From NCBI GenBank assembly GCA_963931925.1, contig OZ007569.1, positions 46,637,021 to 46,701,020 on the forward strand: a DNA stretch of 64,000 nucleotides, given 5' to 3'. The translations under genes and the position numbers were made by a program. Position 1 is the first letter of the stretch. Each line of letters begins with the position of its first letter. This document shows positions 1 to 64,000 of this stretch, in pieces. The notes below the pieces were generated by a model, which saw only the letters and a list, made by a program, of their open reading frames with translations, made no database searches and had not been told where the DNA came from. Source of the DNA: Onchidella celtica (Eukaryota; Mollusca; Gastropoda; Systellommatophora; Onchidiidae).

Positions 1-1900
1 AATCCCCCCGAGTTATTTTACATAGCCACCAAGGCCTCCAATATCCTTCGTAATGGCAAAGAAGATATGCTAACCTATGATCCCAACCAACCTCCCGCAC
101 TTAAACTAAACATATAGTAAATAGTAAAATGGCCTGGAACACACACACAGAGCGGAAAGTACGTCGCCCTCCCCAAGACTGTTAGATAGATGGATCACTT
201 ATCTTTATTTTTGAGGAATTCAGATGTTAATATCCTCAATCCATAGCTCCAAGCCCAAAACAGTATTTCTGTCTGAGGTAGAACTGGATGATGAAAGGGT
301 TCCCTCGCCGGTGTCCACGGGTCAATGGGATGTTGAGTTCACCATATGAAATTGAAATACAAAATATTAGATTAATACAAATTGCTTAAACTCTATAATA
401 AAAGACCTGAAAACATAATATTACAACAGTACAATATGAAATAATGGAATAAAAAAATACAATAGGTTTCAAAATAATCTAACTAAGTGGCATGGCGTTA
501 TTAAAGTTCTTTTAAGGGTCCCTCTCCAGTGTTACGAGGTGGGTCCTCGAGTGTTACGAGTTCAAAGAAGGGTGTTACAGATGGGGATTACTGTGCTCGT
601 GTTTTACGGGGATGGTTAATTATAAATTTACGTGTTCGACTGCATTTTTAATAAATATCGAGAGGTTTTAGAAATTACTCTGCCATACCATGCCACATAC
701 ACTAATAACAATTTCGAGTACGTTATATCAAGGACCTTGTAGGGCCACAAATTTATTACTTAAAATTCCTAACAATTTCGTCTATCGTTTACATATTAAA
801 AGACAACATTGCAGCATCAAATGAAAATACTAAAATACATAACTATAAATCTCCTCTAGATCCTTAAGAGATTTGAAACTCTATATCATTTTGATTCATA
901 CACAGTTTACTTAGTAATTATTCATCTTCAGAAATATAGACTGCCTACTACTTCACAAATAATATCCTTATGTCTCAGACGACAATATTAACTCATTTAA
1001 CTGCTTATAAAGGATCAAACCGTCAAGACACACTGACGTAGTTAAGATAGATCTAATCTAGATCTGTTCTAGGATGGGCTGGCAATCCCCAGCCTCATCC
1101 AGACACATCAATTACAATTTACAAATGTGTATATCAGTCACTCTTTCTAGATCTTAATTGCAAGTAAAACTTTATGGTCTTGCATCCCTTTGGTCGCACT
1201 TCTACTGGAAAGTTAGGGTCAGATTCACATCATCTCGAATCATTTTGATGAAACTTACGATTGGTTCCCTGAAACGATTTCAGGGAACTGGAGAAAATAG
1301 CTGTGGATTATTTTCATTGTCTATCCAGGACATAGACATGACTTAACAGTCTGTTGGTTCTCTCTGGCTGAACCGTATTAGCCGACGACCTTCATAGCTG
1401 GAAACTCTACATGGAAGTGAGGTAGCATAAAGATGCTCCCGCTTATCTTCTGCAACTCACGTGACTGCTCAAATTTGATTGGTGCATCCACTTCGAGCTC
1501 CGCTCGCAGCGCCAATAGATTCTATTAATAGTAACAGACAAAGTCAGACCTAGGATGTCAAAACCTTTCGCAAAGTCTCTACACCCTAAACGTTTTATGT
1601 ACGAATTTCTTCACTCCTTATTCGCCCCGTCTTTCCCTGTTAAGGTACACCCAAACCACGGGGTCGAAAACTGCATCGTCACTGTTAATTTATCCATTCG
1701 TTCTATCCTGACCCACTTTCTTTCCATCTCTAAGAAAAGCGTTACAAAAACAAACTGTCCACGGGAATAGTTCAAGGACGTTTGCACTGGCTAAAATCAA
1801 TGATGCCATGTAATAAACAATGCGTGACCTAGCACGGCAATTCAAATCCTAATCCTGACAGTACTTGTGATATTGAAAAAGAAATATTTAGTATAAACTG
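1..1900. other. Non-coding stretch, probably repeat-derived
   Basis: I see no convincing coding exon here. The sequence is AT-rich with some GC-richer patches (for example around 480-600 and 1,400-1,530). It contains short GATCTA-type simple sequence near 1,050-1,075 and one perfect 11-bp inverted repeat at 1,264-1,288. Open frames present are short and look random. It could be the intron or 5' flank of the gene whose last exon lies at 5,335, or old repeat DNA. Confidence 0.4.
1264..1288. repeat. Short perfect hairpin
   Basis: Arms GTTCCCTGAAA and TTTCAGGGAAC are separated by CGA. No run of T follows and no gene is adjacent, so the role is unknown. Confidence 0.6.
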
Positions 1901-1918
1901 TTTTGGAGACGAACAAAA

Positions 1919-4900
1919 CTTCAAGATGGCTGCAAAATTCAAGATGGCCACCATTGTGATTGTTTCTGAGTGTAGAAAAGTGGCCCGGATATTGACTATT
2001 TTATTATGCAGAAATATCTGACATTTTCACTCTTTTATGGTCTAATAAAGAAAAATAACTTTGCAGTCTTGGAGGGTGTTTCAGAGCAGAAGCAAAAAAA
2101 CACGGGAAAAGCCTGAAGTAGGAGTGCACTTTTTGCTGATCTTTTTCTTATGTGCCAATCGGTCTTTGGGCAAATTTTTCAAATACAGCCATCCACTACA
2201 TCCATCAGCAAAAACTGAAAACTATATAGAACCTCAGAAAGCAGACATTAACAACATATGTGCAGAGATCATAGAGAACAAACAATGTCAACCACAAACT
2301 AACTGATGCACTAATTATAGATGGCTCTGTTTTCGTTCGTCGTCTCCATGCAGTAGAAGTCACATTTCAAGAGTATTCAGAAATCAGTTTTTCCGAAAAA
2401 AAAAATGGATGTTCCTGCTTAGAGACATGCACAAGTTGACAAAATGTTTGATCAATACAAATCTGACAGTCTGAAAGCCTATGCAAGAAACCGAGAAGAG
2501 GTACTAGAAGGTGTAAAGTGACACCAACTGGAAGGGTCCGAAGAGCTGGTCCATATTTATTTACAAAATAATGACATCAAATCAGAATTATTTCCTCAGC
2601 TGGCTAACAGTATATATAACATACAAACTAAGAGTATATATAACATACAAAATGGCATTGTGTGGCAAGATATGAAAACAGTCAACAACAAGATAGCCAG
2701 GCAGACTACCCTTTGCACATATGAAAGGCCGATTAAAGAATATTTGTGCATCTGACACCTGCAATTGAATGCACCTGTTTTACAACTGCCTGTATTCCTT
2801 CAAATCACACAGACATAACAACTATTGCTGTGTCAGTTTTTACCGGCTTAAACTCAGCTGACTACAGCAACTTTGAGTCTCTTTTGACAAATCAAGAAAA
2901 GACAGCTGTCTATTAATGATCAAGCAAGAGGTCCTGTAGCATCAAAATGAAAAGTATTTTTCATTCATGCCCTCCACGGATGTGATACTGCGCCAGCCTT
3001 CAGAAAGAGAAGGAACATTTCTTTTCTTCAGATATGGAAAGACATGGAACATTCTTTCCAGATGCATCAGAATCGTTTGCCAAACTGAGCAGATTCCCAG
3101 TGAGTGTTGGTATTAACGACATTCGGAAGATAGAGAGATTGTAGAAAGGTTATACTATTTACATATGTTGATAATGCCATAAACGGTCTGTCACTCAGTT
3201 CAACATTTTGCCACCAACAAAAGCAGCCCTGATAGATAACATTCACAGAGCAGCGTACCCAGGAGGTGTTATGTCGGTCAAGCTCTTGACCAGAGCCTGT
3301 AACTACCCTTTGCCAGACCTTGCAATAGGATTTTCAAATCAGCTTGAAACATTTGTCAAAGACATGTGCAGAACATCTGCATTCTCATCATGACGGATAG
3401 GTGCATTCTCTTCTGAAATTGTGGAAACAGACACCTTGCCTGGAAGAATTCACCATTGCACAAGTCCACAGGCAACAAGGATGATGACCTCGACCCATTG
3501 GGACTGTGTTTTCGGTAGAAAACTTGCACTAGGTTGCAAGCAAAATAAGTAGCCTACCTTCAACACTGATCTGCTGGTTGTTCACATTTCCACCTTTTCA
3601 TCAATGGAGCGAGTTCCTTATTACGACAATGAAATCTTTAGAGAGGTTATCAATTTTCTTGGTGATGCTTTAAATGCCATTAACACATTAACTGAGAAAT
3701 TTATTGTCGGTACTTGGCCCACGAGTGGATGTTATATCCCTGGCCCTTTCTTGAAATCACACTAATGTATTCTCACAACTGCTGATGTCAACTCTGTTTT
3801 GCCAAATATTCTGTGTGTTTGTACATTGTGGATTGAACCAAAAAAAAAAAGGGAAGGGGAGCGCTTTTTTGCAAATTTTTAAGATTTTATACTTTGGAGA
3901 TGGGGGGTAAAAGCACAAGATTTCAATTATTGAAAACTTTATAACTAAAATGTGTTTATGATAAGGAATGGACTTCAACTGAAACAGTTGTCGGCCTTCC
4001 TTTGTAACATTCCCACTCTATGCGGTTTTAGAACAGGGCCAGTGATACAATGATGTGTTTTCCTGCTAGAGCCAGTTTTCTTCTTGTTTGGGTTATTTCA
4101 ATGAAAAAAAATTGACCAAATGCCATGCCACAGACTGTCGTTATGGTGCATGGCATGTCTGCCAGAGAGACTCTTCTTGACATGGTCAGGATGAAAACAT
4201 TGCCTGAAACTTAGGTAATACAGTCCGTAACTGCAAGCAAATGAGGTGGCCAGTCATCTTCTCTATCTGTCCATATGAACGCCACCATGATAAATGCAGT
4301 CTCAGTCAGGCAGTTTACTCAAGATTGTGTCATTCGTTGACATTCTTTTTTTTATCACTTTGAATTTGGTTGAGGTCTGCCACCATGTACACTCTGGTCG
4401 AAATGGGAAGTGCTGGTCTCAAGAAATCCTGAACGACTAATTTCAGTTCCCAGGTCGTTGCAAGTTGGTCAGTTAGTTCATCGCTGTTAATATTGTGCCT
4501 CCCTCAGAATTTCCCAAGTTGGAATCGTATTGGGCGCTCATGTCCTAAGGAGTATCGATATTCAAAAATTATGTTGTGACGTCATAAGGGGCAATTTCAA
4601 AGGATCGCTGGATAGACTCAGTATCCAGAGTGCCCAGCATCGGTGCCATCTAAGGCTTTGCTCAGGCCTTGGTAGCAAAACATCTCCACCTCGTGTAAAA
4701 AATGCTCTACTGGCATCATGTGGCCTCAAACAGAATTAAAGTCAGTGACCATCTAAGTATTCAAATCAGCAATTAAATTTTTCATATATATACTGAAACA
4801 AAGGCTGGACACCTTTACATAGAAATCTCACTTGGACAATGTTTGTGGTTAGTTGTTTCTTAAATTATATTGATATTGAATGAAACAGGCTTGATAAGGA

Positions 4901-5014
4901 CAAGGCTATCCCACTTATAACATATGTTGCTGTAAACTCGCTGCTGTGCTGCCAAGAAAGAGAAATTATGGATTATTATATTGTTGGCGGCCATCTTGGA
5001 TTTTTTTCCTGGCC
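1919..5014 (+). mobile_element. Decayed DNA element related to the 14.6-17.9 kb element
   Basis: Short AAGATGGCNGCC-type motifs occur near the left edge (1,922-1,957) and, inverted, near the right edge (GGCGGCCATCTTGG at 4,987-5,000). The same motif lies in the inverted repeats of the element at 14,555-17,909. Between them are broken plus-strand pieces of the same protein family. The edges are approximate, no target duplication was found, and the many stop codons show the copy is dead. Its orientation is opposite to the second copy. Confidence 0.5.
2280..3395 (+). pseudogene. Broken transposon protein, PIN/FEN-like family
   Basis: Translation in shifting plus-strand frames gives pieces matching the better copy at 15,607-17,719. 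A segment near 2,305-2,335 reads DALIIDGSVFVRRLHAV. A segment near 2,810 reads TDITTIAVS, matching TDTDVVVIAVAIS of the other copy. A segment near 2,960-3,000 reads HALHGCDTAPAF, matching HALPGCDVCSAF. A segment at 3,208-3,393 starts PPTKAALIDNIHRAAY, matching PPTKNALEQHVKRAVY. The order is the same as in the other copy. Frameshifts and stops separate every piece, so no product is expected. Older than the second copy, judging by damage. Confidence 0.6.
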
Positions 5015-5334
5015 AACACATTATTCTTAAACACTATCATAAGGAGAATGTTCGTGCCAAGTTACATGCTTCTATCATTTTTTGAACGATTGTTCCAGTT
5101 ATCAAGCCCACTTAACGGGTGGATGTTATTCTACTCTATTCTGGTCAAGCTGAAGGTGGACAGTTGCCAAAAGCCTGGCTTCATTGAAAAATAGAACAGG
5201 GAAAAAAAAAAAAAAAATTCTCATGAATCTCTGTTGGGATTGTTGAACCAGAAGGATCTTTTTTTTTTCCCTTTAAATGTTTATGCAAATAAGTAGATAA
5301 GACAATTTGCAACGATTGTTGTTTTGATCCACAG

Positions 5335-5439
5335 GAAAGTCGGCGTTCAGCTGGAGACCTTAGCATACAGAGTAGTGGAGACCTGAGTGTACGGGGACGT
5401 ACTGCTAGTACAGAACAGTTGTCTGGGAGATTGTTTTAG
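5335..5439 (+). CDS. Probable last coding exon of an unrecognised gene
   Basis: A good splice acceptor (GTTTTGATCCACAG) ends at 5,334. It is followed by 34 codons, open from the first base, then a TAG stop at 5,437-5,439. The peptide is rich in Ser, Gly and Arg, with a repeated pattern (AGDLSIQSSGDLSVRGR) and the C-terminus STEQLSGRLF. Such Ser-rich tails are typical of disordered protein ends. I cannot assign a family. No upstream exon is visible in the window; the preceding intron holds the decayed element at 1.9-5.0 kb, so the rest of the gene would lie to the left. It could be a chance open stretch, but the downstream T-rich DNA fits a plus-strand transcript. Confidence 0.5.
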   Translation, partial: ESRRSAGDLSIQSSGDLSVRGRTASTEQLSGRLF

Positions 5440-7021
5440 CTTCAATTTTTAAATATTTTTTTTGGTCTTCATTTTTTTTTTTTTAAAGTTATCAGCATCC
5501 TTGTAGCTTTACCATGTTTTAATGTCTGTATACAGTGGGTGAAAATGGTCAACAGTCCTCTGTACATGTAAAAGTGAAGGTTAGCATTAACAGAACAGTA
5601 AAAGTAACAAATTCAAATTTCCAGCAGTTTCATCAAGTTACCACATTTAGTGTTTTTTTGGTCAGTGTTAGTTGTCTTGCCTTGCTTATTTCTTCTATAT
5701 GTGTAAACTTGTAACGTAAAACATGCAAGGCTTTGCATTAGTAGTAAACACTGCTTCATATCTTAATGAAATCAGTGGAATGAACAACACAGAATATCTT
5801 ATAAGAATTCTGAAATTTCTTTTCTCTTTCCACATTGTTTGAACCATCACTATCATAAGCATGAGAGCAAGCTGAAGACATTCAATCAGATCATTTAATT
5901 TCTCCATCTTTTCATTTTTAAATTGTCCATGGGAGTGTTGGCTTTTTCATTCATGGAGTTAACTGCTTGGTTCTGACAAAATATTTGATGTTCAAGGGCA
6001 GATTTTTATCTAGCACATGCCAATATAGAACTGTTTTGCAGCTAAGGACAAAAACAGAGTAACAGAACAAAAATATCTTCCAGCAAGCGGATTAGTTGGA
6101 CACATGCCATCGTTGTCAAACGTTGATAATAAAAACAATTGTACTTGTACCAACTAGATGACATTGTAATATCAACTGGACCTTCTCTATTGTCCTGCTG
6201 CACAGCAAAAGAACAGTGTGATAGAGAGTAGCCAACAATTTCGCTATGACAACCCAGTCTTTTCCTTGGCATTCATCAAACTTGTCAGAGCAAAGCAACA
6301 GTCTACATATACATGTACTTTAAATCAAGTATCATATTTTGTTGATGAGCCTGATGTGTGAAAATGGTGTGTGCATGGCCATGGAATGTGTTATCAGAAA
6401 CTGCCATTGGAAATTAGTAACTCTATTGACTCAATTCTTGGTACCTGAAGGAGGAGGCTTAAATATTGAACTTTACATTAAGACAAGTATCTAACAAGAG
6501 CACGAAAGTCATTACCGGTATACCACATCTTGTATCGAATTTGTGCATACATGTTTTGTATATCTTATGGGGAGTTTCTTGTGATTAGTTCCTTTTCATA
6601 TATTTTTTATCTAGAAATTGTTTATCATTGACAGGATGTTGACACATATTGTTGGTTTTGATATTTTCATGTGTACATTTTTGCTCTGAAATTTAAATAC
6701 AACAATTGCTTTTTTCCTATAGGATCTAGATCTAGTCATTTTGGTCTTCTTCTTTGCCAAGACATAATAAACAGTGCTTATGTTTTAAATTCTTTTATGG
6801 ACACAAAAGTCTGTGTATGCTTGTATTCAGCTTGTGGCCCCGATTGTTTTGTGATCATGTTGTTAAATTTGGACACTGCCCATAAAAATGGCAAGAGGTG
6901 CATCCTTTGTGTGAATCTCCTTAGCTTTGTCCAGAAAATTTTCAGGCACATGCACAGAATTGAAATAACTGTTTCAGAAAGATTTATCCCGTGGACATGT
7001 CTTCTTGAGAGTCAGACTTAA

Positions 7022-7590
7022 CCCTTACATTGCCACGTCCATAAATATAATGCCTAAATGCACCCAATTTGCCACCACTTTTCAGAAAAAGTAACAAGAA
7101 TGGCCTACGTTAGAAAAAAAATTATTTCTCCTAAATGAAAAGAGTCAGCATTATGAAACTTTCAGGACATATTGTGTATAGAATATACCACATTGTGACA
7201 TCATTAGGAACCTCAAAGTCACTATCAGATTCTCCCTCTTGTTCTGCGTAACTAGCCCAAGAAAATTCACTCCCACTGTCTTCATCCTCACCAGAATCTG
7301 AATCAATCTAATAGAGAAATTTGTCATCACTTGAATCCATTGTCTTTCCATGTAAACAGTGAAGAAAAAGCTCAAAACACAATGTAAACAAAGATCTCGT
7401 GGAGAAAAATTTGACCAGGAGGATGAACCTTTTTGAAACAAGGGACATCGCTCATGATATCTCTATAAGCCCATTCGTTTTAGTTTTCAACCTTTTGCTT
7501 CGTCCTATGATGAATTCAACTGCAGTCGAACTCGGCAGAGGCTGTCCACAGCAGAAGCTTCAGCTAGGGTCAAAGTCGACAATGTAAGGG
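7022..7590 (-). mobile_element. piggyBac-type deletion derivative
   Basis: The element is flanked by TTAA at 7,018-7,021 and 7,591-7,594, the target duplication expected of piggyBac. The ends are inverted repeats beginning CCCTTACATTG. Minus strand from 7,340 reads a short acidic peptide start (MDSSDDKFLY, a stop, then IDSDSGEDEDSGSEFSWASY and on to FEVPND). Acidic, Asp/Ser-rich N-termini are typical of piggyBac transposases. No catalytic DDD core is present, so the 569-bp copy is an internally deleted, non-autonomous remnant. Confidence 0.75.
7170..7340 (-). pseudogene. piggyBac transposase N-terminal remnant
   Basis: The frame starts at ATG (7,338-7,340) and has one internal stop after ten codons. 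It then runs through an acidic stretch rich in Asp, Glu and Ser. This matches in style the N-terminus of piggyBac transposases, and the TTAA-flanked ends around it support the call. The catalytic domain and the C-terminal Cys-rich domain are absent. Confidence 0.6.
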
Positions 7591-9383
7591 TTAAACTAAA
7601 ATTGAAATAGTTGCAACTTCAAATGATAATAACTCACATAGACCTTCACATGAAATTGAAAAGGAGACCAACTATGAACTAAACCAAGATAAGAGAGAGA
7701 ACCTAGTAGATCTCACTGTGGTGGTTGGATAGCTGAAGAAAAAGTGATAAATTTTCTTCAACATTTATCATAACTATTATTATCATTGAGAGTTTGTGGA
7801 GAACTGACAAGGAGATATTGGTGGTTAGTTCAGAATTGTTGTGGCATTTTGACTTGCACTGAGCAACATTTAGTCCCTTGAAATTTACCAGCAGGGTATG
7901 TGTAATCATTAAATGATTATAGATTATTTGGAATTTTGTAGTGAAACTATCGTACCAAGGTAAACAAAAATCTGAATTCAGATTTATCTGTAGTGACAAG
8001 TAAGAAAAATATGGAGTAATAAGGTGGGTATGGCTACTTTGAAATATTGTGTGATATCAGCATAAGTAGGTGAAATGTTCAAAAGTGCATTTAATTTTTT
8101 AGTATAACTTTACTGATAGTTTCTGTTTGATATGATTTTGCAGGTTCTAATTATTTGAACCTTTTCTGTAGATAAGGAATATACTGAATGAGAATTATCA
8201 GTATGGAATTCGTCAGATCATTCAGAGAGCTATTTAAAGTTGGAAATGATGTTGCTCTTGTAGGAATCATAATTTTGCAATATTATGGCAGTAAAATGTG
8301 CATGTGTTGTAATTTTCCGCTGGGAAACAATCTGTGATTGATGTCAGTCTATCCTTTAACACTGCATGTCACAAAAGTTGCACATATTAAAAATATCATT
8401 TTAAAAAAAGTTTGATTCTGAAATTAGTAACAGAATAAACTGGCTCTCTTGTCACTTTGGAACAATTATGATTTCTTTGGTCATTGCGCATCCCTTAGAA
8501 TGTGTGAGGACCAGTGCTTGGAATGTTTGTGGTTGTGCTAGTGGTCTCCTGTACCCCAGCCAAAGGTCTTTCATCCCCTAACAACTGCGGACTGTTTCTG
8601 TGTGGAGGTGAAGAGGACTGCACTGTCATCACTGTGTTTCTGTATGAGGAAAGGCATCTCCCCTTGCTTCATTCATCATAGTGTGTGTTACCCCAAGATT
8701 TCAGCCTGAACCATATCTTTGTATCTGTTAGCATCTGTATGTTACAATGTGTCGCTCTCTCAACCGTTTTTCACAAGTCTGTGTTCGTTGTATGAACCCT
8801 TCTGTTTCATTAAAGAGAGAATAATTCAAGGCAAGCTTCAGTATACTTAGTTATGGTTGGAATACCAATCTTACTTTCAAGCTTGCTTCCTTAGTGTAAT
8901 ATACCACATTAATTGTCATAAATGATTATCAGTATGTTTCTTGAAAAGAACTGAAATTTGTTTTCAGTATGAGCCTTTGATTTCCTTTCTTATTTTTATT
9001 TTTTTCTTCACTCCAATGTCTGTGACAAAAAATTTAGGTGTGGTCACCAGTTGCATTTTGTGAGTACCAGAAATTCTGGCAAGAATAATTTATCTATGTT
9101 TTTCTCCTAAATAGCAATATGTGCACGAAAATGCTCACAGATAGGGAAATTTGTTTAAACCACTTAAAGGACCAGAGCTTGTAAGTTTCAAAATAGACCA
9201 TTTTAAAATTAAGTAATAAGGCAAGGGTAGAGTCATCTTAAAATGTTGTGTCTTTCTTTCAAAACTGTGTAACTGGTCAGAACTACAAGGTTAGTCTGAG
9301 CTGTTGTTAGGTCAGTCTTGTTCTCAGATTCCTCATCAGAATACAAAACCATTAAGCATTAAATCATCACCTGTGTATAATAG

Positions 9384-9593
9384 TAGTTCATTTTCTTCTT
9401 GTTGGGAAGTTGAGGTAGATTACTAAGATAGTTTTGCTTTTGATGGGATACTGAGGTAGCATATCAACTGAGTTTTCTTTTTTAATGGAAAGTTGAGTTA
9501 GCTTAATAAATTAGTTTCATTTTAGATTTGAAGTTGAGCTAACCTAACTCTTTAGTTTTCTTTTTAATAGAAAGTTGCGGTAGCTTAACCTTG
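9384..9593. repeat. Degenerate 41-45 bp tandem repeat, five copies
   Basis: Units start at about 9,384, 9,429, 9,470, 9,512 and 9,553. Each has the pattern TAGTTTTCTTTTT, a short spacer, then AAGTTGAGGTAGCTTAA with changes. The spacing is close to 41 bp. It lies in the presumed 3' UTR/intergenic DNA. Confidence 0.65.
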
Positions 9594-12500
9594 TTCCACC
9601 TAGCACTACACTCAGATCCACTGTGGTGGTATATTAGCTTCAAGAAATCAAATGACAATGCCTTCTTCAGCCTTCTCTTTCCTGCTTCACATTTCGAATA
9701 TTTTCAGGGGAATAAATAAGAGAAGACCTGTAAGAACTTTACATGGCTATTTATGTTTACTTGAAGCACATCATAGTGGATTTGGTAGTGAAGAGTGATA
9801 AACCTTGGAGTTATTTATTGCATTCTCACCCTTTTTGAGTTTGATGTTAATCTGCTAATGGGCTTCAGCTATGGGCATTTTCATTCATAATCGTCAGCTC
9901 CCATCAGAGAATGTCTAGCACAGCATGGTAAAGGAAACATTTGATGCTTTGGTTACACATGTGCATTTAGTGCACAGAGCAGAATAATAAAGTTTTTTCA
10001 TGAAATGTGAGAAATATTTTCTGGCCCTCAAGAAATGGCTCTAGGTTTTCATTTTGACAGTAACACACGATGTTTGAAGATGTTCAAAATTGTCAGTGGT
10101 GTTTGTTTTCATGGATGGACAAGTAATTTTTGTGGGAAGTCAAAACATTTTTGTTGGATTATTACAAAGTTTTTGAAAATTGAGGTAGTTTTGTAGCACT
10201 CCATGTATGTTGGGGAAAGGATATTAGGTTCATTTGGGTTCAGGCATAGTACAGATTGCAGGTCATAAACCTGAAGTACCAAATTTTTTATGATCACTGT
10301 ATGATGTGTTCCTTATTTGGTCATTTGCTGCTTAGCCAACAAGTATGCATGACACTGCCAAAATTCATCACTTTTGGGCATTGTCAGCTCTTGAGATCAA
10401 TAATTATTTTTTCAGAAGTTATCATTTGTGACAAGTTTGTAATAAAAGAGTATTTGCTTTTGATCAGGGAAGTCTTTACTGAGCACTGAGTTGAAGATGT
10501 AGCAAAGTGTCTTTTGGCCATTTTACCGGAGCTAGAGAATAAAAATTATTTCTTAAGTTTATAGATTGTTTGTCCAGCTCCGTCTCACTTCAAATTTTCA
10601 TGGAGATGTATTCTTTCAACCTTATGGAAGTAACACACAAAGTTAAAGGTAAAAGGGTTATTTTAGTCTATTTTTTTGTAATCTTTCTACAGATTTCAGT
10701 TTTACTGGAAGATCATCCTTTTATATGTCAGGATTTTATGTCATTTCTTGCACCTCAGATCTAGTGGGTTGTTTTCATGTTTGTTTCTTTTCTATCATGT
10801 AGAGATGTTTAAAGGCTGTGATGATACTGGTTTGTCAGATTGGGGTTGTCTTCTATTTGCCTTGATGACTATTGAAAAATATTTTTGTGTTAACTGCTTC
10901 ATGTATGTAAATAGCAACTGGCAATTTTTAAAGCCCACATGCTGTCCTGCATTGTCATGAAAAGAGATTACTAATGTTGCTGTATCGATGTTGCTTGTGT
11001 ATTCTGAAGAAAAATTGGGAACTTTAACATTTTCTCGTAATCACAGACTCAGTGAAGAAGCAATTACATTGTATTTTCATCTCCTGTTTTACTAGATTGT
11101 ACTGAATTATATAGTGGATATTGTAGTTACTTACTTACTTGACTTTCATATTTGAATTCTATTGATTGTCAGTTATGTGCTTTATTTATTTCTTGAATCA
11201 GTTTTAATGTTATAAAGAGAAAAAAATAATGATCTTCCACATATTGTGGGTCTGTCCAAAACTGTCATATTGCAAGACTAATGTAATTCAGTACAACAAT
11301 CCATGCAAATTTTGCAGCAGTATCATTTTGAAAAGAGAGAATGGTGTTTAGTGCTTCTGTTGAGTGGCCTACTATGAAGATGTATTTAATTGTAATATCC
11401 ATGCATTTCCATATCATTAAATATATTATGTCTACTTCAAAGGGACTGTAAGTTCTCATTTGTAGAGTTGAGGCTTTAACTGAGACTGATTAAAACCAGC
11501 TGCCCATCAGATTTGATAAACATGTGGATAAACATTGTCCTCTGGAATCATGTCTCCGAAGGAGGTTTGTAAAATTTAGATGAACTGATAGCTACATGCA
11601 ATTTGCACTATTCTGATATATCAGAGCAGGGAGGAATTGGTTTTTTCCATTCTCTAGTCTAAGAAGACATAATATGCATGATTTGGAAATGTCCAGTATC
11701 TTAAATGCAATAAATATGACCTCTCTTTTATCATTCCATCAGTTCTGAGAATGCCTCTATTAGCTTCCTGCCCATTTTGCGTTGCTGGTTAATTCCTGTG
11801 CAGTTAGCATCTTCTTCAGTTTTATCACAATCTATTGTAAAACAGTGCACGCCAGAAAGCGGTATTTTCTAGTATAGTCAGGTATTTTCCATATTGTTGT
11901 GCATTTTTGTCTTTTCAAGAGAATGAGGATCGAAACTTTGAAGAGGCGTTTAAAATCAGAAGACAATACATGTATTATGTCACAAACACATACCTTGAAA
12001 AGGTTTTAACAGATTGGAATGACACTTATATTAATGAAATTAGGGGTGAGAGAACTATTTTCATGATAAAACCTCAAAACCCGCAAAATGTCTCATACAG
12101 CAATTTGGCAAATACCGCGCAATTGTACTGTACGTAGTAGGAACATGTAGTAAATCAGTAAATGTGACTTCCACCAAACGGTCTTTGTTAAAAAGGCTTG
12201 TGTTAAAACAAGGAAACAGTTGGTGTTACTTTGACATTTGTCTTTTTTCGATGAATATCTTTAATAAGGCTTTAAAAATAGTACATTCACTGTATTTGTA
12301 GTTGTGGAATGGAAGAAGTGTTAATGAATTAAGATCTCATGTCAGTTCTAAGGTTAACAACCTCAGTCATTGATTCATCACTTTTTTTCCTAGTTGTACT
12401 CACTGTAGCTTACACCCAGTATCTGTTGTCATTTATTGTCCAAATTTTATCTAGAAAGTTACAGTAACAAAGTCCATGACCAAGTGAACTCGAAAGGAAA

Positions 12501-14694
12501 AAACAAAACAAAACACTTCTGTTTCAAGCTGTTCACTGTTGTCAGTAATGTCACCATTAGACTTAGGTATTAATAATATATGAAGCAATTTTGCACACAA
12601 GTACACATGTAATATTTTCTTACATCAAGATCAATGAAAATTTGAGTATGTCACATAACTCAGGTTTTTATTGAATTTATCTTCTCCTTACGTTGATAGT
12701 TTTCATTATATATCCCCCTGTGTAATCATCTTGTCATTATCACCAGTTAACACTTTTTCAGGTGTAAATTAAATGTTGAAGAAGGCAGTGGTATCCTCAG
12801 TTACTGCTTTCTTATCCAGTACGTCCTAGTCCTAGGATAATGATTCCAGGATATGTTTTCATAATTTAGTTTCCCTGTAATAATGCTGACATCTTGCTGT
12901 TCTAAACTCATAAATAAAATTGTGTTCATCCTTGGCAGTAGTCAGCTTGACCAGTAGTGTGGGCAAGTTTGAATATTTTTGTATTATGTGCACGGCTTGT
13001 CATTTAAAATACATTATTAGGAACTGTCAATCATTCAGTTCTTGTTAGAATTGGCGTCCTTTAAATGTAAAATTTTGATGCTAGGTACCGAGTTGGACAG
13101 TACAGGATTTGACAATTTCATTCATGAACTGCAGTGTACTGTGAAAGCAGTGATGAAACCACAGACAGAAAAGATTTAATTACATTGAACATGTAGCATG
13201 GATTGAAGCACTGATTAAAAAAATGTAAAGGAAATTTATAATAGTGGGGCATTTTATGTGGCCTGTAGCAAATACATGTACATGTATTTAAAAAGTTTAA
13301 AATTTATGGGCCCATATATTCATTTACATACAGCCCTGCGCTTTTGATGTGGTAACAGCTGATTTTGAACTTCTTCGAGTGTGATGTAGCTATAATGTCA
13401 AGAAACCTGTGGAACTGAACATTCCCAAACGTTAATTTTTATTTTTTTTTGTAGTTGGTTCCAAGGGGTGACTCCAAAGTACTTGGATATCAGTGGCTTT
13501 TTCCCATCCCTCTACGAACTCTTATTTTATTAAGTCCTGTGATCCATATTAACCATGGGTTAGTTCATTAATTCTGTCAAGTTCTTTCACTGATCCCATT
13601 TTACCTTCATGTACATCCTGAAATTAATAAGTAAATAAGTGCATACATGTATAAGTATGAAATTGGCATATTTTTTTGAAAATGACTGCACAAAGCCTTA
13701 AAAGGCGAGTTCACATTTGATTGTACTTGCTACTAAAACACTCTGGTAGCTCTGTGCGTTATTAGGCTTCTACTAGTGATGCTGTTTCTAATTCTGTCAG
13801 CCATGGTGATGGTGGGCAAGAATTTAATGAAGTCATTATTTGGATTTTTGTTTGAAAATTCTGAGATTTCTCAACTTTACTCAAGTAAATCATTTTCATG
13901 CTATTTGCTTGCAGTGCGTGTGCTTATTGAAATAAATGTCTTCGAATGAACGTTTTGCTTGACACCATTTACGTTTTTGTTTTACTTAATTTAAATTAAT
14001 GTCATGTATTTATTGTAAAAACAAATGTTAGTGTACTGTAATGTATTGCTTGCCTGGGTCTGCACTGAATAGAACTAAATGAAGTAAAGTACATGTAATC
14101 TGAAGCTTTTATGTTCGGATATACTTGATATAGTCATTCCCTCAAGTACCAAGGGATCTAACCATGCGGATATCATTTTGGAGTAATCCGGGTTCACCAA
14201 CATTAAGCAGTTTTGAAAAGGCTTTTGTTGAATCCTGATTATTTATTAAATTTGGTCATTCATGATCCACTGGCTGTTGTTGCTTTTCATTATTGTATGA
14301 TTTGTCTGTAGCTATTCAGTGTTCACTGATTGTGTGTCAACTGTTAGTTTCTAAAAAGACTTGATAGATAAAATGCCAATAGTGTAAATCTCAAGTCTGT
14401 GGAAATTTCCAGCAAAACAAATTTGTTTGGATAGCTAAGTTCGCTTATGTGATAACTAATTTTGGCTCACAAAATAACTTTCAAAAAGTAAAAAAAAAGC
14501 GTGTCAGTTTGTGCAACCGTGACACAAACATACATGTATTAATTTCTGTCACAATAGTGAGGCAGATATGTGAATGGTGCATTTGGTGCGTGCACTTCTG
14601 GAAAGAAGCATGAAACTTACATATGTTATGTTTATGGGTGTTCAAATCCACCAGACACCCGGCTCTCTCTGACGGTTCCCCCCGTAAAATCCAA

Positions 14695-15180
14695 GATGGC
14701 CACCATAAAATGCTCATTTTTACATAACATGACTTTTGGTCATCCTATTTCAATAATTTTGGTGTCTGTTCCTATGTTTTCGGGGTCAACAAATTCAAAT
14801 ATGACATGTTTAATGCTCTAAATAAAATATTTTTATAAAAATAGTACAAATCATCATAAAATCCAAGATCACCGCCGTAAAATACTGTTTTATATAACTT
14901 GACTTCTAGTCATCCTATCTGAAAAAAATTGATGTCTATACCTATGTTTTTGGGGTTAACAAATCCAACTATGTCACTTATTTCACTTTAAATTATTTTC
15001 TAAAATAAAAACTGTAAAAGCTTAATGAAATTCAAGATGGCCGCCATTAAATTGAATGTGTTGAAATACTAAGTTTTATATAACCCGACTTCTAATCATC
15101 CTAGTTGAATAATTTTGATGACTATACCTATATTTATGGTGTCAATAAATTCTCATACGACACCTGTTTTGCTTTAAATT
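14695..15180. repeat. Three degenerate subterminal repeats, about 165 bp each
   Basis: Units start near 14,690, 14,860 and 15,030. Each opens with AAATCCAAGATGGCCGCC-like sequence. Each is followed by a TTTTATATAACTTGACTT-like part, then CATCCTA, GATGTCTATACCTATGTTT and GGGGTCAACAAATTC-like parts. The first unit is part of the left inverted repeat. The right end (17,650-17,770) carries only one unit inverted. Subterminal repeats of this kind often bind a transposase; that role is inference here. Confidence 0.65.
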
Positions 15181-15606
15181 AAGGTTTTTTTTAAAAGTGA
15201 AATCATGAAAAAGATAATGAAATGAGATATGAATGCCAAGAAATTTATTTATTTAGTACCCCCCAAAAAAGTTTCTTTACATAGCTATTGTTGCAGATAC
15301 AATTTTTCACATGTTACTTGTACTTAAAATTAATTAAAACGTATATACAAAAAAGAACATCCACTGACTAAATTAGAACTGTATAACCAGATATGTGCAT
15401 CAAATATTGTACTACAAGTGAGGGGATGAAAATCAAAAGCTTCTAAATTACTTTTATTTAGGGAAAATGTGACATTTCCAATAATAATATCAACAGTTCT
15501 GTCACATTTTCACTCCACAAAAAGTCACTTAGGAGCTTTTGATTTTCACCTCTTCATGTAATGTATTGTAAAATACATGTATAAACAGCAGAGTTCTGAA
15601 GTCAGT

Positions 15607-17719
15607 TTACTCTCTATAACATTGTCCAGAACAAACACATAGTTGACTACATGGCAAATTTGCTTTAACACAGGAAGACCATCTCTTTATACAGGAAGTT
15701 TTGCAGCCACATTTGATAAGCTCCCTGCAAGCTTTAGATGCTTCAGGAAGATTAGTCCAGTATGGTGTCAATGAGGAGTCTCTTTCATTTCGCTTCCACC
15801 CCCAATCTTCTGGTGATGGAACAGTGGGATTAGCAGTGAGGGTCTGTCCCCAGATGAATCCTGCCAGGTATACAGCTCTTTTCACATGCTGCTCAAGAGC
15901 ATTCTTTGTAGGAGGTACATTTTCAATGGTGCGAAGTTGAGAGAACAACTGCTTGCGCAAATCATTTACACTGGTCAGTTCTGATGTTCTCTGGTAATGT
16001 AGAACAGTAAACCTTTCTCAGTAAACCTTTCTATCTGGTCAAACTGATGTGATGAAATACAATTTGGAGTTTGTGATATATCAGCAAACAGTTTGTGCAG
16101 GTGTGGCATGGAATTTAGGACACTCCAGGCTGTTTTCTTTCCTATTTCATGAAAAGCTGAACATACATCACACCCAGGAAGGGCATGAAAAAACAGTAGT
16201 CCCCTTGATGCATCAGTACCTAGACTAGAACTCAGAAGATGGCATGGTATATAACGAAGTTTGTTACCATGGCCAAATGCTACCCATGTTTCACAGTCTC
16301 TTAAGACACTTGATATTGCGACAGCAATAACAACCACATCAGTATCTGTTGCTTGTATAAGGATTTTCTTCAATCCTTTGTCATGGAGTTGTTTTGCATG
16401 AAATAGAAGACGAGTGTCTGCTTCCTCATGTGTACAATATAGTTCTGAATCATCAGTACATGCTATAGGTGATGACACCACTTTCTGTTCAAAGGTCGAG
16501 ATGACCTGTTTGTGTGAAGAGAATTGCAACTGCAAGAAGCTTTTTGTTTTTATCACAACGCAATAAGTTTTTCCAGTTTGCCGGCAGTTAAGTGTCCTTT
16601 TCTACTTTCATGTGTGTTCCAGATCCACGGTTTTGAAGTGTTTGTTCCTTCAGACTGTTCTCTCTGTATGTGTCCCAAACAACAACAAGGCGAAGTACTG
16701 GTTCTAACATTCTTTTAAAATGCTTGGAATAAATAAATAGTCTGCATAATCTTTGAATGTGGTGATAGGCTCCTTTGCATTTGACTTTTTGGGGTCAAGT
16801 GTCAAGGGAGTGCACAAGAGCAGCTCCATCAACTATTTTTGCATCAATAGCTGGTAGTGTCATGGGCAAAAAAATTATCCACGTCACTCTCCCTAGTTTG
16901 GCTTGCTATGTACAGCCTAGAAAAAAGGTTGACATCACTGTTTAAGTTGGATATTTTTGTAGCACACTTAGTACTTTTTTTTCTCTGAAGTTGAATTGAA
17001 CAAGGGAAGGTTGTTTTTTGGAATAGCATCAAAGAATGGTGTTGAGTTTCCATGAATACGCTCTGACACAAAGTTTTTGAATTGAGTTCTACCAGTCTTC
17101 AGCAGATTCTATAGAATTCTTCACAGTATCAGGCATGATTTGTTTTGTATCAAGAGTATAATTCTTTGCTTGTGTCACAAAATGGGTTACCCGCTTCTTC
17201 AAACTCCCTGCACAGGTTTTTAACATCACTAGCGAATCTCTTTTGAACACTTGGTATCTGTTCATGATGCCCCTCTTCAAAGCTAGTTTTTGTGTCATGC
17301 TTGTCACTGTAGTCTGATAGCAACCTAGCAGTCTCTGGTCCAGCAACCATCCACCGTCTCATCATTCCACCATCACCCTTCACCATAGGCATAGCATTCA
17401 GCTGTTCATGAACTTGATCATGTGCCATCGCTGAAAACCTTTTGTTTGTTTTCTGTGTTACAAAGTTGCCTTTAAGAAATTCTTCATGTGTATCTTTGCT
17501 GTTCTTCTCCAGTGCAAGCAGGTCAGTCACATGAACAGCCATCCATCGAGAATAATGGAAATAAGTGCAAACATCCATGGAACAATCTCCAGGAGTGATG
17601 GCACATATCATTGCATGAGGGTTCTTTTTATAATTTAAAGTAAAATAAGTGTTATATTTGAATTCGTTGACCCCAAAAACATAGGGATAGACACCAAAAT
17701 GATTGAAATAGGATGACAA
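15607..17719 (-). pseudogene. Transposon-borne protein with PIN/FEN-like nuclease motifs, broken
   Basis: Reading the minus strand from 17,719: a segment containing FHYSRWMAVHVTDLLALE and KRFSAMAHDQVHEQLNA; a stretch with stops (about 17,090-16,560) retaining IDAKIVDGAALVHSL and PANWKNLLRCDKN. Next comes a 193-codon open part (16,556-15,975) with CTHEEADTRLLFHAK, QATDTDVVVIAVAIS, FFHALPGCDVCSAF and EIGKKTAWSVL. It ends with a 117-codon part (15,960-15,607) with VPPTKNALEQHVKRA and a Cys-rich tail (CGCKTSC and CSQLCVCSGQC). Similar proteins of unknown function are common in mollusc and cnidarian genomes, from memory. The order E..D, D.D, GCD, then IG-K-A resembles PIN/FEN-XPG nucleases (inference). 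The N-terminus is missing or lies in the repeat, and stops show this copy is inactive. Confidence 0.6.
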
Positions 17720-17909
17720 AATCCATGTTATGTAAAAATGAGCATTTTATGGCGGCCATCTTGGATTTTTGGATTTTACGGGAGGAACCGTCAGAGATAG
17801 AGCCAGGTGTCTGGTGGATTTGAACTCGGCATACCAAAAAACACAACATATGAAAGTTTCATGCTTCTTTCCAGAAGTGCACGCACCATTCACATATCTA
17901 CCTCACTAC

Positions 17910-20718
17910 AAAGAATCAACTCGATACAAGCAAGCAGAAAAACATGAACAATTAAAAGTGTCATCACTTTCCTTTGCATGTGGATATACATTTATAAAAT
18001 AAATGTGGTTTGGGTAGTGATCCTTAAGCAACCTTTTAAGTTTGTTCATGATTTAATGCGCATGTACTTCAAGTGGCACAATCAGCAAATTTAAAAAATG
18101 AGGAGACTTAATACTTATTAAATGTTAAGCTTTTCTAATTCTCTCCTCCACCTTACAGCAGTGTTCATTCCAAGATGTCACTTGTCGGTGGAGGTTTATT
18201 GAAAACTGTGCATTGGCGTCATGTACATTTCTTTACTACATAAAATTTAAGAAAAGTTCATTTCCGATGTTACGTGCGATTTATCTTCTACCTTGTTCAG
18301 TCTTCACGGAAACTTTTTACTGCATGAAAGCTGGTACCAGTGAAAGAATTTAGCAATGCAATTAATGCTCAAGAAGACATGGAGGGATATATGAACAATG
18401 AAGTATGTGCACCACCTTGTGCATTGATACCAATAGATGTTTTGCTCCAGAAAATGAGATCCCAATAATCTAATCTGAGCATCCTGACAATGTGGTCGTC
18501 CTGTATTTCAAATAAAAACTCTCAACACTGGGCAAGTTTTTATGAAACTACATTGTATTTTGTTCATGGTCATGACACAACAAAAGGATATGACTCGTAA
18601 AATGGGGGGGGGGGGGGGGGGGGGGGAAGGGAATGAAATGAAAATTTAAAACAAACCTAAGAAATATAGAAACTAAGTGCTTTTTTCTTTTGACTTCCAT
18701 AAAACACTAAAATATCATAAGTCCATACTCACTGGAGTGTAATTTGAATGAAAGCAAGGCAAGAAGCTAATTTTCCTGGTCATGCATATTAAAAAATACA
18801 AGTCTACACAATCAGGGTAATATTGTTTACTAGGGCTAAGAAGAAAAAAAAATAAACGACGACAGCAGAGTTTGAAATTATAAAAAAAAAAGGTTATATT
18901 ATACTGACAAGCACCTAATTACATTATGTAAAATACAGGACAAGAATTTTGTGTAGCACTGACATGGACTACCATGGCCTTTAAAACAAAGACACATGTT
19001 TTGTGAACACATTTTGTTTTCAGCGTAGTATTTTGAAGCAATAAAGCAAAAGAAAATAAGATAAAACCTGCTTAAAACTTCAGAATGATTGCCATTTGAA
19101 CACTTATGTTCAGATTCTTTTGGTTTTGAGACATGTTGAAATGATATCTTTCGATAACAAGAACAGAATGATGACGTGTAGAAATGAAGATGATGTTTTG
19201 AACTAAGAATGAAATATGAATATGACTACTACAGTTTGTACAAGCAAATGTAACGACTAAAAACATGGGACATGGAACCAATTTTGATTATTTATACATG
19301 AAAACAAAGGATGATGAGTGAGGTTCTCAGTTCATAGTATCTTCTTGCTCATCCCACTTCACATCCAGCCGCGCATAAAACTGACATTACTGCATATGAA
19401 ACCTGTAATTAAGGACTCAAATATCTGAGACATCAAGGCTGAAACACGACAAGTTATTTTACAATGACATAGATATAAATGACCCTGATCCTGTCTTGAC
19501 TTAGACGGGTTTGAGCTTCTTTCTCAAGCTTTCCAACCCTAAAGCAAATCTTTCATGTGTACAAACATGTCTCAAGTATACTTAATGTCACTGATGGTCC
19601 ACCTCATAAATCTTCAATAAAACAAAGTGACAATTATGAAGCTTTCAGATTAACTAAAAATAAAAGACATTTTGCCTAACTGGAGCCATGAAATGATCCT
19701 TTAGTAAAAACTATTTATTGGCAACTAAATAAAAGTAGAGGATATTACAAATCTTGTAACAAAAAATTACATCACAAAAATACAACTAATTTTGGCAGCA
19801 ATAAAAAATGAAAGTTCAGTTTATAACTCTTGGAAAGAGAAAGTTGAGGTGAATGATTTCACATTTACATAGGATATAAAAACTTCGTAAAAATTGTACA
19901 CACATCAGATTAAAAGAAAAGAAAAAAAAAAAGAATAAGAAGAGCTGCCAATTTTGTAACATGCTATCTGCAATAGATGTGAGCACCATATATCATTGCA
20001 CAATGATGATATAAAAAAACAATGAAAGGTACTGCACATAATTTAGTAGCTGCTATGTTTTATACACATATAGGGAGGATCTTCTCTAAATTTCATAGTA
20101 AATAGTCTCTACAGTAAATCCCATGGGAAGTTTTGTCCAAAAATGTTCTTTAGTGCCACTGATAAACTGAATACAGCCGCATTTGATTTTCTGGGGTTTG
20201 GAGAGTCTTCAATGAAAATCTACCTACAAATTGAAATGGATTTCTTTATACAATTGTTATAATTACATACACTACAGCATTTTATGTTCACGGCTGGTTC
20301 TTGGGGTAACTGCACTTTTGTTTCTATTCTGAAGCAAACTGAAAGAATATCTAGTCAATAACAAAATCAGTAATTTTACAGTGTTTTGATTGCCATGCTG
20401 CCTAATGTTAACGGTTCTTTCAAAGTCTGCACACTTAAGTTACTCGAGGTCTTGAGAAAATAATGTAAAAATAACAATCACTTTGCTCTGACTTGATATG
20501 TGCTATTAAATAATAAATACTGAAATACATATCACTTCCCTCTGCCTTGAAATCAAATCCATTACAATAACAGTAACCTAATCTAAGAGAATGCGGGACC
20601 AGAACTGATGCACAAAAACATTCGGGTCACATACATGGTGCTTGCCTTCTTCCACCACACCATATTTCACTTGCCGCTAAATAGGAAAAACCTGTGCTAC
20701 ATTTAAACTTTCATTTAA
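17910..20718 (-). other. Probable 3' UTR of ENOPH1 and convergent intergenic DNA
   Basis: No coding exon was found. The plus strand is A-rich, so the minus strand is T-rich, as in the ENOPH1 introns, which fits a minus-strand transcript running on past the stop codon at 20,719. A minus-strand AATAAA occurs near 19,712. A 23-base G run lies at 18,604-18,626. The 3' end of the transcript cannot be fixed from sequence alone. Confidence 0.45.
18604..18626. repeat. Poly-G run of 23 bases
   Basis: An uninterrupted G tract on the plus strand, able in principle to form a G-quadruplex. Length may be uncertain, since homopolymers assemble poorly. Confidence 0.9.
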
Positions 20719-20975
20719 TTAAGCATCATCACCATCATCATCTTCCCCATCATCATCATCATCTTCTCCTTCCTCATCATCTTCATCATCATCATCCGCT
20801 TCACCGTTGTCACCAGCAAAGCGTTTGATATCGTCTTCATCATCTTCATCCCCGTACAGCTCATCAAATCTCTCAATGCATGCAAAATTTTGCAGATGTT
20901 CATCTGTCAGCTCCTCATTGCCTGGTCTAATAACTAGAGCACTGCGTAAACCGGCTGACACTGCTGCCTCTGCCT
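20719..20975 (-). CDS. ENOPH1: ENOPH1 coding exon 6 with acidic tail
   Basis: Residues 222-306 and stop. EAEAAVSAGLRSALVIRPGN is the usual end of the HAD core, and the FDELY that follows is where vertebrate proteins stop. The remaining 44 residues are almost all Asp, Glu and Gly. A low-complexity tail of this kind may come from expansion of a (GAT/GAC/GAA)n repeat. Confidence 0.95.
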
Positions 20976-23900
20976 CTGTGGATTAAAACACATACAAATA
21001 ATGAATGTACAGTTTCAGTATTACATATCTACAAGGCCAAAACAAATCATTAAATTCTTAAAAATACATGTTCTATCAAGTCATGCCATATTTTAACAAG
21101 AAACAAAAACGAAAAAAATCAGACATAAAAAAAAAAAAAAATTCCAAATTTTGTCAAAACAAGATCATAGAATACATCTTTATATTATACATTACACATA
21201 CTCTTACTCCTCCTGCTAGTTAGACCCTTTTTATCATTTCCACATAATAATTAATATAAACATTAACAACTGATGTCCAAAATCAAATACTGTCTTAGAG
21301 CATTTCCTTCAAGTTAAATCTATATTACATGTATTATGTATATATAATAATGATTACTTAATTGTGTTTCCTGAAACTTGAGAACTCCTGCTTCCTCCAG
21401 CTTTCATGAACATTCTTAGAACTTCTGAGTGCTATAACTATGTATAATCTTTTCAAAATGATACCGTTGTCTACTGAGTACATTCGTTGAATCTTTTAGA
21501 CATCACCTTGATACAAAGGTCACAGCGAATGCTACAAACATTAGCCATGAAGAAACTGCTGTCATTTTTATCTGCTCTGACATTAGTGACAATGATGATG
21601 GTTCATTCTTTTATCCTCTCTCCCAATGCTTCAAAATACACTAGATAAACTGAATGTGTGAAATGGCCCATTATACTCTGACAGGCTTTCTGAATAATTA
21701 TGATGGTATGTGTTAACTTCACCATAGTGAAATGAAATACTTCAGAGAAAAGTTTATGAATCAAGACAAGGAAAATTTTGGACTGTCCATCCTGATTAGG
21801 ATTTCTTAACGCTCACCCTGCGCGCTACCCGTAAAGCCCGCTGTCTGGTCAGTGACCTTACTCACGGAGAATCTTATCTGGAGTCACTGACCCGTGCCGC
21901 TATACGATGACCACATACACTGTCCACGTGGTTCGGTTTTTATCAGTATGAAAACATTCGCTGCTATGCAGACCTGCCACTGCCCCCCAAAAAAAACCAG
22001 TATAACTTTGTGCAAAACCCAGGATCTAAGAAAAAAAAACCAGGATGATATATTGTAGCGCAAAATTTACTTACGGAAGCATGAAACGAACATCGAACTT
22101 ATAGAAGGCATGCATTGTTTAGATTTTGCACAACTAACATGTTTTGGAGTTTTTATATGTCTCTCAAGGTCGGTACGCGCACCTGAAGCTATCTTGATAT
22201 CACAGTCACAAAATTTGCAGTAGGCAAATTCCTCACCTCTACGAGAAGCTACTATGAAGCTCCACTGTTTTGTGTATTCCTCACGAAATTTTTGCGCAAC
22301 TTTTTGTTTTTTAGAAACCTGGGATGCCATGGTGAAATTAAATCTTGAAATTGAAACAATATGGCACTAGTAGTACTAAGATAATTAATGCTAATCACTC
22401 AAATACGTGACAGGTAAATCTAGATAGATCTGAGATTCCCAATGTCAGTGAAGTAAATCAAAATTATTTTAGGTCAGCACTCAAACACGTGGCAGGCAAA
22501 TCTAGATCTAGATCTAGATCTAGATGTAGATCCAAGAAAAGAAGGTCTAAAAAACGTAATTTCTTATATTTCTATAACACCTATCTGCACTTTTATGAAT
22601 GCACAACACATCCAAGGAAAGCAAATATCTCAATGCTAGATCTAGATTAGATCTAAATGATCGACAAAAGCTTGTTTTCGTATAATGAAATCTTAAAGTC
22701 ATTGACCTAGTATCGAAATCACGCAGTATTGAAAGTGAAGCAATTTATTTACTATTTACATCCGGGGCACTCCGATCGACAAACGTTCCCGGGAAAAAAA
22801 AGAACGACGAAACTTCCGGTTCAAGGAAGATAACTATGAAAAAAAAAAACCTAGGAAAATCGGTATCCTTTAAGACGAAATCGGTAGATCGGGATCTTAC
22901 AAAAATTCATGAAAAAAATCGGTATCATCCCGATTTATCGGGATCAACGGCAGGTCTGGCTATGCCGTATCACGCTTGATAATGAATTAACCAGCAAAAC
23001 CTTAGTCTGTCAGTCTCTAACCAATGAATGATCTGACTTATGATTCCAAACTGACAGCTGTAGTTTTCGTGAGAACAAAGCATGATAACTAGCCACGCCC
23101 TCCCAAGCCCTACACAAATGGTTTCATCCTGATTGACACATATTAATAAAATAAACCAATGTGGGCATTTGGGGCAAAGATTATTTCAGAGCTTGTTTCT
23201 GATTGGTTCTTAGATATAGACAACTCCAGATGGTGGTCAGCTTGTGAGAAAATGAGATAATATTGCAAATTTGTTGAGCAACAGTTCACATGTCGATGCT
23301 ACATCTTTTGAAAGTGTTGGGAGAGCCTTTGAAAGCTTAGTCTTTGTGATTTTCCCACCAGTGGTTCACTGGTTAACATGTCCATGTCACAATGCCTTTG
23401 ATTTAGAAGAGATACAGTGAACAATAAGACAGTGGTTACGCCTCAAAAAGGTCAGTGACCCGGCGCGTGAAAATACGGCTTGCGCATGGCGCAGTCAGCT
23501 TGACCTGGCCCACTTTTGCCGCCCGTGCGGCGTCAGCGCTTGTGAGTCAATACCGACATTTGTCGCCCTGCGCAGGGTGAGGGTTAAAAGTGCACGAAAA
23601 TAACCAGGGTGGGGACAGGGAATTGCTCAAATCAGAACTGCAAGAATTGAAACGGAGTCAAAAATGCAAAAACCTGGTACCTTTCATCCATAATAATGCT
23701 CATTTACTTTGCTTCAGTTATCAATAATTATGATATTTGCTTTCCATCTTTGCCTCATCCTTTGCAAATGCTGGTTCTTCTTTCTCTGCTTATTCAAAGC
23801 TTCTCAGAGTCATTTAAACAAATATATTTTACGCAGTTGTAGTAAACTTACTGCATGGCGTGCAATGAAAATAACCAGCCTCATTGTGTGCATACAATAC

Positions 23901-26900
23901 ATATATCATGCACCACCTCGCATGCAGAAGTGCTTTGGTAAGGATTTGTGTCCCTATAGGTTTTTGGTGGGCAAAGTTGTCTGCACGGGTATAGGGTAGT
24001 CAAAGTTGATGCCTGAAAAGAGCCCCCCACCCTCCAATTTAATATTTCCAGGCATTAACCTAGATAGACAACACTACCCTTACCCAAAGGGATGAGCAGA
24101 CCCATAGACAACTCTCCCTATTACAAGCAAATCTTACATATCACATTTGAGAGTGTCATAAAAAAAACAGCAAGTGATATATAATTTCTTTTTTTTTTTT
24201 TAAAGCACTACTTATAAGGAATTGAAAACTTGTTCTTTCATTTATAGTTAAGCTGACAGCCTGTATGTTCTTTGAACAGGTACATATAGTATGTATCTGT
24301 TCTGAATCACTGTCAGCTTAATGCGGAGACAAGACCTTGTCAGAAAAATCTACAATTTCATGCCTCACCTTGAGGAATATCTGTAAGGAATAAGATCTCT
24401 TTCGGCTCATTCTTAATTTCAGTTGCAATTTTCTTGTAACTAGCACTTTCTGTCTTACTTCCTGTGGTGGTGTCAAAATGACCAGAGAAGACCTGAAAAA
24501 TAAGCAGTGTAACATGTCAGCTTGCTGCCCCTGCATATCCAATTTTTTTTTAATGCTGCAATATATTCATATTCCAAATCCTTTAAGTCCAAGTAACTCT
24601 TACTGTATGATAAATCCAAAGTATCCAATCAATTTCCTACAGTAGGTCTATAGGGTTTATTCAGATTCACCTTCATTCAACTGGTAACAATAACATTTCT
24701 CTCTGACCACCCCAACCCCCTAAACTTTCTCCTCACAATGTCCTAACTGCAACTGCCCAGACCTATTCAGAGCCTCCATTTCGTACACTATTAACAACAT
24801 TATGATTAATAATAATACTGCAAAAACGCGACATAAACTGTTCTAAAAATAACCAGTTCTCAATGTCTTGCATAATCAAAAATTGCTGCCTATATTAAAA
24901 AATGGAGCCCTGCAATCTGAAAATCCTGAGGGTGCAAGAGCAAAAAGAGAAATGAAAATTTATATTATAGAATAGAGAAAGGTGAAAGAAAACTACACCC
25001 AACTATAAAAACATGATTCAGATCTTTTTTGTATTACTTCAGCTTCCATTGCTATGGGCTTTCATTTTAGTTTTTCCACACAAATCTTCTAATAATAAAT
25101 CTGTTCACCGTCTGACATGAGCTGGACACTCAATCACTAAACTCTCATATCAAATCAATGGCTTGTTATATAATCCAATGAATTCTTGCAGACATCCCTG
25201 ATGCAGCCTATTATTCCCATCAAGTACACCCCTCCTCCCCCCCTGCAGGGAGCAAAAAGGACTCCTGAACTGCTCAACACATGGGTATTTTTTTTTTTTA
25301 AACCAACTCTAAGCCTCTTTATTCTAATAAGTTTGCTTCTTAGTATTATAGTAAGGATGTGCAAAACTATGACTTCGAGATATAACTGTGCATAATCTGT
25401 GTAGTATTTCAAGGGATATATCTCCACACAGCATCAAAGGGAAAAAAAAAAAAAAGTTTCTAACCTGCTGTCCTTAAAATTTAGCCATATATAATCTGCT
25501 TTCAACAGAAAGCTTGAGTTCTCCAAGTTTTCTATGCACAGTGTCTATCTACCTGTTCTTCTTTCAAAGGTCCTATAATTCTTTGAAAAAAAAAATATCG
25601 AGTTTTTGCGTTTTCCTTTTTGTTTTCTTTTTTTATTAATGTGACCATAGCTGCAAGGCACTGAGTACAGTTGTGTCCGGCCAGACTGTGTCATCAATAG
25701 GTAGGACACATCTTCACAAGTGACCTCAGTGATCAAAATATAATGTTAACTTAGTGCAGATTTCCATAATTTTCAATGAATTTAAGCTTTTTATCTAAAC
25801 TATGTACATAGTTGCCATGCCAATCTGGAAGTGTAACCTATCAAGCTCTCCTTTGTAGCCCTATACTTAATTTTGCTTGTACCTATGCATTGTGCATGTA
25901 CCAGTTACATACAAATCATATGACGACATACTGCAGAAAGCATAAATTCCTCATTCAATTCAATGTTTCATTGTAAAAATTTATGTGGGAAATTTGGATT
26001 GATCAATTCGTTCTTTTCTGTCACTTTTCATTTAATAACTGGTTTCCTTGGGTAACTTGCATTGATGTCCACTTACCAAAAACCCAAACTCCAGCTTTCG
26101 ACTAAAAGAACAAAATCTAAGCTGTAGCACATGCTTGCATATTAATTATATAGCTCATGTGAAAGGCCGAAGCCCACAGACACAGGTGAAGGTGCATGCC
26201 GTTATAACTAGTGCAACATTACCGTTGCTTGATTGACTAGGGCCATGGGGTAGGCACTATGACAGAACAGTAGAGGGTAGATCTGCATCTAGTTTGACCC
26301 ACTGAATTGCTAGTTTTACAACAAGTGGCTTTACATACAAAACTTACAGATTTGCCTCCCCCCCCCCCCCCCTTTTTTTTTTTTGATAAATGGGGAAATT
26401 GTTAAATACACCCTCTTGGCCATAAAAAAAGTATTTACAGACTGGAACCCGAAAAATGTACTATATGCGTATTTTATGTACTGGCTGGCCGGCAGCCATG
26501 AACAAGTATTTATGGCAACTAATTAATTTTGCCAGCTGTCATGCACCATCAAGTTTTCAGGCAGTCTTTGATACTATGAATTTCCAGACAGCCTTGATTC
26601 CAGGTTAATGTATTTTTTTGCTGCCTATCTGTTGTTCTACTTCACATTTGTTTTAGCTCTTTAAAAATCCTTTGTAATCATCTAAAACATGGAATGTTCA
26701 AATGGTGTACAACAAGAACATTTAACCAATTCTGTTATTATTATGAAGAACAAAGTGTGAAAACCATGGTGGCTAATTAAAAACAGTTTCGTGCCAAAAC
26801 TTTAAAAAGAGAAATGCAAAACTTGCGACATTTGCACTTCTAAATTCTCTGCCATATCTACCTTTAACTTTAAATGTGTTTCTACTATGGGTGGAATTAA

Positions 26901-29900
26901 TGCAGCCTAGCCCTGTATTTTGTCAACAGCTATCACTGGATGATTGATCTCTAGATTCCTGCCACCAGCTGAGTAAAAATAATACTGCAAAAACTGCCAT
27001 TTGCTAATATGCATTTTTTGTACTTCATTTGCTAGCTTGGTGGAGACCATTGCATGAAATTACATTCCTGGCAACTACCACAGTATCATTTAAAGCACAA
27101 AATAATGGCTTACATCAGTAAGATCACCTTGACTGGAATTTGCAAACAATAGCTTTTGTGCATCAATGCTGCCGGAAGAAAAAACATACAGCTGGAACCC
27201 TTCCTCTGCCAGCATTTTCAACATTGGACCAACGTCTTCAAACAACCTGCAAAATAAATAATAAAAAATAAGTTTTGTGTTATCGTAGCTCACCAATTAC
27301 AATGACCAGTGTGTTAAGAACAGCAGTCCCCTTCTCTGGCAATCTAATACCCAATTCCCTTTCATCCAAGATACTTAAAAAAGGCAAAGAACATCTCTAT
27401 AATTATATATGCGCTATCACACATACTCATCATAAAACCATATCATGTACAGTTTTATAACATGAAATCACATTCTTATCACAATGTAATTTAAGTACAG
27501 TCAAACCCCTTTTTACTGCCAACTCAGGGACCCTGCCAAATAAGGTGTTATAAAGTAAAAGAGGCTGTATTGTTACACAGGAATCTATAATAATTATATA
27601 TCATTTTTTTGGTTTTTGTTTTGTTTATTAATGTTGTAGGCTCTAAAACTAAGTAAAACCCCAAAATCTCATTAAGCAATGCCTCATGACCATTACTTTG
27701 ATGCCATCATAGACCTACACACGCTGATCTTCACAAGCAGACAAACTAGCTAAAATCCGAACAGCAAATGATTGTTCAGCAAAATATATCCAACAGTTCT
27801 TCTCATCACTAGCCTCTTCCGGATACTCACAAAATGATCAGCAATGCCTTGCTCTAACATCACATTTCTTTTGCTGTGAGTGCAGGCACATTTCTATCAT
27901 AGCACCAAGGCCTGATCAAATAACAAATTGTGCAGACTTGGCTTAATCCAAGAAGCGACAACACATGGATTGGATTTAATTTCCACACTTTTTAATACAT
28001 TTCATCCCTGCAGGGGTGAAATGTAGACAGTAGACGGTAGCTGGTATAAAAGGGTTTGACTGTACAAGTAAATCCGCCCATATTAAGAAAATGCTCTTCA
28101 CTCCAAAAAATTCCACAAATAATTTCCTAATCACAGCTATTCATATTTATTGATAGTAATAGTATTAAGTATCAAAAAGGAGGGGGCAGTAAGATGACAT
28201 ATATCTCTAAAAACAAAGCTGAGGATATTCAACTCGAACGTGAAGTCAGTCCTGTTGTATGGATGTGAGACTTGGAATGCGTCCCAGGCCTGCATAAAGA
28301 GAATCCAAGTTTTCATCAACAGATGTTTGAGGAAGCTACTTAAGATCAGATGGACAGACAAGGTCAGCAATGAAATTGTATGGAAAAGAACAAGACAGAA
28401 CCCAGTCAGAGAGGAAATTGGTAGGAGGCGATGGAGATGGATCGGCCACACTCTCAGGAGGCCAGGAAACAGCATCACGAAGAAGGTATTGGACTGGAAT
28501 CCCCAGGGCAAGAGATCAAGAGGAAGGCCGCGCGGAACGTGGAGAAGAGCCAGAGAAAATGATGTGCAACGAAGCGGAAAGACTTGGAATAATGTAAAGA
28601 GGCTGGCCCATGATAGAGAGGGATGGAAGGTGTTTGTTGGTGGCCTATACCCTGATCCAGGGTGAGAAAGGCAATGATGATGATGATGAGTAAGATGACA
28701 ATCCTACATTTCAGACTTCTATTTACTAATTACTTACTCTCCTTTCACTTCTTTTGATTCATAGGCAGCCTTCCATATCATTCCCTGTAAATTCTTGAGT
28801 TCTGTTGTTTTTCTATCATTATCCATCTGCCGCCTTACATTATCTACCACTGCCTTGACAACATCTTCTTTGCTGGCATCGCCACTGGGGATCTCAACTG
28901 TGCCTTCAACTTTCTCTTCTTTCTCCTTGGCCGCCTGAGTAGGTACAAAGGCATAAACAAAATGTGTTTAAACTCAACATTCCCATAAATTTGACAAGGG
29001 GACAAGGGAGAAAGATACAGACCTCCCTCACAAGTCACAATCTCCACAAGGCTGACACTGACACAATGGGGTTTTAAAGTCAAAAGAAATCATCTTGTCA
29101 ATACAGCACCCCAGAAATAGTAGATACTGAATTTCTTTACAAAAAAAAAAAAAAAAAGAAAGAAAACTCTGGCTTGCAAGGATACAAATAGGCCCTGAAC
29201 TACCAGTCATATGATGTCTTTTTTTAACATACATTTGACACAAACAGCCTACAACAATACTAATTAATACATTATAATTGAAAATGTATGTGATCAAGTT
29301 TGGGGGGGGGGGGGGGGGGGATGCTAAATACTTTTAGTTTTATGTGCCCCCCTCAACGTCCTGGCAGAACAACTTTATGAAGGTGATAACGTAAGTCATG
29401 GAGAGTATCCTCTTACCTGATCCCTCAGAGCTGTGATTGCTTTCTGTACATCAGCATTTTCAAAGTTCTTGTTGAGGTAGTCCTCAATGTTATTTCTCAC
29501 ATATGGGAAAAGTGTATCCTGTTGTTGGATTGATGAAAAAGTATAAAAAAATCAGGGCATATTTTAATGTGGAAAATTCTCTCCAAAAGAATGATCAAAG
29601 ATTTTTGTAGTCATCTGAGGTAATTTGCTATCGCAGGTGAGAAAGGGAAAATTTTTGTTACTGGGCTGAAAATGGACCAAAAGGCAAAACAATCCACAGG
29701 CCTCAACCTAGTTGTAAACTTGCCCATTTTATAAATTTCTATGGATGAATAATAATACATGGTTGAATATACAGAAGCTGATACTGATAGGACTGGGCCT
29801 TGAAGAGTTGAAGTGGGCAATTACAACCCACATTTTAGCACACGATGATAGTCAAGTGTCCAGGTATTTTGGGGTCAGGATTAAAGTGAGGATGTCAGGT

Positions 29901-31224
29901 CTTTGGACACAAGTTTAGGGTAAGTGATGGTTAGGCCTGCCTATAAATTAATGGTCAGAATTTGTTTGTTTTTTTGCATACGGGCTAAAGGGGATAAATT
30001 TTAAAAATTTACAATAAAGAAGGTTAGAAGCCAATAATATTGTAACTGAAAGGTTATTTCGTTCAATTTGTTTGGCCTACTATTAATTTGTTCTCAACCA
30101 ACAAGTAGACCTAGAGCTGACCAACAATGTGTGCTGACAAATAACCTACCTAGCAACTACCCATTATTTGCCCTCTTTGCCAACTTTGAGCCTAGTCTTG
30201 AAACTGACCACTTGCTAAACATCCTGGATAAAGCATGATCAGACAGTGTAACTTGTTCTAGTTTTTCTACTGGGCCTTCCCAAAACCAGGGCCGTCCTTG
30301 GGGTCATATGCACTCGGCTGATGAGTGAAATTCTTTAAGCTGTGCCCCCTTTTGCAAGTAATGAATTCTTCCAAAACCGGACAAATCCAGTTAAAAGGCA
30401 TTTCTAAGTCACGTGACCTATACCGAAGCATAGGCGGCTTCCTTCAAATGAGCCGGTGTCAAATAAATTACTCACGTGACAATTATTATAGATTAAACAT
30501 GTGGAAGCACCGTCAACTGACATAAAAGCATAACTCTGCTCATTCTGAACATTATACCTCAACACAATTTGCTGTCAGGGCACCTTCAGCGAGCCTGAAT
30601 TCGAAATTGTGCACTTGTCGCTGTTATTGCGAATTTGACGATCTGTGTGAATCATAGATCTAAAGATCCAACCCACGGCCGATATGACTCTCTATGATAA
30701 TTTTTAACAAGACAATGCGACTGATCGCGAACAACACATACTCGATATTGTGTACCATTAGATCTACTTACAAATATTCGTAACAGTATTTTTTTTTTTC
30801 CATTCTGCTTCAAAAAGACAGGTCAAACCGACACCATCTGGGCAAGCGACCAAGGGCCCCGTTCATAAACAAACAAGCCCAGCGCTCTGACGCTTACACG
30901 AAACAAAGCCTCATGAGTTTGACGAGCGAGCAATGGAAAGTATGCATGCCATATACTCAAAGACACACGCTTATAATGCAAAAATAAAGTCTGGTAGACA
31001 TGCCAAACCTCTGAATAATCTGAAAGAAAGGTCTACACAAAGTGGGGCAAGGCAAAGTTGAAGAGAGACGCGTTTGTTTGAGATCATGGATGGTGGATGC
31101 AGCACGACTAACTTACCTTCACAAATGAAATGGGAGTTGTTGTTCCCTCTATGTCGAAAACAATTGATCTCACACCAACTAAGAGTGATTCTGCTTCTTC
31201 AGCAGATCTTTTCTGTGGTGTCAT
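20719..31224 (-). CDS. ENOPH1: Enolase-phosphatase E1 (six coding exons, complete)
   Basis: This enzyme of the methionine salvage pathway converts 2,3-diketo-5-methylthiopentyl-1-phosphate by enolisation and dephosphorylation to the acireductone, in the cytosol. Exons (minus, 5' to 3'): 31,224-31,117; 29,518-29,417; 28,934-28,738; 27,246-27,114; 24,492-24,369; 20,975-20,719. All joints are GT-AG and in frame, giving 306 residues. HAD motif I is VFDIEGTTTPISFVK (D24, E26), motif II is YVFSSGS (S159-S160), the motif III Lys is in TGSKTES (K193), and motif IV is LFLTD (D218). The segment LKNLQGMIWKAAY is also typical of the family. Vertebrate ENOPH1 is about 261 residues; this protein matches that length to about residue 262, then adds a 44-residue Asp/Glu tail. 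The start at 31,224 was chosen because it puts motif I at the usual distance. An in-frame upstream ATG at 31,365 has no stop between. Confidence 0.96.
22067..22330 (-). CDS. BED-type zinc-finger fragment of a transposon
   Basis: 87 codons from ATG at 22,330 to a stop. A basic start (MASQVSKKQKVAQKF) precedes W-F, then CKFC at about residues 38-41 and H-x5-H within LERHIKTPKHVSC, giving a C2H2-type BED finger. Its place inside an element with inverted repeats indicates the first coding exon of a hAT-like transposase rather than a host gene. No catalytic domain follows in the window. Confidence 0.55.
   Translation of the reverse strand: MASQVSKKQKVAQKFREEYTKQWSFIVASRRGEEFAYCKFCDCDIKIASGARTDLERHIKTPKHVSCAKSKQCMPSISSMFVSCFRK
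22398..22526. repeat. Local duplication ending in a (GATCTA)n microsatellite
   Basis: ACTCAAATACGTGACAGG near 22,398 recurs as ACTCAAACACGTGGCAGG near 22,480, each followed by CTAGATC-type repeats. The second ends in a pure TCTAGA/GATCTA run at 22,501-22,525. Confidence 0.65.
24369..24492 (-). CDS. ENOPH1: ENOPH1 coding exon 5
   Basis: Residues 181-221 and one base of the next codon. It starts VFSGHFDTTTGSKTES and ends with the motif IV segment EILFLTDIPQ. Donor GTGAGG. Confidence 0.95.
26358..26384. repeat. C15-T12 homopolymer tract
   Basis: Fifteen C bases are followed directly by twelve T bases, in ENOPH1 intron 4. Confidence 0.9.
27114..27246 (-). CDS. ENOPH1: ENOPH1 coding exon 4
   Basis: Residues 136-180. 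It carries HAD motif II within LYVFSSGSIDAQKLLF, the most conserved part of the family. Acceptor TTTTGCAG, donor GTAAGC. Confidence 0.96.
27498..28062. mobile_element. pogo/Tigger-like MITE
   Basis: Flanked by TA at 27,496-27,497 and 28,063-28,064. Ends are inverted repeats starting CAGTCAAACCC and continuing TTTT(A/T)TAC with small differences. TA duplication and a CAGT start fit the Tc1/mariner-pogo group. 565 bp, no coding frame. Lies in ENOPH1 intron 3. Confidence 0.65.
28205..28692 (+). mobile_element. 3' end of a non-LTR retrotransposon (5'-truncated)
   Basis: Plus strand, opposite to ENOPH1, in intron 3. The open frame 28,240-28,665 is 141 codons long and corresponds to the C-terminal end of a LINE reverse transcriptase ORF. 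It starts NSNVKSVLLYGCETWN and contains RRRWRWIGHTLRR and WNPQGKRSRGRPRGTWRR, a pattern widespread in invertebrate LINEs. After the stop comes a short (ATG)n tail up to about 28,692, typical of microsatellite-tailed LINEs. The frame is intact, so insertion is fairly recent. Confidence 0.85.
28240..28665 (+). pseudogene. LINE reverse transcriptase C-terminal fragment
   Basis: 141 codons, open to a natural stop followed by the element's tail. It contains the conserved LLYGCETW and RGRPRGTW blocks that follow the reverse transcriptase domain. The polymerase core, including its catalytic YADD-type motif, lies upstream in full elements and is absent through 5' truncation. No function expected. Confidence 0.8.
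28738..28934 (-). CDS. ENOPH1: ENOPH1 coding exon 3
   Basis: Residues 71-135 and two bases of the next codon. It includes the cap-domain segment with LKNLQGMIWKAAYESKEVKG. The first half is rich in Lys and Glu. Donor GTAAGT. Confidence 0.95.
29302..29320. repeat. Poly-G run of 19 bases
   Basis: Uninterrupted G tract on the plus strand in ENOPH1 intron 2. Confidence 0.9.
29417..29518 (-). CDS. ENOPH1: ENOPH1 coding exon 2
   Basis: Residues 37-70, starting DTLFPYVRNNIEDYL, which continues the family pattern after motif I. Acceptor CAACAACAG, donor GTAAGA, phase 0 on both sides. Confidence 0.95.
31117..31224 (-). CDS. ENOPH1: ENOPH1 coding exon 1
   Basis: Residues 1-36. It holds the nucleophile motif DIEGTTTPISF and ends AAG before donor GTAAGT, in phase 0. 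Confidence 0.95.
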
Positions 31225-31370
31225 CGTTGATAAGTAACCAAAATTTAGATATCCTTCAAGAATGACGAACAAAGACGCCGGCCTGTTTCTAAAGCACTGA
31301 CAGGTGCGCTCTCCATTGATTGGGCACAAGAGGGCGCTGCCAAATTCGTATATGGCGTATGCCATTCTAT
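31225..31370 (-). promoter_or_regulatory. ENOPH1 5' leader
   Basis: Directly upstream of the chosen ATG. It is open in frame with the gene for 47 codons back to another ATG at 31,365. No TATA box is evident, and the transcription start cannot be fixed. The neighbouring gene starts in the opposite direction about 4.5 kb away. Confidence 0.35.
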
Positions 31371-31886
31371 TAGTAAATTTCCTCCCTCGTGTAACTTTGT
31401 TTGCTACCTACCACAATACCAAAATAAAGAATCTTGCTAGAATCATAGTGCTTTTAATATCCATGTTAAAAAGCTGTACTTATGCATAGAATAATTAATG
31501 TTAGCTTGTAATCTTAGAATCTGTGTTCAAAGAGTACTCCTACAATCTTACAGGGGATAAAATGCAACTATGACGTCATTTACGGCATGAGTACAATCTC
31601 CAAGGCCTTTCCAGTAACAAAATTGCGAATGTGAAATGTAAACGAATGTGATTGTGTTTCACTATACGCTTGTTGATGTTGCTCTATTTAACATTTACAG
31701 CTGGTAACAGTAGTACTCATGGAGACTACTTCCCCTTATGAAATTTATATTTCTGAGTTGGGTATTGAATCGTTATTGTTTTTCTTCAACGAGCCTAATC
31801 GTTGTTCATTTGCATAATTTTTACACACCGCAAAAACAAACGAACAAAATAACATTTTTAAAAAGGGGGCTTAGAGTTATTTTAGT

Positions 31887-31933
31887 GTATACCAAAGATC
31901 TTAAAATACTATTTTAAGATCTTTGGTGTATAC
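31887..31933. repeat. 47-bp near-perfect palindrome
   Basis: Left arm 31,887-31,907 and right arm 31,911-31,933 share CCAAAGATCTTAAAAT, with GTATAC on both outer sides. The loop is ACT; two extra bases in the right arm are the only break. No coding sequence nearby. Confidence 0.8.
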
Positions 31934-34900
31934 TCATCTGAGAGGCACGTGGAAAAATTCTTCTATTTACTATCATAATAATTATTTTAGCATTATTTTG
32001 CTGTTGACTGCGTCTGTTTCGTTTCTTTGATTGTTTGTATTTTCTGCGAAAGGGAGCGGGCTTAGTTTCTTTCTTCTGATGAGATCAATCAATGCAGTAG
32101 CTTGCATAAATTATGACTTCCATTTCACAGACCCAACTTGCTTTTTAATAGATCTAAGTAGTCGTCATATACCTATTTATTACCGTTTGCTATTTTTAAG
32201 TTCAGTCTTTTGTCAATACTCATGCAACATCAGCCTTTGAGGATCATAAAATAATTACATGTATTTAGACCAGAGTGAGAGTATGGGGAAGTGGGGTGTC
32301 TTCGCGGAGCACATGCCAAGCCGCTCACCACACCACTTATCAAGAGTTCGTGAAGTCTGTGTGTGCAGACTAACTTTTAAAAAAAATCTGCTCGTTTTAA
32401 AATTCTCAAATGGCCGTTTGGGAATTTGGTATATATTCAGATCTGAACTTTTAATTACCCATCATTTATCCTATTCATGATAAAAACATCTGGATATAAA
32501 CAAAAAAAATACTATCATAGGCCTACCACACATTTTGCCCCCGGGTCCGGGGGCTTGAAGGGGATTCACAACCCATATTTCTGTCACTTAGTTAATGAAG
32601 TGTGTCTTTTTTGCAGTTTGGGTCGTTTGGAATGTAAATAACCCCACAAACTACTATTTATATAATAGCCTACAGTTAATAATTACATTAGGTGTTTGGT
32701 ATGAATTTGATTGGCTTCATAATTCCATGCAAACAAAATTAAGGAATAGCCTATAATCACGCACGTCCACCCCTGGTGAGGTGTCTACAAGACCTTTCGC
32801 AATCTCCAACTGGTAGGACTAGGCCTAGGGCTGTCTTTACTTGGACCAGTGGTCTGGTGAGGAACTTGATTCTAAAGACGACAGCAGCAATACACAATAC
32901 CCTTTCTGGCCTAGGTTTGTTTTGTCTCTTTGCGTGTCACAGAATGCGCCATAATGCCCATGCAGTCCAGACCTCATCTTTTGTGGCATTAGGGAAGCTG
33001 ACGAATCCCGTAAGCGCTATTCCATTCTGTGCCGAAATGATGTTTCCACCAGAGTGCATGCTGGACATCAACATTACAGTTTTTTCATTTTTCGTCCCTT
33101 ATTTGTGGCTCACAAGCATGGCTTCCCTCCGAAGAAAAAAGGAAATTAGGATAAAGTGATTATTTTCATTATTCAGTTCATGGGATGTAAAAAAAAACAA
33201 CAACAAAAAAAAACAAACATTACAAAATAATACAAAACACCCTTTTGGAGCAAGGTTAGGGTAGGACCATTAACCCATTGTCTCCTGTGGCACCTGTCTG
33301 GAACTGTGCCACAAAACTGGCCAGCTTGAGTTGGTAGATTATGAGGTTACTTCGGGGAAAGCAAGATAGCTCAGTTGTTTGACACACAAACACCACAAAC
33401 AAATGTATATATTTGAAAAGATCTTTGAATTCCCTAATCATTCATATAAGTTTGGAGATAATTTGATGGAATTTTCATTAAAATTTTGTGGGTTGAAAAT
33501 TGACCATTTTTAGCAAAAAAAAATATTGTCAAATTTTGCACAGCTTTAGCTTATAATTACTCAAATTCAAAGATGTTCTCATTTTAGGCCCATAATGTAT
33601 AAGATAAAGTAGTATCATTCATTTCCCTTTCATTTGCCAAAAAAAAAAAAACAACAACAACATCAAAATCCATCGACAATGAGAGAAATTGTGAAAATTT
33701 TAAAAATCCATACCTTTATTTTTGTATTTGCTGACAATGAGTAGTTGTTGCCATATAACATGCAAACATTGATATCTTTGTTATTGTAAGTATATATACG
33801 TAGCAATAAAAAAAAAAAAAGGTCTTTGAATATTCTATCTCAGAGTTAGAATTTAATTAAATAAAAAATTCATCACACATGTCAAGCAGAAAAGATGTTG
33901 CATACATTCAACGAAAAGAACAATTCTGCTGGGTTAGAGTAAAGATGGAAAGTGAAAACAAAATTAAATGCATAGTCTGTTACTGTACCTTTATTATTTA
34001 AGATCTTAAAAATAAGAACACTCATTTCCCTTAAATTAAATTAAATATCATGGACCAGTAGCTGTTGCTTATATTACACAAGACTCAATTTCTCCTGACA
34101 GAAGGCAAGATACAGTTAAAACAGTGCGGATATAGCTTTATTGACAGAGATTTCTCTTAGTGCACACATTTTGTGTATTGCAGACACCAAATGCTTATCA
34201 GGGACTAATGTTCTATGAAGACAGTTATAAAGATGCATTCCTATGTTCTGCTGCCCCCCCCCCTCCCCCTTGCTCTTTATTAACTTCTTTCCCCAACTTC
34301 CTACTGTTCCGTGCCAAGGACCTTAACACCCGCAATTGCCCAAGTTATACAACTCGCCGTTTACCCTGCCCTTTTTGCGAACCGAACATGGGAAAGTTGT
34401 CAAATTCATTAATTTACGAACGCCTCTTCGACACATTCAACGCGACTACTGCAACTGTCTTTCTCGTAATCTGACTTAGGTGTGGAAAGTAGAGGAATGT
34501 GTGAGCACATTGAGTGACCGACGGTAGTTAAAAATGACAGGAAAAAAACTTACGCGTAACAGCACCAGACTCCCACCCCAACATATTTTCTTTTCTGTCA
34601 CATCTGCTCTTTTGTTTGTTTGATTAGAAGGTTTACAATGAAATCCCCAAGACGCCACTGATTTGAAGAAAAATTATTAAAATGTGTATACACAATCAAC
34701 AAGACCTGGCCTTGGTTTCGACCTGCACAATATAAAAAGCTACAAAGTTTATGACTGAAATAAACAAGAATGCTGTCAACGAAACAACCAGTGGCGGCCA
34801 CATCTCCCTAGCAATGTGTTTACAATAATTTTACAATGACCACTTGAACCCTAATTTGTGAGAGGTTATTAAGTGACCTTGACGTGCATGCAGGCTAAAC

Positions 34901-34990
34901 GTCGGGTTAGCCTGCAGTTTATCGAGACTGACACAGAGAATCACGAGCTAATGCTCAACCTGAATTCAGTAGGAACATGCTTATCAGCGT

Positions 34991-34991
34991 T

Positions 34992-35030
<39 letters not shown>

Positions 35031-35039
35031 GACTGTCTG

Positions 35040-35098
<59 letters not shown>

Positions 35099-35152
35099 GT
35101 CTGTCTGTCTGTCTGGCTGTCTGCCTGCCTGTCTGTCTATATTTCTGTCTAT
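34991..35152. repeat. (TCTG)n(TCTA)n(TCTG)n microsatellite
   Basis: About 160 bp of tetranucleotide repeat: TCTG units, then about 14 TCTA units, then TCTG/CCTG units. Confidence 0.95.
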
Positions 35153-35799
35153 CATGTTTGTCATATACAGTAAATTACACATGGTAAGAAATCAGTTTTC
35201 CAACTTCTCAAGTTTTACATTTATATAAAATGTTTGTGTTCGACCTGCAGTCAGCATCAGAGTCAGGCTACTCAGAAACACTATAACCCACGTGTGCACA
35301 CCAAAATTCCCTTTAAGAAATACGAATTACCGGTACGTATGTTTATATAGGCCATATATTCTCCGTTTCAAAATCGCTTGTAAATGTGATACTTTTATGG
35401 CTTTGTTTCTTTCGATTGTTTACATTGTAATTTTAGTGCTTATGGTCACAATACGGGCGCCTGAAATACAGACCAACATGAAAAGTCAGTTTTCAGCATT
35501 ATTTGTACCGTGACTCACTCCTCCACAATCCATTGCCAGCATAATAATACGGTCAAGTGCGAAACCGAAAGTACGATATGCAACGCCCAGGAAATAGATG
35601 GCGCCTAACATAATTTTACATACATGTGCGAAGAAGAGTAATTTTCATAGCATCAAGTGAGGACTTGAGGCTATAATTTAAAAGACAGATGCAAAATTGC
35701 TCTGATATCAATACAGTTCATTGATGACAGCCAACAAGAATAGTGTTTATGTAATTTCTGTCAGCTCGTTTTTAATAATCAAGCTTTGATAGCTTTCAC

Positions 35800-35918
35800 G
35801 TGGCAGGGAGGATGCGTGGCAAAGAGAAAGACCACATTCCAATTTTGACCAATCAGAGAAAGCTTCAAATTCACTGCAGCTGGTAAAAGACGTGTTTATT
35901 TTTAGAGACGTGGGTTTG
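35800..35918 (+). promoter_or_regulatory. Possible promoter and non-coding first exon of the RRBP1-like gene
   Basis: A donor GTAAGT at 35,919-35,924 and an acceptor TATTTCAG ending at 36,298 would splice an untranslated first exon to the exon holding the ATG at 36,577. The left limit is arbitrary, and no TATA box is clear. Confidence 0.3.
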
Positions 35919-36298
35919 GTAAGTCCTCATCATCTTGCTCAGTAGCATCACAATTTTCTCCACGCTGACGAGTTAATGCAAGCTAATTTAATTTTTGCAC
36001 ATGAAGTTATTATAATACATACCCAGTGTTTAGGGCAGAACGTTCAAATGTTAAAGCGACTTTGTGTTGAGTGGGAAGATTGTGATACTTTAGTTCATTG
36101 GGAACACAACAACCACCGGCTTTCAACGATGCTTTCGCTCTGATCCGCAACGAGGGCTTCCACAGGGAAACGAGAAACTGAAACTGCTCTAAAATGATTA
36201 CCTTTATTACAAAATATGTAAAGTAATTATGTTGACTGCGTTCCCATGTTTTAGTTCGTTCGCCAGTTATAATTATTAACAATGTCCATTATTTCAGA

Positions 36299-36576
36299 TC
36301 TGTGCATGCATGGTTCAGGATACGCCGTCACAACTATGCGGAACAGTTGATGAAGTCTGCTTGTTTTCACCCATATCCGACTACAGCAAAGAATGAGTTA
36401 AGTTAATGGAATACGTTCACTGCTAAGGGGAGACATTGCAACTCTTTGTCATATTTGTGTGAACTTCGGTAGAAACTTTGAGTGCAATCATACTGACATT
36501 TAGATTTAGAATCTATGCCAGAGGAGCTGTTCCATTTTTCTATGACATTGTGTGCTAACTAGGACCAGTAAACAAA
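36299..36576 (+). other. Probable 5' UTR of the RRBP1-like gene
   Basis: It follows a good acceptor and runs to the initiation codon. It contains short upstream ATGs. The context at the start, AACAAAATGGAA, has A at position -3 and G at +4. Confidence 0.4.
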
Positions 36577-37255
36577 ATGGAAGTTCTTACTGCAATTTTA
36601 ATTGGAGTAATCGTTTTTATACTGTCAGCTCTGATAATTTATTGCAGTTCTGCCTTTTCTATGAGAGAAAAAACATTTGAAGAAGTCATAGCAGAACAGA
36701 AACGGCGTGAAGAGGAGGAAAGGGAGAAGGCTAAAGCAGAGAAAAAGGCTGAAAGAGAGCAGCTGAAGAAAAAATTTAAGAAAGGAAAGCATGATAAGGT
36801 GAAAGAAAAAGCAGCACAAGTCACTGAGCCAGAGCTTAAGGCTGAACACAAAATGGTCAACTTGGAAATTGAACCAGAGATTATTGAGCCAACTGAATCC
36901 CTGGGTCTCAGTGCTGGTGTGCGTCATAGAGGCAAGAAAGACAAGGCTGCTAAGTCCATACTGCAGAACAAGGGAGAACACACCCCAGTGGCAGAGAAAG
37001 CTGCAGAAATTCATCATAAGCCATTGGTACCCAAAGATGAGTTGGAACTGAAGAAGATACATGAGAAGGAAAAAGTGCAAGAGAAAGTTGTGGTGGTGGA
37101 AAAGATTGAGAAAGTGAAAACAATTCACACTGAGTCCCATGAGAAAGAATTGAAGTCTAAGCATTCAACTGATATAAAAGAAAATCTTCCACCATCAAAG
37201 AAAGTAGAGAAAGATGATGGAGACAAACGCTCAGGAAAAACAAAATCAACTTCAG
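36577..37255 (+). CDS. RRBP1/KTN1: RRBP1-like coding exon 1: membrane anchor and basic region
   Basis: Residues 1-226 plus one base. The hydrophobic segment ILIGVIVFILSALIIYC lies close to the N-terminus with no cleavable signal, as in p180 and kinectin. A basic, Glu/Lys-rich stretch follows. Donor GTGAGT. Confidence 0.95.
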
Positions 37256-40200
37256 GTGAGTGTGTGTCTGGACTTTCCTTCATTTTCTGAATACATTTTA
37301 CACTCTCAGCATCTCTTTTCCTTCTTGATGATGTATGTGACTTAACATAATCACATGTACTCAGCAGGAGTCAGCTGAATATATAATTTTTCTGTAGAGT
37401 TCAGCTGTATCTCTGGGAGGTCTTCTGGCTGCCTGCGCCATAATTTTCACCGCTATTAAGTAAAGCTCATGGTTACACATTGTCACTGTTATCAATTTAA
37501 ACTCATAACACATGGAATGGTCAGATGGATCTGGGGGTGTGAGGGTCTAGTTAGTTTGTATCAATGGGCGATAGTCAGATTGACTAATCAGGCGAAAAGG
37601 GGCTGGGGTAGTTGTGTTTTCTTGACTGGCGCGGACGGGCGGAAGACCTTCCGTATTTCTTTGCCATGATTTGAAAGAAAAATCAAAACAAGCAAATTGA
37701 GCGACTACAAAGACTGTATTTGTGGTTAATTAAAAACTAAGTGTAAGTCTGAAATATCTTATCATAGAATAAAGAAGGGGGAGGATGCGACTTTAGGAGC
37801 ATCCATGAATGGGGTTAGTGCTCTAAATGTTTGTTTTTTATATACAGGGCTTTGTGATTAATAATATTACACAGAACATGAGATACACCCTCTAAAATTT
37901 TGTAACTGATTTGGTGCTCCTTCCGTAAAGACTATGACTGGTGAGGTTAAGGACATGATTCATCTTGGCAGGCACATTGCTGTTTGTTTATATTCATGAA
38001 ATTGGATATTTTCAGAGACATTTGATCCAGGTTTAAATTCAGGTTAAAATAAGTATTTGTGGATTTTAATACCATTCTTCATCTCACAGAGGACGTCTCA
38101 CTCAATGGATCCAAACTGATCTCTTCAGTGAAAACAGCCAAACTATCAGATAATGAAGTCCAGACCCTTATTGATATTCTGCTTAATAGGCAAGGACTTA
38201 CTCCAACTGGCCCAGTTGCCTCTGAGTCGTGGAACAAGGTAAAGTTTTATTTAACACCAGGCGACAACGTGATCATTTTCATCACATAAAAACAATGCCG
38301 AATGTAGTAAGTCTCACAGAAGTCTCATGATGAAATGAAATAGAAAAGGATCTTTCCACCTCCACAGATCATTTCTTTGTTATTGCAGCTTTTAGTCATC
38401 ATACACCTTGGTAAGGTAAAACTTTGTTTGGCTAAAAATTCACTTCGTTTCTGTTCCAGGTCATTAGTAAAAATAAATATTTCTTTCATACTTTTGTGTA
38501 GATGCCATACTTTTTTTGTAGTAAGATGCCATTTTATGTTTTCTCAGATCAAGCAGATGGTTTAACTTAGTTTTACAGCTTCTCATAGCTTTTTGTTAAT
38601 TTACAGAAAAGCCAGAAAGGTGATCCTATGCTCCTATTGAAAAAGCAGCTTGAGGAAAAGGAAAAGGCCTTTCAGGAAGGTATATTTATACTTCTGTTGC
38701 ATTTATGCTGTTACATTGGTTAATATTTGAAAATAGTAGATGATGATAAACAGTTTGTTTAATGTTCTTGATGTGTGGAAAGTATCTTTACTAGCACTAT
38801 AATTGTTAGTGGTGAAAGGGTTTCAACCACCAAGGCTATTTTTTTCTGATGATAGAGTAAACTTCTTGGCAGATGTTACACAAGCCTATAATGGAATGCA
38901 AATTACATGGCTTGTATCCAAGTTAATCAACATATTTATTGATCTGTATGGGTTACAGAAGTAAAAGACTGACACAAGTACTGAACATAAAATTTATGTA
39001 GTTATGCAATGTATTGTTGACCCTCAGTTAAAAAGTTGGATGTGCCATTTTGTGGAGAGGAGGAGTGTATTCAGTGAGATTTTAATGAAAGTTTGGCTTT
39101 ATGCCAGTCATTTGTTATTTGATTTTTCATATTTAGAGCAAAACATGGCAATGACTGCTAACACTCGGGTTAGGGAGCTGAAGAATGAGTTGATGGCAGA
39201 GAAAAACAAGTACACTTCTTTGGAGAAGAGATATCAGGAGAAAATTGGACAGCAGCAAGCAGAAATGGATGCCTTGCAGCAACGCATGCAACACACCCAT
39301 GACCAACATCTTCACGAGACCAGCAACCTGCAGGCCAGGGTCAGGCAGCTTGAGCAAGGAGGAGATCGTGCCACTGCGCACAAACTGACTGAAGTAAGCA
39401 TAACATGGTGGGATCTACATGTCTGTCAGTAGTTTGCAAGCAGATGGGAAAATAAGTTTACATATTAACCTGGTGAACAGGCATTGTGTCCAATGCAAAA
39501 TTAATTCCAAGACAGGTTTTGTGTGTGTGTGTGTTCAGATTAGAATGAATTTGCCTTGACTTACTTGACTTAAACCCTTGAACCCCGAGTGGGGCATAGG
39601 TCATCTACCAAGGTCCTCCACCTTGCTCTGTCCTGGGCTGCGGCTTCAATCTGGCCCCACGAGAGTCCCAGCATTTTTGCCTCACTTGTAGTTGATCTTT
39701 GCCATGTTGTCTTGGGACGCCCGCGGTTTCGTTTCCCTTGTGGGTTCCATTTGAGGGCCTGGCAAACGATGCTGCCTTGGGGTTTTCGGAGCATATGTCC
39801 AAGCCACCCCCACTTTCTCCGTTTGATTTGCGTTTCCACTGGCTCTTGCTCTGACCGTTCCCACAGCCATTCGTTGGTGACTTTGTTGTGCCAGCTGATC
39901 CGCAGGATGGTTCTGAGGCACCTGTTGGTGGTCTGCAGCTTGTGTGTTGACCCTTCGGTAGTACGCCAGGTTTCACATACGTATAACAGCACAGACTTTA
40001 CATTGGTGTTAAAAATCCTGATCTTGGTGGACTGGCTGATAAGCTGGGATGAATTTGCATTACAAAACCTTAAAAATATTGATGTAAGAAAAGATCAATC
40101 TCATTTTATACAGTGGTGAAGATGTTCTCTGATAATGAAGTGATTGTGCAATTTTTCCTTTGAAGAGGAAGGATAAATTAGAAAAGACATGCCACCAGTC

Positions 40201-43200
40201 TGTCATTATGTCGTTGTGAAATCATGGCCAGACAGTGTAGTACAGTGCACATTAGGCAGGAGACGTGTATCAGACATGTGGTCGGGAAGATCACAGATGC
40301 AAATTGTTTCACTTCTGAACACAGATTTATTAGGCAGGTCACTTTAGATAACAGTATAAGCAACTTTTTTTGTCAGATCTTGATGCTTGCAGATGTTAAT
40401 AATTGTAAAAATTTGTCTGTTATTACGATTTAAACATTGTTATTTTGTACAGTTTCAGGGAGTTGCAGGTGGCATGATGAACGCCGTGGATTCTAGCATG
40501 AGATCTTGGCATCTTTTTTGTAAATTTTGCCGTTTTTCTATTTCAGGAAAATAAGATTCTGCAAGAAAACTTTGCTCTCAAAGTGTAAGTATCAATAAAT
40601 AAATTTGGTGTCAAACGTAATTATAAAGCTAGTAATTTCTCCATTCAAGATGATTTCTGTTTGAATGTTTATGTCTTATGATGTATTCGACATTTTTTGT
40701 CTAAATCTCTTCCCTATGATAGTTGTATGTTGATTATATTAAAATACTTAATTTCCACAAGGCTTATGTAATGTAAAGTGTCACATGGTTCAGCGGGAGT
40801 TAATAACAAATGTATGTACTTTACCTCAAAATTTCTGAACAGTGGATATCATTAGTGTCCACATGTATCCCTGTTTCTCTAAAATTCCTGCCAGTCTATA
40901 ATCCTCCTTATTTGTTCTCTATGACAGTGGGCTGTGGTTGTGAACCCGCGAGTTTTGATTGTAATAATTACTCAAGGCCTAGGCTTAGCAAATAGTGTTC
41001 CTTGAATACAATTATGATACAGACCAAGCTGTTTGTTTGAAAGTACAAATAAACCTAAATTGCAACAGAAATTGAAGTTAGTGAGAAAGAATGATTTTCT
41101 TGCACATACTCTCTTGATGTTAAGAGTAGGAATTTTATGCATCTACATAATCTTCTCTGTAGGTAGTTGGTTTGTGAATATAGCTTGTATCATTTCTGAA
41201 GCTTTACAATGTGACATAATTGTTTCAATTTTTTTTTTTTTAAACTTCCAGCAAGGAAATTGTTAGCCTGAATGACCAAATAAAGCATTTTGAGAAGGAA
41301 TTGAAATCTAATGTCAACAAGTTCCAGACTAGTGAAGGTGCCAAAAAGAATCTAGAATCAAAGATCAATGCGTATGAGGATAAAATTCGCACTCTTGAAG
41401 CATCACAGGTAATTTTGATGGTGGAAAAATGTCTTTTTGATGTTACAATTATTAAATTCATGTTTACTGTGAGGTGCCTTAGAGAGGCAGCATGTCTGAT
41501 GCATTACATTTAATTGATGAAAACAATAAATGGGCCCAGGATATAATCCTGAAGTTACAGTAATGGGTTATTTCAATTACAGTGCAATCCTAATATCTCG
41601 ACATCAGTGGGACTGTCTGAGAAGTAAAGAGAAAGTTGAAATAACAGATTAGTGGTGGAAGAGAACAAAAAATATGCAGGGGAGATCAAATATCACCATT
41701 ACGGTAAAAGTGTCTAGTAAATAACGCAATTATGTCCTTGTCTCTTTTAATTATCGGCATGCCGTCACCCATTCCTCCAATATCATTGTTGTGTGGAGCA
41801 GTTGCATGACAAATGTTTGCTGATATCGGTGAGATGCTGTATTACCTATACAACAAATGCATAGTGTTTTACTTTTTCTTTGTAACCTCGATCTGACCCT
41901 TCTTCAGAAAAAGTAATGATACTGATACACATGCAGTTAACTAAGAGATCTAGGTCAAGGCGCACGAATGTTTTGTTTAAAAAAAAAATTAGTACACACA
42001 GTCTGTAGTACTTTGGACTAGCTGCTGTGTGCTTATGTGTCGCACTCCACACTTGTGTTATCGAAACCAAGGGTCATTCCCTCTCCCACCCCTACTGGCC
42101 GGCACTGCAAAAAGAAATAAAGAGGTCTTTTGTACGGGGAATTGTGTGGGTGTTTTTGGCAGCACAGTAGTAGATCTTGTGCACTTGTGCTTTGGTCGGG
42201 GAAAAGTGTGTCGATATAAAAGGAAAGAATGGAATAACACATCGAATTACAGGGAAATATTTAGTAGCATTAAAGAAGGCACAGGTTGGGACTTCGAAAT
42301 TGTGTCGAGTTACCCAGAATGTCGACAAAAGCCATGTCCAGATAAGTGGATTGGAGTGTACTTTTTTTTTAGATTATAATGTCCTTGAGCATCAATGTTT
42401 CAATAATTTCATATGCTTCAGACTGGACTCTACAATTTGTTGGTGGCACAGAAGTTTATTTAAAAATAAATTTTTTTATCAGAAGGATGTCGACTCCATG
42501 ATTGCCAAACGTATGGAAGAAGTCAGCCAAGAGCTACGCAAAGCTGAAGCCACAAACACCTCACTGAGTACAGACTTGCAGAAAGCAAATGGAGCACTCA
42601 GCACAGCTCAGGGAGAGGTTAGCACACTGAAGGGCAAACTGCAAGAGTTGGAGGCTCATCTTAGCCGAGCTGATGCCAGCAAAGAGGCAGAGGCTAGACT
42701 TCAGGTAAGCTATACTCTTAATCATCGATCATTTATGATGAACAGATGTGGAAATTTGCTGATCACCAAAAGGTGAACTTTTCTGTTGGCAGTATTGGAC
42801 CATTTTTCTATTAAAAGTTTGGAATTTCAGAGATATACTTCAGACCATAAATGGCATCGTGATAACTCAGTCAGTAGACTCTTGTATTTAAAGTCTCAAT
42901 CACATAGTGTGAAAATTTAAAGTGTGAAATGGTTTAAGGGGAGTTCCTTTTGTGCAATTGTTGTGATTGATGCAATATGAAATACAATTCATCAAATATC
43001 AATAGTATTTCCCAGTGTTTGTCAGATCCTCTTTCCATACTTGAAATTTGAGTACAAGGAATGCCAAGAGATGCCACCCATTCCGATTTTTCTTGAAAAA
43101 CTGGCCTGATTCCGATTTTCCGATTTGCAATGCCGGTATTCTGATTTTTTGTTAATTCCCGCAATCGGCATTTTTTTTCATTTTCTTTCTTCTGGATTCT

Positions 43201-46200
43201 AGTTTTTATTATAATTTTTACAAAATGCGCCGAATAGGAATATTGCGATCATTTTATGAATAAACGGAAGTTAGTTCTACTTTCTTTATGGCTTATTTTG
43301 CACTGTTCAGGGATTTGATCACTACATGCATTTTTTACATTTTTTTTACCGTTCCACTTAGCGGTGATTCTGAAACTGACTGCATAGACCTATTTGCCCT
43401 CACTTAAGTCTAAGTGTTATTTTTGGTTGCGACTGTGACGGAAGGAGGACTCAGTTCTAAACCTAGCTAGATTTAGATCTTTTCCTTCAAATTTAAGCCC
43501 AGCTAGATATCGCCAAAGTTTAGATCTATGTGAATTACTCGGCAGCAACTATGTCGGATGCAGGAATGAGACCTAGATCTAGCAAGATCTGTGGATTAAG
43601 TCTAAAGTAATTTATTCGGTGGCTATGGTGACGGAAGAAGGAATCAATTCTAAACTTACATAGACCTAGAGTTCTTTAATCCAAGCCATGAACATGGAGA
43701 CGATTGATGTTGTATGGGCACAAATTGTGAAATTAAAACATTAAGATTGGGAGTGGGAAAACACATCAGCACAGAATAGGCAAAAATTATGCAGGGCATC
43801 TGACATCCTTTTATGCATTTTGGCACTCAAATCCCAACATGTTAAGGCAGCTCTTATCTGACATAATTCTAGGAAAAACACAGCTCCTGAGCAAAGATAA
43901 GTTAGCCACAGTGCTTTTCTGGGGAGGGTTCTTACTCAGTTTTGGCCAAAATCAGGACAAAAAGGTTGGATAATATTTAACCCTCTTAGTGCCAAAAAGC
44001 CACAATTGTGGCTTTACCGGTAGAGTGCCAAGAGCCATAATCGTGGCGCTCTTTTATCACTAGTTTACCTCCGGCGTTATGAAAACCTGGCAAGCATGCG
44101 GCTGACTGCTGGAAACTGTCGCTAACCTCAAGTGACTAAATCACGGCAAGTGTGCGGCTGACTGCTGAAAACTCGTTAACCTCAAGTGACTGAATCACTA
44201 TTTTATTGCCGTTTTAAGCTGGCATTTTGCATACATACAAAATTTTTATGGTGGCACTGAGAGGGTTAAGATGTAGTTGAAATGAACTGTAAATAGTATA
44301 AGTCTTTAAGATGATTTTCAGCTTAATCCGTTGTGATCAAGAAAAAAAACAACATCAAAAGATAGGTTTAGAAGTGGTACCAATATAATTTTATCGTTGT
44401 TCGCAGCAAATCAGATTTTTTCCCCCAGAATCAGATTTTTCGGGAGCCTGATCCAGATTTTGATTTTTGTAGGGTGATTTGATCGGAATCGTTCTGATTT
44501 TTCTTGAAAAATGGATGTGATTCTGATTTTCTGATTAGCTAGGCAGGTATTCCGACACTCTTTACTTCCCGCTGTCGGCACATTTTTTTCCCCGTCTCGT
44601 CTTCTGGATCCTAGTTTTTTAAATATAACTTTTCCAAAATGCACTGAATCGGAATGTCGTGATCATTTCAGGAACAAACCGAAACTAAATCTAGAGAGTA
44701 TACATGTATATATAGAGATCGTTCACTATTGGTCGATTTGCACTGCGAGACACGGGAGGCTCTGCGAAACCACTATTAGCATGGAGCGGAAAGTAGGTCG
44801 CTGCGGTAAACAATATCCATTTGTGCATTTCCATGGGGCGCGGGAGCTTACAAACGGTTTTAAATAGTTTCAATCAGCCCAAAAATATGTCTTATACGAA
44901 CAAACCACAGTAAACAGATATGCACACTATCTTTGGTGAAGAAGGTCTCTTTCAATTCTTCAATTTCTTGTTTACCGCAGCGACTTAGTTTCGCGATTTG
45001 GCGGAAGTGAACCCTCTCTATACATCTATACTCTCTGCTAAATCTTATCGCTTCTTTTACACCATTTAGCCATTTGTTCACTTGCTACAATCATTAGTCA
45101 CATCCATTGTACGGTTTCACATGGCGGCGATTCTAACCTAATTAGATCCATTTGCTTAAATCCAAGTGATATTTTGGTGGCAATTGTGCCAGAAGGCGGA
45201 ATCAGTTCTAAACCCAACTGGATCTGTCTAGATCTATGTGTTCAATCAGTTCTAAACTTTTGTCTAAAAGTGATTTGTTTGGCAGTAATTTGATGGAAAG
45301 AGGAATCAATCGAATGATAGCAAGATCTATAGACATCAGTTTTGTATTTGTGAGGTGCTTTGCGAAAACCCGACGCTTTGCGCAAAGACTAGATCCGAGA
45401 TATAGCTCGAAACAGGTGAAAATCTGACCTCGGGGTCAAAATGGGTTAAGGCTACCATAGGTATCTATGTCAAGACATACATCAACTGGGTGAAGGATTT
45501 TGTTGAATTCGATCTAGAAATGTGTCAAAATCGTGTTTTTTTTGGGCCATCCTGAAGTAAAAATTTGGAATTGTATAACTTTAAACTTGATTTTCTCTGT
45601 TTTGTAGTTTTCTGTTTTCGTCACTTAAAATGGTCATAACTTCGTTAGTAATGAAGATATTGACAAAATTCAAGTTGCATGTTGTTCAGGAATGTTTCCT
45701 CTTCATTTCTTGCATTTAACTCAAAATTCATGATTTTCGCAAAGAGTAGGGTTTTTGCAGATCACCTCACATTTGTCTAGACCTAGATTTCTTAAGTTTA
45801 AGCCATGGAGAAGGTTGATGTTGCATGGACACAAATTGCCAAATTAAAATATGAGAGTAGAAAAACAGTGAAATAGCACAGAATGGGCAAAAATCCTGCA
45901 GGGCATTTGTGCATCTTCACAATCAAATAATTAGCATATCAAGGCAGTTAATATCTGAAATTCATGGCAAAAACACAGCTCCAGAGCAAAGATTCAAGTT
46001 TGCTACAGCACTTCTCTGGGCAGGGCTCTTTTTCAGTTTTGGCCAAGGCTAATACAAAGAGCCAAAATAAGATAAGGTTGAATTGAATGGAAAATAGTGT
46101 ATGTTTTTAAGATGATTTTGAGCCTATTCCTGTGTCACCTAAAGGAGTAGATTTATAGATTTAATACTGGTACAGTTTGAATTTTCGTCGTCGTTTGCAC

Positions 46201-49200
46201 TGATTCAGATTTTTTCTTGGCTTGATTCAGATTTTTGTCTTTTATCGGGTGGCATCTCTGAAGTGGGATTGGCAGAGATCCTGCAGGACTTCATGGGGGG
46301 GGGGGGGGGGGGGGGCTAGTCTGGATATTGGAAACTGAACAAAGAAGAAGAAAAATACAAGGAATCAGTAATGAAAGATACTTTGTCTTTGAGTTTCGGA
46401 GTTTCTTCTTGTTTGCAATATATTTTTGTTTCTTTCTTTGATGAGTAAATGACCACAGATGGCCTATTTGTGTCAGCTATCTATTATCAGATTCAAACCT
46501 GTGTGAGTAATACTGTTTCATTTACTTCCACAGGAATCTGAACGTAGACGTTCTGACTTGGAAGGAAATGTTAGGAACTTGGAGAAACAGCTGGCTGATC
46601 TGTCACAGCGTTTAGGTGAAAGTGAGACGGAAACTATGGTAAGCTGTGGTGTGCTGTCCTTCAAGCTGGAGTGGCTGTTTCTAACAATATCATTCATTGT
46701 GTGGTACGAAATCTTAGGTAGCTGTGCTCTGCTTTTGTGACAGTAACAAAAAAAAAAAAAAAAAATGAATGTCAAGACAGTAATGCTGTGAAATTTTGTT
46801 TTTTCAATTTTATGGTTTAGAGATTTGATAGAGAGCATAGACTTACTTTTTTAAATAGTTTCTGTCAGTTTTTGTTCTTTATTTCTTGGGTGTCTAACTT
46901 CTTTTAAATCATAAACCTGTGAAATTCATTGGTACCTCCTGTAGGGGTTTCAACAAGTCAACACAGCCCACCAGATCAGTTGGTTGGATGTCAACAAAAT
47001 TTAGATGTTTTATGTATTTTCTGGCCCTATTAAAATATCCAAAGTCCAAATAACATAATGCAACATTTGTGAAAATTTGATGTTGCTGCAGCGATTATTT
47101 GTTTGAGTGGACACTGGATAACTCATTTCTTATTTGATTTTTTTGTTTGTTTTGTTTTGGTCAGAGTCAAGGACTACTGTATGAAAGGACGCGCACGACC
47201 GATCTTTTGACATCGCTAGCGAAGGCCATTTGATTATTGACACCTACAGCCTTATTATGACACCTAAGACTAACCAATTGTAACCAATGTTGCATCCAAA
47301 CATAATCTCATTAAATAAAGCAGTTTTACCACAGTTAATGACGATACCATACAGTAGAACCTCTGGCATAAGACCTCAGTATGTAATAACACATGCAATT
47401 TGACCTTGAAATCAACCTTTTCTATTTGATTTTTTTTAACCACCTTAATTATAGCCCATTCCATGAATCAGGACCATTTCTGCAGTCTTATAGCAATGGT
47501 TCCTCTGTATACAGAAACGAAAAATAACTCACCATGTTGCAGCCCAAATTAGTCAGCGAGCTGTGCCTTCTTGATGGAGGTCTGGTACAGAGCTGAATTT
47601 CTTTGCTGGTCCTTTTCCAAATTATGAATCCCATGCAGAAGAACATTTATTTTGCCAGGCGTCGCAGCAGATGTTTAGAAAATAATCCAAAACCATAGTA
47701 GGTGTTCATGGTGAGAAGAATGTTGACAAGTCTTTGACGGCAGCATGCTTTATGTTTGGATTTCTTCACAAAGCACAAACCAGTCCTTACGAACTCATAT
47801 GTGCACACATGTGGGACAGTCAAACAACCCCTTGAAACTTCTTGGATGAAGTCTTTTACTTAGCTTGACAATAAACACTTCAGCAAGTGAACTGAATCGT
47901 ACAACAAATACCAAGCTCGCTGATCATTCAAAGGATGTACAGTCTCAAAGTCAGTTCTTGTGAATAATTTGCAGTATTGCTGATTGATTTTATGATTGTC
48001 AGTCATGGACCCTAAAACAATCCCACCTGTCTTCTCAACAACAGCAGCAGCTTTCTTGACAACAGTGAATTGGTAGGCAGCTGTTAGGTTGTGAACAGGG
48101 GTAACAGATACCATAACACTAGGTCCACCATGCAAACATTTCACCATGACACATAACATAGAGCTTGCCTTGGAGTCTGGGTCATTTTTTGACATGCCAT
48201 TGAGAACACCCCCCTGAAAAGGCGACTCGTTGGCGAGTTTTCACTTCATCGACTAACAAAAAACAATGTTTCTGCTGAGCATTCTTTGCTTTCTGAAATG
48301 TTTTCTCCAGTACTTGGTCAACATCTGTAGAAGAGATCATAGACTGCAGCTTTCGTCTACTTGGGAGAACAAGAAAGTCACGCAGTTGATGGTAATTACA
48401 GTGAGGGAAAGATTAAATTGCAAAGCAATAATCTGCCACCGAGAATGCCCTGTCATATATGAGTTGAAGCTGTCTTGTAAGAAATTTGAGTTTCTTGCCT
48501 TTGGCAGCTTCAAGCGACTCTTAGGCTTGAACTTGTTGAAGAGTCGTTGCCACTTTTTTAACAACACCATCCACAGGAAGGTCATAGTTAATCGCTGAGT
48601 GCACAGCCTCAAAGAATTATGTGTAGGATGACAGACCAGTGTTTGGACTTAAGATTTTACCCAAAGGCACGTTAATCCCATTCTTGAAAGCAGAAAGAGT
48701 AAGAGGTGAACACAAAGTAGATTTGTTGTGAACAATTATTGACAAGAAACTCTCTCTGTAATCTTTCACCATGAAAATACACACAAATTTGTCTTCTGGA
48801 CGAGATATGAGAAGATTTTCATACTTTTTTAACAACTCTTTGTCAGGAGAAAACGAAGTGATTCTGTCTTTCTTGATGAAATAGTTCAGCTGTTGATCCT
48901 CAGCTTTAGGCTCGTGTGGTGCTGGTTTTGGTGTTGGCAAACAAGAAGAAGGAACATTAAAAATACTTGGTGGCAACACAGGCCGAATATGTCCACCTGG
49001 TATCTTGACCATAGGTGTATCCGCTGGCCAATGTCTCTCACATATAAAAAATTTTGTTGGGTCGACAACGAAATCCTCACATTGGGGGAGAACGTTCAAC
49101 CATTTCTGTTTTTCTTGTTTGTCTTTAGGTAGTTTAAACACACGGCAGTTGTTAGATTCGTTGTAGTTGCCTTTGCAGTTCACAACACCACACTTGTTTG

Positions 49201-52200
49201 GCATTTTGAAAGAATATAAATCCCACAACTTGCAAAAAATATCCCCCAGTATCACATTGTTTCACATGTCTGTTTCAATGTTTATATTTTCCCACACAAC
49301 CAAAGCACTTGTTACGATAACGTAAACATCCGGGAGAAAAAGAGTGCAAGCTTTCTGCACTAAATCTAGGCCTAAAAATAAAAGTTTTGGCGTGTTGGAT
49401 ATTCACTAAGTAAATTAATGCCAACAAATCGTATGGAAAATGTGTTTACTTACTTAATTGACATAAACTTCATCGCATCTTATTAGTCTAGATTACTACG
49501 CTAAAGCGCACTATTACGTTCGGTCTAAAAATAGACTATTCATCAGAAACTGGGTCAATGCAATGGCTTTCGTGCGCGTCCTTTCATACAGTAGTCCTTG
49601 GTCAGAGTATATAAGTGAAATGTTGGCACATTTCTGATTTCTTTCCCTCACTAAACATATTGCCAGTGTCAGCCACTTTACATTACCTTAGATTATCATG
49701 AGGGAAGTTTTTAACTGAATTTGTGTTTAAATCTGCATTTTTAAAATTCTTATTCAGCGCCTGCTGCAAGAAAATAAAACATTGTCTGATGAAAACAAAA
49801 CCATGAATGATAGACTTCAGTCTGCTCCTGCCTCAAATGGTGACATTCATGAAAATGGACCCACAGTCTCTTTAGCTGAGCATGAGCGCCTGTAAGTTTT
49901 GTTAAGTGGAAGTTGAAAATTTGATTTTTTGACTTAGAATTTTTTTGTCAAAGAAAATGAAATGACTCCTTTGCAAATTATACTGACCATTCCAAAATAT
50001 GGCTTGTGAGTTAATTTTCATAATAATTGATACTTTTCTGTGTATTTTCATGTGGTAAAATGTTATTCTTCAAAAAATGAATGTGATATTCTGATTCATA
50101 AATATGAGTTAGAAAGACTGAAAGTAAAATAAGTCCTTTGACTCAAACAGAGTGATTAGTTCACAGATAAATTTTGCTTGACTGTCATACTTGTATGGTT
50201 CCTCACATTTAAATGTAAATGAAAGAGTGGCAGCCATTTTCCTCATTAAACCTGTCTTAAAACTGAAAGCACCAAAACAGCCTGCCAAAAGCCTTTGTTT
50301 AATAATCACATGAAATGACATGTCCACCACAGCCTATCAGAAAAGAGCTCTGAGGTCAATGAACTGACCAGCAATGTGGAGAGCCAGAAAAAGACCCTGT
50401 CTACCCTGCAGGCTGAGCTGGACACAAAGGATGCACAAGTGGCTGATCTCCAACAGCAACTTACACAGCAGAAGGCTAAAAACAATGTAAGTCTAGGGAT
50501 ACAGATCATGGCTGAGAGGGATAGATGGACATTGATCTCTGTTGCCATATTTCCATCATGTTTCTATGTTTGGAAAAAGACAGTTCTGGTAAGGGAATAA
50601 AATTAATGAGATTCTATTCAAATTTAAGCTTCAGTTTTTCACTGTAAATTACCATTAGTAATCAAAATTTATTTCTGAGTGAAAACAGAACGAATGGTGG
50701 TAAAATGGCAACAGAGTCTGCTTGGGAGTCTCAGTAGTGGGTTTGGTTTTTCGAAGTCCTTCATAGGACGCGTTACAATAAAATAATCAGCAATTTGAAT
50801 GTAAATTTATGTATTTGTGAAATGCTAGAACAGGTAATTCTCAGTACCAAAGCATTTTGAGCATCCTTGTACACAAATTGCTGGATTTTACATTTTATCT
50901 TTGCCAATTTGGTAAGTATTCCAAAACAAACTTTTGATTAAAAAAAAAAAAAAAAGTGACAAAAAGCAAAAATATTTAATTTTGCAAATGTTTAAAGAGT
51001 ATGTTTAGTGGACTGTATATACAGAATCGCTACACAATACTTCCTCTTATTTTTTTTATCTAATTTTCGTCCACTAAAAATACCTGTCAGCACTGCTGGT
51101 TTTAGGAGGTAGCTTGCATCCCCATATATTTTTGTGTTTATTGTAGAGGATTGCCAGTAACCTTTTTCACCAGATTTCTTGCCTCTGGATAAAGCAACTT
51201 GGCAACATATATTAATCTCTTCTTTTGCGTATCATATTGGATTGTTTTATTACTGATCTTGGCAAGCTGAACATTTTCCGGGATTTTATTTGTGGAGATT
51301 AGTATAGCTTGGAAAGATACAGGAAAATGGGACAAAGAAGCAAGAAAAGAAGTCAGGAATTGGAGGTTTTGGTTTCTGAACAGGCCTTGAAAAATTGGTG
51401 GTCATAAAATGCAATTAAAATTTAAGCCTGTTGTTCAAGTTAAAATCATAACTAACATGTGACAATGGAACAGTTTTTTGAAATCAGCACTTGTGTTGTA
51501 AAAGAATTATGAACCTTTGCTTCCTGTCATTAATTTGATGGGACAGAAGAACTTCGTTGTATTTGACATGTCTGACAAACTCTAGAATACTGTTAATACT
51601 GTCTGCCTGGCAAAACCACCACCATGTTGGAGGAGATTGTGAAAGAGCGAGACATTTGCCAGAATGGCCCAGTAGAGCCAAGTCTGTTTTTTTTAGCTAT
51701 TAGTATATGACCTGGATATATTTTGTTTAGGTTTGGGGGCTGATGAATTAAATTATCCAGTGTTTGTATTTCACCTACTGTTATATTTACACCTTTCTGA
51801 TACTTATAAAGTCTGTGATCTAGTACTTTTCTGTTAACAACCTTCTGAGACTTATTTATACATAATAAAGTTTCTGAAGTTCAGTCCATCATTGTTCCTC
51901 TTTGTCAAAAATCTCCCAACAGAGATGGTACATCAGTGCCATTAGTCATTAAGGTGATCTTAGTTATCTACTGTCAGTTGTTCATGTGAGAAGGAAAGAA
52001 AAGAAAGAGAACCCATCTTTTTCTTTGTGTCATGGAGAATGCACACAAATCCTTCAGTATTTCTCTTAAAAGTAATGATTAGTTTTGGGAAAGTGAAATT
52101 TGTGAAAACATGGTTATGTTTATTGTTGTAAGTTTGAATATTTCTTTACTTTTGAAAAATAATTGTCATTCATCACATCAGATTAATATTGTTAGAGCTG

Positions 52201-55200
52201 GCGAACTTATTTCATGAAACTATGAAATGGTGCTGAACACTATTAATATGTGGTCAGAGCACAGTGCTAAGAATAAGATTGTTATCAAGTTGACAAAGAG
52301 ACGGTGTAGAGAAGTTTTTTTATACATCTTTGTTATGTTTTCTTGATGTTTTAATTAATTTAAGGTGACAATTTTTGTAACCACATATCAAAGAAGGTCA
52401 AATGCAGGGTGTTAAATTGTAGCAAAGTATTAAAGGTTATATTCTGAGTACATTTGTTGCATCTTAATCCTCTGTAGGAAAATGCAGTCTCTAATGTAGA
52501 CAATATATTTTGAAATGTATAAATTGTTCTTCTGAAGCCTCAGATAAAATAGGACACCACAAAAGGTTGAAATTGTAGCATGCTTGCTGAGTTCCTGGAG
52601 TTGTAACCTGTAAGGTGTGCAGTAATAACAGCATGAGTTAGGTGTACCTTGAAATAGTTTTTGAGCGCTAGTAAAAGTCAGGGATAGGATATCTGAAAAT
52701 ACTGAAAAGGTGAATCAGAATTCTGAAAGGAAAATTTCAATGCGGATAAATGGATATTGTGATACATTTTTTAAAATTAGTCTTGGTATCCAGTGTTTCT
52801 TGCCCATTTTCATTTGCCCCAGCACTAAATCTTTCTGTAGCAGACATTACTGAACTTTTTTTCATTTTTTTTTTCACTTTGCAATTTCAGGAGTTGCGTG
52901 AAAAGAATTGGAAGGCAATGGAGGCCTTAGAAAAATCAGAAAAATCCTCAGCAGAAAAAGTTGATAAAGCTTTGAAATCTGCGAGGGTAAATATTTTGTA
53001 TTAGTGTATTCATCAGCTTCCACATTTTCACTCATTGTGTTAGGTGGTTTCGTTGTTGGTCATCTTTAGATAGGACTTCTTCATAGTGACAAAGTTCTAC
53101 AAAAGTGACACACTTATTAATTTTACCCTTGTTTTTTTTCTTTTCGAATTTTTTGCTTAAAACTTTATTTTATACCAACTGACCGTAACATGCCTGTGGA
53201 GTTCATACTACAGCTTTCTAGTTTATCAGAGATAGAGAAGCTGAAGTAGCTTCGTGCACTTATTTTATGATAGAGTGGTTATAATCTATCAGGTGATTTC
53301 GGTAGCTGAGAATTTGATTGGGTATAACATATGACTGTCAGAGACTATAATTATTGAAATTAATTCTCATTTTGAATAATGTGCACTGTCTGATAAGTGG
53401 CTGGTATTCACAATACTTTCATGACTTTTAGATCCAGCTGTTTAAGTCAGGAGAGTTTAGAGATCAGGAAACCATATTGCGTCTAATGACAATCACAGTA
53501 ACAGTTGTGAATTGTCAAGAGTAAACAAATTTATAGATGTCATAAGAATGATAAAATTTTATCGAAGGAAATTTTATCGAAGGAAGCCTGGATCCCCAAC
53601 CATGGTGTTGGCTGCAAAAATTTTTCACACAGAAATCCAAAATTAATTTTCAAAGCTAGAAAATACATTATGAACTGCGGCAAAAGAAATGAGCCAGTTA
53701 TGTATTTTGTGTTTAGTAAAAAAAACAACAAAATCTGGCCATCTAGTCAGACATTGTACTTTCATTCATATCTGTTCATTAATTGGTCAATTTTAAAGGC
53801 AAGTGGTCAGTACTTCCAAATAAGCAGTTTTGAGAAAATCAAGGTTAAAGATTTGTGTTCCTTGGTAAGTGCCTAGATCTCATTTATTTCCTGATGGCTC
53901 TATCCATGCTTGTATCTGTGGATTAGAAACAAAACTTCTCACAAAGGTAGGACAACACTCACTTTTGATGAGTACAATGAATTCAAAATTTTGAAAAATG
54001 TGGGAATGCCCACTTCTCACTAAAACCGACCAATTATTCTACTTATTTACTGGAGTTTCATTATGCGTTGCTTGCCCCAGCATTATACATTGACGTTCTT
54101 CAGTAATTTTGCTTTATCATGGCATTGCAGGGATGGGAATTCTCAGGAAACTTCCTGAATTCCGGATTTTTAAAATTGTTTTTTCTTAGTAGACAGAATT
54201 TTGTTTCTTGTCCAGTATGAATTGGCCTTAGTGTATGTGTGTATTGCAGTACACAGTGGCGCATTGCATCAAAAGTTCAGGAAATTTTTTTGTCAATAGT
54301 TCCCATCTCTAGCGTTGAATACAAATATCATGATGTGGTTTTGCTTTTGTGGTGCCCCCACCTTTTTTTTGTTTACACAGGCATTTATGTAGAATTTATG
54401 CACATTTACTGCACTTATGCATGTGTAGAGTTTTGTTGCCTATTTGTTCTTTTGCCTGTGGAACAACTGTTAGTTACTTGTACAATGAACTTGGGAATTA
54501 GAGGGGGGTTTGGTTGCCCTGCAAGGGAATCTTTCTAAAACATTTATACATAATTGAAATGCAGAATTTCAATGACTTTAGGTAGTTGTATTCTGAAAAT
54601 TGCAATCACATTTGATGCATTCTTTGGTCTGCTGCCCTTGCATATTTATTTATAATAAGATAAAAATATGAATTATTTTCTAGAGCAAGAGGAAAGACAT
54701 GATGAAAAAAGTTAGTTCCTGCAGTCTCCACTTTGCATTTGAAGGGGGGTCAAAATGAAGTAAACTGTGAAAAAAGTGATCTTAGGAGACGTGGATGAAG
54801 GCAGCCATTCACTTTTCCCAATTGCTGATTAATAAGAAAAGTGAAGTAAATGAAAAATATTCTGGCCACCCAAGAATGATCTGTATTAGAATTCATAATT
54901 GTGTCTGTAGCCTTAGGCAATCAAGATTCCAATGGCTTAGGCTTCTTTTTTTGTTAGTCCAGTAGTAAGCTTGTGCAGTGATTCATATCTGCCTAATTTT
55001 ATGTTGTGACTACTGACACCTCACTATTTTAAAACACCCATGCAAATATCTATCATACCTGATCAAATTTCAATGCCTTTGCCAAATTAGAATAAGACCT
55101 TGCTGTCCATCAAAATGCAAAAGACCTGTAAACTTCAAACAGGAGCAGCTCTCAGGGTTAACCATTCATTATTGTCATTGAGGACATGATGTTTTGATCA

Positions 55201-58200
55201 ATTAGTTTGAATGTCTGAAATAAAGCACAGTTTTCTCTGCCGCATTCATTGACACAAGGCAGTTTAGCCATTCTTTTTGATAACTAATAATTTCTCTATT
55301 ATCAGGAGTTAAGCAGTGCAGGCATTACAGAAATCGAAACCTACGACAAGTCAGTCTTTCAGCGGTTGTTCCCAGACGTGCAAGTCTCTGATAAACTGGT
55401 GAGTTTTTTGCTGTCTTTGCTGTGAAAATCATTTTACAAGGGAAGCAAGGTCTCCAATGTAATCATGAAAGGCTCTTACACTGCTGAGCCTTAAATTCTA
55501 CAAAATATATTATGCTTAGAAAGATTAAGAGTGTACATGAGCATATTTTAAAAGGTCTTGAAGTTCGCTGTTTTTAATACTTTCATTGATTTTGAGCTAT
55601 GGCGGAGTTAAAGTGAAGAAAGAGTTCTGACATTTTGTGCTGCAAAAAAAAGAAACACATTTTCTTAGAGTAGAATTAAACTGTATGACAGGAAATTTTG
55701 TTCTGCGCCTCATTTTAAACATTGGTGATTGAAACCCAACCTCAAAAGTCACATAGATCTGTGTATTCCCAATTCCCTGAGTCAGGGGGCCAACCAGTAA
55801 ATATAAATTACCGAAATTTAAGGTTATATTACATTTGAGAAGACAGTGATAATTTAAGAAGCAATGAAAGTATGACAAATAATGCCTCCGATGGAAAGTT
55901 CATACAATGCTTAGTGTTTATGCCAAAGCATTTTTTTTTTTTTTAATTCTTTGGTTGCAGATATTGATATTAAATTTTTAAAGCCATGCTTATTGCCACA
56001 TAAAGAGGATCTCTGATCTTCAAGCTAATCCAGCCAGGATTATCAATTTGTCTTCACTTATAGGAATATTAGTTGTTTTCATTTTGTTTTGAAGGTCTAC
56101 AGCATGAAAATATGCCATGCTAATATTAAAATTCAGTCACATAAAAATTTGGGTGATTTTGTCTCCTACATTGCATGATATATCATTTAAAGTAATTGAC
56201 AAGTCTCTTTTATTGTGGGAGGTCTGCTCAATGTTTGGATATAGTTATCTCCTTTACTCATACATTCAGTTCACTTTATCTTTCAGCCTCACAGGGAATG
56301 GCTGGTGGCATTTGAAAAACAGGCATTAAAGAAAATTCCAAGTGTAAGTATCTTCAAAATTCTTAATTTAAACAACAACATACACCAGCATCTTTTATTA
56401 AAACCAGAAATGGCCGCCTATGTCATATTTCAAAAAAAAAAAAAAAAACAACCACTAAGTAAACAAAGGGATTGGGATATCATTTATTTATTTGATGTAT
56501 TTTTTATTTTAAAAACATTTTCATAAAGTTGAAGTACTTGCATTGCAGATTATGTAGTGCTGGAAATATAACATTTCAGGTTTTAGATATTGCAAGAGAG
56601 TTTTTATCATTCATTGATACTTCCTTGTCAGACCCCCATTGTTTATTTGTGTGGTTTGCAGAAATGGTTCACTACTAATGGAGGCATTTTGTTTTTCTCC
56701 AGAAGGCTGATACAGATAAAGTAGCAGCATTAGCAACAGAAAATGAAAGGTTGAAAAGTGATCTGGAGGCCCTCAGAAACAATCTTAGTCTTAAGGTGAG
56801 TCCTGCATGAATTTTGTTTTTCTTTTGTGTAGACTTTTTTCCTTTTTTTTTTTCCTTATTTTTTTCCTGTTTATTTGTGTTTGAGTTTTACATTCCCATT
56901 TGGTACAATGAAGTTATTTATACCAGGAGTAAGGCATGGATCCCAATCAGGCTATTGGGAAGAGAGTGCTTTAAAAGCTCCCAAGAGAAATAAAATTAAA
57001 ACCCATCAAGAAACCTGTATGCCTGGTCAAGTGTTCCAACCACTGGGCCAGTGTTGTGGCTCTGTGAATTGTTTTATTTTGCGCTGAAGTAATTAAATAT
57101 TATCTTTAGGGAATGCCATGGCAGAGAAACAGATAGCATATTTGGACACGGTGAAATTATTACTGTATGACATTATGTTGTAAGCTTACCCCAACCAAGG
57201 ATCTGAAGTTTGCCTTCGGAAATTTGTCTGTTTTTTGTCTCAATTGGCACATTACTTTATTAGGATTATTAATTTTTTTTTTTTTTACATCTCGTGGAGT
57301 TTTTCATAATATGATCAGATCTAGTTTGTAAAGTATGAGCTTGGTAGTTCATGTATGAATCGTGATTTTCATAGAAATACTTTAGCAAATTGTTGGTTTT
57401 TTTGTTCACTTGCAGAATGCCAATGAAGAGCAGTCCAAGAAGTGGGAGGAAGCAAATCAGAAGTTGCTGAGACAGGTTGAAGATTATGAGAAGCAAGTAA
57501 CAGAATTGGTAAGTCACGAAGCTCTAAATTATTAAGTCAGGATGCTCATTTTAGGAATGAGGCAGCTTGAATTGTTGTAGCTCGAAGGTAAAAATTAATA
57601 AATTCAATTTGGGCATAAAGGGAGTTAACAAGCAGCACAAAAATGTGTGAGAAGGCATCATTTCTTAGAATAGTGTAAACAGATCAAATATGAAATAAAT
57701 ACAAGGTGGAGCAGAAACAACTCTGAAATAAAAGAAAGAGTAAACCAAAAGTCTTGTTATAAGTTTTTGCCCTGACCAAAAGGGGTTAAAGAAAGATATA
57801 GAGAATTTGGGAGGTGGCATGCTTCAACATTCCTTCATTGTATAGGAAACTTGCACTCTCAAACTACAAAGAAAAGTCCTCATCTGGTTTTCCTAGGATT
57901 TGCATAATTTATAGCACGCTCTGTTGAAACAGACATTTCTATCATTAGCATTGTGTCCAAGGTAGAGGAATTATTAGATGTGAGAGTCTTAAGTAAATTT
58001 CTTCTGTTGACAGTGAGTATTACCTTGAGAAAGAGTAGTATTTGACAATGTGTGTTGTGTGTGTGTGAGACGTACATACTATGTAACTTGATTACAGGGG
58101 ACTGCACATGGAGAGACGTGGCCTGATCTTGGTGTGATCATGTTGTAAGTGAAGGTGTAGCCAAGTAAAAGAAAAGTATCAACAGAAATTAATATGTTTG

Positions 58201-61200
58201 TAAGAGTGATTACATTTCCTTCTTTTTTTCTTAACAGAATTCAAAGAGTGAGAGGTTAATTCGTGTAGAAGAAGAAAATCAACTTCTGAAATCCAGTCAG
58301 TCCTCCACGTCAGCTGTAAGTACCAGAGACCAGAGTTTCTTGTGTGTAAAATACCACTTTTTCCGACTCTTTCTCCAGCAATGCCTCATTGGTTTCTTGT
58401 TGTTGTTATTCATGGGGTTCCTGCCTAGCTCTGGTATTTAAAAATTTGAGGAAAATCCATGGAAAACGTGGATTAGTCCTGGAAAAGCCCTGAAATTCCC
58501 ATGGAGTCTAAATAAAAATATTTTAAAGAATGGGAAAAAAATGTGAGCAAAAATAAGTAAGTAAATAAATTTCTCTCATTTTTTTGCATTTAAACAGCCC
58601 TGAATTTAACATGTTAACCCAGGAAAAGAACTGGAAAAACATTCACACAGAGGTGCAGGAACCCTGTATTCAATCTGTCATCTTTTATTTTCTATACACT
58701 TAATGTTCAAAGTGCATCAATCTTCTCTTTTCCTGCCTCAGTTATATTTGTCTACACATATATATATCTGTTCAGATTCATCACTTTTATTGATTTTTTT
58801 TTTTTTAATAGAAATTTCAATCCTTATATCCCCATCTTAAGATTTCTAAAGATCTTGTTCAAATTGCTATAGACATTGATATTTGTAACAGCTTTGCATG
58901 TCATTAGATACCAGCATCTTAAGCTGTGCTTGACCTGAGATGCACTGTCGAACAAGCTGTTACACAGTATGGTTTAATGTTGACAAAACTGTTCCCTCTT
59001 TCTGAGGGAGAGATTGGGCCCATTTGAGTTCATCTCCTGTCCTTTAATTTCTCAATAAAACAATGTTTCATTAGGTTTCTCATCTTCTGCATGGAAAGAA
59101 CAGTGTCGTGCGCAATGAGGTCATTGGGAAAATGTGTCTATCTTTTGAGGGATTGAGTTTTTTACATCTCCCAAACTTTCATGTTACTACAGTCAAAGAT
59201 ACTGGACACATTAAGATGAGACAGCTAGTGCGTTTAGTGTGCACAGATTTGGCCCTGTCACTGAAGAATGTGCAGAAGTCATGAACAATGCCGTATTTTA
59301 CAAAGCCAATATAGGGAAAATATTGAATTTTGGTCACTGTTCAGCTGTGGCTGTAGGCCTCAATTGAAGTCACTTATATTGCAGTTTACAGCTTCAATCG
59401 CTGAAGGCAAGGTCTGTTTTTTGTGTTTTTTTTTTAGTTGCAGTGGCACTGTAACACTTCAGCATTATTAACTTACACTGTGTCAAGCATTTTTCTCATG
59501 CAGGGCAGTGGGCTCCGTCCTTGATGAGTACACAAACTGTGCATGATTATGTTAGAGATGTGAAAAGGGGAATGTTTCATCTTATTTTATCTAGTATCTT
59601 TGCTACAGTATAACTTTAGGAACTGAATATCCACTGGAAATATATCTCTTTTGTACATGGCATCGAAAGAGTCCCCGGTCATTACCACTTTGTCTGATGA
59701 AGAAATGAATGAAATCTGATCATCTGTTTTGTTGCTTTGATAACTAACAAAGCAATGTTACTGCTATGTTATTACAGAGTGATGCTGAAAACTACATGCA
59801 ATTAGAAAAGGAGAATGCCAGGTTAAAGTCAGAAGTAGACAACTACCAGGGCATTGTCTCAGAAACAGTGAGTGGTTTTCTTTCTTTCTTTATTTACTCA
59901 TTTTATTCTTCTCCAGGGGAGAAAATTAATGGGTTTGCAGCTGTGCTTTAAACTTTTTCCAGAGCACAGAATACCAAACAGTTTCAATTTCTAATACCAC
60001 TGTATTAAAAAAGTGATGCCCAAGAAAGCATTACTCAGATGAGAATGGGAGCTTGACTGAGGACAGAGGAGAAAAAATATCACTTGAACAGAAACTCTAT
60101 TGCTACAACAAGCGTTTCAAAATGATAGTGTGAAAAAAACAACAGGAAGTCATTATCATAATTACGTTCTGCCAGTTTATATTAGCTATGTTATGTTTAT
60201 CGGACATTAATAAATGCTTTTCATTTTATGCTCTTGTCTCTTTCAAGGAAAATAAAGTGCGCCAATTGGAGAAAAGTATAGAAGCTGAAGAGAAAGTGTG
60301 GCAAGAAAAATTGAAACAAGCCTTGTCAGAGTCATCGCAAGTAGGTTGCTTGTTTCTTTTCCCCTCGTGTGTAACAGACAATGTAAAAAAGATATTGCCT
60401 ATTTGGGCAACGTCCCTGTAAATTGGGGCAAACCCAAGGCATTGGAAGATTTCTGTTGTAATTATTTGGCTCCTTTTTGGTATGAAGTTGTGAAAGTACC
60501 TGTTATATTTTTACCCCAATCTGTCATTTGCGTTGCAAAAATCAGAGATAATAATCAGAGACATGAAATAATCTACACAATGAAAAGGCATCAAATGTGA
60601 AGTTTTGTAGTTTTTTTTAACTTTCACCCCAGATTTCTTACACATTTTCCAGATCCATTTATATAGTACATTTTTTACTTCTGGTTTGTTTGAAAAAAAG
60701 ATCATGCAGTGAGGATTTCTGTCACACATGTATGATTTTGTTTTGTCTAATCAACACAGGACCCTTCAGCACAACAAAGGATAGCAGAATTAGAATCGCT
60801 GGCCACACAGCAAGAAAACCAGATGCAAGAATACAGGCGTATTTTATCTGTGACAGTAAGTTTCTATGAATTATCAGCTCTTCACATAGTCAGAGGTTTC
60901 TTTCTTTATTGGATTATTCCATCATATGTGGGGGTGCAGTCGGTATTATTCAGTTGTGTCTCATAGAGACCTGCCACAAGCTTTTCACAGGTGAAGGGCA
61001 TTTAGAATTCACTCTCCAGATCAGTCTGTTTCAACAAATGGAATTTTTTTTAGTTTTCTGTTTGAAATTTATTGGACAGTTGGTAAGTGCAGGCACCCTG
61101 TAAAAACTCCCTTTTGTATTTTTGCATGTTAAAAGGGGATTTTATCACTTTAATAAATGAATAATTTTTCTATTCCAGTGATAAACAAATTGCAGTGTCC

Positions 61201-63512
61201 AGTTTAAATTTTCACTTGATCAGGCAACCTGTTAAGAGCAAAAAGAAAATAATGCGAGAAAATCTTGTCTATGATCCAATTATAGATTTCAAGGTAAGAA
61301 GTGAAAGTTCTAAATTGTTTCTCCAGCAGTCAACAATAGTACTTTGAATTGTTTCAAAGATGACATGGGCAGAAATGACATTGTTAGAAGTGGATTCCAC
61401 TGTTCTGAGATTTGGTACATGCCCTTCACCTACATGGTGATAAAACTAAAAATGAAATTAACAGCAGATATAGTGGTAAATATCCTTATGTTTTTACACT
61501 TTCTCTCATTGGTGAAGTGAAAAATACATTTTCTTTCATGGCAATGTTGGGAATCTCTTGTCTAGCCTTTATTGGTGATTCATTTTGTCATTTCCCCATT
61601 TCTGAACTGGGATGTGTATACATTTAGATATGTATGACAACTTTTCAACAAAAAAAAATTATGTGTTAATTTATTACGACCCCATAATTACAGATAGGTG
61701 CAGTAGAGGCTCAGAATTAGAAACAGTTTTCTGACACTGGTTTCGGAAATGATAAAAAATGTTAAGAATGAGCCTGTTAGTGTTAGTGCCTGTTGTTACA
61801 ATCACACCACTTTTCAAAGAGCAATCTTTTAAAACATAAAAAACTGTAGAAGCACCTGAGAGACTTATGTCTACCACAGTTTATAATGCAAGCAGATCAC
61901 AGGACTGGGGATTTTGATGCGGTAATGTGACACAATTTTTCACTACAATCAGATCATCCGGCAAATTATTATAGGAGGTTTTGCAGTTTACAGGCAGCAA
62001 CTGATGTTAGATCTTAGCACAGTGTGATCGAACTTTTTATCTTTGATTTATTGCTGTATTTTCTCAACATTGTGTTGGTTTCTGAACACTAATAATAGCA
62101 AAAAGCTAAAAATGAAATCATGAGTGTTTTGTCTTTCCCTCCTTGGACACCCTGACTTAGGAGAATGTTATACCCAGATTTACCTGTCCTTGACAACCAC
62201 TGATGTTTAGTCTCTTGCCCTGTCCTGCTGTGTTTCCACAATGAAGATCTTACCATCTGTGCAGATAGAACTAGTTCCAGTGGGCAAGTTTATTCATGCA
62301 GCAGGAAAACTTTTAATTCCTACTAGAATACAGAGCCATTGTGCACTGTCTCAGAGAGAATTTTGTGAATATTATCTGTGTCTGTCTACAGGACACGTAC
62401 AAATTCTGCAACACTGTCTGTTTGACAACAGTTTAATCTAAACACATTAGAAAATGCCATAAGCACAAGGAAATAATGCATAGGCCCTAGCAATCTTCCC
62501 TAGCAGTATAGTAAGGCTCGTGTCCTTGAATGTGAACCAGTGGTCAGGAGAGCTGCACTTTGTACGTGCTTCATGTCTTTCTGTCCTTAGCACCTGGCTT
62601 TTCCTTTACACACTGCTGAAAGATCCACATATGCCTGTATTGTGGTGACACATTGGGACACCTCCCCTTCCCCTCCATTCACCCATATAAATACTGGTGT
62701 GGACTAAATTAAAATATATTTTATATACTTTTATCAGATTATACTTTTTTTTTTCCTTTAAATTTTGAATTTGCGGTTGACCATGTGGAATGTACAATAT
62801 ATGAATTTTTAATTTGGCTGTATTTTGGGGACAAGCTGTAATTTTTTCACTTGAAAAAAACAAAAAAATTCAGTGTGAACTATTGGACTGATCAGAGCCA
62901 CAACTTTATTTTGTAAATGCTTGAACATTTTCTGGCTGCATTTCATACAATCCATTTTTGCCATGGAAATGTCTCCATTTTATAAGTCACAGCTGACATG
63001 GTGAAACCCTTATGGAATGAAAATTTAGATTATTTTTTTTTTTAACTACACTGCAAAAATAAAATTTTATAGTGGTTCATCACAATGGGTATAAATCAGT
63101 TATAAAAGTGGGACACATTCTAGCTTATGGTGTTGTTGTTAAGAAACTATTAGTGTAGTAAATTGTGGGCAGTCAAAAGCACTGTCTATGTCATACATTG
63201 AGTTGTATTTTTTTGTTTTAGTTTTATTATCCCCTGTAATGCTTTAGGAAATTTGAGTGATTGCCTTTTACTATGTGTTTTTTACTTTTATCATGGGTGT
63301 TTGCCATGTTTCTTTTGGGATAAGAAGCATTGCATGGTCACACTGTCCTTATGATTTGTATTTATATCCATGAATCCAAACCTTCTACCCACACCATCCA
63401 TTGATGTCCACCATTTCAGGAAGGTAGTTTAAACCAATTAGAGAGCAAATTAAGTGCAGAGGAGGCATCATGGCGGGACCAGTTGCAAGCTGTCCAGTCG
63501 GAACTTTCTCAG
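36577..63512 (+). CDS. RRBP1/KTN1: p180/kinectin family ER protein (20 exons, 3' end outside window)
   Basis: Vertebrate members anchor in the ER membrane and bind ribosomes or microtubules (p180, RRBP1) or kinesin (kinectin, KTN1). Twenty exons with in-frame GT-AG joints give 950 codons: 36,577-37,255; 38,090-38,238; 38,607-38,679; 39,137-39,393; 40,547-40,584; 41,252-41,408; 42,483-42,704; 46,534-46,638; 49,758-49,891; 50,333-50,486; 52,891-52,986; 55,306-55,398; 56,287-56,343; 56,703-56,795; 57,416-57,508; 58,238-58,315; 59,778-59,867; 60,248-60,340; 60,760-60,855; 63,420-63,512. A membrane helix (about residues 6-25) starts the protein, then FSMREKTFEEVIAEQKRR as in the family, a Lys/Glu-rich region to about 226, and a long coiled coil from about 280. 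Diagnostic blocks are LREKNWKAMEAL and LFPDVQVSDKL followed by HREWLVAFEKQA. The p180 decapeptide repeat region is absent. It may represent the ancestor of both vertebrate genes, so I do not choose between them. Confidence 0.93.
38090..38238 (+). CDS. RRBP1/KTN1: RRBP1-like coding exon 2
   Basis: Residues 227-276. It includes KLSDNEVQTLIDILLNRQGL, a short helical segment before the coiled coil. Acceptor CATCTCACAG, donor GTAAAG. Confidence 0.88.
38607..38679 (+). CDS. RRBP1/KTN1: RRBP1-like coding exon 3
   Basis: Residues 277-300 plus one base: KGDPMLLLKKQLEEKEKAF, the family segment that opens the coiled coil. Confidence 0.9.
39137..39393 (+). CDS. RRBP1/KTN1: RRBP1-like coding exon 4
   Basis: Residues 301-386. 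Coiled coil with TRVRELKNELMAEKNKY and a Gln/His-rich middle. Acceptor ATATTTAG, donor GTAAGC. Confidence 0.92.
39545..40030 (-). mobile_element. Second non-LTR retrotransposon 3' fragment
   Basis: Minus strand, in RRBP1-like intron 4. The frame 39,992-39,570 is open and ends at a stop. It carries RIFNTNVKSVLLYVCETW, KRRKWGWLGHMLRK, WNPQGKRNRGRPKTTW and a C-terminal LCPTRGSRV. It is related to, but clearly different from, the copy at 28.2 kb. A TCAAG-like tail follows the stop (39,545-39,567). 5'-truncated. Confidence 0.85.
40547..40584 (+). CDS. RRBP1/KTN1: RRBP1-like coding exon 5 (38 nt)
   Basis: A tiny exon encoding ENKILQENFALK plus two bases. Its phase exactly joins exons 4 and 6. Acceptor TTTCTATTTCAG, donor GTAAGT. 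Confidence 0.85.
41252..41408 (+). CDS. RRBP1/KTN1: RRBP1-like coding exon 6
   Basis: Residues 399-451, coiled coil starting KEIVSLNDQIKHFEKELK and ending TLEASQ. A poly-T tract precedes the acceptor. Confidence 0.9.
42483..42704 (+). CDS. RRBP1/KTN1: RRBP1-like coding exon 7
   Basis: Residues 452-525: KDVDSMIAKRMEEVSQELRK through EARLQ. Regular heptads with Ala, Leu and Glu. Donor GTAAGC. Confidence 0.92.
43981..44265. mobile_element. piggyBac-type MITE
   Basis: Flanked by TTAA (43,977-43,980 and 44,266-44,269) with inverted ends CCCTCT(T/C)AGTGCCA. Inside is a direct repeat of about 54 bp (units from about 44,090 and 44,144, each containing GCGGCTGACTGCTG and AACCTCAAGTGACT). 285 bp, non-coding. 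Confidence 0.8.
44693..45037. mobile_element. hAT-like MITE with 8-bp target duplication
   Basis: Target duplication CTAAATCT at 44,685-44,692 and 45,038-45,045. Ends are inverted repeats of about 30 bp starting AGAGAGTATA. A second inner inverted repeat contains GTCGCTGCGGTAAACAA. 345 bp, no coding frame. Eight-bp duplications fit hAT or P-type elements. Confidence 0.75.
45350..45770. mobile_element. MITE with GTGAGGTG ends
   Basis: Inverted ends GTGAGGTG followed by T-TGC-AAAACCC on both sides; ATTT on both flanks may be the target duplication. Comparison with copy 1 of the host repeat shows this 421 bp is an insertion. Superfamily not determined. Confidence 0.6.
46295..46315. repeat. Poly-G run of 21 bases
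   Basis: Uninterrupted G tract just right of the nested MITEs, in RRBP1-like intron 7. Confidence 0.9.
46534..46638 (+). CDS. RRBP1/KTN1: RRBP1-like coding exon 8
   Basis: Residues 526-560: ESERRRSDLEGNVRNLEKQL through ETETM. Phase 0 on both sides. Acceptor TTCCACAG, donor GTAAGC. Confidence 0.92.
47647..49204 (-). pseudogene. P-element (THAP9-like) transposase, probably broken
   Basis: The frame from ATG 49,204 encodes a THAP zinc finger: C5 and C10 in KCGVVNCKGNY, a Trp in QKWLNVLP, then FFICERHW (C-x2-H) and a PPSIF block near residue 80. THAP fingers bind the subterminal DNA of P elements. This frame stops at 48,617. Further minus-strand pieces follow in other frames. About 48,394-48,240 carries LRDFLVLPSRRKLQSM and LLVDEVKTR, a likely catalytic Asp region. 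48,195-47,860 carries GSMTDNHKINQQ and LYDSVHLLKCLL. 47,865-47,647 runs from FIQEVSRGCLTVPH to FSKHLLRRLAK and a stop. Introns could join some pieces, since P genes are spliced. At 2.43 kb the element is shorter than a typical full P element of about 2.9 kb, so it is likely inactive. Confidence 0.75.
48617..49204 (-). CDS. THAP-domain open frame of the P element
   Basis: 196 codons from MPNKCGVVNCKGNY to a stop, uninterrupted. The THAP finger fills about the first 85 residues, then a linker rich in Pro (SSCLPTPKPAPHEPK) and a region of unknown role. I start at the second ATG of the open frame (49,204) because the finger begins directly there, as in other THAP proteins. It could still give a DNA-binding protein without transposase activity, as in truncated repressor forms known for Drosophila P; that is inference. 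Confidence 0.7.
   Translation of the reverse strand: MPNKCGVVNCKGNYNESNNCRVFKLPKDKQEKQKWLNVLPQCEDFVVDPTKFFICERHWPADTPMVKIPGGHIRPVLPPSIFNVPSSCLPTPKPAPHEPKAEDQQLNYFIKKDRITSFSPDKELLKKYENLLISRPEDKFVCIFMVKDYRESFLSIIVHNKSTLCSPLTLSAFKNGINVPLGKILSPNTGLSSYT
49758..49891 (+). CDS. RRBP1/KTN1: RRBP1-like coding exon 9
   Basis: Residues 561-604 plus two bases. Starts RLLQENKTLSDENKTMNDRL. A non-helical Pro/Gly/Asn-rich stretch (SAPASNGDIHENGPT) breaks the coiled coil. Confidence 0.92.
50333..50486 (+). CDS. RRBP1/KTN1: RRBP1-like coding exon 10
   Basis: Residues 605-656: LSEKSSEVNELTSNVESQKK through KAKNN, coiled coil. Acceptor TCCACCACAG, donor GTAAGT. Confidence 0.92.
52891..52986 (+). CDS. RRBP1/KTN1: RRBP1-like coding exon 11: NWKAMEAL block
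   Basis: Residues 657-688. LREKNWKAMEALEKSEKSS is the block shared by p180 and kinectin and the main basis for naming the family. Confidence 0.95.
54128..54314. mobile_element. Possible short MITE
   Basis: Ends read GCAGGGATGGGAA on the left and, inverted, GCTAGAGATGGGAA on the right. No matching target duplication. About 190 bp, non-coding, in RRBP1-like intron 11. Confidence 0.35.
55306..55398 (+). CDS. RRBP1/KTN1: RRBP1-like coding exon 12
   Basis: Residues 689-719. FQRLFPDVQVSDKL matches the family segment that precedes the EWL block. 93 nt. Confidence 0.94.
56287..56343 (+). CDS. RRBP1/KTN1: RRBP1-like coding exon 13
   Basis: Residues 720-738: PHREWLVAFEKQALKKIPS, the conserved EWL...FEK block. 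57 nt. Confidence 0.94.
56703..56795 (+). CDS. RRBP1/KTN1: RRBP1-like coding exon 14
   Basis: Residues 739-769: KADTDKVAALATENERLKSD and on to NNLSLK. 93 nt, phase 0, coiled coil. Confidence 0.92.
57416..57508 (+). CDS. RRBP1/KTN1: RRBP1-like coding exon 15
   Basis: Residues 770-800: NANEEQSKKWEEANQKLLRQ and on to KQVTEL. 93 nt, phase 0. Confidence 0.93.
58238..58315 (+). CDS. RRBP1/KTN1: RRBP1-like coding exon 16
   Basis: Residues 801-826: NSKSERLIRVEEENQLLKSS, then a Ser/Thr-rich end. 78 nt, phase 0. Confidence 0.9.
58411..58666. mobile_element. Probable hAT-like MITE
   Basis: Ends GGGGTTCCTGC on the left and, inverted, CAGGGTTCCTGCACC on the right. TATTCAT and TATTCAA flank it as an imperfect target duplication. 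The interior has GTCCTGGAAAAGCCCTG-type sequence that I associate with hAT families. About 256 bp, in RRBP1-like intron 16. Confidence 0.5.
59778..59867 (+). CDS. RRBP1/KTN1: RRBP1-like coding exon 17
   Basis: Residues 827-856: SDAENYMQLEKENARLKSEV, ending YQGIVSET. It forms the first half of a two-exon module repeated in exons 19-20. Confidence 0.93.
60248..60340 (+). CDS. RRBP1/KTN1: RRBP1-like coding exon 18
   Basis: Residues 857-887: ENKVRQLEKSIEAEEKVWQE, ending LSESSQ. The E-x2-EE-x2-W pattern is typical of the p180/kinectin coiled coil. 93 nt. Confidence 0.94.
60760..60855 (+). CDS. RRBP1/KTN1: RRBP1-like coding exon 19
   Basis: Residues 888-919: DPSAQQRIAELESLATQQEN, ending YRRILSVT, a counterpart of exon 17. 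96 nt. Confidence 0.93.
63420..63512 (+). CDS. RRBP1/KTN1: RRBP1-like coding exon 20, last in the window
   Basis: Residues 920-950: EGSLNQLESKLSAEEASWRD, ending SELSQ, a counterpart of exon 18. Donor GTATAT is weak but in frame. No stop codon, so the gene goes on to the right. Confidence 0.92.
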
Positions 63513-64000
63513 GTATATGTTTCTGGTTTTAATTCCATTTCCTTAACTCTTTCCCATTCATATTTTTGAACCTGTATGGTGGTTTACAGTAGTCGCTGAT
63601 TTGAACATACAGAAGTAAATTGGATATTTATGCAATTACTAGAACTTTTTTTTTTTTTTTAAACATTTATGAAACCAGAACGTCCAAACCGGACATTTAG
63701 TTTGTGGTACCAGTTTACATACAAAACAAATGATGATAATCGCGCTCAGATTAATGCAGAGATATGGAGAACAGAAATCCTTTTGTGTGGGCATACCAAG
63801 TTTCCCAGATGCACAGATCAATATTGAAAGTATGTAGAAATCTGGTAAATTTTGAATGCATAAATAAGTATGATATATGACATTATTGTAGCTTGCACAA
63901 CACTGGCTTACTGTAGACGCATGCCTTGTGATATATTGGCATTGCACTCAAACAAGTATTTATCAAACTTTCATTAGACACTCAAAATAAACGAAATATC
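63513..64000 (+). other. Partial intron 20 of the RRBP1-like gene
   Basis: T-rich intronic sequence with no exon seen before the window ends. Confidence 0.7.

Follow-up and report, generated by a model that had tools for sequence, protein, structure and literature searches.

What drives a transposon whose protein resembles a flap nuclease? This question is raised by an inverted-repeat element in the 64,000-nucleotide stretch of Onchidella celtica DNA analysed here (the window). The initial annotation of the locus regarded the element as being driven by a FEN-like nuclease instead of a DDE transposase, and its author knew of no described transposon class with this arrangement. We believe that the element very probably belongs to the AcademX type of cut-and-paste DNA transposons (Academ superfamily), of which it would be a non-autonomous and degenerate copy with an internal deletion; the assignment is made through published descriptions of these lineages.

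The element occupies positions 14555-17908 (3,354 bp) with its coding strand on the minus strand, as judged from its terminal inverted repeats (TIRs), its target-site duplication (TSD) and a comparison of its ends with those of other copies. The left TIR (14555-14823, plus strand), which is made up of six paired inverted-repeat segments, starts TAGTGAGG, and the right TIR (17633-17908, minus strand), defined by paired inverted-repeat segments and by genome matches to the TIR, terminates in CCTCACTA. These arms of about 270 bp show 84-96% complementarity by inverted-repeat comparison, in agreement with the repeats of about 250 bp first described. When the whole window was scanned for inverted repeats of at least 80 bases (seed 14), two pairs were listed, both within the element. 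The first 242 bases of the left TIR have 48 matches across the genome. A subterminal unit of about 170 bp, found by repeat comparison, occurs three times on the left side (14685-15196), and its first occurrence overlaps the left TIR.

A comparison with other copies, along the lines suggested for finding exact ends and target duplications, places the ends at 14555 and 17908 with the trinucleotide CAA on both sides (14552-14554 and 17909-17911). An exact 3-bp TSD is present in 9 of the 11 copies with both ends readable, none being longer, and the two remaining copies agree at two of three bases; mismatched end pairings, used as a control, give an exact 3 bp in 2 of 110 cases. This count leaves out the end pairs C3:52500 and C17:19742, where the terminal sequence is absent at one or both ends, as well as L009, L011 and L016, where one end is missing or lies in an N gap. 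The right end of L014 was shifted from 6723 to 6726 after its flank had been seen, because the TIR of this copy ends CTCATTA and not CTCACTA. None of the seven relatives examined showed a TSD where its repeats end. The duplicated sequence differs among copies (CAA for the window copy, TCG for the long copy L013). Taken with the TIRs, the duplications bear out the proposal that this is a mobile element.

The window element is a degenerate, non-autonomous internal-deletion copy. Comparison by blastn with L013, a copy of 6,009 bp, reveals that about 2.5 kb retained there (L013 positions 993-3506) is absent from the window copy, and the deletion junction lies at 17607-17608, where the blastn blocks meet at element positions 3053/3054. 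A second long copy has 6,198 bp between its TIRs (C18:25626851-25633048), and each of the two long copies in this family either has broken frames or could be matched only piecewise. The window-copy protein is likewise not intact, as a TAA and several frameshifts split it into four or more open minus-strand pieces. Full-length members are about 6 kb long, have TIRs of about 270 bp and appear to encode one protein of roughly 1,400-1,500 amino acids. In the predicted order, an N-terminal part is followed by a DDE-like region, then by a FEN/XPG-like nuclease and finally by a CXC-like tail rich in cysteines.

The nuclease-like region of the window copy (D...D...EEAD...DTD...GCD; 15978-16845, minus strand) was delimited by its frames, by the acids shared across the family and by hhalign comparison with FEN1/EXO1. 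The linker ahead of it (SDVNLFSRLYIASQTR...DNFFAH; 16844-17098, minus strand) was delimited by its frame and by alignment with relatives. A TAA and frameshifts interrupt the nuclease region, whose longest open piece, a 208-residue minus-strand frame at 15975-16601, keeps the four originally quoted motifs HEEADTRLLFHA, TDTDVVVIAV, HALPGCDVCSAF and EIGKKTAWSVL in the reported order; that observation stands, and the protein itself is broken.

All seven catalytic acids of FEN1 have counterparts in the family in the same order, in an alignment (A3) whose rows are partly motif-picked, and their spacing is 43/91/2/24/2/57 versus 52/72/2/19/2/52 in human FEN1. Among rows with a residue at the position, one D is conserved in 8 of 8, another D in 12 of 12 and the other five acids in 13 of 13, an invariance that is partly by construction because the rows were chosen through motifs. 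Specifically, A3 combines five of ten kept relatives with eight rows from L013-L028, all found and chosen with motif-holding queries, and the EEAD motif entered via the search pattern. The ten were kept from 14 fetched relatives, the others (L040, L041, L042 and L044) having no qualifying frame. In L039, which is excluded from A3, V replaces the first D of DTD.

Given such a nuclease, one might ask whether a member of another known superfamily, such as Kolobok or hAT, has captured it. Kolobok elements duplicate TTAA and hAT elements duplicate 8 bp, whereas the TSD observed here is 3 bp and varies in sequence. Various nucleases do occur in Kolobok lineages, but those listed in the portion of PMC9587614 available to us are of the lambda-exonuclease-like, DEDDh and His-Me types, a list that excludes FEN. 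We consider a captured nuclease in such a superfamily quite unlikely.

What the nuclease may accompany is suggested by the region upstream of it. The window copy retains a remnant of this DDE-like region (17150-17746, minus strand), recognized by comparison with L013 and relatives, which keeps HYSRW and HDQVHEQ (the latter with the putative final E of the series). It has lost the stretch that would hold both D residues, and its first part overlaps the right TIR. In L013, some 850 codons upstream of the nuclease, missing from the window copy, carry a D...D...GxxH...E series. Other DDE transposases have [C/D]xxH in place of GxxH, and in the alignment the upstream series of the relatives reads D...DQPL...GxxHxE...DQ.HEQ. 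By this residue pattern, the region reads like the DDE-like part of a transposase.

A nuclease acting alone, with an upstream region that serves a DNA-binding or structural but non-catalytic role, was in essence the reading of the initial annotation. Its appeal is that the nuclease acids are conserved in the family and yet the upstream region was not recognized as a transposase by any search: PDB and Pfam searches with the alignment of that region alone (A5) gave no match, and Pfam DUF6589, a family of unknown function, touches it in 3 of 10 members with a best E of 0.0011, below its cut-off. Moreover, the putative last E is K in the relative L021. However, identity between families in the upstream region is 42-49% (a single row from the same family reaches 99%), the DQP, GxxHxE and HQ positions are invariant in the alignment, and the order D/D/GxxH/E is that of known DDE transposases. 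A short fixed TSD is also the usual outcome of DDE chemistry. Furthermore, Academ has been published as a DDE/D superfamily (PMC10294476, PMC9587614).

We therefore regard a nuclease-only transposon as very unlikely, and the statement that the protein is not a DDE transposase is not upheld on this pattern reading. Full copies with a separate DDE transposase had been named as evidence that would overturn the original interpretation. Because the upstream codons of L013 show D...D...GxxH...E, full copies probably do carry a DDE region, apparently not as a separate protein but on the same polypeptide as the nuclease. The notion of a FEN transposon lacking a DDE region is corrected in this way.

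The resemblance to FEN1 itself is supported by profile comparison. With hhalign, A3 matches a FEN1+EXO1 profile at 92.1% probability (E 6e-7, 202 columns, score 55.7) and EXO1 alone at 92.4%. In the controls, none of 200 shuffles exceeded 3.5%, the highest value among five unrelated proteins was 1.0%, and a reversed profile reached 0.2% at most. Single sequences are insensitive in such comparisons, because E. coli PolA and FEN1+EXO1, which are true relatives, reach 2.5%; A3 gives 7.4% against FEN1 alone and 0.5% against PolA.

Library searches returned weak matches to EXO1 chains (E 0.03), to Pfam 5_3_exonuc (0.0097) and XRN_N (0.017), each in 1 of 13 members, and to NCBIfam Xni (0.013, 2 of 10) and PolA (0.046, 1 of 10). 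These are mixed with the unrelated apolipoprotein A-I (0.022, ranked just over EXO1), XXXCH (0.016, 2 of 10), TacA1 (0.028, 2 of 10) and GldN (0.088, 2 of 13). No Pfam nuclease model, XPG_N and XPG_I included, reached its curated cut-off in the proteins scanned, and a fold prediction for the window protein without an alignment gave a pLDDT of 32, too low to be informative. A chance likeness in a domain of another fold, which the silent XPG models and the mixed weak matches might suggest, is most improbable, given that 200 shuffles scored no higher than 25.7 where the family scored 55.7, and that the acids follow the FEN1 order with similar spacing. Relatedness of the element protein to FEN1/EXO1 is thus supported by sequence profile, and the seven acids and the 92% match with clean controls sustain the proposed FEN/XPG likeness at this level.

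The unusual C-terminal cysteine-rich tail is also confirmed, in a separate minus-strand frame at 15607-16017. Within it, a CXC-like (Tesmin/TSO1-like) cluster at 15619-15714 (minus strand) resembles Pfam TCR, and the matches of the window frame (E 0.046) and of copy L009 (E 0.0011) lie under the curated cut-off (best score 19.7 bits versus 23.5). We take the cysteine spacing to be that of CXC domains.

Searches beyond the source genome yielded no relatives in viral contigs (queries A1, L028, L026, A2 and A3), in genome contigs of other sources (A1) or in phages (tblastn with L028). Similarly, an exon of the source genome that we presume to be from XPG had no match in plasmids and phages, and its FEN1 exon, so identified by its match to FEN1 chains, had none in genome contigs.

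A working model can be proposed in which the tail and the N-terminal part would bind the TIRs, and the DDE-like region would cut the 3' ends and join each to a target strand, with the two joins offset by 3 bp, such that their repair would leave the 3-bp duplication. The FEN-like nuclease may trim or cut the other strand or a flap at excision or end repair. The window copy would be unable to transpose alone, and presumably was mobilized by a full-length copy before it decayed. Both this division of labour between two catalytic parts and the mobilization in trans are our inference. In Tn7, TnsA and TnsB share the strand-cutting work. By analogy, the FEN-like nuclease might be more than an accessory and cut one of the two strands at each end, thereby setting the 3-bp stagger, although we hold this two-engine version to be doubtful. 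The family is now bounded, with 11 copies mapped at both ends and further relatives that retain long open frames, such as L017 (1174-5349, 1,392 aa) and L019 (4194-7460, 1,089 aa), and it offers a setting for studying the role of a flap-type nuclease within a transposase.

Among known systems, AcademX is the closest. Its nuclease is of the XPG type, and we know of no bench test of that activity. AcademX has been published as encoding a nuclease and producing TSDs of 3 or 4 bp (PMC10045372), so the notion that the element falls outside the described classes does not hold; the primary sources are Kapitonov and Jurka 2010 and Kojima 2020, as cited in PMC4455052 and PMC10045372. The shared features are the TIRs, a nuclease, the 3-bp TSD and the full length of about 6 kb, and the upstream region with its DDE-like residue pattern would fit as well; the window element differs in being a 3.35-kb deletion derivative. 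The long copies of 6,009 and 6,198 bp compare with a mean of 5,565 bp for bivalve Academ elements (PMC10294476). AcademH belongs to the same superfamily by publication but encodes a helicase and has TSDs of 9-10 bp, in contrast to the nuclease and 3 bp seen here (PMC10045372). It is set aside on the TSD and on the absence of helicase families among the Pfam matches of the proteins scanned.

The FEN1, EXO1 and XPG nucleases share the seven catalytic acids in order and the 202-column profile match, whereas no Pfam XPG model fires on the element's domain, which forms part of a longer transposon protein carrying a CXC-like tail. KolobokE, KolobokP and KolobokD differ from the element in their TTAA duplication. 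They are DDE transposons with an added nuclease, an arrangement like the one proposed here, although the nucleases described for them are of other types (PMC9587614).

The inverted-repeat element at window positions 14555–17908 (3,354 bp), which the initial annotation had proposed to be mobile, is a genuine transposon with paired ends and a 3-bp target-site duplication (TSD). Its terminal inverted repeat (TIR) arms, 14555–14823 and 17633–17908, pair at 84–96% complementarity, its termini read TAGTGAGG...CCTCACTA, and CAA adjoins it on each side. In a scan of the whole window, no inverted repeats of at least 80 bases were found outside the element, and both pairs listed fall within it. A subterminal unit of ~170 bp occurs three times on the left side (14685–15196), and these units are possible extra binding sites. 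Just past the coding remnant lies a 37-nt inverted repeat whose arms are 64 nt apart (15419–15556).

Additional copies were sought in the window's own genome (1.14 Gb, 43 contigs) with a 115-aa core as the query. With 150 of 371 first-look candidates scored, at least eight loci, the window included, span the whole query at 91–100%; loci L009–L016 comprise the seven others and one partial neighbour. For the left TIR, 48 listed places match its first 242 bases. Aligning copies to locate ends and duplications, as the initial annotation had advised, revealed an exact 3-bp TSD in 9 of 11 copies with both ends readable (CAA, TAC, TCG, CTG, GAC, TCA, CTC, GTA and TAA). This sample consists of the window copy, five of L009–L016 (the right end of L014 was placed by hand) and five from fetched end pieces; two more end pairs were excluded because terminal sequence was missing. 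Two of the three bases agree in the remaining two copies, and none of the 11 has an exact match longer than 3 bp. When the left flank of one copy was paired with the right flank of another, a 3-bp match arose in 2 of 110 pairings. At G000:C1:196202-208251, two TIRs of the window family are separated by 12 kb and share a TAA duplication, and this locus is probably a copy with later internal insertions. Long inverted repeats also occur in related nuclease families (L026 and L027; L019, L021 and L023), and because their copies have flanks in common, the true ends may exceed the aligned repeats.

By blastn comparison with L013, a 6,009-bp copy, the window element lacks ~2.5 kb (L013 positions 993–3506), with the gap at element position 3053/3054. 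Three other short copies (L010, L012 and L014) break near 2937/3077 by blastn, unlike the window copy. Since these breakpoints differ, the short copies are probably independent deletion derivatives. The 2.5 kb of L013, which is also frame-broken, carries frames 1034–2101 and 2005–3588, which lie upstream of the nuclease frames and amount to ~850 codons. With 87 of 340 candidates scored for a 494-aa piece of this upstream region, only L013 and C18:25630004-25631640 (in three pieces) match at 91% identity or more, and the next match elsewhere by E-value is at 48%. Among more distant relatives, L017 has a single 1,392-aa frame spanning both regions, L019 has a frame of 1,089 aa, and L020 has frames of 405 and 1,066 aa. 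Because long frames are kept in these families, the full-length element likely encodes one protein of ~1,400–1,500 aa.

Upstream of the nuclease, relatives carry in order a DNIDHN-like motif, TVDQPLYALAKxIQW, GGLHxE and DQAHEQ, a pattern that we read as DDE-like. The suggestion that the element has no DDE component is therefore not borne out by this reading. The first putative D is present in all five rows aligned there in A5, our alignment of this region; the last putative E is K in L021, and G occupies the C-or-D position of the [C/D]xxH known from DDE transposases. A5 had no match in PDB or Pfam. For longer members, the sole Pfam hit to this region is DUF6589 (unknown function): 3 of 10 match it, the best at E 0.0011, which falls short of its cut-off.

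The proposal of a FEN-like nuclease holds at the level of sequence. Alignment A3 has 13 rows, all from this genome, with L013 representing the window family in place of the window's broken copy. Counterparts exist for the seven catalytic acids of human FEN1, D34, D86, E158, E160, D179, D181 and D233. Among rows with a residue at the position, the D34-like acid is present in 8 of 8, the D86-like acid in 12 of 12, and the other five (with D at the E160-like position) in 13 of 13, at spacings of 43/91/2/24/2/57 versus 52/72/2/19/2/52 in FEN1. Rows were found with a motif-bearing query and some were picked by an EEAD-like pattern, so the invariance of the EEAD motif is partly by construction; in L039, excluded from A3, V replaces the first D of DTD.

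By hhalign, A3 scores 92.1% against FEN1+EXO1 (E 6e-7, 202 columns), 92.4% against EXO1 alone, 7.4% against FEN1 alone and 0.5% against E. coli PolA, while PolA itself scores 2.5% against FEN1+EXO1. Controls were low: column shuffles (n=100 each) gave at most 1.4% for FEN1+EXO1 and 3.5% for EXO1, none of five unrelated proteins exceeded 1.0%, the reversed profile did not pass 0.2%, and the DDE-like region scored 0.2% against FEN1+EXO1. No nuclease model reached the cut-off in library searches. Weak same-superfamily matches comprised EXO1 chains (E 0.03), 5_3_exonuc (0.0097, 1 of 13 members), XRN_N (0.017, 1 of 13), Xni (0.013, 2 of 10) and PolA (0.046, 1 of 10); unrelated matches were as strong (apolipoprotein A-I, 0.022; XXXCH, 0.016; TacA1, 0.028; GldN, 0.088). 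The window protein folded alone was uninformative (pLDDT 32), and the well-supported relation to FEN therefore rests on profile and residues rather than on fold.

The coding remnants of the window copy are on the minus strand and broken. Its four motifs quoted in the initial annotation do occur in the order given, within a 208-aa frame (15975–16601). The D86-like strand lies upstream in a different frame, past one frameshift and one TAA, and the D34-like strand two frame changes further on. The putative DDE E is kept (HDQVHEQ, frame 17150–17746), and the part that would carry the two putative D residues is missing. The Cys-rich tail (frame 15607–16017) is a C-terminal cluster with CXC-like cysteine spacing. 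For Pfam TCR (Tesmin/TSO1-like CXC), L009 gives E 0.0011 and the window frame 0.046, neither of which reaches the curated cut-off; L010 gives 0.037 and L026 0.59, and L024 has no match. This tail might bind DNA or the element ends. Elsewhere, the window holds a plus-strand 243-aa frame (36559–37290) that starts hydrophobic and includes a stretch rich in Lys and Glu, presumably resembling an RRBP1/kinectin-like gene; minus-strand frames of 214 aa (48617–49261), which appears to start with a THAP-like C2CH pattern, and 174 aa (39570–40094), presumably like a LINE reverse-transcriptase C-terminal fragment; and a TCTG/TCTA microsatellite (34992–35162, 42.5 copies of a 4-base unit).

The ends, duplications, internal deletion, coding decay and FEN-type acids are observed directly. 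In the mechanism that we propose, the DDE-like part would cut and join with a 3-bp stagger, and the FEN-like part would trim, or cut the second strand. On the boldest and less likely reading, the FEN part would make one of the two cuts at each element end. Deleted copies would be mobilised in trans.

The nuclease of Academ transposons goes by the name XPG. With a FEN-like nuclease, a DDE-like region, TIRs, a TSD of 3 bp and a full length of ~6 kb, the element family fits the published description of AcademX; the initial annotation knew of no described class of this sort, but the element probably adds a member to an already described kind of transposon. Published sources treat Academ as a DDE/D superfamily, with a bivalve mean length of 5,565 bp (PMC10294476), and list it among superfamilies with a DDD/E transposase (PMC9587614). 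PMC10045372 gives TSDs of 3 or 4 bp for AcademX and 9 or 10 bp for AcademH, linking these lengths to the encoded nuclease and helicase, respectively. AcademX thus pairs a nuclease with a 3- or 4-bp TSD, and the element family is alike in pairing a FEN-like nuclease with a TSD of 3 bp.
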